This document shows positions 1 to 38,566 of a stretch of DNA of 38,566 nt, one piece after another; position 1 is the stretch's first letter, and every line of letters starts with the position of its first letter. A model generated the notes under the pieces. That model was not told the DNA's origin. It worked only from the letters and a program-made list of their open reading frames with translations, and did not search any database. This stretch comes from an uncultured Clostridia bacterium. GTDB taxonomy: Bacteria > Bacillota > Clostridia > TANB77 > CAG-508. The stretch spans positions 1 to 38,566 of the forward strand of contig CAMIVO010000014.1 of NCBI GenBank assembly GCA_946401865.1, written 5' to 3'. A program made the position numbers and the translations under genes.

Positions 1-2
1 AT

Positions 3-2192
3 TTAAAAAATACAGAAAAAGCTGAACTTTTACAAGATATATCTGATTTAATGAACATTGAAAATGTAAGTGGAGACCAAGAATTTAAGGAAGAAAATGG
101 AAAATTAATTTGGAAAGCAGAAGGAGAAGACATTTATTATCAAGGAAATACTGAAAAAGAAATACCTATTGAATGTAAAATAACATACAAATTAGACGGA
201 AAAGAGATTTCTAAAGAGGATATTTTAGGAAAAAATGGACTTGTAAAAGTTACTTTAGAGTTTACTAACAAAGAAAAAAGACAGGTTACAATAAATGGTA
301 AGTTAGAAACTATGTATGTTCCATTTGTAGTTGGAATTGGTACAGTTGTAGACAATGAAAATAATAAAAACATTGAGATTTCAAGTGGTAAAGTAATAGA
401 TAATGGAAATAAAACTATAATTTTTGGAGTAGCACTACCAGGAATGCAAGAAAGTTTAGGAATAAATAAAGATACTCTAGAAATACCAGATTCTGTAGAA
501 TTTTCGATGGAAGCAAAAGACTTTGAAATGAATGAAATATATTGTTTTGCAACACCTAAGCTAATAGATGATAAAGATATAGAAATATTTAATAAAGTAG
601 ACAAAATTTATGATATGGCAAAAGAATTAAAAGATGGCTCAAACCAATTAGTCCAAGGAACAAAACAAGTAACAGAAGGTGCAAATAAATTAAATAGTGG
701 AACACATGAATTATCAAAAGAATTAAATACACAAATAGCTAAATATGAGGTTGCAAGAAATAAGCTTGCAAATAAAGAAGAATTAGAAGAAAAAATTGTA
801 AGTATAATTAATAATGAAATGAAAAAATTAATGCCAGAATTACAATCTTTAGCTGAAGAAGAAGCAAAAAATGTTATAAAAGAGAACTTAAAAGGAGAAA
901 ATGGTCTTGAAGAAAAAACAGCTCAAACAGCCTTAACATATACAAAAACAGCAATAAATACTAAACTAGAAGAACTAGCAAAAAATAATACAGAAATAAA
1001 AATACCAAATGAACTATTAAATCAAATACAAAAAGATGTAAAAATAGCTTTAACAAATATACAAGGAAAACAAGATGTTCAAGCACTAGAAAATACAATA
1101 AAAGAACTTGTAATAGCAGATATTACAAAAACAGTAAAAGGTACAACAAATGAAGTAATTACAAACAATGTAGAAAAAATGAAAGCAAATGTAACAGATC
1201 CAACAGCTTTATTAACAGGAAGTGAAAAAGAAACATTAAATCAATCTAAAAATCAAATGGCAAAAGCTATGGTACCTGGCATAAAAGCAGAAGCAGAAGC
1301 AAAAGGAATTACATTAACTGACGAGCAGGCATTTGCTAAAGCTATTAGCTCTGTTAATCAATTAGTAGGCACTGTATCAAAAAAGACAATGGATAAAACA
1401 TTAGATCAAGTAAAAACTCAAGCACCAACAATGGCTGAAAATACAGTAAAAGAAGTGGCAACAAATTTAAGCACAAATGAGGCTATATCTAAGGCAATTT
1501 CTGATTATGGAAATAAAATTGTAGCAGAAATTCAGTCAACAGTTGGAGAAGAAACTTTAAATGCAATCAAAGAAAATATTAAAAAAGAAATAATTGAAGA
1601 ACTAAAAAATGCATTTAAAAATGATAAAACATTACAGTTACAAATATCAAGTAAAGTTAAAGAAAAAATAAATCCAACAATAGATGCTGTTGCTGAACAA
1701 ACTGCAACAAAACTTGCAGAAGATTTTACAGAAGATTTAGCAAATCAAATTGCATCAAATTTAATAAAAAAACAATTAAGTGGAGAATTAAGTGGAACAG
1801 AGCTTGATAAAGAATTATCAAAATATGAAGACTTAATTAATTCTAAATTGGGAGAAGTAGATGGTCAAATAAAAACATTAAAAGATGCTCTAAATCAATT
1901 AACAGAAGGAACAAATGAATTAGCAAATGGAGCAAACCAATTACAAAATGGAATGAACGAATTTGATGAAAAGGGTATTCAAAAAATATACAATATTGTA
2001 AATAACAATGTAAGGGACTTACAAGAAAGAACAGAAAAATTAAAAGAATTATCAAATGAATATAATACCTTCACAAACATAGATGAAAATGCAAAAGGAA
2101 ATGTCAAATTTATTATGATGATAGATGCTCTAAAAAAAGACGAAGAAAAGAAGGAACAAGTAGTACCTTCTGCTAAAATAAAAGAAGAATAA
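3..2192 (+). CDS. Heptad-repeat surface/export protein (YhgE/Pip-like), 5' end outside window
   Basis: The reading frame is open to the left edge, and the first ATG at 51 has no ribosome binding site, so the gene starts outside the window. About 730 residues are visible. A beta-rich N-terminal part (roughly 1-190) is followed by a stretch of Leu-x-x-Gly heptads (DGSNQLVQGTKQVTEGANKL and onward), then a very long Lys/Glu/Thr-rich helical region. Near the C terminus comes a second set of the same heptads (LNQLTEGTNELANGANQL). Paired heptad blocks of this type are known in YhgE/Pip and MmpL-like membrane or surface proteins, where they form extended coiled-coil stalks. No membrane segment is seen in the visible part. 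It is followed by a strong terminator. Assignment to a named family is inference; the coiled-coil repeats are direct observation. Confidence 0.6.
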   Translation, partial: LKNTEKAELLQDISDLMNIENVSGDQEFKEENGKLIWKAEGEDIYYQGNTEKEIPIECKITYKLDGKEISKEDILGKNGLVKVTLEFTNKEKRQVTINGKLETMYVPFVVGIGTVVDNENNKNIEISSGKVIDNGNKTIIFGVALPGMQESLGINKDTLEIPDSVEFSMEAKDFEMNEIYCFATPKLIDDKDIEIFNKVDKIYDMAKELKDGSNQLVQGTKQVTEGANKLNSGTHELSKELNTQIAKYEVARNKLANKEELEEKIVSIINNEMKKLMPELQSLAEEEAKNVIKENLKGENGLEEKTAQTALTYTKTAINTKLEELAKNNTEIKIPNELLNQIQKDVKIALTNIQGKQDVQALENTIKELVIADITKTVKGTTNEVITNNVEKMKANVTDPTALLTGSEKETLNQSKNQMAKAMVPGIKAEAEAKGITLTDEQAFAKAISSVNQLVGTVSKKTMDKTLDQVKTQAPTMAENTVKEVATNLSTNEAISKAISDYGNKIVAEIQSTVGEETLNAIKENIKKEIIEELKNAFKNDKTLQLQISSKVKEKINPTIDAVAEQTATKLAEDFTEDLANQIASNLIKKQLSGELSGTELDKELSKYEDLINSKLGEVDGQIKTLKDALNQLTEGTNELANGANQLQNGMNEFDEKGIQKIYNIVNNNVRDLQERTEKLKELSNEYNTFTNIDENAKGNVKFIMMIDALKKDEEKKEQVVPSAKIKEE

Positions 2193-2203
2193 TAAATATA
2201 TCT

Positions 2204-2239
2204 AAAAGTGCCAAAGAGATAATTTTGGGCACTTTTTTT
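2204..2239 (+). terminator. Rho-independent terminator after the heptad-repeat gene
   Basis: The arms AAAAGTGCC (2204-2212) and GGCACTTTT (2228-2236) pair perfectly across a 15-nt loop and run into a T tract ending at 2239. It separates the heptad-repeat gene from the cardiolipin synthase gene. Confidence 0.85.
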
Positions 2240-2253
2240 ATATTTTTATTTTT

Positions 2254-2284
2254 TTACCACATTTTTCAAATAGTGTGGTATAAT
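2254..2284 (+). promoter_or_regulatory. Extended -10 promoter of the cls gene with overlapping inverted repeat
   Basis: TATAAT at 2279-2284 is preceded by TGG, giving an extended -10; the -35 is poor. A 7-bp inverted repeat, TACCACA (2255-2261) and TGTGGTA (2274-2280), brackets the spacer and overlaps the -10. It could be an operator. Confidence 0.5.
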
Positions 2285-2342
2285 GTTTAGTAAGTTATTG
2301 CACTTTTTGAAAAAATAATTAAATAGAAAAAGGGGAAAAGGT

Positions 2343-3842
2343 ATGAGAATGGCAATAAAAAGAGGGTTAATAGTATTAATAGGACTAGGATTACAAATAA
2401 TACTATCTTTATTTGTATATTTATTTTTAATAGAACACATTGCAATAATAAGTAGTTTCTATGGAATAATAGGATTTATATTGGTACTAGCTTTAATAAA
2501 AAATAGTAAGAACTATTCTTATACTTTACCCTGGATTATTATATTAATAATGTTTCCACTAATAGGAACTCTTTTATATATAATTTTAGGAAAAAGCAAA
2601 AACAAAAGTAAAATTTTGAAAAATATTACACAAAGTGAAAAAGAAAGTAAAAAATATTTAATTCAGAATAAAGATATAAAAAAAGAGATTAAAAATAATG
2701 GTAAACTAAATTATTTAAGTGAATATGCAGGATATCCTGTAACTACAAACAATGAAGTTACATATTATCCACTTGGAGAAAAAGCTTTTGTTGCAATTCT
2801 TGAGGAATTAAAAAAAGCCGAAAAATTTATATTTTTTGAATATTTTATAGTTGCAAAAGGAAAAATGTGGGATTCTATTTTAGAAATATTAGAAGAAAAA
2901 GCAAAAAAAGGTGTAGATGTTAGAGTTATGTATGACGATTTTGGATGTGTTGCAACTTTAAAAAATTCTTACCCAAAAGAACTTCAAAAAAAAGGAATAA
3001 AATGTGTTGTATTTAATGCATTAAACCCAATAGCAGGTATGATTATGAATAATCGTGATCACAGAAAAATAATGGTAATAGATGGAAAAGTAGCATTTTC
3101 TGGGGGAATTAATATAGCAGATGAATATATTAATATAAATAGTAAATATGGACATTGGAAAGATAATGGAATAAAAATTGTAGGAGATGCTGTTTGGAAT
3201 TATACTGTTATGTTTTTAGGGCTATGGAATGCTTTTAAAAAGGAAGACAAGGATTTTACCAAATTTAAATATGATTTTAAAAATAGAAATATAAACAATG
3301 GTTATGTTGTACCATATGGAGAAACACCATTAGATGAAGAAATAACGGGAGAAGATGTTTATTTAAATATAATTAACCAAGCAAATGATTATGTGTATAT
3401 TTTTACACCATATCTAATTATTGATACAGACATGATTAATAGTTTAAATTTGGCAGCAAAAAGAGGTGTTGATGTTAGAATAGTTATTCCAGGAATACCA
3501 GATAAAAAAATAGTTTATACTTTGTCAGAATCACATATTGAACCATTGGCAAAGGCTGGAGTTAAAGTTTATAAATATACACCGGGATTTGTTCATGCAA
3601 AGGTATTTGTATCTGATGATAAAATTGCAACTGTTGGAACAATTAATTTAGATTATAGAAGTTTATATTTACATTTTGAATGTGGATGTTATATGGAAAA
3701 TGTAGATGTTATAAAAGACATAAAAAAGGATATGATTGAAACTATTGAGAAAAGCCGTGAAGTTGACAAAAAAGAAATTTCACCAAACTTTTTTAAATGG
3801 ATTTGGCAGGCACTTTTAAGGCTGGTTGCACCACTTATGTAG
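2343..3842 (+). CDS. cls: Cardiolipin synthase (two-HKD phospholipase D superfamily)
   Basis: This predicted membrane enzyme condenses two phosphatidylglycerol molecules into cardiolipin and glycerol. At 499 residues it has the usual length of bacterial Cls. Three hydrophobic segments (about 9-29, 33-52 and 61-83) match the PLDc_N region. They are followed by two phospholipase D modules. The first catalytic motif is H240-x-K242-x4-D247 (HRKIMVID) and the second is H418-x-K420-x4-D425 (HAKVFVSD). Both are intact, so the enzyme should be active. The start at 2343 follows a purine-rich AAAGGGG site. The esterase gene begins 29 nt after the stop and may be co-transcribed. The symbol is given for the family; which paralogue it is cannot be told. 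Confidence 0.93.
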   Translation: MRMAIKRGLIVLIGLGLQIILSLFVYLFLIEHIAIISSFYGIIGFILVLALIKNSKNYSYTLPWIIILIMFPLIGTLLYIILGKSKNKSKILKNITQSEKESKKYLIQNKDIKKEIKNNGKLNYLSEYAGYPVTTNNEVTYYPLGEKAFVAILEELKKAEKFIFFEYFIVAKGKMWDSILEILEEKAKKGVDVRVMYDDFGCVATLKNSYPKELQKKGIKCVVFNALNPIAGMIMNNRDHRKIMVIDGKVAFSGGINIADEYININSKYGHWKDNGIKIVGDAVWNYTVMFLGLWNAFKKEDKDFTKFKYDFKNRNINNGYVVPYGETPLDEEITGEDVYLNIINQANDYVYIFTPYLIIDTDMINSLNLAAKRGVDVRIVIPGIPDKKIVYTLSESHIEPLAKAGVKVYKYTPGFVHAKVFVSDDKIATVGTINLDYRSLYLHFECGCYMENVDVIKDIKKDMIETIEKSREVDKKEISPNFFKWIWQALLRLVAPLM

Positions 3843-3871
3843 GAGGGGGAAAATTTATAAAAGGTGATATT

Positions 3872-4570
3872 ATGAAAAAAACATTAAAGGTAGAAAATAA
3901 AAATATAACAATATATTATGACAAAATTTATACAGAAAATAAACTGCCAATTATTATATTAAATACATTCGAAGAGGATGGACAAGAAATTTGGAATAAA
4001 ACAAAAGAATTAACTCATAAAGAGTATGTATTAGTTAGTATATCTAATACTGATTGGAATAGAGAAATGTCTCCTTGGTATATGGATAAATTGTTTAAAG
4101 GAGAAGAAAACTATGCTGGAAAAGCAGATGAATATATAGAAATTTTAGCTGAAAAAATTATTCCAGATATAAGTAAAGAAATTGGTAATCTAGTACATAA
4201 AGATATAAGTGAATATATCATAGCAGGGTATTCTTTAGCCGGTTTATTTGCAATTTATAGTTTATATAAAACAAATATATTTTCAAGTGCAATTTCATGT
4301 TCAGGATCCTTATGGTATCCAAATTTTATTGAATATATAAAAGAAAATGAACTAAAAATACATCCGAATAAAATCTATTTTTCATTAGGAAATAGAGAAA
4401 GTAAAACCAAAAATGAATTAATGTCTAAAGTTGAAGAAAAAACTAAAATTGCTGAAAGGTTTTATAATAAAGGCAATATAGAAACTGTATACGAAGAAAA
4501 CGAAGGTAATCATTTTCAGGATGTGGATTTAAGAATTGCAAAAGGAATTGCGTGGGTTTTGGAGGAATAG
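3872..4570 (+). CDS. Alpha/beta-hydrolase esterase (COG2819-like)
   Basis: A 232-residue cytoplasmic serine hydrolase. The nucleophile elbow G-Y-S121-L-A-G sits in the expected IIAGYSLAG context, followed by a typical SGSLWYPNF segment. The C-terminal EGNH214F supplies the catalytic histidine. The acid is probably in or near the SLGNRESK stretch (about 165-175), but I cannot assign it. The architecture matches the predicted-esterase family that includes the enterobactin esterase IroE; the substrate is unknown. I chose the ATG at 3872 because AAAAGGTGAT lies just upstream. An in-frame ATG at 3797 lies inside cls and has no ribosome binding site. The gene probably forms an operon with cls. Confidence 0.8.
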   Translation: MKKTLKVENKNITIYYDKIYTENKLPIIILNTFEEDGQEIWNKTKELTHKEYVLVSISNTDWNREMSPWYMDKLFKGEENYAGKADEYIEILAEKIIPDISKEIGNLVHKDISEYIIAGYSLAGLFAIYSLYKTNIFSSAISCSGSLWYPNFIEYIKENELKIHPNKIYFSLGNRESKTKNELMSKVEEKTKIAERFYNKGNIETVYEENEGNHFQDVDLRIAKGIAWVLEE

Positions 4571-4656
4571 CAGTAATACAACATTTAATTGATAAGAATT
4601 GCAATATTGATAGTGTGTTTGAAAATGGATATTTTGTTATAAAATAATGATAAAAA

Positions 4657-4705
4657 GAAAATGTCAATGGGGACGGTTCAAGAACGTTGAAAATGTCAAA
4701 TTTTT
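4657..4705. repeat. REP-like palindromic unit
   Basis: AATGTCAA occurs at 4660-4667 and 4692-4699. Between them are GGGGACGGTTC and the small palindrome GTTC-AA-GAAC (4676-4685). From memory, AATGTCAATGGGGACGGTTC-type units are scattered through clostridial genomes and are associated with REP-type Y1 transposases; this is unverified here. Confidence 0.4.
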
Positions 4706-4873
4706 AAAAGGTTGATATAGGGGAATTGCGGGAATTTTTAATAAAGAGTGAAAACACTGAAAACCTTGACAATACTGGGATGCGAAAAATAACTAAAATA
4801 GAAAATTAAAAAAATGTTTATTTTGTAATAAAAAAATAATTCATTCGTTATTACTGGCAAGGTATACATAATG

Positions 4874-4902
4874 TTGAAAAAATATTAAATTTATGATATA
4901 AT
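4874..4902 (+). promoter_or_regulatory. Promoter of the 718-aa coiled-coil gene
   Basis: TTGAAA (4874-4879), a 17-nt spacer and TATAAT (4897-4902) preceded by TGA give a near-consensus extended -10 promoter. It lies 64 nt upstream of the chosen start. Confidence 0.75.
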
Positions 4903-4965
4903 AATATTTAGCAGTTTTTTAAAATCATAAATAAATAGAAATTTTATATAAAAAGGATGTTAAAT

Positions 4966-7122
4966 ATGGGAAAAATAGCAAATTTTTTTGGTTTATTATT
5001 TCCTAAACCAAAAAAAACAGAAGAAAAGTCAGCTCCGTCAGTAAGTAGAGATATTGCATTTGTTACTGACTCAGAAGCACAAGAATATGAATTTGGAATA
5101 ATGGGACAATTACTAGATCAAAAGACTAAAATAGATTTCATTACAAAGTATTTGCCTAAAAATGGTGCTAATTTAAAACAACAATCTGAAGCATTAATAA
5201 ATTTATTAAATGCAACAAACAATGATCAAGATCCAGATGTAATTCATGCTTTTTCTGATTATCTTGAAATGTTTCATGCAGATTATAGAAGGGCTGTAGG
5301 ATTATCTGTTATAGAAGAACTTGAAAGTATTAACTCTTGTATGAGTACAACATTTACACAATCTAGAATGGAAAGTCATTTAGATAAAGAAATGATTATG
5401 TCTTATGTTAGTGCAATTCAAGCTCTTCGAGATAAAGTAGATGCGGAAAAAGAAAAAAGAAAACCGATTTTAACTGGTCCAAGTAACCAATATTATACTG
5501 CTATATCATTAGAAGCAGAATATCGTCTTAAAATGTTAGAATTATTATATATTACTTCTATAGATGAAGGATTAATGCATCGTGATAAATCTAATGTGGT
5601 TAACCCTTTCGAAAAGTTAACACCAGTACAAAAAAGTAGATTTGCTACTTTATTTAGGAATGATTTGGACGCAGTTGCTGTAGATTATCGTTTATTATCT
5701 GGTAATGAAGATGTATTAAATAGATATGCTCGTCACAATTTTACACGTATAGATCCAGATGCTGAAAAACTTAATATTAAACTAGGAACACAAGAATTAA
5801 GAGATTATACATTTGAGACAATGTTTGGTGGAGAAGTTCCATCTGACGAATTGTTTGAGAATATAAAAAGTTTAATATATATTCGTTACAATTTAAATGA
5901 AATGAAGTATGAACAGCCACAGGCACAAGAAGCTAAACAAAAAAGGGAAGAACAAGAAAGAAAAGATAAAGAAAAAGCAGAAAGAAGGAAAAAGGAAGAA
6001 GAAGAACGAGAAGCTCAAAGAGCTGAAGAAGAGAGAGTTCGTAAACAGCGAGCTGAAGAAGCTAAAAGAAAAGCTAAGGAGCAAGAAGAAGAGGCTGCTC
6101 GTTTAGCAAAAGCAAAAGCTGAAGAAGAAGCTAAAAAACTTGTTGATGCAACAGATGAAGAAATTCAAGCAAGAATTAATGAGTTATATCATGATGTTAC
6201 TTTAACAGGAAGTAGATATATTAATATTTTAGATTTTCAAAAAAGAATAGCAGTTGCAAAAGGACTTATTCCAACAAATGATATGATGCAAGATGAAAAT
6301 TTAGTATATTGTGTTTATTCTCCACAAGAGATAATTAGATTTATAAAACATGTAAATAAGTCAGGTGTTCATTACTATGTTTTCCCAGATTCTCAAGAAG
6401 GTGATAATGGAGGATTTAATGTAGTAGTTTCTAAATCTGATCAAGGCATATTAGATATCCATTCAGTAAATAATATATTTGGTAGTTCACAAAGAAGTTA
6501 TATAAGAGGTGATGATGCTAGAGTTTGGAAAAGATTTGGCACTATACCTGCTTATTATCTAGAAAAAATTATGGAACTATATAATGAGTCAGATGATGAG
6601 AAAAAAGAAGAATATAAAGATTTTATATTTGTTGATAAAGCTAAAGTTAAAGATTCATATGAAATAGGAGTAATGACAACTTGCTATAAGGATGGTTCTC
6701 CTAGTGAAGAAAGATTCTTAACTGATCTTATCTTAGAAGCTTATAGACAATTAAAGAAGCAATGGCAAGATAAACATGAAGATAGAGATGTGTTAAGTTA
6801 TGTATCAGTTCCAGCTACATGTAATATTATTCCACTTCTTAGAGCTTTTAAAGAAAAAGGAGTTACTCCATATTTTGAAAGAGTACCTTTAACAGGAAAA
6901 CGTAATACAGATGATAGAGATAATATTCATATCTATTTTTCTAGAGATGAATATGAAAAGTTCTGGAATGAAGTAAGACCAAGTTTTGTGGAAGCTGCAA
7001 GTGGACAAATGGTTCCAATGGAAGTACATTATGGGGCAGATTATGACTTTGTAGCTGAAAACCCATCTGGTTTAAAATTAAAATTGTTAAAAGATATAGA
7101 ACAGACTGAACAAGAACATTAA
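4966..7122 (+). CDS. Unrecognised 718-aa protein with central charged coiled coil
   Basis: I do not recognise this protein. Residues 1-320 are mostly helical with no clear motif. Residues about 321-395 are a dense Lys/Glu/Arg/Ala coiled coil (KEKAERRKKEEEEREAQRAE and onward). Residues about 400-718 form a mixed alpha/beta C-terminal part with aromatic-rich stretches such as GVHYYVFPDSQEG and VPATCNIIPLLRAF. There is no signal peptide or membrane segment, so it is probably cytoplasmic. I chose the ATG at 4966 because AAAAGGATG lies 6-9 nt upstream; the ATG at 4957 falls inside that site. It is monocistronic behind its own promoter. A scaffold role is only a guess from the coiled coil. Confidence 0.7.
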   Translation: MGKIANFFGLLFPKPKKTEEKSAPSVSRDIAFVTDSEAQEYEFGIMGQLLDQKTKIDFITKYLPKNGANLKQQSEALINLLNATNNDQDPDVIHAFSDYLEMFHADYRRAVGLSVIEELESINSCMSTTFTQSRMESHLDKEMIMSYVSAIQALRDKVDAEKEKRKPILTGPSNQYYTAISLEAEYRLKMLELLYITSIDEGLMHRDKSNVVNPFEKLTPVQKSRFATLFRNDLDAVAVDYRLLSGNEDVLNRYARHNFTRIDPDAEKLNIKLGTQELRDYTFETMFGGEVPSDELFENIKSLIYIRYNLNEMKYEQPQAQEAKQKREEQERKDKEKAERRKKEEEEREAQRAEEERVRKQRAEEAKRKAKEQEEEAARLAKAKAEEEAKKLVDATDEEIQARINELYHDVTLTGSRYINILDFQKRIAVAKGLIPTNDMMQDENLVYCVYSPQEIIRFIKHVNKSGVHYYVFPDSQEGDNGGFNVVVSKSDQGILDIHSVNNIFGSSQRSYIRGDDARVWKRFGTIPAYYLEKIMELYNESDDEKKEEYKDFIFVDKAKVKDSYEIGVMTTCYKDGSPSEERFLTDLILEAYRQLKKQWQDKHEDRDVLSYVSVPATCNIIPLLRAFKEKGVTPYFERVPLTGKRNTDDRDNIHIYFSRDEYEKFWNEVRPSFVEAASGQMVPMEVHYGADYDFVAENPSGLKLKLLKDIEQTEQEH

Positions 7123-7139
7123 TACAAAATAAAAAAGAG

Positions 7140-7172
7140 ACCGTAAGTGAAATGAACCCCATATAGTGGACA
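7140..7172. mobile_element. Remnant of an IS3-family-like terminal repeat
   Basis: TGAACCCCATATAGTGGACA (7153-7172) resembles the conserved ends of IS3/IS150-group elements, whose tips carry TGaaCCCCa...GTgGACA. No transposase reading frame is next to it. I call it a scar on resemblance alone. Confidence 0.4.
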
Positions 7173-7465
7173 CCAAAAAAAGAGAGCGAGAGTATCGGGA
7201 AGATGGCGTTATTCAGTTAGGATTTCCTTTATATGATGAAGAAGTTAATAACTGGATACACGAGTTTTATAGATTAAAATTGGCAGATTATAACTATTTG
7301 GATAATTATAAATTTTATAAATATAAAAAAATAGAAGAATTATCATTAGAAGAAACTCTATCATATTTAACTTTTATAATTAGAGGAGAAAGATTTTGTG
7401 ATGGACATATAACGTCTTTTTTAGAAGATGGAACGATTGAAAGGTTAGGAAATAATAATGATTGA
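7166..7465 (+). CDS. DUF6508-like protein, 5' end possibly altered
   Basis: A 99-residue protein. Its C-terminal half has the signature I associate with DUF6508: a LSLEETLSYLTFIIRGERFC segment followed by DGHITSFLEDGTIERL. Function is unknown. The only start is a GTG at 7166 with no ribosome binding site, lying inside the IS3-like terminal sequence. The first dozen residues (DTKKREREYREDG) are therefore probably not native, and the true N terminus may have been replaced. The stop (TGA) overlaps the next gene by 8 nt, so the two were likely translationally coupled. The family call is from memory. Confidence 0.55.
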   Translation: MDTKKREREYREDGVIQLGFPLYDEEVNNWIHEFYRLKLADYNYLDNYKFYKYKKIEELSLEETLSYLTFIIRGERFCDGHITSFLEDGTIERLGNNND

Positions 7466-8237
7466 TTTACAAAGATTAAAAAAGTCTTTTAATGAATTTA
7501 TAAATAATTATAATTATCAAGATCCGGGATTTAACTTAAAAGTGGTTCATACTATGCATGTTGTAGAAAACGCAAAAAGTATAGCTGAACATATGCAACT
7601 ATCAGATGAAGATATTGCTCTTGCACAACTTATTGCTTATTTACATGATATTGGTAGATTTGAAGAATTAAAAACAATAAAAGGGTTTGATAGCATAAGA
7701 AATGATCATGCATTATATGCGTCGAAGATTTTATTTGATGATAATCTTATTCGAAAGTTTATTTTAGATGATTTATATGATAATATTATAAAAAAAGCTA
7801 TTGAAAACCATAATAAATTAAATATAGAATCAGGATTAAACGAAAGAGAACTGCTTCATGCAAAAATAATTAGAGATGCCGATAAACTAGATAATTTTAG
7901 AGTAAAAAGAGATGAAAGCATCGAAGAACTATTTTTAGGTAAAGTTTCTAAAATTGAGGAATTTAATGATTCATTAATATCTGATAATGTATATAACAGT
8001 GTTTTAAAAAGAGAATGCGTTGATATTCATGATAGAGTTTATCCACTAGATTATTGGATATGTATTTTAGCATTTGTATTCGATTTAAATTTTAAAGAAA
8101 CTTTTGATGTTATAAAAGATAATAATTATGTAGATGTTTTAATTGATAAATTTAAATATACAAATAAAGTAACAAGTGAGAGAATGGAAAACGTACGAAG
8201 TATCATAAATGAATATGTTAGAGAAAAGACTAACTAA
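7458..8237 (+). CDS. HD-domain metal-dependent phosphohydrolase
   Basis: A 259-residue HD-superfamily protein. Candidate metal ligands are in order: H34 (VVHTMHVVENA, or H31), H63-D64 in AYLHDIGRFEE, a His in NDHALYAS, a His in AIENHNK, and the terminal Asp in IRDADKLDNFR. The family hydrolyses phosphoesters or nucleotides using divalent metal; the substrate cannot be read from sequence. The start ATG at 7458 has AAAGGTTAGGA upstream, inside the end of the DUF6508-like gene, and overlaps it by 8 nt. Unlike GGDEF/HD-GYP regulators it has no extra domain. Confidence 0.82.
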   Translation: MIDLQRLKKSFNEFINNYNYQDPGFNLKVVHTMHVVENAKSIAEHMQLSDEDIALAQLIAYLHDIGRFEELKTIKGFDSIRNDHALYASKILFDDNLIRKFILDDLYDNIIKKAIENHNKLNIESGLNERELLHAKIIRDADKLDNFRVKRDESIEELFLGKVSKIEEFNDSLISDNVYNSVLKRECVDIHDRVYPLDYWICILAFVFDLNFKETFDVIKDNNYVDVLIDKFKYTNKVTSERMENVRSIINEYVREKTN

Positions 8238-8290
8238 AAAGTTCGCAATATTTTGATGATCTAAAAATTCACAAGAAATTCACAAAAAAA

Positions 8291-8317
8291 TTAGCACTCT
8301 ATACTTGACATTGCTAA
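8291..8317. promoter_or_regulatory. CIRCE-like HrcA operator
   Basis: The left arm TTAGCACTC (8291-8299) is identical to the CIRCE consensus. After exactly 9 nt, CATTGCTAA (8309-8317) matches the second arm GAGTGCTAA at 7 of 9 positions. It overlaps the -35 of the Hsp20 promoter, where HrcA would block transcription until heat shock. Confidence 0.8.
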
Positions 8318-8332
8318 AATTAGTGATATAAT
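8305..8332 (+). promoter_or_regulatory. Promoter of the Hsp20 gene
   Basis: TTGACA (8305-8310), a 16-nt spacer and TATAAT (8327-8332) preceded by TGA form a strong vegetative promoter. The CIRCE-like element covers its -35. A leader of roughly 80 nt precedes the coding sequence. Confidence 0.85.
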
Positions 8333-8421
8333 ATAAGTGTAATGAGAATTACATATATGTGCATACCCTTGAAACAGAGTATCAACACATAAAAAATTAT
8401 TTTGTAAAAGGAGTGGTTTTT

Positions 8422-8847
8422 ATGATGATGATACCAAGAAAAAGGAACGAATTTGATTTGTTCAGAGATTTCTTTGAAGGAGATGATTTTTTTCCAATTA
8501 GAAGAGAAAGTGCAATAATGAAAACAGACATAAAAGAGAAAAAAGATAAATACATTATTGAAATGGATCTTCCTGGATATGAAAAAGAAAACATTAACCT
8601 ATCATTGAAAGATGGATATTTGGAAGTAACAGCTGAGGTTAAGAAAGAAGATGACAATGAAGAAAAGGACAAATTTGTTCATAAGGAAAGATATTACGGA
8701 CATTGTTCAAGAAGTTTTTATGTAGGAGAGCAAATTAAAGAAGAAGATGTAAGTGCTGAATTTAAAAATGGTATACTAAAGATTTGTATTCCTAAAAAAG
8801 AAGATGGAAAAGAACTTCCAGAAGCCAAACATATTGAAATTAAATAG
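8422..8847 (+). CDS. hsp20: Small heat-shock protein, Hsp20/alpha-crystallin family
   Basis: A 141-residue ATP-independent holdase chaperone of the cytoplasm. After a short N-terminal arm (DLFRDFFEGDDFFP), the alpha-crystallin domain runs from about residue 35 to 130. It contains the family hallmarks DLPGYEKENI, SFYVGEQIKEEDVSAEFKNG and the conserved GILKICIPKK strand. I start at 8422 because AAAAGGAG lies just upstream; an in-frame ATG at 8359 lies in the leader. The CIRCE-like operator on its promoter predicts HrcA repression. A terminator follows, so the gene is monocistronic. Confidence 0.93.
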   Translation: MMMIPRKRNEFDLFRDFFEGDDFFPIRRESAIMKTDIKEKKDKYIIEMDLPGYEKENINLSLKDGYLEVTAEVKKEDDNEEKDKFVHKERYYGHCSRSFYVGEQIKEEDVSAEFKNGILKICIPKKEDGKELPEAKHIEIK

Positions 8848-8853
8848 TATTAT

Positions 8854-8889
8854 AAGGAAATGGTTTTATATAGAATCATTTCCTTTTTT
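8854..8889 (+). terminator. Rho-independent terminator after hsp20
   Basis: AAGGAAATG (8854-8862) pairs with CATTTCCTT (8877-8885) and is followed by a run of T to 8889. Confidence 0.85.
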
Positions 8890-9048
8890 GATATTCTTTA
8901 TTTCCAATTACCAAAGATAAAATAAAAATATATATTAAAAAATAAAAATATTATGATATAATTAATGTATAAAAAATGAAAGATTAATATTTAAAGAATA
9001 ATCGAAATTTAAAAGTATATAGTAAGTATATGTAGGGAGCATAGATAC

Positions 9049-9825
9049 ATGGAAAAAGTTGTATGGCAATTAACATTTGAATTTTTAAAAAATCCATTTT
9101 TTTCGGGTGTAATAATTATTGGCATTTTGTGTGGAATATTTTACAAAAAAATCATAGGTAAACTTGGGGAAATAAGTGTGTCGCATGAATTAAACAAATT
9201 ACCAAGTAACAAATATTCAATTATGAATAATGTAATGTTATATGATGAAAATGGAAAATCTCATCAAATAGACCATATTGTATTTTCTAAATTTGGAATT
9301 TTTGTAATAGAAACCAAAAATTTTGAAGGCTTAATTAAAGGAAATACATATGATAAACAATGGGTTCAATTTTTAGGAAAGACAAAAAATAATTTTTATA
9401 ATCCAGTACATCAAAATTATGGACATATAAAAGTTTTAGAAGAAAAATTAGGTATAAAAGAAAATAAATTTATTTCAATAGTATGTTTTTCTGATGATGC
9501 AAAATTAAATATTACAGGTAATGGGGATGTAATAAACACTAGAAATTTAGTTAGTAAAATAATGAATGAATATAAAGAGGCAATTATAGAAGAAGACATA
9601 AATGATTTAATAAAAGAGATAGAAGTATTACAAGATAAACATTTAAATAGAAATTTTAATCATGTTAACAATATAAAAAAATCATTAAATGAAAAAACAT
9701 CTGACAATAGAATTTGTCCAAAATGTGGAGGAGAATTAGTTGAAAGAAAAGGAAAATATGGAGATTTTTTAGGATGCTCCAATTATCCAAAATGTAAATA
9801 CACATGGAAGTTAAAGAAGAAATAG
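9049..9825 (+). CDS. NERD-domain protein with N-terminal membrane segment and topoisomerase-type zinc ribbon
   Basis: A 258-residue protein in three parts. A hydrophobic segment (about residues 18-34) should anchor it in the membrane. A NERD (nuclease-related) domain follows, with putative catalytic D75 (HQIDHIVF) and E88-x-K90 (VIETKN), a PD-(D/E)XK-like arrangement. At the C terminus a four-cysteine zinc ribbon (C223, C226, C243, C249; CPKCGG...GCSNYPKC) resembles the DNA-binding zinc fingers of topoisomerase I. A DNA-processing role is inferred from this fusion; the partner is unknown. An extended -10 (TGATATAAT, 8954-8962) lies upstream. The 3' end lies close to the tRNA-fMet fragment, so the gene may be the outer edge of an island. 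Confidence 0.85.
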   Translation: MEKVVWQLTFEFLKNPFFSGVIIIGILCGIFYKKIIGKLGEISVSHELNKLPSNKYSIMNNVMLYDENGKSHQIDHIVFSKFGIFVIETKNFEGLIKGNTYDKQWVQFLGKTKNNFYNPVHQNYGHIKVLEEKLGIKENKFISIVCFSDDAKLNITGNGDVINTRNLVSKIMNEYKEAIIEEDINDLIKEIEVLQDKHLNRNFNHVNNIKKSLNEKTSDNRICPKCGGELVERKGKYGDFLGCSNYPKCKYTWKLKKK

Positions 9826-9926
9826 AAAACTATGGGGGGATAAATCTTATGGATAATAGTAGGGATAATATTGAATTATCTGAAATAATTGATGAAATGA
9901 AACCAATTGAATTTCGTATAAATAAA

Positions 9927-9972
9927 GCTCATAACTCGAAGGTCGTAAGTTCGAGCCTTACCCCCGCAACCA
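9927..9972 (+). other. 3' half of initiator tRNA-fMet (attachment-site fragment)
   Basis: The sequence runs from the anticodon loop (CAT at 9930-9932, in GCTCATAAC) through CGAAGGTC. It continues with a paired T arm (GTAAG 9945-9949, loop TTCGAGC, CTTAC 9957-9961), then CCCCGCA and ACCA. The A before the discriminator fits the unpaired 1-72 position of initiator tRNA. The 5' half is absent, so it is not a functional tRNA. It is an attL/attR-type scar of a tyrosine recombinase that targets tRNA-fMet. The T stem has compensatory changes relative to the usual sequence I remember, suggesting it came from an element copy. Confidence 0.8.
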
Positions 9973-9981
9973 AAAATAACG

Positions 9982-10010
9982 AAACTAGGTACTTTTACCT
10001 AGTTTTTCTT
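9982..10010 (+). terminator. Terminator downstream of the tRNA fragment
   Basis: AAACTAGGTA (9982-9991) pairs with TACCTAGTTT (9996-10005) over a CTTT loop, followed by TTCTT. It is the kind of terminator expected after a tRNA gene. Confidence 0.75.
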
Positions 10011-10096
10011 ATACCATAGGAGCGCTGATTTTAGAGGGGTTACAGGGGTTTTGTGAATTTTTAAATGTACACAGATATTTTTAAAAAGTAGTCGTT

Positions 10097-10117
10097 CTAC
10101 TGTACGCGTTACTGTAC
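10097..10117 (+). repeat. Left arm-type repeat pair of cassette A
   Basis: CTACTGTAC at 10097-10105 and TTACTGTAC at 10109-10117 are in direct orientation with a 12-nt period. The same pair appears at the other end of the cassette. A looser pair (AGGGGTT at 10035 and 10044) lies nearer the core. Apart from these and a promoter, the 285 bases between the tRNA fragment and the cassette gene hold nothing recognisable. Confidence 0.6.
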
Positions 10118-10206
10118 ACTCTTTTATTTAAAATAGTTATAATTATTAATACCTTAAAAGCGATAATTTATTTAACTAATACTTTACTGGTCCACTAGTT
10201 GAAAAT

Positions 10207-10235
10207 TTTACAAAAAGTATAAAATTTGATATAAT
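10207..10235 (+). promoter_or_regulatory. Promoter of the cassette A gene
   Basis: TTTACA (10207-10212), a 17-nt spacer and TATAAT (10230-10235) preceded by TGA. The start codon is 23 nt downstream of the -10. Confidence 0.75.
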
Positions 10236-10257
10236 TAAACTATAGGAGGTGTTTATA

Positions 10258-10968
10258 GTGACAAAAAAAGAGATTAAAAAAATACTAATGTCATTGAGAA
10301 CATCCAACAATGATAATATAGTAAATAATTTATTAGGAAAAATAGATTTATTGACAGATGAAAAAATAACATCTATGGTTAATCAAATAGGAGATAGTGA
10401 AGAAAGCATAAGAAATTATTTACAAACAAAATTAGAAAAACAACAAGAACACCATCATGAAAAACATACACCTATAAATGAAATGTTTACATATGGAATA
10501 GCAGGAAGAAGTATTCATTTACATATGCCTATAGATTTACATCAAATGATATCTGAAAAAGGAATATCAAAAACAATAGATACAGTTAATTTACAACTAT
10601 TAGATGCTATAGAAAGAATACGAAAATTACAAAATGAAGGATATTATAAATTTAAAGAAAAAGGCAGTATATACATGATTTCACCAATATTAGTTGGAAG
10701 AGAAATAAAGTTTTTAAATGGATTAGACTTTAAAACACAAACGTACAAAAAGAAAGAATTAAAAGATGATAGATTTGTTAGTGAACATCCAGAAGCTCAA
10801 TTAGCTATTCATATTTTTGGTAAGGAGAGCAATGTTGGAACAGCAATAATAGGATTAGACGTAATTAATTCAGATGAATGGCAAAAAAAGAGAAAAACTC
10901 AAGTTAAGGCATTTGAAGAAAAAGGAATTAAATTAGATACAGAAGAAAAAGATATAAGTGAAAATTAA
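10258..10968 (+). CDS. Unrecognised 236-aa cassette A protein
   Basis: I cannot assign a function. The protein is soluble. It has a basic, helical N terminus (MTKKEIKKILMSL), a His-rich linker (EHHHEKHTPINEM), and a conserved-looking core (FTYGIAGRSIHLHMPIDLHQ, then a SPILVGREIKFLNGLDF segment). The C terminus is charged. I start at the GTG at 10258 because TAGGAGGT lies immediately upstream; an earlier GTG at 10249 overlaps that site. It is the only gene between the two CCCCCGCAACCA cores, has its own strong promoter, and so is the cargo of the mini-element. A regulatory or anti-phage role is possible, but nothing in the sequence shows it. Confidence 0.7.
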   Translation: MTKKEIKKILMSLRTSNNDNIVNNLLGKIDLLTDEKITSMVNQIGDSEESIRNYLQTKLEKQQEHHHEKHTPINEMFTYGIAGRSIHLHMPIDLHQMISEKGISKTIDTVNLQLLDAIERIRKLQNEGYYKFKEKGSIYMISPILVGREIKFLNGLDFKTQTYKKKELKDDRFVSEHPEAQLAIHIFGKESNVGTAIIGLDVINSDEWQKKRKTQVKAFEEKGIKLDTEEKDISEN

Positions 10969-10999
10969 AACAGGAAATCAACCTGCTTTTTATATTTTA

Positions 11000-11019
11000 C
11001 TACTGTACTATTACTGTAC
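11000..11019 (+). repeat. Right arm-type repeat pair of cassette A
   Basis: CTACTGTAC (11000-11008) and TTACTGTAC (11011-11019) have an 11-nt period. They repeat the pair found 900 bp upstream in the same orientation. Confidence 0.6.
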
Positions 11020-11080
11020 ATGTTTAATATAATACCTCAAAAGTGCCTATTTATCAATATTTTTAAAATCAAGAGTACAT

Positions 11081-11092
11081 CCCCCGCAACCA
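11081..11092 (+). other. Attachment core CCCCCGCAACCA (tRNA-fMet 3' end)
   Basis: Second copy of the last 12 bases of tRNA-fMet, including CCA. It is followed at once by a terminator hairpin. It marks the boundary between cassette A and the larger element on its right. Confidence 0.65.
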
Positions 11093-11097
11093 GATTT

Positions 11098-11128
11098 ATC
11101 AAGGGATTCAAAGTTCCTTGATTTTTTT
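11098..11128 (+). terminator. Terminator behind the att core
   Basis: ATCAAGG (11098-11104) pairs with CCTTGAT (11116-11122), followed by a T tract. It is probably the terminator of a former tRNA copy. Confidence 0.75.
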
Positions 11129-11140
11129 ATTTTTGAGAAA

Positions 11141-11161
11141 AACGGCGGAAGAACGGCGGAA
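11141..11161 (+). repeat. Left arm-type repeat pair of the large element
   Basis: AACGGCGGAA at 11141-11150 and again at 11152-11161, period 11 nt, about 50 nt inside the att core. It resembles GTGGCGAAA x2 near 28670. Confidence 0.5.
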
Positions 11162-11249
11162 ATCTTAAACAAAAAATATAAACTAATATTAATAATTTGT
11201 AGAATAATTTATAATAATGTGATAAAATAGTAAACGAAAGGTGGAGTTT

Positions 11250-12209
11250 ATGAGCAGGAAAAAGATAATGATTGCCAATATAATGAATGCAATTAATGCA
11301 TGTACAGAAATGAATTTTCAAAAGAGAATAGTAATACTATTAGATATTTTATGCGATGAAAGTGGATTTGAATTTGAAAAAGTGCAACCATCAAATGGTG
11401 ATGCAAAAAATGATGGATGGATAGTAGACAAAAATATCTATTTTGCTTGTTATTCACCTAATGATGCAACTGTGGCACAAAATAAACAAATTGTTTCTAA
11501 GCTAGATGGAGATTTAGACGGACTATGTATGGAAGTATATGAAAAAAATAAATGGGGAAAGAAAATAGAAGAGTTTTATCTAATAGTTAACACACATGAC
11601 AAAGATCTACCTGCTGATCCCGATAGATTAAGGGATAATAAAATTAATGAAATAAAGAAAAAATATAATGTTGATTTTAAAGCAAAAGTAATTACAACAC
11701 AGGAAATAAAGAAATATTTGTTAACAGTTGATGAAATGATTATAAAAAAAATTGCGGATAATATGGAAATAGAAACTTTAAATAGTGATTTTTCGGTTCC
11801 TGATATCTATGAATTTGTAGATGGATATTTTGATTATTTAGCATCTCAAGAAATTAAACCATTTCAAAATAATAATCTAGAACGAATTAAAATTGAAAAT
11901 AAAATAGAAATAAACAGCTTAAAAAATTTAAAAGAACATATATTGAATTTGATCCCTAAGGCAGATAAAATAGAACAATATATATCTTTTGTTGTAGGAA
12001 TAGGAGAAAGCACAGAAAAATATGAAAAATTGAAAGATTATATTATAGATAAATATAGTGGACTTGAAAAAGACTACAATGGTGAAGAATTATATAACAA
12101 ATTAATTGATGAATTAATTTATGATACGATGAAAGATTCATATGCAAATATTTTAGAGACATTTGTTGTATATATTTTTATAAGATGTGATATTTTTAAA
12201 AAGGAGTAA
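11250..12209 (+). CDS. ABC-3C system effector-like protein (putative nuclease)
   Basis: A 319-residue soluble protein heading a three-gene operon with the layout of ABC-three-component (ABC-3C) conflict systems. The N-terminal 130 residues resemble restriction-endonuclease-fold domains of the type GDxxNDGW followed by a YF-(Q/A)-CYSP strand (here NGDAKNDGWIVDKNIYFACY). I read this as a candidate nuclease without proven catalytic residues. The C-terminal half (from about 190) is helical and fits the ABC-3C C-terminal domain. Start ATG 11250 follows AAAGGTGG; an in-frame GTG at 11241 overlaps that site. ABC-3C systems are predicted, not experimentally proven, defence modules as far as I know. 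Confidence 0.6.
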   Translation: MSRKKIMIANIMNAINACTEMNFQKRIVILLDILCDESGFEFEKVQPSNGDAKNDGWIVDKNIYFACYSPNDATVAQNKQIVSKLDGDLDGLCMEVYEKNKWGKKIEEFYLIVNTHDKDLPADPDRLRDNKINEIKKKYNVDFKAKVITTQEIKKYLLTVDEMIIKKIADNMEIETLNSDFSVPDIYEFVDGYFDYLASQEIKPFQNNNLERIKIENKIEINSLKNLKEHILNLIPKADKIEQYISFVVGIGESTEKYEKLKDYIIDKYSGLEKDYNGEELYNKLIDELIYDTMKDSYANILETFVVYIFIRCDIFKKE

Positions 12210-12213
12210 GGTA

Positions 12214-12450
12214 ATGATTGTACCAGATAAATATATTATGCCAAAGGATAGCATATTATATATGAGTACTATAATAATAAAAAAATTAAACAATAAAAAA
12301 ATAGATATTATAGATTTATGGCTTGAGGTCAAGAGAGAAAGCGGTATTTCATACACTAAGTTTATACAAAATTTATTGTATCTAAATATTATAGGAGTAA
12401 TAAATTATACAAAAGAGGGAGAGATTTATAATGAAAATATTGCAAGTTAA
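12214..12450 (+). CDS. ABC-3C middle component
   Basis: A 78-residue protein between the effector-like gene and the ATPase gene. Its opening MIVPDKYIMPKDSILYMSTI resembles ABC-3C middle components (MC6-like, from memory). The rest looks like a small winged-helix adaptor (DLWLEVKRESGISYTKFIQN, then LYLNIIGVINYT). These small proteins are thought to link the ATPase to the effector. I start at ATG 12214 behind AAGGAG (12201-12206), 4 nt after the previous stop. The 3' end overlaps the ATPase gene by 20 nt, implying coupled translation. Confidence 0.65.
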   Translation: MIVPDKYIMPKDSILYMSTIIIKKLNNKKIDIIDLWLEVKRESGISYTKFIQNLLYLNIIGVINYTKEGEIYNENIAS

Positions 12451-14083
12451 AATTTTTTCCCCAGAAGATAAAGAATTGAGAAAAGTTGATTTTAATGAGG
12501 ATGGACTATCAATCATTTATGGGGATGTTGAGAAGCCTAATAATGAAAATGAAACCTCAAACAGTATAGGGAAAACCGTATTATTAAGAATAATAAATGT
12601 TATTCTTGGAGGAAATAACAGTGGACAAGATACAATTCATGGTTTGAAAAATTATAAAATTAAAGCTTGTGTTAAATATAAAGGAAAAGAATATAATGTT
12701 GAATTAGAAATAGGAAATTCAAAAAATTATACTATAAATGGACAAAAGATGAATTTAACTAAGTATAAAGAATTCTTCTGTATAGATAGAAGTAGTTTTT
12801 CAAAACAAATAATGCTTGAAAAAAGAAAAGGGTTAATTTCAACTGTTTCTACTAATGCAACGAAAGATGACTATACTGTAGTATTAAATTTGTTGTATTT
12901 GAATAAAATACAAGATATTTTTAGAAAAATAAAAAAGAATCAAGATGAAATTGAAATAATAGGCAAATTTAAAAATAATTTTAAAGAAGATATTTCTACG
13001 TTGGAAAAAGAAGAGTTTAACTTAGAAATGAAGAAAAAGCAAGTTGATGATGAACTAAATGAATTAAATAAAAAAATACAAAACATAAAAATATCTGATA
13101 ATATTGAAGAAATAGTTCAAGACAGAGCAGACCTGGATCAAAAGGTTAAAAATATTGCAGAGAAAATAAAGCTTAATGATATTTCAATATCTAAATATAA
13201 AGAAACATTAGAAGATTCAGAAAAAAATGACATTTCGTTAAAGGAAGTAGAAGCAATATACGAAAAAGCTCAGATACAAATACCAGATATGATAAAAAGA
13301 AAATTAGTAGAGGTTGAAGACTTTTATAAAGGATTAATTGAAGACAAGAAGGACATATATCAAACCCAAATAAAAAATTTAAAGAATTCAAATGATACTA
13401 TGCAAAAAGAAATATCTGAACTTAAAATAAAATTGGATAATTTATCAGAGATAGTTTCAGAAAACGATTTGTTTAGGGAAGCAATCAAAATATATAATAA
13501 AAAAACAAATGAAAAAATGGAAATTGATTCAAAAATTTCAGAAATAAAGGGTAAATTAACGCAAATAAGTAATACTCAAAATTTAAAATCTGATATAGAT
13601 GTTTTATACACGCAACTATTCAAAGAACATGAAGATGCTACAACTATTATAAATAAATATAAAGAATTTGTTTATAATGTTGTCAATAGAATCTATGGAG
13701 AGGAAAAAAGAAATCCATATTTATCAATTAATATTTCAAATTCTGCAAGAAAATATAAAACTATGCCTGTAAAAATTGATTTATCTATTGATGGAGATGA
13801 TGGAGAAGGAATTAGTGCTGTTAAGTTTTTACTATTTGATCTGCTTATATTTAATTATAATAATGATATTGAGTTTTTGATTGAAGATTCTTCGTGTTTT
13901 GAAGGAATAGATAGAAGGCAAATAAAAAATATCCTTATAGAGATGGAAAAAATAAGCAATGATAAGAAAAAACAATTAATAGTTACTTTAAATAAATATC
14001 TAATTTCTAATGTAGATGATTTAGAAGAAAAAATAGTATTAAAATTAAATGAAAATAATACTTTATTAAATATTAACTTTTAG
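12431..14083 (+). CDS. ABC-3C ATPase (SMC/RecN-like, DUF2326-type)
   Basis: A 550-residue SMC-like ABC ATPase. The N-terminal half-domain contains a P-loop in the form SNSIGKT (N44-S-I-G-K48-T49) in the ETSNSIGKTVLLRIINVILG context. Two long coiled-coil arms (about 170-420) follow. The C-terminal half-domain has a signature-like DDGEGISAVKFLLFDLL and Walker-B-like IEFLIEDSS. This arrangement is the DUF2326 family of ABC-3C systems. It probably senses nucleic-acid structures and gates the effector. The start ATG 12431 lies behind GAGGGAGAG, inside the middle-component gene. A bidirectional terminator follows. Confidence 0.8.
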   Translation: MKILQVKIFSPEDKELRKVDFNEDGLSIIYGDVEKPNNENETSNSIGKTVLLRIINVILGGNNSGQDTIHGLKNYKIKACVKYKGKEYNVELEIGNSKNYTINGQKMNLTKYKEFFCIDRSSFSKQIMLEKRKGLISTVSTNATKDDYTVVLNLLYLNKIQDIFRKIKKNQDEIEIIGKFKNNFKEDISTLEKEEFNLEMKKKQVDDELNELNKKIQNIKISDNIEEIVQDRADLDQKVKNIAEKIKLNDISISKYKETLEDSEKNDISLKEVEAIYEKAQIQIPDMIKRKLVEVEDFYKGLIEDKKDIYQTQIKNLKNSNDTMQKEISELKIKLDNLSEIVSENDLFREAIKIYNKKTNEKMEIDSKISEIKGKLTQISNTQNLKSDIDVLYTQLFKEHEDATTIINKYKEFVYNVVNRIYGEEKRNPYLSINISNSARKYKTMPVKIDLSIDGDDGEGISAVKFLLFDLLIFNYNNDIEFLIEDSSCFEGIDRRQIKNILIEMEKISNDKKKQLIVTLNKYLISNVDDLEEKIVLKLNENNTLLNINF

Positions 14084-14095
14084 AGTATAAAAAAT

Positions 14096-14127
14096 AGACG
14101 GGATCAGAATATTGAATCTCGTCTTTC
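14096..14127. terminator. Bidirectional terminator between ABC-3C and integrase genes
   Basis: AGACGGGAT (14096-14104) pairs with ATCTCGTCT (14116-14124), with one G-T pair. T-rich sequence follows on the plus strand and A-rich sequence precedes it. The two genes converge here. Confidence 0.7.
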
Positions 14128-15270
14128 TTATTGTACTTTTTCAAAAATATCATTCATAGAATTTGCAACTTGTTTAAATTCTTCTTCAAAGAAGTAAGAA
14201 TAATAAGCATCAGTGACTTGTACACTTGAATGGCCGACTTTTCTACTGATAATTTGTGCTTGAAATCCTCTGGCAATCATATGTGAAATGCCTGTATGTC
14301 TAAGGCCGTGAAAAGTAATATATCTTAGATTATACTTTTTAAGAACCTTCTTTAGTATTTTACTTGGTGTATCAGGATGAATATTTCCACCAAAATCTGT
14401 TGTGAAAACTCTATTAGTTTTAACCCATTTAGAACCAAGTTTTAATTGTTTCTCAAGTTGTTCTTTCTTGTATTTTTTTAGAAGCTCAATAGTGTAAGGA
14501 TTAATAGAATTGATTCTATCACTATTAACTGATTTAGTTTCTTTTTCATAAATACGTCTATCAATATATTGAGTAGTTTTATTAATAACAACTTTGCCTG
14601 TTTCTAAATCAATATCGTCCCAGGTTAAACCTGTAAGTTCTCCACGTCTACAACATAGATCAAGAGCCAGATTAACAATTGCTTGATATTTTAGAGATTC
14701 ATTAGAAAGACATACAAGAAGTTTAACCATTTCTTCATCTGAATAATAACTAATATTAGCACTAGCTCTTTTTGGTTTTTCAATTCTTACATTTGGATTG
14801 TTTGAAATATAATCTCACTTTACAGCAACCTGCAACATATTATTTATCAATGCATAATAAGCTTGAATTGTAGTAGGGCTATATGGTTTTCCTTTCTTGC
14901 TTATATGTTTGTCTCTTAAATAGCTATAAAATTTATCAAGAATTTTAGCATTCAAATTTTTCAATTTTATATAACCAATATGTTCATTAATTATTTTTAC
15001 TCTATCACTATATGTTTTAAATGTCTTAGGGGATAAAATAGGTTTTTGATAAGCTAAATACTCACCACTAAACATTTCTAAATTAATGTTTTGCTTTTCT
15101 GGAAAGTTTCCAGTTTTAAATTCTATTTTTAATTTTGCTTCTCTAAGAAGTGCGTCTTTTTTACCTCCATAATAAGTTTCAAAATGTCTTTTCCTTGTTC
15201 CATCAGCTCTGTAAGTTATTGGAATTTCAATTTGATAAACTTGATTTCTTTTTATTTCTCGTACACTCAT
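14128..15270 (-). pseudogene. int: Tyrosine integrase (Tn916/phage type) interrupted by one in-frame TGA
   Basis: The two halves share one frame and together encode about 380 residues, normal for Tn916/phage-type integrases. The N-terminal half (from 15270) has an AP2-like arm-binding domain (ETYYGGKKDALLREA) and a core-binding SAM-like domain ending in NNMLQVAVK. A TGA at 14815-14817 then interrupts. The frame resumes with DYISNNPNVRIEKPKRA and a complete catalytic domain: R in CCRRGELTGL, H-x-L-R in FHGLRHTG, H in VGHSS and the nucleophile Y in TDAYYSYF. Relatives typically have Trp at the stop, so this looks like TGG to TGA. The 5' end overlaps the repressor gene by 4 nt. Probably inactive unless suppressed. 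Confidence 0.88.
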
Positions 15271-16148
15271 TTTTTATTTCCTTCCTTTTTCAATAATTTT
15301 TTATATTCAGAAGGAATAGATAAATTATTTTCTACACTATAAAATTCATGTAATTCATTTTTTAATACTTCTGTTATTTCAAATAAGCAGTAATTAATAC
15401 TTCTAGAAGTTTCTTCTTGATATGCTTCACCTATTGCTTGTATAAATATCATAACTTCTTCGAAATTTTTTACATCAGATGAATCTTTTTTATAATTTCT
15501 AATAAATTTTCTTAGCTTATCTATTTCAAGATTCATATCTTCATAACCATGATCCTGTAAAGTAGAAAAAATAGAACTACGGACAGCTTCTTTAAATTCT
15601 TCTGCTTTTTTTTCTAAAATAGATAGTATATGTTTTAACGAATTTTTATCATTTAATAGATCAGAAATATTTTTATCGAATTCATTAAGAGCAGTAAAGT
15701 ATTGCAAAATTTCAAGTGTTTTATTCAATGTTTGATATTCTTTAATTAATACAAGATATTCTTGAATATCAGACTTTTCAATCCAATCATTAAATACTAC
15801 AGGAGTTTCATCATCAGGTGCTAAATATTCAACTAATTCTCTAATATGTCTATTTCTATATTGAAGATTTATTATTTTATCTAGAGCTTTATCAGAAAGT
15901 TTTAACTCCTTGCCAATAGAAACAGACTCGGTTGTCCTATTATTACAATCTTCATCAAGTAAATATTCATAAGTAACACCATAGAAGTCTTTTAGCATTT
16001 TTAATTGGACTGTACTTGGAATTCTATCTAAGGAATCATTCTCATAATTTCTTACTGATTGAATGCCAATTCCAAGTTCATCAGCCAATGATTGTTGAGT
16101 CAATCCTTTTTCTTCTCTTAATTCTCTTAATTTCTGAGATAATTTCAT
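15267..16148 (-). CDS. XRE-family repressor of the element
   Basis: A 293-residue protein. Residues 1-60 are a textbook HTH_3/XRE domain (QKLRELREEKGLTQQSLADE then LGIGIQSVRNYENDSL). The remainder is a helical, acidic region without a recognised peptidase motif, probably for dimerisation or signal sensing. It sits between the integrase (downstream, 4-nt overlap ATGA) and the divergent small-gene/excisionase operon. That is the classic place of a cI-like repressor controlling excision and replication. Its promoter (16278-16306, minus) overlaps a CACATT/AATGTG inverted repeat, suggesting autoregulation. Confidence 0.85.
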   Translation of the reverse strand: MKLSQKLRELREEKGLTQQSLADELGIGIQSVRNYENDSLDRIPSTVQLKMLKDFYGVTYEYLLDEDCNNRTTESVSIGKELKLSDKALDKIINLQYRNRHIRELVEYLAPDDETPVVFNDWIEKSDIQEYLVLIKEYQTLNKTLEILQYFTALNEFDKNISDLLNDKNSLKHILSILEKKAEEFKEAVRSSIFSTLQDHGYEDMNLEIDKLRKFIRNYKKDSSDVKNFEEVMIFIQAIGEAYQEETSRSINYCLFEITEVLKNELHEFYSVENNLSIPSEYKKLLKKEGNKK

Positions 16149-16245
16149 ATCATACTCCTTCTATGTTTATTTGATATTGAAAACAGAAAAATATACATCT
16201 TTGTATGTATCTATTGACTAGAACATATATTTGTGTTTTAATATC

Positions 16246-16262
16246 ATTATCAACACGATAAT
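16246..16262. promoter_or_regulatory. Operator-like inverted repeat ATTATC-AACAC-GATAAT
   Basis: Perfect 6-bp arms (16246-16251 and 16257-16262) around 5 nt, in the divergent region between the repressor and the 57-aa gene. It is a candidate repressor binding site near a weak plus-strand promoter (TTGACT at 16214-16219). Confidence 0.5.
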
Positions 16263-16274
16263 GTTTATCACAAT

Positions 16275-16306
16275 CACATTATACATAAATGTGTTGCAAA
16301 TGTCAA
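16275..16306 (-). promoter_or_regulatory. Repressor-integrase promoter with overlapping operator
   Basis: On the minus strand, TTGACA (16301-16306), a 17-nt spacer and TATAAT (16278-16283) match the consensus perfectly. The inverted repeat CACATT-7nt-AATGTG (16275-16293) covers the -10 and part of the spacer. Confidence 0.8.
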
Positions 16307-16334
16307 GAAAAAAATAAAGATTGGAGGTGAAACG

Positions 16335-16508
16335 ATGGATAATGATGAAGAATTAGACAACATTGCAGCTGAATTAAGAAGAGAAAAGGCTAAGTTATGG
16401 AGAAAAAACAACAAGGAAAAGGTAAAAGAAATACACAAAAGATACTGGCGTAAAAAAGCTAAAGAAGAGCTAGAAAAAAGAAAAAATCAAAAGAAAGAAG
16501 GTGAATAA
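16335..16508 (+). CDS. Small highly charged protein (57 aa) of the element
   Basis: ATG at 16335 has an excellent site (TTGGAGGTGA) 5 nt upstream. The product is almost entirely helical and basic (AAELRREKAKLWRKNNKEKV, ending RKNQKKEGE). It is the first gene transcribed away from the repressor. Its stop (16506-16508) sits 1 nt before the excisionase start codon. Small charged ORFs in this position are common in integrative elements; function is unknown, possibly nucleic-acid binding. Confidence 0.7.
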   Translation: MDNDEELDNIAAELRREKAKLWRKNNKEKVKEIHKRYWRKKAKEELEKRKNQKKEGE

Positions 16509-16509
16509 T

Positions 16510-16704
16510 ATGGAAGAAGTATTTGACGTAAAAGAAGTAGCAGAGTATTTACATTGTAGTCAATCTACAATTAGAAAGCTACTAAAGAATAATCAAATTC
16601 CAAGTTTTAGAGTTGCATACAGAGTATTCTTCAAAAAAAGCCTTATTGATTTATGGATTAATAATCAATGTTTTAGAAATTGCGAGGTGATTAAGAATGA
16701 ATGA
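16510..16704 (+). CDS. xis: Excisionase-like helix-turn-helix protein (Xis)
   Basis: A 64-residue protein with the winged-helix/MerR-like fold of the excisionase family (HTH_17). The body is FDVKEVAEYLHCSQSTIRKL followed by an IPSFRVAYRVFFKKSLIDLW wing. Excisionases bend DNA at att arm sites and steer the integrase towards excision. I start at ATG 16510, with GAAGGTGA upstream overlapping the end of the 57-aa gene. It is the second gene of the operon opposed to the repressor. It overlaps the next small gene by 8 nt. Confidence 0.8.
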   Translation: MEEVFDVKEVAEYLHCSQSTIRKLLKNNQIPSFRVAYRVFFKKSLIDLWINNQCFRNCEVIKNE

Positions 16705-16861
16705 AAACGAAAAAAGAGAAAAACGAATGTATTTCATAAGCGATTCCGAATACATTTATTTTCCTCTAACAGTCCGTTCAAAGACTTATACATATTATAC
16801 GATAAAAAGTAAAATAAATCAATTAAAATTTGATAATTGTAGGCAAATGAAGGTGATCTAA
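16697..16861 (+). CDS. Small 54-aa protein of the element
   Basis: ATG at 16697 follows GCGAGGTGAT and opens a 54-codon frame: MNENEKREKRMYFISDSEYI, then YFPLTVRSKTYTYYTIKSK and the end DNCRQMKVI. It overlaps the excisionase stop by 8 nt. Its own stop shares bases with the next start (TAATG), so coupled translation with the Rep-like gene is expected. Not recognised; the coupling is the main support that it is real. Confidence 0.6.
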   Translation: MNENEKREKRMYFISDSEYIYFPLTVRSKTYTYYTIKSKINQLKFDNCRQMKVI

Positions 16862-17298
16862 TGGCAAAATCAAAGAAATTAAAACTGCCTACTAATTATG
16901 AATTTGAAAGTGCAAATCAAAGATATGACTTTACTAAAATATGTAGAGATATGCAAAGATCAAAAGCATGGAATGAATTAAATTTAAGACAACAAGGCTT
17001 ATATCTTCATTTAAAAGCAAAATTTACAGTTAATACAAAAACATTAGAAAACAATGCAAATAACATTTCTATTCCAACAAGTGAAGCAAAAACACTATAT
17101 GGGAATTTAGATACATTTAGAAAGGATTTAGATACTCTTATAGACTATGGATTTGTAAAACAAATAGTTAGCGGAGTTCCAACAATGTCTGCGAGTATTT
17201 ATGGCTTTTCATATAGATGAAAAGATTATGGAACAGATAGATTTTTTATTCCTAATGAAGATAGAAGATATAAAAGGAAGCCTAAAGAAAACAAATAA
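16861..17298 (+). pseudogene. Replication-initiator-like protein interrupted by one in-frame TGA
   Basis: The frame encodes 119 residues (from GRxx-like LPTNYEFESANQRYDFTKIC through RQQGLYLHLKAKF), then a TGA at 17218-17220. It continues in frame for KDYGTDRFFIPNEDRRYKRK to a TAA at 17296. The continuation is clearly coding-like. Relatives as I recall them read FSxxWKxYGTxxFxIP, so the stop replaces a Trp codon (TGG to TGA). I consider it a small initiator or replication protein because iterons and an odd C-rich stretch follow immediately; this is inference. Start ATG 16861 overlaps the preceding stop. Confidence 0.6.
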
Positions 17299-17656
17299 AA
17301 TTTTATAAATAGATGGTAATAATATAAAGGATGCACACTTTTGTACATATTAAATGATTAAAATAAAAAGCATATAAAAAGAGAAGAAAGTGTAGTAATT
17401 TCAAACAATAGAATGAATTTGGCGGTTGTACAATTTTGTACATATATAAACTAAAAAACAAGGTCTAATATGCACGATTTTGTATATATGATATGTACGA
17501 TTTTGTATACGATAAAAACCATCCCCCCCGAGGGTAAATGCAATAAAAATAAAACGAAATCACCGCCCACAGCCCACCTACATTCACACAAAATAAAATT
17601 TTTACGTGAGTTTTTTTGAAAAATTAAAATAATCCTAGAAAGAGGAGGAAAAGAAG
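17299..17656. other. Iteron region, candidate replication origin
   Basis: No gene. Four 16-bp copies of G(C/T)AC(A/G)(A/C)TTTTGTA(C/T)A(T/C) lie at 17333, 17428, 17472 and 17495 in the same orientation. They are followed by a C-run (CATCCCCCCCGAGGG, near 17521) and a C-rich stretch (CACCGCCCACAGCCCACC), both far above the local GC content. Iterons beside a Rep-like gene, followed by compositionally distinct DNA, suggest an origin or transfer origin of an integrative or plasmid-like element. I cannot identify a nick site. Confidence 0.5.
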
Positions 17657-18100
17657 ATGATTATAACATATAAGAAAAATAAAATAGAAAAAAGTTTAAA
17701 TGAAAGAATAGGAGGAAATAAAATGTATTTTATAAAATTAGATAGAATAAATAACAAAAAATTTGAAGAAAGAAAAATCAGAAGAGAAAAGATTCAAAAA
17801 ATGTGGAAACAACCTAAAGGCAATAAATATATAGAGCTATATGAAGGATTATGCAGATATGCAATTAAGCATGGAAACAATATAAATTATAAAACAGAGA
17901 AATTCCTAAATGATTTTTACAGAGATAATAAAGAAACATTACAAGAAATGAGAATTTGCGAAATAATAGAAGGATTAAAAATGTTAAATCTTATAGAATT
18001 AATTAATATTGATGCTGATAGTATAAGCATAATTGACTATAAAGCCGTACTTCAAATTCAAGAAATGATAAAACGAAAACAACAAATTGCTGGTAGATAA
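17657..18100 (+). CDS. Hypothetical 147-aa (or 125-aa) protein
   Basis: Not recognised. It is a lysine-rich helical protein with KIRREKIQKMWKQPKGNKYI, EGLCRYAIKHGNNINYKTEK and a C-terminal ISIIDYKAVLQIQEMIKRKQ. Two in-frame starts each have a strong ribosome binding site: ATG 17657 behind AGAGGAGG, and ATG 17723 behind AGGAGG. Dual initiation or a moved start is possible. It lies just after the iteron region and ends in a terminator, so it may be a replication or maintenance accessory of the element. Confidence 0.6.
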   Translation: MIITYKKNKIEKSLNERIGGNKMYFIKLDRINNKKFEERKIRREKIQKMWKQPKGNKYIELYEGLCRYAIKHGNNINYKTEKFLNDFYRDNKETLQEMRICEIIEGLKMLNLIELINIDADSISIIDYKAVLQIQEMIKRKQQIAGR

Positions 18101-18115
18101 ACTACTGGCTTTTTT
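18089..18115 (+). terminator. Terminator overlapping the stop of the 147-aa gene
   Basis: GCTGGTAG (18089-18096) pairs with CTACTGGC (18102-18109), with two G-T pairs, over a loop that contains the stop codon. TTTTTT follows. Confidence 0.65.
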
Positions 18116-18183
18116 ATTCTTAAAATAACAACTACACTATATAATGAAATAATATAATATTTTAATGAAATTAAATAAGAATA

Positions 18184-18212
18184 TTGTAAAATAATTCATT
18201 ATATGATATAAA
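18184..18212 (+). promoter_or_regulatory. Promoter of the HTH-helicase-Mod-Res operon
   Basis: TTGTAA (18184-18189), a 17-nt spacer and TATAAA (18207-18212) with a TG extension, 39 nt before the HTH gene. No other promoter is evident up to 25713. Confidence 0.6.
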
Positions 18213-18250
18213 ATAAGTAAATGAGTTTAATAATATGAATGAGGTGAAAA

Positions 18251-18472
18251 ATGAAAGAAAAAAAGTCACAATCGATAAAGGATGAAATTAAAGGATATAT
18301 CGTGATGAATGGATGGAGAATGGGTGATGTTGCGAGAAAAATAAGTAAACCTAATAGTAAATCTCCATTGCAAAATTTATCTAATAAACTAAACAACGAA
18401 ACTATTAGGTACGCTGAAGTTAAAGAAATTGCAGATGCATTAGGATATGAAATTAAATGGGAGAAAAAGTAG
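18251..18472 (+). CDS. Small HTH protein heading the helicase/R-M operon
   Basis: A 73-residue protein with an XRE-like helix-turn-helix (EIKGYIVMNGWRMGDVARKI then SPLQNLSNKLNNETIRYAEV). It is preceded by GAGGTG. Its stop (18470-18472) directly abuts the ATG of the helicase gene. The first position in the operon suggests a controller (C)-type regulator that keeps methylase and nuclease expression in balance, as in many restriction-modification systems. That role is inference. Confidence 0.7.
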   Translation: MKEKKSQSIKDEIKGYIVMNGWRMGDVARKISKPNSKSPLQNLSNKLNNETIRYAEVKEIADALGYEIKWEKK

Positions 18473-21343
18473 ATGATAGATTTAAGTAATGCAACAGCTA
18501 ATCAAAAAAGTGCAATTCAAATAACAGAAGGTCCATTATTAATTATTGCAGGGCCAGGAACAGGAAAAACTTATACATTAGTTCAAAGAACAATATATTT
18601 AATTGCAGAAAAAGGCATTAAGCCTGAAAATATAATGATTGCAACTTTTACAGAAAAAGCTGCCAAAGAAATAATAACAAGAATAACAAATGAATTAGAT
18701 AAGTTAGATATGTATGTAAATATTAATGAAATGTATATAGGAACGTTCCATTCAATATGTTTGAGAATTCTAAAAGAGAATATTGAATATTCGAATTTAA
18801 AAAAGAATTATAGAATGATAGATGAATTTGAACAGGAATATTTGATTTATCAAAATTTGAGTAAGTTTCAAAAAATAGAAGATTTCAATTTGTTGTTTCA
18901 AAATCAAATTAGTGGATGGAGATTATCACAATACATTGCAGATTATATAAATAATATTAATGAAGAGTTAGCTGATATAGAACAAATAGTATTGGATGAC
19001 AATCCTGAGATAGTAGCAATAGGAAAAATGATTCAATTGTATAATGATATCTTACAGAGATCAAATTATATAGACTTTACGCATATTCAAACAGAAACAT
19101 ATAATTTATTAATTGATAATCCAGAGGTATTAAAAAAGATAAACGACAAGATAAAATATGTGATGATAGATGAATACCAAGATACGAACTATGTGCAAGA
19201 AAGACTAACTTTTCTATTAGCAGGAAGTGAACAAAATATATGCGTTGTTGGTGATGATGACCAGGGATTATACAGATTCAGAGGGGCTACTATAAGGAAT
19301 ATAATTGAATTTCCTGATAAATTTGAAAAAGATAAATGTAGGAAGATTAAACTTGAAACAAATTATAGGTCTGAAAAAGGAATAATTGATTTCTATAATA
19401 AGTGGATGGGTACAACTGAAGGATCAAGTTTTAAATTTGATTGGGATAAATATAGATTTGATAAAAAGATTGAGCCAGGTAGAACAGATATTACTAATGT
19501 ACCTACAGTTATGAAAATAGCATCTCATGATGATGAGGATGAATGGCATAAAGAAATATTAAAATTTATTAAACATTTAAAAGAAAATGGAATAATAGAT
19601 AATTATAATCAAATAGCAATGTTATTCAATTCAGTGAGAGGAGAAAAAGTAATTGAATTAGCAAATTATCTTGAAGAAAACGGAATAAATGTATATTCTC
19701 CTAGATCAAATATGTTTTTTGAAAGAGAAGAAATCAAATATTTAATTGGAGCATTATTATTAGTATTTCCACAGTATCTTATAAAATTAAGAAACAGAGA
19801 TTTCAGATTGAAGAATGAAGGATTATTCTCATATTATGAAGATTGTATAAAAACGGTGGAAAAATACGTCTTTGAAAATGAGCAGTTGAAGATATTTATA
19901 AGAAATACAGGAATGAGTCATATGAATTTATTTTCAAATACTGATTATGCTTTTACAGGATTGTTATATAAGTTATTTGAGTTTGATCCATTCAGAGAGT
20001 ATTTAGAAATAGATTTGAATAATGGACTTATTGATCAAAGGCCAATTAGAAATATTTCAATATTGACACAAATGATTGCTAGATTTGACTATTTACAACA
20101 TATTGATGTATTTACACCAAAGAGAGTAATGAAAGATGTTGAAACATTCTTCAATACGTATCTTCGATTTTTAATTGATGGCGGTATGGGAGAATATGAA
20201 GATGAAACTGAATATGCACCAAGTGGATGTATAACATTTTCTACAATACATCAAGCAAAAGGAATGGAATTTCCTATTGTAATTGTTGATTCTTTAGGAA
20301 ACGTTCCAAGAGATAGAAACAATATAAGATTGAATGAGATAGAGAAGAAATATTATCATAGAAAATCATTTGAACCTAAAGAATATATAAAATATTATGA
20401 TTTTTGGAGATTGTACTATACTGCATTTTCAAGGGCACAAAATATATTAGCTTTAACTTGCAATGAAAAAGGTGGTGCAGGAAAACAACCAAGTGATTAC
20501 TTTAAATCTACATATGAAGATTTACCATATTATACAGATGAATCAATAGAGTTAGAAAAAATAAAGATAAGTGAAGTCAAAGAAGTAAATATAAAAAAAA
20601 CATATTCATTTACATCTCATATTTCTGTATATGAAAATTGTGCATTACAATACAAGTTTTTAAAGGAATTAAGTTTTTCACCAGTCAGAGTTGGTGCAAC
20701 AATATTTGGACAGTTAATTCATCAAACAATAGAAGATATACATAAAGCAGCAATAAAAAAGGAATATGATAAAATTAACAGAGATAATATAAAAATATGG
20801 TTTGATACTAATTATGAATCAATTTCAAAATCACAGCATTCATATTTAGGTAAGCCACAATTGGATGTAGCATTAGAACAAGTAATAAGATATGCAGAAA
20901 AGCAAAGTGATAATTGGAAAAAGGTTCAAGATGCAGAAGTTGAAATAGGTTTAGTAAAGCAAAATTATATTTTGAATGGAGTAGTTGATTTAATTGAAGG
21001 AAGCGGACAGACTGTTGAAATAGTTGATTTTAAATCAGAAAAGAAACCAGATATTTTTTCTGATCCTGAGAAGTTTGAAAAATATAAAAGACAATTACAA
21101 ATATATGCATATCTAATTGAAAAGAAAACAGGTAAAAAAGTTAGCAAAATGCATCTATATTATACAGGTGAAAAAAATGGAATTCCAACGATTTCATTTG
21201 ACAACAAAAAAGATGATATTCAAGAAACAATAAAAGAATTTGATAAAATAGTTAATAAAATTGAGTGTAAAGAATTTAAACAAAAATCTAAATCACAAAC
21301 AATATGTGACAACTGTGATTTAAGATTCTTTTGTAAAAAGTAG
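18473..21343 (+). CDS. UvrD/Rep-family helicase fused to Fe-S PD-(D/E)XK nuclease
   Basis: A 956-residue fusion. The superfamily 1A helicase part has all motifs: Q motif NATANQKSAIQ (6-16), Walker A GPGTGKT (27-33), Walker B IDEYQDT (232-238), motif III VVGDDDQGLYRFRGA, motif IV LETNYRS, motif V STIHQAKGMEFP and motif VI YYTAFSRAQ. The C-terminal part (about 710-956) is an AddB/Cas4-like nuclease with D839, D852 and K854 (GVVDLI ... VDFKSEKK) plus a His in QLIHQT. Cysteines C723, C945, C948 and C954 form the pattern of a 4Fe-4S cluster. It is expected to unwind and degrade DNA from ends. It is translated directly after the HTH gene and 10 nt before the Mod gene, an unusual partner for a type III-like R-M pair. 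Confidence 0.9.
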   Translation: MIDLSNATANQKSAIQITEGPLLIIAGPGTGKTYTLVQRTIYLIAEKGIKPENIMIATFTEKAAKEIITRITNELDKLDMYVNINEMYIGTFHSICLRILKENIEYSNLKKNYRMIDEFEQEYLIYQNLSKFQKIEDFNLLFQNQISGWRLSQYIADYINNINEELADIEQIVLDDNPEIVAIGKMIQLYNDILQRSNYIDFTHIQTETYNLLIDNPEVLKKINDKIKYVMIDEYQDTNYVQERLTFLLAGSEQNICVVGDDDQGLYRFRGATIRNIIEFPDKFEKDKCRKIKLETNYRSEKGIIDFYNKWMGTTEGSSFKFDWDKYRFDKKIEPGRTDITNVPTVMKIASHDDEDEWHKEILKFIKHLKENGIIDNYNQIAMLFNSVRGEKVIELANYLEENGINVYSPRSNMFFEREEIKYLIGALLLVFPQYLIKLRNRDFRLKNEGLFSYYEDCIKTVEKYVFENEQLKIFIRNTGMSHMNLFSNTDYAFTGLLYKLFEFDPFREYLEIDLNNGLIDQRPIRNISILTQMIARFDYLQHIDVFTPKRVMKDVETFFNTYLRFLIDGGMGEYEDETEYAPSGCITFSTIHQAKGMEFPIVIVDSLGNVPRDRNNIRLNEIEKKYYHRKSFEPKEYIKYYDFWRLYYTAFSRAQNILALTCNEKGGAGKQPSDYFKSTYEDLPYYTDESIELEKIKISEVKEVNIKKTYSFTSHISVYENCALQYKFLKELSFSPVRVGATIFGQLIHQTIEDIHKAAIKKEYDKINRDNIKIWFDTNYESISKSQHSYLGKPQLDVALEQVIRYAEKQSDNWKKVQDAEVEIGLVKQNYILNGVVDLIEGSGQTVEIVDFKSEKKPDIFSDPEKFEKYKRQLQIYAYLIEKKTGKKVSKMHLYYTGEKNGIPTISFDNKKDDIQETIKEFDKIVNKIECKEFKQKSKSQTICDNCDLRFFCKK

Positions 21344-21353
21344 GGGGTAAAAA

Positions 21354-23060
21354 ATGAGCGATTTTGAATTTGAAAGAGTAAATACAATAAAAGGATATCC
21401 AGAATTACATTGGACAGGCAAAAGACCATATAGAGGAACTGATTATTATCCTGCTCAATTAAAAGAAAAATATGGAGAAATGAAAGATGATTGGATAAAC
21501 AAAATATTCTGGGGTGATAATCTTCAAGTTATGAGTCATATGTTAAAAGAATATAGAGGGAAAATAGACTTAATATATATTGATCCACCATTCGATTCCA
21601 AAGCTGATTATAAGAAAACAATAAAACTTAGAGGACAAAAAATTCAAAATGATAATAATTCATTTGAGGAAAAACAATATGGAGATATATGGACAAATGA
21701 TGAATATTTACAATTTATGTATGAAAGATTAATTCTATTGAAAGAATTATTATCAGACAAAGGAAGCATTTATTTGCATTGTGATTGGCATAAATCACAT
21801 CATTTAAGAATGATATGCGATGAAGTATTTGGACCAAATAATTTTGTAAATGAAATAATTTGGTCATATAAAACAGCAGCAGGAGGAAAAGATGAGTTCA
21901 ATAAACAGCATGATAATATATTCTTGTATTCTAAGGGAGAAAAAAGAATATTTAATGAACAAAAAGAGAAATCGTACACAAAAGCTAAAGGAAGAAAAGC
22001 TGGAATTGTAAATTATGGGGCTGCGGATACAGAATTTTTTGAAGATGAGAATGGAGTATATAGATGGTCAAGCATGAGGGATGTTTGGGAAATTCCTTAT
22101 ATTAATTCTCAAGCTGTAGAAAGATTACAATATCCTACTCAAAAACCTGAAAAATTGATTGAAAGAATTATAGAAGCATCTTCTAATCCTGGAGATATAG
22201 TATTTGACTGCTTTATGGGAAGCGGAACAACTCAAGCGGTTGCAATGAAATTAGGCAGAAGATTTATAGGTGCAGATATAAATCTAGGGGCCATACAAAC
22301 AACAACCAAGAGGTTATTGAGTATAAAAAATGAGTTTGAAAAGGATATAGATAAATTTACAGGATTTGAAGTATATAATGTAAACAATTATGACTTCTTT
22401 AGAAATCCTGTTGAAGCAAAAGATTTATTGATTGATGCTTTAGAAATTCAAAAATTTGATGGAAGTAACGTATATGATGGAGAATTAGATGGAAGAATGG
22501 TAAAAATAATGCCTGTAAATAGAATTGCAACAAAATCTGATTTAGAAGAGCTTAAAGCTAATCTCCCATATCAAAAATTTGAAAAGAAAAAAAGTGAAAA
22601 TCCATTAGAGCCAGTTGAAAGATTAACAATAATTTGTATGGGTCATGAACCAGACCTTAAACCTTCATTAGAAAGAGATTTAATTAACTATAATATTGAT
22701 ATAGAGATAATTGATATTTTAAAAGATAAAGCAAATTTACAATTCAAACGTGATTCAGAAGCGGTCATTGAAATTGAAGAAAATAGATTAAATATAAAAG
22801 AATTTTATCCTATGAATCTTCTTCAAAAGCTAAGTATGCAAAAAGAATATGTTGAAGATTGGAAACAGATGGTAGAATCAGTAATGATAGATTGGAACTA
22901 TGATGGTGCTGTAATGGAACCTAAATTAGTAGATATTGCAGAAAAAAATGATTTAGTAAAGGGTGTATATGAAATTCCAAGTGATGCATCCAATATAAAA
23001 ATAAAAATAACAGATTTATTATCAGAAACATACGAAAAGGAGATTAAGATAAATGAGTAA
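21354..23060 (+). CDS. mod: Type III-like DNA N6-adenine/N4-cytosine methyltransferase (Mod)
   Basis: A 568-residue beta-class amino-methyltransferase. The catalytic motif IV DPPF (77-80, IYIDPPFDSKADY) precedes the AdoMet-binding motif I FMGSGTTQA (287-295), the order that defines the beta class. The target-recognition region lies between them (about 130-260, including YKTAAGGKDEFNKQHDNIFL). A C-terminal extension of about 200 residues (EIQKFDGSNVYDGELDG and onward) may contact Res. The ribosome binding site is AGGGGGT. The 3' end overlaps the Res gene by 8 nt. It would methylate the recognition sequence and specify it for the complex. Confidence 0.9.
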   Translation: MSDFEFERVNTIKGYPELHWTGKRPYRGTDYYPAQLKEKYGEMKDDWINKIFWGDNLQVMSHMLKEYRGKIDLIYIDPPFDSKADYKKTIKLRGQKIQNDNNSFEEKQYGDIWTNDEYLQFMYERLILLKELLSDKGSIYLHCDWHKSHHLRMICDEVFGPNNFVNEIIWSYKTAAGGKDEFNKQHDNIFLYSKGEKRIFNEQKEKSYTKAKGRKAGIVNYGAADTEFFEDENGVYRWSSMRDVWEIPYINSQAVERLQYPTQKPEKLIERIIEASSNPGDIVFDCFMGSGTTQAVAMKLGRRFIGADINLGAIQTTTKRLLSIKNEFEKDIDKFTGFEVYNVNNYDFFRNPVEAKDLLIDALEIQKFDGSNVYDGELDGRMVKIMPVNRIATKSDLEELKANLPYQKFEKKKSENPLEPVERLTIICMGHEPDLKPSLERDLINYNIDIEIIDILKDKANLQFKRDSEAVIEIEENRLNIKEFYPMNLLQKLSMQKEYVEDWKQMVESVMIDWNYDGAVMEPKLVDIAEKNDLVKGVYEIPSDASNIKIKITDLLSETYEKEIKINE

Positions 23061-25713
23061 TAATTTAAATTTACAAACATCTTTTTTTCAAGCGTTAAGA
23101 TTTTTTTATGAAATAAATAAAACAAAAATTAGAAGAAGCTATAAAGATTTAACAAGAAAATATTTAGATTACAATGACAGAAATTGTAATCCAGATGCTT
23201 TTCTTAGAAAACCACAATTTGAAGCTTTGGAAATGTATGTTTTTATAAAAGAATATTTAAATAATCAATCTGTTAGTGAAATTTTTAAAGATTGGATGGA
23301 GAAAAAAGGATGTTTCTCAGATACTAAACTAAGAATAAGAGAAAATAATCAAATAGACTGGTTTGAATATTATACAAAAGAATACAAAGAAGTTTATGAG
23401 ATGTTAATTAAATATAAAGAAGCGTATTCAAATTATATTTTTGCATTAACAATGGGATTAGGAAAAACAATTTTAATGGCAACATGTATTTTTTATGAAT
23501 TCTTATTAGCTAACAAATATCCAAATGATCCTAGGTTTTGCCATAACGCTTTAGTCTTTTCTCCTGATAAAACAGTTTTGCAATCATTAAAAGAAATACA
23601 GACATTTGACAAATCAAAGGTTATACCGAATGAATATGTAAGGATATTAGATAGCAATATTAAATTTCATTTTCTTGAAGAAACAGGAACAACACTTAAT
23701 ACATTAGATAATTCAGATTTTAATATTATTATTTCAAATAATCAAAAAATAATACTAAGAAAGAAACATACAGAGGATACACCTGTTCAAATGCTATTTA
23801 GCGATAGTGACAGAAAAAGTGAAATAGATGATATTTTCTCAGCTTTATATGGAGTAGAACAGCATATGGATGAGGGAGATCTTATATTTAATCAAAGATT
23901 TGAGAAAATAACAAGATTAAGCCAATTAGGAATATATGTTGATGAAGCACATCATTTGTTTGGAAAACAGCTAGATAAGGATCTATATGATAAAGGTAAA
24001 AGTAGTCTTAGAACAACAATTAATGTACTAGCAAATAGATTAAATCAAAAAGGAAGCAGGGTTGTAGCTTGTTATAACTATACTGGAACTCCATATGTAG
24101 GAAATACAATATTACCTGAAGTAGTGTATTCATATGGACTAAAAGAGTCTATTGCTAATGGATATTTAAAAGATGCAGAACCTCAAGCTTTTGACAATGT
24201 TAAAAATGAAACTTTTATTAGAAGAGTTGTTAAAGATTTCTGGGATACATATGGAGAAAGAAGATATGAAAAGATGCTGCCAAAGTTAGCGATTTATGGT
24301 AGTGAAATAAAAGAAGTAGAGGAAGAAATCGTACCAACATTGGAAAAAATATTGGAAGAAATGGATATTTCAAGGGATAAAATACTTATTAATGTTGGAG
24401 ATAGTAAATTAACAAAAGATAATGATATAAATGAGTTTAATAATCTAGATACTGAAAAAAGTAATAAGCAATTTATAATTTTAGTAGGTAAAGGAAAAGA
24501 AGGATGGAACTGTAGATCATTATTTGGAGTTGCTTTATATAGAAGCCCAGATTCTTCGATATTTGTTTTACAGGCTACAATGAGATGTTTAAGGAAAATA
24601 ACTAATGTTCAACAAACTGCTTCTGTATATTTATCAAAAGATAATTATGAAATTTTAGATAACGAACTTAATAAAAACTTTAAAATGTCTGTTAAAGATA
24701 TAAAGAATAAAGAAAATGATGGAAAAATTGAATATGAAGTAAGAGTAGTTCCACCACCAAGATTTATTAAAATTAAAAAAATAAATAATAAATATAATCT
24801 TGTAAAAAAATATAATGAACATGATTCTATTAATTTAGAATTGGATAAAATAGATTTAGAAAAGTATAAGGCAAGAATTATAAGAAAAGAGAGTTTAGCT
24901 GATTCAAGAGTGGCAAAAGTTAAAGAAATAGATATATCAGATGAAAATATACAATATAGCGAAATTATGCTGTGTAGTGAAATTTCTAGATATATTGGAG
25001 ATCTAAAATGTACTGAGATCAAAAAGATTTTAAGAAATGACATTAATGAGATAATCGAATTGGTTAGCAAATATAATCAAATACTATATGATTGGATCAT
25101 ACCTAAGATTGTAGATTTTGTATACGAATTAGAAAAATATACTACTACAGAAGACAAAGATGTTATTCTATTAAAAGAACCTGAAGAAGAGTATTATACA
25201 TTTAAAGCTAAGCCAGAGTTAGTTATTACTAACAATGATCTAGAAGTATTGGGAGTAAAGAATAAGAGTTTTCATGCAGATACATATTGCTTTGATTCAA
25301 AACCTGAAAAGGAATTATTCTTACAATATATTAAAAACAAAAAAATTAAAGAAATATATTTTACAGGAATGTTTACAAATGCTGCTCAAACAGATTTCTA
25401 TATACAATATATAGATCCCGATTCTAATACATTAAGAAAATATTATCCTGATTTTGTAGCAAAATTTGAAAATAACACATATGAAATCATAGAGGTAAAG
25501 GGAGATAATAAAATTGATGATGCAGTTGTTAATGCTAAGAAAGATGCAGCAATGGAGATTGCATCAGAAAGTGATATGAAATATACAATTTATAAATCAA
25601 GTGATATAATGGGAGATAATGTATTGGAAGAAGGTATAAAATATAGCCAAGAAGAAATTAACAGAGATGAATTGATGGTTGCTGAAGAAGATGAAGACTA
25701 TAAATTAGACTAA
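23053..25713 (+). CDS. res: Type III-like restriction subunit (Res): DEAD/DEAH helicase plus PD-(D/E)XK nuclease
   Basis: An 886-residue superfamily 2 translocase/nuclease. Walker A is MGLGKT (134-139) and the DEAH box is D297-E-A-H300 (YVDEAHHLFG). A helicase C domain contains GKGKEGWNCRSLFGVALYRS and ATMRCLRKI. The C-terminal endonuclease domain has D800 (YYPDFVAKF), E814 and K816 (IIEVKG), a PD-(D/E)XK site. The start lies 8 nt inside mod with AAAGGAG upstream. With Mod it should cut unmethylated phage or plasmid DNA after ATP-driven movement. The domain order is that of EcoP15I-type Res; overall length is slightly short. It is the last gene of the four-gene operon. Confidence 0.88.
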   Translation: MSNNLNLQTSFFQALRFFYEINKTKIRRSYKDLTRKYLDYNDRNCNPDAFLRKPQFEALEMYVFIKEYLNNQSVSEIFKDWMEKKGCFSDTKLRIRENNQIDWFEYYTKEYKEVYEMLIKYKEAYSNYIFALTMGLGKTILMATCIFYEFLLANKYPNDPRFCHNALVFSPDKTVLQSLKEIQTFDKSKVIPNEYVRILDSNIKFHFLEETGTTLNTLDNSDFNIIISNNQKIILRKKHTEDTPVQMLFSDSDRKSEIDDIFSALYGVEQHMDEGDLIFNQRFEKITRLSQLGIYVDEAHHLFGKQLDKDLYDKGKSSLRTTINVLANRLNQKGSRVVACYNYTGTPYVGNTILPEVVYSYGLKESIANGYLKDAEPQAFDNVKNETFIRRVVKDFWDTYGERRYEKMLPKLAIYGSEIKEVEEEIVPTLEKILEEMDISRDKILINVGDSKLTKDNDINEFNNLDTEKSNKQFIILVGKGKEGWNCRSLFGVALYRSPDSSIFVLQATMRCLRKITNVQQTASVYLSKDNYEILDNELNKNFKMSVKDIKNKENDGKIEYEVRVVPPPRFIKIKKINNKYNLVKKYNEHDSINLELDKIDLEKYKARIIRKESLADSRVAKVKEIDISDENIQYSEIMLCSEISRYIGDLKCTEIKKILRNDINEIIELVSKYNQILYDWIIPKIVDFVYELEKYTTTEDKDVILLKEPEEEYYTFKAKPELVITNNDLEVLGVKNKSFHADTYCFDSKPEKELFLQYIKNKKIKEIYFTGMFTNAAQTDFYIQYIDPDSNTLRKYYPDFVAKFENNTYEIIEVKGDNKIDDAVVNAKKDAAMEIASESDMKYTIYKSSDIMGDNVLEEGIKYSQEEINRDELMVAEEDEDYKLD

Positions 25714-25721
25714 AATATAAA

Positions 25722-25760
25722 TGTCCATGTGGTTCTGGAAAGAAGTATAAGGCATGTTGA
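25722..25760 (+). pseudogene. SEC-C motif remnant (left)
   Basis: Out of frame with the Res gene and after its stop, codons spell CPCGSGKKYKAC followed by TGA. This is a SEC-C zinc-binding motif in which the last conserved Cys codon is a stop. The upstream frame is closed six codons earlier, so it is the 3' tail of a gene that is no longer here. Confidence 0.6.
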
Positions 25761-25827
25761 GGCGGAAATCAGCAGTATCAAAGGGTTGGCAAATTTATAA
25801 AAATGAAAAATAGGAAGAAAAATTCCT

Positions 25828-25847
25828 TTAGATACAAATTAGATACA
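25828..25847 (+). repeat. Left TTAGATACA repeat pair
   Basis: TTAGATACA at 25828-25836 and 25839-25847, period 11 nt. A related inverted pair (AGATACAT 25875-25882, ATGTATCT 25899-25906) follows. Confidence 0.55.
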
Positions 25848-25916
25848 TTTTTATAATTAAATGAAAGACTTAAAAGATACATTGTTTTTGAGTAAATGAT
25901 GTATCTATTTTACAAC

Positions 25917-25944
25917 TTGTATTAATCTAAAAAAATGATATAAT
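25917..25944 (+). promoter_or_regulatory. Promoter of the cassette B genes
   Basis: TTGTAT (25917-25922), a 16-nt spacer and TATAAT (25939-25944) preceded by TGA. Confidence 0.65.
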
Positions 25945-25985
25945 AAGTATATATTTATGAGGCAAAACTGAAAGGAGGTATTAAA

Positions 25986-26138
25986 ATGGGATTATTTGGA
26001 AGTTCAAAAAAAGAAAGAAAAGAATTAAAAGGGGAAATTGACAAATTAATGAAAGCATATAGTAATGAAAAAATTGATGGAGATACTTATTTTAAAAAGA
26101 TGATGAAGCTAACATCTACTTATAAAAAGAAAAAATAA
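25986..26138 (+). CDS. Small 50-aa helical protein
   Basis: ATG 25986 follows a perfect AAAGGAGG site. The product (MGLFGSSKKERKELKGEIDK and so on, ending YKKKK) is a short, basic helical protein resembling SHOCT-like oligomerisation motifs (EIDKLMKAYSNEKIDGDTYF). The family resemblance is weak. It is the first of two cassette B genes, 26 nt before the next. Confidence 0.65.
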   Translation: MGLFGSSKKERKELKGEIDKLMKAYSNEKIDGDTYFKKMMKLTSTYKKKK

Positions 26139-26164
26139 ATTTGTGAAAGGAAAAGGTAAAAGAA

Positions 26165-26482
26165 ATGAAAAAATATGATTATGTTGATTGGTTTTGCGAT
26201 AGTTGTGATGCAAATTTAAATAGACAACCAGGATTTACAACAGCAAGTGGAAAATGGACATGCACTGAATGTGGTGCAGTAAATGATGTTACTGATGATA
26301 ATATTTTAGATGAAGATGAAGAAACATATCAAGAAGAATGTCCAAATTGTGGAGGACATATGAGAAGAATGACATATTCACCTGGAGATGCATGGATATG
26401 TGAAGATTGCGGATTAGAAGGATCAAAAGATGATTACGGTATAATGTGGGCTGATAAAGAATTTTTTGATGATGAAGATTAA
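26165..26482 (+). CDS. Double zinc-ribbon protein, 105 aa
   Basis: Two treble/zinc-ribbon units are visible. The first uses CDSC (residues 11-14) and CTEC in KWTCTECGAVND. The second uses CPNC in QEECPNCGGHM and CEDC in WICEDCGLEG. Between them is an acidic linker (DDNILDEDEETYQEE). The acidic tail and paired ribbons are common in small Firmicutes proteins of unknown role, possibly nucleic-acid or protein binding. A weak purine-rich site (GAAAGGAAAAGG) precedes the ATG. It is co-transcribed with the 50-aa gene. Confidence 0.75.
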   Translation: MKKYDYVDWFCDSCDANLNRQPGFTTASGKWTCTECGAVNDVTDDNILDEDEETYQEECPNCGGHMRRMTYSPGDAWICEDCGLEGSKDDYGIMWADKEFFDDED

Positions 26483-26500
26483 ATTATAAATGAGTAATTT

Positions 26501-26522
26501 TTAGATACAAATTTAGATACAA
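26501..26522 (+). repeat. Right TTAGATACAA repeat pair
   Basis: TTAGATACAA at 26501-26510 and 26513-26522, period 12 nt. Same sequence and orientation as the pair at 25828, 670 bp away. Confidence 0.55.
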
Positions 26523-26609
26523 GTTACAAGAATATTGGGTTCAAGCAGAAGAATAATTAGAATCTTTATATCATTAATAAAATAGTTTACAACATTTATG
26601 CTAATATGA

Positions 26610-26684
26610 AGAAAAGTTCCAAAAAGTGAAGAATTCTGCTCATTTCCATGTGGCAGTGGTACATATTATAAAAATTGTTTTTAG
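26610..26684 (+). pseudogene. SEC-C motif remnant (right)
   Basis: An open stretch from 26610 encodes RKVPKSEEFCSFPCGSGTYY followed by KNCF and TAG. FPCGSGTYYKNC is a slightly degenerate SEC-C motif. There is no start codon and the frame is closed just upstream, so it is the C-terminal remnant of a lost gene, as at 25722. Confidence 0.55.
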
Positions 26685-26740
26685 AATTAGCTAGATATAT
26701 TGAACTTAATATTATATAATAATTCTGAAAAGAGGTAATT

Positions 26741-26950
26741 ATGGAAAAAATAATATCAAATAAAATTCAATGCAAACATTGTGGGGAAATAATTGAATCA
26801 AAGTCTATACATAGTTTTGTAATATGTAAATGTGAATGTTGTAGTGTAGATGGAGGACATTATCATTTAAGTCGATCATTTAGAACATCACCTGAAGAAG
26901 ATTTTATTGAATTAAGCGTAGTAGAGGAAATTGATGACAATCAAATATAA
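26741..26950 (+). CDS. Small zinc-binding protein, DUF7695-like
   Basis: A 69-residue protein. CKHCGEIIESKSIHSFVICK is followed by CECCSVDGGHYHLSRSF, a Cys-rich ribbon with a conserved SxxxHSF-xxC-x-C-xxC-VDGGH pattern. I associate this with DUF7695; function is unknown. The ATG at 26741 follows AAAGAGGTAA. It stands alone between the right SEC-C remnant and the convergent minus-strand gene. Confidence 0.7.
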   Translation: MEKIISNKIQCKHCGEIIESKSIHSFVICKCECCSVDGGHYHLSRSFRTSPEEDFIELSVVEEIDDNQI

Positions 26951-26986
26951 ATAGCATTACGAAGTTTATTATAGAACAGCATAAAC

Positions 26987-27015
26987 AAATAAAACCCAGA
27001 GTCAACCCTCTGGGT
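26987..27015 (-). terminator. Minus-strand terminator of the ATT-start gene
   Basis: ACCCAGAG and CTCTGGGT (26994-27001 and 27008-27015) form an 8-bp stem over 6 nt. On the minus strand it runs into TTTTATTTG. It also faces the plus-strand gene ending at 26950. Confidence 0.75.
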
Positions 27016-27018
27016 ATA

Positions 27019-27312
27019 TTAATGCTTTAAACAGCCAGAAATTAATTCTACAGCATCACAGAAACCATTTCTATAATATTTTTCAAACCAATAATCGATA
27101 TATTTGTTAAAATTATCATCAAGTTCTTCTAACTGGGATTTAACATATTCAAGATTATTTCCAGAAACATGGTTTAAAATATTTTGAGATATTTCATCAA
27201 AATGGATAAGATTTTCTTTATCTGCTTTGCAAGAAAGTGAAGTAATATCTTCTTCTCTAAAATATAACCATTCTTTTAAAATGTCATTTCCAACATTTCT
27301 ATAACTTCCAAT
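27019..27312 (-). CDS. 97-aa protein with apparent ATT start codon (DUF6664-like)
   Basis: On the minus strand, a perfect AAGGAGG (27319-27325) is followed after 6 nt by ATT and a continuous 98-codon frame. It reads GSYRNVGNDILKEWLYFREE, then SLSCKADKENLIHFDEISQN, and ends NKYIDYWFEKYYRNGFCDAV-ELISGCLKH. No in-frame ATG, GTG or TTG lies near this site. Either ATT is the real (rare) start or the start codon has been mutated. The EKYYRNG-x-x-D signature recurs in a remnant at 38264. I recall it as DUF6664, unverified; function unknown. It ends in its own terminator. Confidence 0.6.
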   Translation of the reverse strand: MGSYRNVGNDILKEWLYFREEDITSLSCKADKENLIHFDEISQNILNHVSGNNLEYVKSQLEELDDNFNKYIDYWFEKYYRNGFCDAVELISGCLKH

Positions 27313-27426
27313 AAGCTACCTCCTTAAAATTGTTGTTATTAATCACTTAAATATTAGAGAATGTCAAGTCTTTTTACTAAAAATGTGATATAATATGAAA
27401 TATAAAAAAAGAAAGGAAGACAAATA

Positions 27427-27891
27427 ATGAATGAAAATAAAAAAGGATACTGGATATATAGCATTATAGCAATTATTGTAGGAATGTTATTGTTTGCATT
27501 TTTAGGATATTTGATCTATGATTTAATATTAAAATTGGCAGATAAAGACTTTTCAAACAACACAGTTATTCAAGCATTAATAACTTTAATAATTACAGTT
27601 TTTATTGGTGGATATTTTTCAAAGTGGCTAGAATATAAAAATACTAAGAAAACCAAACTATATGAAACGAGAATTGATATTTCTTTAAGACTGATTGATT
27701 TAGCTAGTGAATATTATAGAAACAAAAGTAATGAAGTAAAGAATATATTAATATTTGAATCTGCAAAGGTAAAATTATTTTTTGAAGATGAAACATTGAA
27801 AAAGATGAATATTTTTATTGAATCTGATGACAAAAATATAATAGATAATTATAACGCTTTAATTGATAATCTAAAGGGAAAATTAAAATAG
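27427..27891 (+). CDS. Membrane protein, two transmembrane segments, 154 aa
   Basis: Two hydrophobic helices (about residues 7-36 and 46-66) are followed by a cytoplasmic helical tail of about 85 residues (TKLYETRIDISLRLIDLASE and EDETLKKMNIFIESDDKN). The family is not recognised. The tail resembles the helical cytosolic parts of small membrane proteins in phage-defence loci, but no motif proves this. The promoter TATAAT (27389-27394, preceded by TGA) lies close upstream. The next gene, also membrane-anchored, starts 52 nt after the stop, so they are probably an operon. Confidence 0.65.
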   Translation: MNENKKGYWIYSIIAIIVGMLLFAFLGYLIYDLILKLADKDFSNNTVIQALITLIITVFIGGYFSKWLEYKNTKKTKLYETRIDISLRLIDLASEYYRNKSNEVKNILIFESAKVKLFFEDETLKKMNIFIESDDKNIIDNYNALIDNLKGKLK

Positions 27892-27943
27892 AGAATATAT
27901 TATTATGCTCTAAAATTAGAATATTATACAGGAGGAAATATGT

Positions 27944-28606
27944 ATGGAAGATTTAATGAAAGAATTAATAAAAAGTGTAAATGATCTAGGAAGATTTTCG
28001 TGGAATGAGGCAATAGCATTGTTTTCATTAGTGGCTGCATGGGTAACTATAATTTTATTATTAAAAGATAAATTTGAAAATAAAAGACCATATTTACAAA
28101 TAACATTTGAACTAATTAGAGATAATTTAACATGTATTATTTTAAGAAATGTTGGTAATGTACCATTGGAAATAAAAAAACTGAAATTAGATGAAAAATT
28201 TGTAAAGCAGTTGCCAGAAAGAGAGCAGCAAGGATTATTAAATAATAATATTAATAATATGAAGATATTTCCAGGAAAACAGTGGATATTGTGTTTAGGA
28301 GTAATCGTTCCAGAAATATTAGAAAACTATGCAATTACAACATTAAATGTTGACTACGAATATTCTAAGATGGGGAAAAAGAAAAAATATAAGGAATCAA
28401 CAGAGATTGACTTTAAGCAATATTCTAGGATGTTGGTATATGTTTCTGAAATTGATGAGTTAAGGAATGAAAATAAAAAGATAGAAAAGGAAATGAAAAA
28501 TATTACTAAAGAGGTAAAGAATATTAGAGCTACAATAGTTCAATATGCAAATGTAGAAGATACACATACTAAGACTATAGTAAATGGATACGAAAGAAAT
28601 GAATGA
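27944..28606 (+). CDS. Membrane-anchored 220-aa protein with C-terminal coiled coil
   Basis: One transmembrane helix near the N terminus (about residues 23-40, EAIALFSLVAAWVTIILLL) is followed by a beta-rich middle domain (RPYLQITFELIRDNLTCIIL, RNVGNVPLEIKKLKL). The C terminus is a coiled coil (about 165-200, IDELRNENKKIEKEMKNITK). Not recognised. RBS: AGGAGGAAAT just upstream. It pairs with the preceding two-helix protein and ends in a strong terminator near the right end of the integrative element, a typical cargo position. Confidence 0.65.
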   Translation: MEDLMKELIKSVNDLGRFSWNEAIALFSLVAAWVTIILLLKDKFENKRPYLQITFELIRDNLTCIILRNVGNVPLEIKKLKLDEKFVKQLPEREQQGLLNNNINNMKIFPGKQWILCLGVIVPEILENYAITTLNVDYEYSKMGKKKKYKESTEIDFKQYSRMLVYVSEIDELRNENKKIEKEMKNITKEVKNIRATIVQYANVEDTHTKTIVNGYERNE

Positions 28607-28611
28607 TTTAT

Positions 28612-28636
28612 AGCAGGTAACTAACCTGCTTTTTTT
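28612..28636 (+). terminator. Terminator after the membrane-protein pair
   Basis: AGCAGGT (28612-28618) pairs with ACCTGCT (28624-28630) over 5 nt; the T tract runs to 28636. Confidence 0.85.
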
Positions 28637-28919
28637 AACCAAACAATCCATTTATTACCATCAAAAAAAGTGGCGAAAAAGTGGCGAAAGTTTCAAAAAT
28701 GGAAAATAAGGGGGAATATTGCAAAATAAAATATACTAAAACAAAACAAGTCTATGCTTAGAGTAGTAACAATTTACACCATTTTAAAACAAAAAAAAAT
28801 ATCGCACAAAAAGAACTGACGTTCGCCAATAACCCGAAGGTCTAGAGAAAAATACAAACAACAAAACCATTGATATAAACAGAAATTTATGATATAAATA
28901 AAACAAAGGATGTGGAAAA
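28637..28919. other. Right end of the integrative element: arm repeats and tRNA-derived core
   Basis: No gene in this stretch. GTGGCGAAA is repeated at 28670-28678 and 28681-28689 (period 11). ATAACCCGAAGGTC at 28829-28842 is identical to the anticodon-loop/variable-loop part of tRNA-fMet. The following 75 bases contain a weak TATAAA-type promoter for the NERD gene. Confidence 0.55.
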
Positions 28920-30050
28920 ATGGGAATACTAGATATATTTGAACAGTTTAAAGATACAATATTTTTAAAAGAAGATTCATATTTACAAAAAAGAGTAAGT
29001 GAGTTAGAAAACTTATTAGCAAAAGATCCAAAAAATGAACGATTACAACAAGAGTTATATACAGCTAAAAAGGGATTAAAAGGTGAGAATGAAATAGCCT
29101 ATCAACTAAAAAAAGCCAATATTGGTATGTATGTACTACGTGATATAAATATAGAATATGAAGATTTAAAGGCACAAATAGATTTTGTAGTTATAACACC
29201 ATGGTGTTGTTATTTCATAGAATGTAAAAATCTGATGGGAAATATTACTTTAGATGAAAGAGGAAATTTTATAAGAGAGTATAAATATAAAGGACATTCT
29301 ATCAAAAAAGGAATGGAATCACCATTTAGACAAGTATGTGCCCAAAGGGAAGTTTATAAAAAAATTTGGATGAAAAAACAAGGCAAGCTTAAAACATTTT
29401 TATTTGAAAAAAGTTTTGAGGAAATGCACAGAGTATTGGTAGTTGCAGCAAATGGCGAAAACATTCTAGATACGAAAAAGGCTCCTAAAGATATAAAATA
29501 TGAAGTAATAAAAGCAGATGCACTTATTAGAAAATTAGAATATGATGGAAATCATAGTGATAAATCTTTATGGGAAAATAGAAAAGAAATGGAAAGTTGG
29601 GCAAATCACTTTTTGCTATTAAATGTTAATAATGAGAATAAAGATTTATTAAATGAAGAACCTAAAGATGTTGTATTAAATACAGAAATCATGGATTTGA
29701 AAAATATACAAATTAATAATAAGGCTGATTTTGAAAAAATTGTTAATACACTAAAATTTAGATATGCAAAAACATATTCAAATTATGCACCTCATGAATA
29801 TGTACTTGAAAAGGAAGAAGGAGAAAAATTAGAAGTTATAAGACAATTAAACAGATTTATACAAGAAAACTATGATGAAATAGAAATATTTGCTAAAAAG
29901 GAATACAAGGTTTTATTTGTAGGAAAGTATAAATATTGGGCTGTAAATAGTTGGAAGGTAGCTAATATTTTAAACAGAAATTGGGATTTCAAAAACGAAG
30001 ATGGAACAACAAATACCAGTATTACACAAAGTTATATGAGAAAATATTAG
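28920..30050 (+). CDS. NERD-domain protein, 376 aa
   Basis: After an N-terminal coiled coil (YLQKRVSELENLLAKDPKNE) comes a NERD domain: KGENEIAYQLKK, D88 in KAQIDFVVITP and E101-x-K103 in FIECKN. These are the Glu-Asp-ExK residues of the family. The C-terminal part (about 260-376) has no recognised motif and ends RNWDFKNEDGTTNTSITQSY. NERD proteins are predicted nucleases. RBS AAAGGATG precedes ATG 28920. It is the first gene after the tRNA-derived core, the usual place of element cargo. Confidence 0.8.
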   Translation: MGILDIFEQFKDTIFLKEDSYLQKRVSELENLLAKDPKNERLQQELYTAKKGLKGENEIAYQLKKANIGMYVLRDINIEYEDLKAQIDFVVITPWCCYFIECKNLMGNITLDERGNFIREYKYKGHSIKKGMESPFRQVCAQREVYKKIWMKKQGKLKTFLFEKSFEEMHRVLVVAANGENILDTKKAPKDIKYEVIKADALIRKLEYDGNHSDKSLWENRKEMESWANHFLLLNVNNENKDLLNEEPKDVVLNTEIMDLKNIQINNKADFEKIVNTLKFRYAKTYSNYAPHEYVLEKEEGEKLEVIRQLNRFIQENYDEIEIFAKKEYKVLFVGKYKYWAVNSWKVANILNRNWDFKNEDGTTNTSITQSYMRKY

Positions 30051-30134
30051 TCAAGATGATAATATATATCAGTCGCAAGAAATTTTAGATTTAACTCAAA
30101 AAACGTTAAAGAATTAAAAGCTTTATATGGCTAA
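30051..30134 (+). pseudogene. Coding remnant after the NERD gene
   Basis: One frame reads SQDDNIYQSQEILDLTQKTL then KN-stop. Changing frame near 30110 continues as VKELKALYG-stop. The combination looks like the frameshifted tail of a lost gene. No start or ribosome binding site is present. Confidence 0.3.
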
Positions 30135-30147
30135 AGTGTAAATTCAA

Positions 30148-30180
30148 TATTTTAAAGTGCAAAAATTGCACTTTAAAATA
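30148..30180. repeat. Palindrome copy 1 (AAAGTGCAA family)
   Basis: Perfect 15-bp arms TATTTTAAAGTGCAA and its complement around AAA, 32 nt upstream of the DUF5131-like gene. Related copies are at 31057 and 38220. It has no T tract, so it is more likely an operator or REP-like unit than a terminator. Confidence 0.7.
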
Positions 30181-30211
30181 AGACATAGTTAATTAAGGAA
30201 ATGATTATAAA

Positions 30212-31033
30212 ATGAATGATATATGGAATCCTTGGCATGGATGCAAAAAATATAGCGAAGGCTGTGAAAATTGCTATATGTATTTTTTGGATAGCCAAAG
30301 GGATAAAGATGGAAGTAAGATTTATAAAGTAAAAACAAATTTTAATTTACCACTTAAAAAAAGTAGAAATGGAGAGTACAAAATTCCAAGTGGAGCAACA
30401 ATCAGAGTTTGTATGACAAGCGATTTCTTTTTAGAAGAAGCAGATGAGTGGCGAAAAGAAGTATGGGAAATGATTAGAACTCGTTCAGATGTTACTTTTT
30501 GGCTTCAAACCAAAAGAGCCGAAAGAGTATTAAATAATCTTCCTGAGTGGTGGGGAGATGGATTAGAAAATGTAATAATGGTATTTACAGCAGAAAACCA
30601 AAAAAGGGCAGATGAGAGATTACCAATTCTACTAGATTTACCTTTTAAGCATAAAGGAATAATGTGTGCTCCAATGATTTCCAAAATCACAATAGATAAA
30701 TACTTAAAGACAGGAAACTTTGAAATTGTATTAGTTGATGGAGAAAATTATGAAGGAAATAGACCTTTATATTATGATTGGGTAAAAAAGCTTTATGATG
30801 AATGTATAAAATATAATGTAAAGTTTGATTTTTGTGGTACAGGAAATGTTTTTATAAAAGATGGAAAAACATATAACATACCAAAAGCTTATCAAAGAGT
30901 TATGGCTTTAAAATCAGAATTGCAAAAGCCTTTAATATATAAAGAAACTGATATAAAAATTCAGCCAAGATGTAAAACTTGTAAAAGAAGAAATAGCTGT
31001 AATGGTTGCAGATGGTGTGGAAAATGTAATTAG
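30212..31033 (+). CDS. Phage Gp37/Gp68-like protein (DUF5131)
   Basis: A 273-residue protein with the family opening WNPWHGCKKYSEGCENCYM (Cys cluster C-x7-C-x2-C), then CMTSDFFLEEADEWR, WLQTKRAERVLNNLPEWW and GENYEGNRPLYYDWVKKLYD. A C-terminal Cys cluster follows (CKTCKRRNSCNGCRWCGKC). The Cys-x-Cys pattern and TIM-barrel-like predicted strands recall radical SAM-type folds, and the family often neighbours three-Cys-motif (TcmP) genes. No TcmP gene is seen here. Biochemical function unknown. The gene sits exactly between two copies of the AAAGTGCAA palindrome. Confidence 0.85.
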   Translation: MNDIWNPWHGCKKYSEGCENCYMYFLDSQRDKDGSKIYKVKTNFNLPLKKSRNGEYKIPSGATIRVCMTSDFFLEEADEWRKEVWEMIRTRSDVTFWLQTKRAERVLNNLPEWWGDGLENVIMVFTAENQKRADERLPILLDLPFKHKGIMCAPMISKITIDKYLKTGNFEIVLVDGENYEGNRPLYYDWVKKLYDECIKYNVKFDFCGTGNVFIKDGKTYNIPKAYQRVMALKSELQKPLIYKETDIKIQPRCKTCKRRNSCNGCRWCGKCN

Positions 31034-31056
31034 GAGTAAAATAGATGAATTTTTGT

Positions 31057-31088
31057 GTTTTTAAAGTGCAAAAATTGTACTTTAAAAC
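31057..31088. repeat. Palindrome copy 2
   Basis: TTTTAAAGTGCAA-AAA-TTGTACTTTAAAA, one G-T pair away from a perfect palindrome, 24 nt after the DUF5131-like stop. A 26-codon open stretch (31098-31175, VEEVIDKEWRKTKSWKTGWE) follows without a ribosome binding site; it may be a remnant. Confidence 0.6.
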
Positions 31089-31205
31089 TAAAATAGGGTG
31101 GAAGAAGTAATAGACAAAGAATGGAGAAAAACAAAGTCCTGGAAAACAGGATGGGAATATATAATTGAAAAATAATAAATCAGAAAAAGAATTGTAATAT
31201 ATAAC

Positions 31206-31718
31206 TTACAATTCTTTTATTTGTTTACCTGAAATAGCATATAATAATTCATTAACCTTATTGACATTATATATTTTTTCATCAAAACAATATTTTAAAG
31301 TGATATTAATGTATGAATTTAAAGGTAAAGAATACGAAGCGGATTTAAGTAAATTTTCATAATCATTGCTAGATAATTTTAATGCTAATGCAAGAAGTGT
31401 AACTGTGCCAAATGAAGGGTGATATTCATTGTATGATCTTATTTTGGAAAAAAGACGTCTATCAATATAGGCCTTTTTATACAGTTCTACATCACTAATA
31501 TTTGATTTTTCAATATATTCAAATAACAAGTCATTAAAAGTTTTCTCACTTTTTTTGATATTTAAAATTTTGTATTCCTCAGATGTTTCATTTAGTTCTA
31601 AATTATTTTCAAATTCATTAGATTGATTAATAATTTCATCTTCATATAAAATAAATAAATCTAATAATTTTTGCGGAATGATAAAATTTTCTGTTGTATA
31701 CAAATTTATATAAGACAT
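31206..31718 (-). CDS. HTH-like regulatory protein, 170 aa
   Basis: The central part (about residues 60-130) has a helix-turn-helix-like pattern I recognise from a widespread family: TFNDLLFEYIEKSNISDVEL, YKKAYIDRRLFSKIRSYNEY, then LLALALKLSSNDYENLLKSA-SYSLPLNS. In relatives the same block is YxKAxIDRKLFSKIRxxxxYxPSK. The N-terminal 55 residues are extra and acidic. RBS AAGGAGG lies 6 nt upstream on the minus strand. It is divergent from the 168-aa gene at 31869. A palindrome in the space between them (31783-31799) recurs upstream of 33984, so it may regulate both. Confidence 0.65.
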   Translation of the reverse strand: MSYINLYTTENFIIPQKLLDLFILYEDEIINQSNEFENNLELNETSEEYKILNIKKSEKTFNDLLFEYIEKSNISDVELYKKAYIDRRLFSKIRSYNEYHPSFGTVTLLALALKLSSNDYENLLKSASYSLPLNSYINITLKYCFDEKIYNVNKVNELLYAISGKQIKEL

Positions 31719-31747
31719 AAAACCTCCTTGTATAGACGTATTTTAAC

Positions 31748-31811
31748 ACATTAGCAAAAATAAATAAAGTCTTTTTAAAAATGTCTCTTTGAAAGTGACC
31801 AAAACCAAATA
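31748..31811 (+). repeat. Direct repeat copy 1 with operator-like palindrome
   Basis: ACATTAGCAAAAAT...AAAAATGTC(T)CT...AAAGTGACCAAAAC matches 33902-33965 over about 64 nt with some changes. Inside, GTC-T-CTTT-G-AAAG-T-GAC (31783-31799) is a palindrome apart from one T-T pair. Confidence 0.7.
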
Positions 31812-31868
31812 AATTTTTGTTAATATATGATTATAAATTTTTAAGGAAATTTAAGGAGGAATTTAGAT

Positions 31869-32375
31869 ATGGTAACAAATTTAGCAAGTTTGATGTCAAT
31901 AGTTTCAGAGGAAGAAAAGAAGTTTTCGAATTATGGATTTAATTTGAGAAGTTATGCTTATAATACTTTAATTCAAGAATTAGACGGAAGGGAAAACTTA
32001 ACTGAAAACTATAAAAAAGATTTTGAAAAATATTATGATGAATTAAATAAAGCACAAGAAAAAATAATAAAAATAAAAAAAGTAATATACGAAAAGAATA
32101 ATTCATTTAAACTATCAGACGGAAGAACAATACAAGAAGCAATAGTTGAAAACACAATATTGAGAAAAGTGAAACATTATTATGAAAGTTTGTTGGAAAA
32201 AAGGGATAGTAAGAAAAGAATTACAGAAGTAAATAATTCGTATTTTGAGTGTAAAACATTGAATTATAATGTACAAAACATTCAAAATAAATATGATGAA
32301 ATCGAGAAAAAAATTCAAAAAACTGATTTTGAAATTTCAAAATTAAATTCAAAAGAGTTTGAAGTTGACTTATAA
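31869..32375 (+). CDS. Unrecognised 168-aa coiled-coil protein
   Basis: A soluble, almost wholly helical protein with two coiled-coil stretches (about 55-85, YDELNKAQEKIIKIKKVIYE, and 130-165, NKYDEIEKKIQKTDFEISKL). RBS AAGGAGGAATT is 7 nt upstream. Homology not recognised. It is divergent from the HTH-like gene with the operator-like repeat between them, so likely controlled by it. No partner gene follows; a degraded nuclease lies downstream. Confidence 0.55.
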   Translation: MVTNLASLMSIVSEEEKKFSNYGFNLRSYAYNTLIQELDGRENLTENYKKDFEKYYDELNKAQEKIIKIKKVIYEKNNSFKLSDGRTIQEAIVENTILRKVKHYYESLLEKRDSKKRITEVNNSYFECKTLNYNVQNIQNKYDEIEKKIQKTDFEISKLNSKEFEVDL

Positions 32376-32801
32376 ACATTGGTGCTTGCTAAGTTATTTT
32401 GCAAGGTAAATGAACTTAGAGTTAACAGCCAAGGCTATTTAATTAGTATGAAACTAAAACCAGAATTTGGAATAAATAGAAATGATTTTTTTGTGTTAAA
32501 CAAAAATCTACATGTATCAAGTTACAGTTTATAACAGAATTTATTATTTATAAGTTATTATTTAATTAGGCGTATTAAGGATGCCTCTAATAGTTAAAGT
32601 ATTTTAAATAATACAATTATAAAAAAATATAAGTGATAATTAGTACTAATTAAATAGCTTAAAGCGGTGTTTCTATTTGAGATACCGCTTTAAAAATAAA
32701 ATAGATGAAGATAAGACTGTTGAGCAAATAAAGGAATTGTATAAAAAAATATTGAAAACTTATAGAAAAATAATAAATAGAAAATTGAGGTAATATAAAT
32801 A
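32376..32801. other. Gene-free stretch with hairpin and coding remnant
   Basis: A 10-bp hairpin, TTAAAGCGGT (32659-32668) and ACCGCTTTAA (32684-32693), may end transcription from the left. In one frame, 32699-32793 reads IDEDKTVEQIKELYKKILKT ending KIINRKLR-stop. It resembles a C-terminal protein tail without a start. The rest is A+T-rich with no recognisable signal. Confidence 0.4.
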
Positions 32802-33900
32802 ATGAATTTTGAGAAGATAAATAAAAACAATAATTCAATTATAAAATATTCTAAAACTGAGAATGTTTTTACCGATATATGTTCAATAATTGAATCAGCA
32901 CGAGATTATGCCTTTCATTCTGTTAATATTGCATTAGTAGAAAGAAATTGGCTAATTGGATATAGAATTGCAGAAGAAGAATTAAAAGGACAAGACAGAG
33001 CTAATTATGGCACAGAAATAATAAAAAAATTAGCAAAAGAATTAACAAAAGAGTATGGAAAAGGATTTGATTTAAGAAATTTATATTATTTTTTGAATTT
33101 TTACAAAACATTTCCAAACATTTTGAACACAGTGTGTTCAAAATCTAAAGATTTGCTTTCTTGGAGTCATTATAGAACATTATTACAAGTATTGGATAAA
33201 GAAGCGAGAGAATGGTACGAAAAGGAAGCTATAGGACAAACTTGGAGTGTAAGAACTTTGCAGAGAAATATTTCATCACAGTATTATTACAGATTATTGA
33301 AATCACAAGTTAAGGAGCCTGTAATAGAAGAAATGAAAAAAGTAAATGAAAATAAATATTTAATGAATAAATTAGAGCTCGTTAAAAATCCAGTAATAGC
33401 TGAATTTTTAGGTTATTCATTAGATAGTGAGTTTACTGAAACTGAATTAGAAACTAGTATAATAAATAATTTGCAAAAATTTTTAATGGAACTTCGGAAA
33501 AGGATATGCGTTTGTTGCAAGACAACAACATATTCATACTGAAAAAGAAGATTATTACATTGATTTAGTATTTTACAACTATATATTAAAATGTTTTGTG
33601 TTGATTGATTTAAAAACAAAAAAAATCACTCATCAAGATGTTGGACAAATGGATATGTATGTTAGAATGTATGATGAATTAAAAAAAGCAAAAGATGATA
33701 ATTCTACCATTGGAATTGTATTATGTTCTGAAACGGATGAAGATATAGCAAAATATTCTGTTTTAAAAGGAAATGAGCAACTTTTTGCTTCAAAATATAA
33801 ATTATATTTACCAACTGAAGAAGAACTTAGAGCAGAAATTGAAAATCAAAAAACTATTTTTGAATTACAAAGGCACAACAAAAAAGAACTAGATAATTAA
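32802..33900 (+). pseudogene. PDDEXK nuclease DUF1016/YhcG family, broken by a 1-nt frameshift
   Basis: The first frame (from 32802) carries the N-terminal DUF1016 domain: ARDYAFHSVNIALVERNWLI, GYRIAEEELKGQDRANYGTE, WSHYRTLLQVLDKEAREWYE. In relatives the next segment is FLxELGKGFAFVARQ-Q. Here the DNA reads GAACTTCGGAAAAGG, and the C at about 33495 shifts the frame. Removing it restores LGKGYAFVARQQHIHTEKED, then YYIDLVFYN and LIDLKTKKITHQDVGQMDMY, the C-terminal nuclease, to the stop at 33900. A sequencing error would look the same. Such nucleases usually accompany R-M or other defence loci. Confidence 0.82.
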
Positions 33901-33901
33901 T

Positions 33902-33965
33902 ACATTAGCAAAAATGAATAAATAAAAATTTATAAAAATGTCCCTCTCAAGGTGACCAAAATCAA
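33902..33965 (+). repeat. Direct repeat copy 2 with operator-like palindrome
   Basis: Second copy of the 64-nt repeat, 44 nt or less upstream of the metallophosphoesterase start. The operator-like core is GTCCCTCTCAAGGTGAC (33940-33956). Confidence 0.65.
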
Positions 33966-33983
33966 AAAAAAGGGAGAAAAAAT

Positions 33984-35072
33984 ATGGCAAGAATAAACTC
34001 AAATTGGTATACAAAAGGAAAATTCGATAGAAAGAATTGGAGAAACACACTTGATACTGAAAATGAATTTCTATATTCCAAAGGAAGATATCCTACTAAA
34101 ATTAAAAAAGAAGATTTACCAAAAGATTATACAGAGATTCGAAGTAGAACAATATGGTATATGACAGGATTTGTAAAAACTTCAGGTGTGAAAGATTTAT
34201 ATTATACATATATTAAAGAAAATCATTTATTTAAAGATGATTATTTATACATTTCTTATGATAAGAAAATAGAAAAAGTAAAAGATAAATATGGATATGA
34301 TGAAATAAGAAATTATGATTTTATAATTTGTGGAAGTGATAATATCGATGTTTTATTTGCAATTGAGGAAAATTCGGATATAGACACTACAAAAATAAGA
34401 AATAAAATTAAAGAAAAATTTGAGTGGTGGAAAGAAAACGAAAAAGATGATTATAAAAGCTGGTTTGATGGAAAAGAAGTTACAGATATCTTTGAATATT
34501 ACAAAGGATTAAGAAATGCAAAAACGTATTTTATTTCAGATACACATTTTAATCATAAAAATATTATTAAATATTGCAATAGACCATTTAAAGATGTAGA
34601 AGAAATGAATAGAGTTTTGATTGAAAATTGGAATAATACAGTTACCGACTTTGATACAGTTTTCCATTTAGGAGATGTTGCATTAACTGACGAAAGTGAT
34701 ATGAAAGAATTAATACCAAAATTAAAAGGTAAAAAGTTTTTAATAAGAGGAAATCATGATAAAAAATCTAAAGAATTTTTCAGAAATGTAGGATTTGGGT
34801 TTATTTCTGAAAGTCCATTAAAACTTGATAATGAAAAATTGATATTATCACATAAACCATTAAAAGATACAGAAATACCTAAAGGATATGTGAATGTTCA
34901 TGGACATATTCATAATAATTCATTACATAAAATAAATCCTGAGACAAATGAAATGGAATATCCAGAAGATTTATATACTGAAAAATTACATATTAATGTT
35001 TCAGTTGATGTAATTGGTTTTAAACCAATTAGCTTAAAAGAATTATTGAAAAAGCTGGAAGAAAAGAAATAA
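33984..35072 (+). CDS. Metallophosphoesterase with novel N-terminal domain, 362 aa
   Basis: The C-terminal half (about 180-362) is a calcineurin-like phosphoesterase with all metal motifs: D186-T-H188 (FISDTHFNHKNI), GDV in FHLGDVALTD, RGNHDKKS, SHKPL and VNVHGHIH. This arrangement is typical of phage-type phosphoesterases acting on nucleotides or phosphoprotein/RNA ends. Residues 1-175 form an extra basic domain (KGKFDRKNWRNTLDTENEFL, TGFVKTSGVKDLYYTYIKEN, YDFIICGSDNIDVLFAIEEN) that I do not recognise; it may bind the substrate. RBS AAGGGAG. It starts a three-gene set with 35087 and 35915. Confidence 0.8.
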   Translation: MARINSNWYTKGKFDRKNWRNTLDTENEFLYSKGRYPTKIKKEDLPKDYTEIRSRTIWYMTGFVKTSGVKDLYYTYIKENHLFKDDYLYISYDKKIEKVKDKYGYDEIRNYDFIICGSDNIDVLFAIEENSDIDTTKIRNKIKEKFEWWKENEKDDYKSWFDGKEVTDIFEYYKGLRNAKTYFISDTHFNHKNIIKYCNRPFKDVEEMNRVLIENWNNTVTDFDTVFHLGDVALTDESDMKELIPKLKGKKFLIRGNHDKKSKEFFRNVGFGFISESPLKLDNEKLILSHKPLKDTEIPKGYVNVHGHIHNNSLHKINPETNEMEYPEDLYTEKLHINVSVDVIGFKPISLKELLKKLEEKK

Positions 35073-35086
35073 TAGAGGAGGTAAGC

Positions 35087-35851
35087 ATGATTTTTATAAC
35101 AGGAGACACCCATTCAGATTTCACAAGATTTACTGAAGATCAATTTCCAATACAAGCTGAAATGACAAAGAATGACTATGTAATAATATGTGGCGATTTT
35201 GGAGGAGTATGGACATTTGAAGAAGAAAATAGTAGAGAAAAAGAAGCATTAGATTGGTTAAATAATAAAAAATTTACCACATTATTTGTAGATGGAAATC
35301 ACGAAAATTTTACAAGATTATATAATGATTATCCAGTAGAAGAATGGAATGGTGGAAAAGTTCATAAAATAAGAGATTCTGTTTTACATTTAATGCGTGG
35401 AGAAATATTTGATATAAATGATAAAAAATTCTTTGCATTTGGTGGGGCTAAATCTCATGATATTCAAGATGGAATATTAAATTTGGACGAAGAAGAAAGA
35501 ATATATGAATTTCGAAAAAGAGGAGCATATTTTAGAATTAGAGACTTTTCATGGTGGGATTTGGAATTACCAACTGAAGAAGAAATGGAAAATGGTATAA
35601 ATAATTTAGAAAAAGTGAATTATAAAGTTGACTATGTAGTTTCTCATTGTTGTCCAACAAGTATTCAAACAATACTTGGAAGTGGCACATATAAAAAAGA
35701 TTATTTAACAGATTATTTGCAAGAAATATCAGAGAAGTTAGAATTTAGAAAGTGGTATTTTGGACATTATCATGATTATAGACAAGTCAATTCACAATTT
35801 GTTTTATTATATGAGGATATTGTTCCATTAGAATTTGAAAGTATTTTTTAA
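35087..35851 (+). CDS. Metallophosphoesterase, 254 aa
   Basis: A single calcineurin-like domain with D7-T-H9 (ITGDTHSDFTRF), CGDFGGVW, DGNHENF, SHCCPT and FGHYHDY, a complete binuclear metal site. It lies 14 nt after the previous phosphoesterase and has GAGGAGGTAAGC upstream. It is not closely similar to its neighbour, so the two are not a recent duplication. Substrate unknown; family members act on nucleotides, phosphoproteins or nucleic acids. Two adjacent phosphoesterases with an AlbA-type protein are suggestive of RNA or nucleotide-signal metabolism; this is speculative. Confidence 0.85.
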   Translation: MIFITGDTHSDFTRFTEDQFPIQAEMTKNDYVIICGDFGGVWTFEEENSREKEALDWLNNKKFTTLFVDGNHENFTRLYNDYPVEEWNGGKVHKIRDSVLHLMRGEIFDINDKKFFAFGGAKSHDIQDGILNLDEEERIYEFRKRGAYFRIRDFSWWDLELPTEEEMENGINNLEKVNYKVDYVVSHCCPTSIQTILGSGTYKKDYLTDYLQEISEKLEFRKWYFGHYHDYRQVNSQFVLLYEDIVPLEFESIF

Positions 35852-35863
35852 TAATTTTATAAT

Positions 35864-35896
35864 TTGACAATATTTTATGATAAAATATGTTATAAT
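35864..35896 (+). promoter_or_regulatory. Promoter of the AlbA/Schlafen-like gene
   Basis: TTGACA (35864-35869) and TATAAT (35891-35896, with TG extension) are 21 nt apart. TATGTT at 35886 gives a 16-nt spacer. An independent promoter exists, but which -10 is used is unclear. Confidence 0.55.
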
Positions 35897-35914
35897 GCAA
35901 TCAGGAGGAAGAAA

Positions 35915-37333
35915 ATGGAAGAATTATTACCTAATAATTTATTAAATATAATAGGAAATGGCGAAGGAATATCAATAGAATTTAAAGAGGCAAAGAAAAA
36001 GCTTCCAGATAGTTTATTTGAAAGTATTTGTTCAATGCTTAATAGAAATGGTGGACACATTTTTTTAGGTGTCAAGGACAGCGGAGAAATTATAGGTGTT
36101 TATAAGGATTATATAAAAGATATGAAAAAAGATTTTGTATCACAATGTAATAATCCAGAAAAGTTATTTCCGACTGCTCATTTAGATATTAAAGAATATG
36201 TTGTAGAGGGAAAACATATTTTATATATTTATGTTTATGAAAGTTCCGATGTTCATAAAACTGCTAATAAAATATATGACAGAAATGAAGATGGAGATTT
36301 TGACATAACTACAAATACAACCCAAATTTCAAATTTATATATTAGAAAGAGTAGCACATATATTGAAAACAAAATATATCCTTATGCTACTATATCTGAT
36401 TTGAGAACAGATTTAATAGAAAAAGCAAGAATTATGGCAGTTAATAGAACTGCAAATCATCCATGGGCAAAAATGACTGATATAGAGATGTTAAGAAGTG
36501 CTTCACTATATGAAAGAAATTTACAGACTGGAGAAGAAGGAATAAATTTAGCATGTATATTACTTTTGGGAAAAGATGATGTTATAGCATCTGCATTATC
36601 ATATTATAGAACTGATGCTATACTTAAAGTAAAAGATTTAGAAAGATATGATGATAGAGATGATATAAAAACTAATCTATTAGAAAGTTATGAAAGATTG
36701 ACGAATTTTATAAAAAAACATTTAAATGATAAGTTTTATATTGAAGATGATCAAAGAATAAATGTCAGAGATGTAATTGCTCGTGAATTGTGTGCTAATC
36801 TTTTAATACACAGGGAGTATTCAAATCCATATCCAGCAAAGTTAATTATAGGAAAAGAAGCAATAGTAACAGAAAATGCAAATAAACCAAGAATAATAGG
36901 TTATATAGATTTAAACAATTATTCACCATATCCTAAAAATCCTAAAATCGCAAATTTCTTTAAAGAGATAGGATTAGCTGATGAATTAGGTTCTGGAATA
37001 AGAAAAATAGTAAAATACACTCGAATATATAGTGGCGGTGTGCCAGAATTTAAAGATGATGAGGTTTTTAAAGTGAATATACCAATAAATAAAGTGGTAG
37101 AAAGTAATATAGAATATTTATCATCAGAAGAGTTAAGAAAGATTATATTAAACTTTATTAGAAACAGTGATGGAAGAAGCAGACAGGAGATAAATGATTT
37201 TGTATATCCACAATTAGCTGATGACACAGATGTAATGAATAATAGAGTTAGGACTACTTTAACGTATTTAAGAAAAAAGAGTTTAATCCAAAATGATGGA
37301 TCTGATACGAAACCTAAGTGGACAATAAAATAG
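35915..37333 (+). CDS. AlbA_2/Schlafen-like ATP-binding protein (COG2865 type)
   Basis: A 472-residue protein. Residues about 15-130 are the AlbA_2/Schlafen core (ISIEFKEAKKKLPDSLFESI, NRNGGHIFLGVKDSGEIIGV). A central region is followed by a GHKL-like ATPase segment (RDVIARELCANLLIHREYSN ... GLADELGSGIRKIVKYTRIY). A C-terminal winged helix (about 410-472) contains SRQEINDFVYPQLADDTDVM. Such proteins are usually annotated as RecG-like regulators; some Schlafen-like relatives cleave or bind RNA. Start ATG 35915 has CAGGAGGAAG upstream; an in-frame ATG at 35864 lies in the promoter. It is 63 nt behind the phosphoesterase pair. Confidence 0.82.
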   Translation: MEELLPNNLLNIIGNGEGISIEFKEAKKKLPDSLFESICSMLNRNGGHIFLGVKDSGEIIGVYKDYIKDMKKDFVSQCNNPEKLFPTAHLDIKEYVVEGKHILYIYVYESSDVHKTANKIYDRNEDGDFDITTNTTQISNLYIRKSSTYIENKIYPYATISDLRTDLIEKARIMAVNRTANHPWAKMTDIEMLRSASLYERNLQTGEEGINLACILLLGKDDVIASALSYYRTDAILKVKDLERYDDRDDIKTNLLESYERLTNFIKKHLNDKFYIEDDQRINVRDVIARELCANLLIHREYSNPYPAKLIIGKEAIVTENANKPRIIGYIDLNNYSPYPKNPKIANFFKEIGLADELGSGIRKIVKYTRIYSGGVPEFKDDEVFKVNIPINKVVESNIEYLSSEELRKIILNFIRNSDGRSRQEINDFVYPQLADDTDVMNNRVRTTLTYLRKKSLIQNDGSDTKPKWTIK

Positions 37334-37334
37334 A

Positions 37335-37380
37335 ATTCTGCAGAGAATTCTGCAGAGCTCTGCAGAGAATTCTGCAGAAT
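37335..37380. repeat. TCTGCAGA palindrome array
   Basis: Four copies of TCTGCAGA at 37337, 37349, 37359 and 37371 (12, 10, 12 nt apart). Together they form a 46-bp imperfect palindrome centred on GAGCTC, directly after the AlbA gene stop. Confidence 0.75.
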
Positions 37381-37407
37381 GTTAATAAATTGACAGAGAA
37401 AATTATA

Positions 37408-37449
37408 GTGGGATTTTTGAGAAAAATATAAAATTCTCAAAAATCCCAC
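37408..37449. repeat. Perfect 16-bp inverted repeat (hairpin)
   Basis: GTGGGATTTTTGAGAA (37408-37423) and its exact complement (37434-37449) around a 10-nt A-rich loop. No T tract follows. It may stop transcription or be a target hairpin for the adjacent IS200-type element. Confidence 0.7.
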
Positions 37450-37516
37450 TATTTATTGTGTAACGAAAACCCCCTGTTCGACAGGGGGTTCTAAAAGCTT
37501 CTAGCTATGAGTAGAA

Positions 37517-37585
37517 AAATTCCTCCTTTTTGGTATAATAAATGTGGTTCGCCAACCGCAAATAAAAATCAAAAAGGAGGAATTT
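37517..37585 (+). promoter_or_regulatory. Shine-Dalgarno-sequestering hairpin of the IS200 transposase
   Basis: AAATTCCTCCTTTTTG (37517-37532) is the exact complement of CAAAAAGGAGGAATTT (37570-37585), which contains the ribosome binding site. A TATAAT (37534-37539) lies in the loop. Only read-through transcripts would form the hairpin, limiting expression from outside. Confidence 0.75.
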
Positions 37586-37588
37586 GTC

Positions 37589-38095
37589 ATGAAAGACAAT
37601 AATAGTTTAGCACACAGTACGTGGAATTGCAAATATCATATAGTATTTGCACCTAAATATCGTCGAATGGAGATATATGGGAAAATAAGAAAAGATATAG
37701 GAGTAATAATAAGAAGACTATGTGAGCAAAAAGGAGTAGAAATAATAGAAGCAGAATTATGTCCAGACCATATACATATGTTAGTAAGCATTCCACCAAA
37801 ATATAGTGTAGCAAGTATAATGGGATATTTAAAAGGAAAAAGTAGTTTGATGATATTTGATAGACATGCAAATTATAAGTATAAATATGGAAATAGGCAC
37901 TTTTGGTGTAGAGGCTATTATGTGGATACAGTAGGCAAAAATAAAAAAGCAATAGAAGAATATATAAGAAACCAATTACAGGAAGATATAGCAGAAGACC
38001 AAATAAGTATAAAAGAATATATCGATCCTTTTGAGAAAGAGAAAAAAGAGAAAGAAAGGAAAATAAAAAAGGGGATAGGACCACTTAAGTGGTAG
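37589..38095 (+). CDS. tnpA: IS200-type Y1 transposase TnpA
   Basis: A 168-residue HUH single-strand transposase. The HUH motif is H61-I-H63 (LCPDHIHMLVSIPPK) and the catalytic tyrosine is Y125 (NKKAIEEYIRNQLQED). The N-terminal STWNCKYHIVFAPKYRRMEI is typical. Start ATG 37589 follows AAGGAGGAATTTGTC; an in-frame upstream start at 37544 lies within the regulatory hairpin. The C terminus is longer and more basic (KEKKEKERKIKKGIG) than in many IS200 enzymes. All key residues are present, so it may be active. Confidence 0.92.
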   Translation: MKDNNSLAHSTWNCKYHIVFAPKYRRMEIYGKIRKDIGVIIRRLCEQKGVEIIEAELCPDHIHMLVSIPPKYSVASIMGYLKGKSSLMIFDRHANYKYKYGNRHFWCRGYYVDTVGKNKKAIEEYIRNQLQEDIAEDQISIKEYIDPFEKEKKEKERKIKKGIGPLKW

Positions 38096-38219
38096 CCTGA
38101 GAAAAAAATGCGGTTGGCAAACCGTTCAAAAGGGCTTCAGCCCAGAAGAGCCAGTACAATAGCCTTCTAGGCTAAGAGCAAACCACCCGTTTTACGGGTG
38201 GTTATGATTGTATGAAATT

Positions 38220-38244
38220 TTAAAGTGCAAAAATTGCACTTTAA
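38220..38244. repeat. Palindrome copy 3
   Basis: TTAAAGTGCAA, AAA and the complementary TTGCACTTTAA: the same motif as at 30148 and 31057, here just outside the right end of the IS. Confidence 0.65.
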
Positions 38245-38263
38245 CAACTTACTAATGCAAAGT

Positions 38264-38372
38264 TTATTCATCTAAGCACCACATAACTACTTTAGCTCCA
38301 TCAACAACCCCATTTCTATAATACTTCTCGCTCAAATATCCAACATAATCAGAAAAAAATCATCATTAACTT
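38264..38372 (-). pseudogene. Truncated, frameshifted DUF6664-like remnant
   Basis: On the minus strand the tail SDYVGYLSEKYYRNGVVDGA ending VVMWCLDE-stop matches the C terminus of the 97-aa protein at 27019 (DYWFEKYYRNGFCDAVEL). Upstream, a run of seven T shifts the frame into NDDFF. Four bases further on, the sequence meets the tRNA-derived core at 38376. The gene was cut there. Confidence 0.65.
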
Positions 38373-38375
38373 CTC

Positions 38376-38388
38376 TAACCCGAAGGTC
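38376..38388 (+). other. tRNA-fMet-derived core, third site
   Basis: TAACCCGAAGGTC is identical to 28830-28842 and to the anticodon-side part of tRNA-fMet. It terminates the gene remnant on its left and precedes a new gene on its right. Confidence 0.55.
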
Positions 38389-38429
38389 TTAAAAAAAATC
38401 TAAAATTTATTTTAAAAATTCACAGATTG

Positions 38430-38438
38430 TGATATAAT
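38430..38438 (+). promoter_or_regulatory. Extended -10 promoter before the GNAT-like gene
   Basis: TGA-TATAAT (38430-38438), with a poor -35. It lies 73 nt upstream of the next start codon. Confidence 0.5.
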
Positions 38439-38511
38439 TGTGGAAAAAGAAATACAAACTAATTCCATTTATATGGTAAAAATAAAATAATAATTTTAAG
38501 GAGGATTAATA

Positions 38512-38566
38512 ATGAATGAGTATATTAATTTAAGTTTAGAAAACATTGAAAAAGAACACATTTGTT
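38512..38566 (+). CDS. N-terminal start of a gene, probably GNAT acetyltransferase; cut by window edge
   Basis: ATG 38512 follows AAGGAGG with 7 nt spacing. Eighteen codons are visible (MNEYINLSLENIEKEHIC). The SLENIxKEHICC opening is what I remember from N-acetyltransferases with a YoaP-type C-terminal domain. Too little is present to confirm. It is the first gene to the right of the tRNA-derived core, which could be the chromosome side or another element. Confidence 0.5.
   Translation, partial: MNEYINLSLENIEKEHIC

What the first reader, a model, noticed from the sequence alone, without database searches (positions are those of the whole stretch)
18184..25713. Four-gene operon: HTH, UvrD helicase/Fe-S nuclease, type III-like Mod and Res
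Seen: four tightly packed genes (0-10 nt gaps or 8-nt overlap) behind one promoter. Known: Mod (DPPF then FMGSGTT, beta class) plus Res (SF2 helicase with PD-(D/E)XK) is type III R-M. Inference: the obligatory-looking addition of a complete UvrD helicase fused to an AddB/Cas4-like 4Fe-4S nuclease, translated between a C-like regulator and Mod, would give two motors and two nucleases. A plausible model is Mod/Res cutting followed by end-directed degradation, or degradation of DNA ends that type III enzymes leave. I know of no named system with exactly this composition.
Basis: partly seen in the sequence, partly recalled or inferred. Interest (0 to 1): 0.8.

Follow-up and report, generated by a model that had tools for sequence, protein, structure and literature searches.

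The report
Restriction system with built-in DNA shredder
Three neighbouring bacterial genes, found together in distantly related bacteria, join a DNA-marking and DNA-cutting pair of the type III kind to a helicase-nuclease that would likely shred foreign DNA after the first cut; the gene grouping is already in print, but no test of it was found in the papers searched.

Summary
Window 18251-25713 (+) holds a small HTH-type gene, a 956-aa UvrD helicase fused to a Cas4/AddB-like nuclease, a beta-class type III-like Mod and an SF2-helicase/PD-(D/E)XK Res, tightly packed. The conserved unit is the last three genes; the HTH is local. From Res, 69 of 72 informative loci from many phyla carry UvrD upstream of Mod on the same strand. 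From UvrD, 14 of 15 viral contigs (13 of 14 without a duplicate) carry Mod and Res; in two bacterial orders the tie is looser (7 of 15 UvrD-positive genomes). Catalytic residues of both nucleases are invariant. UvrD, Res and the Mod core descend largely together, while a 93-residue recognition segment of Mod is exchanged between lineages. UvrD relatives also pair with clearly different type III Mod/Res families. Best reading: a type III variant with a dedicated DNA-end-degrading helicase-nuclease; that step is inferred. The composition is not new: Hudaiberdiev et al. 2017 reported UvrD-Cas4 beside type III Mod/Res and predicted a defence role. Added here: near-obligate linkage seen from Res, recognition-segment exchange, partners from several type III families, and a Res without a PADLOC 2.0.0 model.

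The parts
18089..18109 (+). terminator-like hairpin ending the upstream gene, likely upstream limit of the transcription unit
   Evidence: 2 found against 1.6 expected by chance, so a weak signal
18251..18472 (+). 73-aa predicted HTH-type small protein; local, not part of the conserved unit
   Evidence: no Pfam match, weak phrog_3 repressor match 7e-4; outside the DNA block shared with relatives
18473..21343 (+). UvrD-like SF1 helicase fused to Cas4/AddB-like PD-(D/E)XK nuclease, 956 aa; Walker A K32, DEYQD 233-237
20615..21337 (+). nuclease domain; H750, D839, D852, K854 and four Cys C723, C945, C948, C954 (predicted 4Fe-4S ligands)
   Evidence: (four catalytic residues 64 of 64; each Cys 63 or 64 of 64)
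21354..23060 (+). Mod, beta-class DNA aminomethyltransferase, 568 aa; DPPF 77-80, FMGSGTT 287-293
21849..22127 (+). target-recognition segment of Mod (residues 166-258), exchanged between lineages
   Evidence: entropy profile; swaps; DNA-level break 21955-22130 against L003
22344..23057 (+). conserved C-terminal part of Mod (331-568), candidate contact surface for Res/UvrD (inference)
23053..25713 (+). Res, SF2 helicase with C-terminal TnsA-like PD-(D/E)XK nuclease, 886 aa; Walker A 135-139, DEAH 297-300
25387..25593 (+). TnsA-like nuclease domain of Res; D800, E814, K816
   Evidence: invariant in 64 of 64

Best explanation
A type III-like Mod/Res pair likely marks self DNA and cuts unmethylated foreign DNA, and the UvrD-Cas4-like helicase-nuclease encoded with it would then enter at the cut ends and degrade the DNA. 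Shown here: the three genes recur as one unit with fixed order; both ATPase motors and both nuclease centres keep their catalytic residues; the variable part of Mod is one exchangeable segment; UvrD relatives are also encoded beside other type III families. Inferred: Mod methylates adenine N6 at an asymmetric site read by that segment; Mod-Res cleaves unmethylated DNA in an ATP-dependent way; the UvrD-nuclease unwinds and cuts from the ends (as RecBCD/AddAB/AdnAB do), turning one or a few cuts into loss of the whole molecule, and would stay useful when a phage blocks the host's own AddAB. The system could switch target sequence by swapping the Mod segment without touching the two nucleases.
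For: Res-first: 68 of 80 loci have UvrD, then Mod, then Res on one strand; of the other 12, eight are contig ends (at most 1,318 bases upstream of Mod, or no Mod held), L070 has UvrD on the same contig just beyond the fetched stretch (exact 71-base overlap), L067 has a UvrD fragment on another contig, L072 and L076 have none in their genomes at E 1e-60. Plasmids: 14 of 14 records whose Res match covers at least 80% also hold UvrD on the same strand, 1.8-2.1 kb from Res in 13 and 3.7 kb in Spirosoma (the Mod itself was seen only in the one opened). UvrD-first: 14 of 15 viral contigs with a full UvrD have Mod and Res (L105 and L106 are identical). Mod-Res spacing within -20..+20 nt in 71 of 79, exactly -8 in 19. 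Distance correlation UvrD-Res 0.953, UvrD-Mod core 0.873, recognition segment 0.08-0.16 with everything; Res and UvrD trees share 32 of 56 splits, shuffled maximum 2; Res and segment 1, shuffled maximum 1. 45 of 48 close pairs have unlike segments; 17 pairs share a segment, 14 of them with UvrD identity of 0.73 or less. Portability: a 47%-identical full-length UvrD in Priestia and relatives in Peribacillus and G1282 sit with Mods matching other PADLOC MTase_III models and helicases matching REase_III models, although the Priestia Res shows no credible similarity to this Res. A UvrD relative lies beside sbcD/sbcC-like genes in Fusobacterium and another about 3 kb from a similar pair in Lachnospirales. 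The host also has AddA and AddB over NCBIfam's cut-offs, so this is an addition, not a substitute.
Against: No experiment on any member was found in the searches made. Co-inheritance does not show that the proteins act together or in that order, and 8 of 40 well-supported Res splits conflict with UvrD's. In the analogous Eco86II system the third (SF2, non-nuclease) gene was not required for methylation and was absent from a cleaving preparation (PMC8259958), so third genes can be dispensable for cutting. UvrD without Mod/Res exists: 4 of 8 UvrD-positive Lachnospirales genomes (two near-copies; two more are contig ends), 1 of 7 Bacillales, Annamia (where only a short Mod-like piece lies 3 kb on), L111. 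The SbcCD-like neighbours are seen in Fusobacterium and in L179/L180 only, not in L178, L181 or L111. Two Res loci lack UvrD in their genomes. The Res model is weak (pLDDT 66, pTM 0.47).
Confidence: 0.5

Rival explanations
1. Integral three-subunit machine: the UvrD-nuclease is a subunit of the restriction complex itself, giving processive translocation and unwinding that type III Res proteins lack, so that cleavage needs all three proteins.
For: Near-obligate, fixed-order linkage seen from Res and strong co-inheritance; a highly conserved Mod C-terminal part could be a docking surface. PMC7430649 (Discussion read) proposed a similar idea for the Fe-S helicase-nuclease Bad, which lies beside a type III-related Mod in Geobacillus.
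Against: Relatives of the same UvrD lie beside Res families with no credible similarity to this one, which is easier for an enzyme acting on DNA ends than for a fitted subunit. Eco86II precedent.
Confidence: 0.25
2. Damage control: the UvrD-nuclease clears or repairs self-inflicted breaks and stalled type III complexes, limiting autoimmunity, rather than attacking phage DNA.
For: Relatives near SbcCD-like genes suggest a repair origin; Hudaiberdiev 2017 notes possible overlap with RecB repair roles.
Against: The host already has AddA and AddB; the nuclease centre is invariant, and the unit also rides on phages, plasmids and, in the window, probably an integrated element.
Confidence: 0.12
3. 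Separate neighbour: the UvrD-nuclease is an independent defence gene that merely travels with type III systems.
For: Stand-alone copies exist and the helicase part matches GajB-type and RecB-type models used elsewhere.
Against: 69 of 72 linkage with fixed order and mostly short gaps in many phyla, and a joint tree signal.
Confidence: 0.08

Closest known systems
UvrD-Cas4 fusion next to type III Mod/Res (Hudaiberdiev et al. 2017, PMC5704561, section 8 read whole)
   Same: Same fusion architecture, same neighbours, HTH genes sometimes present; predicted defence role.
   Different: That section reports neighbourhoods and calls the fusion ancillary; it gives no linkage count from the Res side, no recognition-segment analysis and no test. 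Its second context (Dcm/Vsr) was not noticed among the UvrD loci inspected here, though I did not search for it.
Type III restriction-modification (EcoP15I, 4zcf)
   Different: A third gene, and a Res without a significant PADLOC or PDB sequence match.
Type III systems with an extra 5' helicase-like ATPase (Eco86II group, Murray et al. 2021, PMC8259958, passages and section 17 read)
   Same: Third ATPase gene immediately 5' of mod, conserved in many genomes.
   Different: There SF2, without nuclease motif, with m4C Mods; here SF1 UvrD with a nuclease.
Bad helicase-nuclease beside a type III-related Mod (PMC7430649, passages and Discussion read)
   Same: Fe-S helicase-nuclease coupled to a type III-like methyltransferase gene.
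   Different: DNA2-like 5'-3' motor with the nuclease at the N-terminus, only a Mod neighbour reported.
AdnAB / AddAB / RecBCD
   Same: UvrD-type motor plus RecB-family nuclease; PDB hits of the helicase part to AddA, mycobacterial UvrD/REP helicase-nuclease chains and RecB (AdnB is my recalled name for 6ppr-type entries).
   Different: Single polypeptide tied to restriction genes; the host has its own AddA and AddB.

Membership tests
Type III restriction-modification | Mod is a beta-class aminomethyltransferase with a central recognition segment | tested here: met
Type III restriction-modification | Res has an SF2 helicase core and a C-terminal PD-(D/E)XK nuclease | tested here: met
   PF04851 and PF08722 just above cut-off; motifs invariant in alignment A1 and in at least 63 of 64 loci; EcoP15I Res is Foldseek rank 4, E 5.6e-7, on a weak model
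Type III restriction-modification | two-gene mod-res operon sufficient for restriction | tested here: inconclusive
   mod-res adjacency met (71 of 79 within 20 nt), but a third gene is nearly always present; sufficiency needs experiment
Type III restriction-modification | ATP-dependent cleavage at two inverted asymmetric sites, one-strand methylation | not testable with these tools
   needs biochemistry and long-read methylome
UvrD-Cas4 fusion family (2017) | UvrD SF1 helicase with C-terminal pfam12705 Cas4-like nuclease | tested here: met
   (PF00580, PF13361, PF12705, PF01930)
UvrD-Cas4 fusion family (2017) | neighbourhood with type III Mod and Res | tested here: met
   paper section read
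4Fe-4S AddB/Cas4-type nuclease | four conserved cysteines framing the nuclease domain | tested here: met
   C723, C945, C948, C954, each in 63 or 64 of 64; the cluster itself is not testable here
Gabija (GajA + GajB UvrD) | GajA OLD-family nuclease partner | tested here: not met
   GajB models match only the shared helicase region; no OLD-like domain in the four operon proteins
AddAB / AdnAB / RecBCD | obligate second helicase-nuclease subunit | tested here: inconclusive
   no AddB/AddA-like gene in the operon; a partner in trans cannot be excluded

The most novel reading that the evidence does not exclude
Type III restriction has a recurrent three-component form in which a UvrD-Cas4 helicase-nuclease is an interchangeable shredding engine, used by several unrelated Mod/Res families: Mod chooses the target through a swappable segment, Res acts as the ATP-driven switch that makes the first cut, and the UvrD engine is handed the ends and destroys the molecule independently of the host's AddAB/RecBCD.
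Probability: 0.3. Interest if true: 0.8.

Novelty: new member of a known kind. Interest (0 to 1): 0.5.

Why it matters
Type III enzymes are usually described as Mod and Res alone, and published work leaves open what extra helicase genes beside them do (PMC8259958, PMC7430649). This family gives a clear, widely spread test case: a dedicated helicase-nuclease kept beside Mod/Res in many phyla, on chromosomes, plasmids and phages. If it degrades cut DNA, restriction would not depend on the host's RecBCD/AddAB, which many phages block (recalled). The map of the exchangeable recognition segment also predicts where specificity could be swapped. PADLOC 2.0.0 has no model that matches the Res, so searches with that library would see only part of the system.

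Tried and rejected
Considered and set aside: (1) that the HTH gene belongs to the system: rejected, it lies outside the DNA block shared with relatives, and the upstream ORFs of relatives are mutually unrelated (mean column identity 8%; 38 scanned, the window's ORF plus 37 of 62 candidate ORFs from 60 loci, 14 of which had no candidate; HTH_26 in 9, HTH_3 in 6, HTH_17 in 3, possibly overlapping). (2) That UvrD replaces a missing AddAB: rejected, AddA and AddB are over NCBIfam's cut-offs in the genome. (3) A SEC-C zinc motif as a Res tail: only an out-of-frame remnant after the stop; none in 64 locus Res nor 120 database Res proteins. (4) Gabija: no GajA. (5) One conserved extra gene between UvrD and Mod: present only in subsets and of several unrelated kinds.

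Led nowhere: PDB sequence search with Res (no hit; profile, two chance hits at E 0.65 and 0.73); PDB search with the isolated nuclease domain (nothing significant, Cas4/Cas1 fusion at 0.3); the 50 rows shown by VIA-align for the Res model are general SF2 helicases and one type I HsdR, no type III Res, which says little because the model is weak. Residues 351-568 of Mod were barely tested by the fold search.

Rows dropped and limits: one search used 64 rows (63 loci plus the window) with three long enough proteins, of which L001 (Mod), L004 (Res), L016 and L074 (UvrD) are partial; (distances) and 107 dropped L001 (63 rows); one search dropped L001, L004, L016, L057, L074 (59 rows); one search left out 8 of the 64 and added 23 others (79 rows). 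The genome-contig scan kept the best 80 of 371 relatives, so linkage in the other 291 was not seen. Of the two Priestia plasmid hits one was opened. The SH-aLRT tree was the quick method with long branches flagged for L125, L088, L095 and L115, so their places are unsure.
Full report
What is there. Four + strand ORFs are confirmed at 18251-18472, 18473-21343, 21354-23060 and 23053-25713 with gaps of 0 and 10 nt and an overlap of 8 nt. Gene 2 is a UvrD-type SF1 helicase with a C-terminal PDDEXK_1/Cas4-like nuclease; gene 3 a DNA aminomethyltransferase of the beta order (DPPF before FMGSGTT); gene 4 an SF2 helicase (ResIII) with a TnsA-like endonuclease domain, both domains only just above Pfam's cut-off. 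PADLOC models recognise the helicase-nuclease in general terms (best RTasHel and GajB, then Cas4), the Mod best as MTase_III, and the Res not at all at E 0.001. No NCBIfam model reaches its cut-off for these four proteins. A terminator-like hairpin at 18089-18109 ends the upstream gene; promoter-like sites are at chance level.

The conserved unit is three genes. Comparing the window's DNA with close relatives, similarity over the operon begins at 18446-18523 and ends at 25628-25703 in L002, L003 and L004, that is, close to the start of UvrD and the end of Res (L096 from the same-family genome G354 is the same stretch as L003). L001 begins at a contig end inside the operon and runs on to 25713. 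Only two further matches over 150 bases were found in these five loci: L001 at 31182-31517 and L002 at 35087-35854. The HTH gene is outside the block apart from its last 19-27 bases. Upstream small ORFs of relatives are unrelated to it, although HTH domains recur among them.

How constant the trio is. A scan of one genome per species with the Res alignment found 371 relatives and kept the best 80. In 68 of 80, UvrD, Mod and Res follow on one strand; 50 of these have a UvrD-Mod gap of at most 60 nt, the other 18 a larger one, made by an extra gene, a second Mod, a split Mod or inserted DNA. Of the 12 others, eight are contig ends. L070 has UvrD on the same contig, just upstream of the fetched stretch, separated from Mod by inserted genes. 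L067 has a UvrD fragment on another contig. L072 and L076, both metagenome-assembled, have none at E 1e-60. So 69 of 72 informative loci are linked. Hosts include Bacillota, Actinomycetota, Pseudomonadota, Bacteroidota, Cyanobacteriota, Spirochaetota, Chloroflexota, Verrucomicrobiota, Fibrobacterota and Poribacteria; the UvrD tree groups members of different phyla, so transfer between them is likely, with the caution that many loci come from metagenome bins. In plasmids, 14 of 14 records with a Res match over at least 80% of its length hold UvrD on the same strand; 11 further records, ten of them Enterococcus, hold only partial Res matches; of these L091 was opened and has an insertion-sequence transposase just upstream, and L093 (Ideonella, 29% identity) is a different type III-like locus without UvrD, in Res-Mod order with an AAA ATPase and a DUF4276 gene.

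The reverse test. UvrD-first, 14 of 15 viral contigs with a full UvrD (over 1000 bits) have Mod and Res; two of the 14 are identical. The exception L111 belongs to a phage-like contig with a WYL-like regulator gene. In whole genomes UvrD (E at most 1e-90, or 1e-100) occurs in 2 of 385 of the window's order (both carry the trio), 2 of 398 of its phylum sample (the window's genome and G683, whose UvrD is distant), 8 of 392 Lachnospirales and 7 of 397 Bacillales; the last two order names are mine, from the centre genomes' record titles. Of the 8, two have this Mod-Res, four have neither within the fetched stretch (two are near-copies), two are contig ends; of the 7, five have this Mod-Res, one another type III pair, one neither. 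So 7 of these 15 have this Mod-Res. The Mod/Res-less Lachnospirales copies form their own long-branched clade with L111, with DUF1351, exonuclease (RNase_T) and WYL neighbours where tested (L179). So Res nearly always has UvrD; UvrD has Res in many but not all cases. This agrees with the 2017 report, which also mentions stand-alone copies.

Partners vary. In a tree of 79 UvrD proteins, Priestia (L086), Peribacillus (L090, C-terminal part) and G1282 (L195) form a separate clade. Their neighbours are Mods matching other PADLOC MTase_III models and helicases matching REase_III models. The Priestia UvrD is 47% identical to the window's over its full length, whereas its Res shows no credible similarity to this Res (hhalign probability 0.4%, E 0.16; best BLASTP piece E 0.025). 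The Peribacillus Res shows only weak helicase-region similarity (hhalign probability 52%; BLASTP E 0.002). More distant UvrD-nucleases sit with further type III pairs in L115 and L125, and a piece matching the Priestia Res lies beside UvrD in L095. The engine is therefore portable between type III families.

Specificity is one exchangeable segment. Column entropy across 64 Mods is highest at residues 166-258, between the motif IV/VIII half and the motif I half; the C-terminal 240 residues are well conserved. Distances of UvrD and Res correlate at 0.953, UvrD and Mod core at 0.873, Res and Mod core at 0.902, but the segment correlates at only 0.08-0.16 with anything. Trees agree: Res and UvrD share 32 of 56 splits (shuffled maximum 2), Mod core shares 21 with UvrD and 19 with Res (shuffled maxima 3 and 2), the segment shares 1-2 with any (shuffled maxima 1-2). 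Against a perfect unit, 8 of 40 well-supported Res splits conflict with UvrD, and 8 and 10 of 27 Mod-core splits conflict with UvrD and Res. 45 of 48 close pairs (UvrD identity 0.8 or more) have unlike segments (below 0.45), and 17 pairs share a segment (0.8 or more), 14 of them with UvrD identity of 0.73 or less. Between the window and L003 the DNA alignment breaks at 21955-22130, inside the segment. That the segment reads the target site is inferred from its place in beta-class enzymes. L028 holds two complete Mod genes in tandem and L048 a broken one before a complete one.

Mechanism. I commit to methylation-sensitive cutting by Mod-Res followed by degradation from the ends by the UvrD-nuclease. 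The first half follows from established type III knowledge; the second from the RecB/AddB/AdnB kind of architecture, from portability across type III families that would share cut ends but not Res sequence, and from relatives near SbcCD-like genes in Fusobacterium and in L179/L180, though not in L178, L181 or L111. The whole second half is inference; 0.5. The main rival is an integral three-subunit machine (0.25). The host's own AddA and AddB are present.

Known or new. The 2017 Cas4 phylogenomics paper states that UvrD-Cas4 fusions most commonly neighbour type III Mod and Res, sometimes with HTH genes, and predicts a defence role (section 8 read whole). Searches of the open-access library found the phrase UvrD-Cas4 only there, and no functional test. 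These were listings, apart from passages of PMC12839542, PMC7641849 and PMC11142916 and the sections and passages named above. Most subscription papers are not covered. Hence: a new member of a known but, as far as I could see, uncharacterised kind.

Setting. A phage-type integrase, a repressor and an excisionase-like gene lie about 2-4 kb upstream, so the operon is likely cargo of an integrated element; other defence-like genes flank it. The element's ends were not sought.

Noticed in passing
window 14131-16704: Phage-type integrase (-), HTH repressor (-) and excisionase-like gene (+): likely core of an integrated mobile element carrying the operon.
   Followed up: partly
window 11241-14083: Gene pair with a weak ABC-3C CTD10 match (0.007, below cut-off) and a DUF2326 protein (6e-25), possibly another defence module.
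   Followed up: no
window 28920-31033: NERD-nuclease protein followed by a DUF5131 protein.
   Followed up: no
window 25719-25757: Out-of-frame SEC-C-like peptide (KCPCGSGKKYKAC then stop) right after the Res stop; no SEC-C tail in 64 locus Res or 120 database Res proteins.
   Followed up: partly
L008, L018, L020, L034, L041, L177 between UvrD and Mod; phage PV036426 (L092) has a gene in the same place: Extra ~250-290-aa gene between UvrD and Mod (no Pfam match in the two tested, L018 and L092); other kinds elsewhere: Bro-N in L027 (UvrD-Mod gap), DUF3800 in L067 and PLD-like in L073 (Mod-Res gaps).
   Followed up: partly
L028, L048, L053: Two complete tandem Mods in L028, a broken plus a complete Mod in L048; L053 has one Mod split over two overlapping frames.
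   Followed up: no
L179 (and near-copy L180), L178, L181, L111: A UvrD-nuclease clade without Mod/Res in Lachnospirales and a phage-like contig; in L179 with DUF1351, an RNase_T exonuclease and a WYL regulator, look-alikes by eye in the others.
   Followed up: partly
L070 4477-6986 and 9231-9884: PIN-toxin-like genes and a small transposase-like gene (named by eye; the latter has no Pfam match) separating UvrD, Mod and Res.
   Followed up: no
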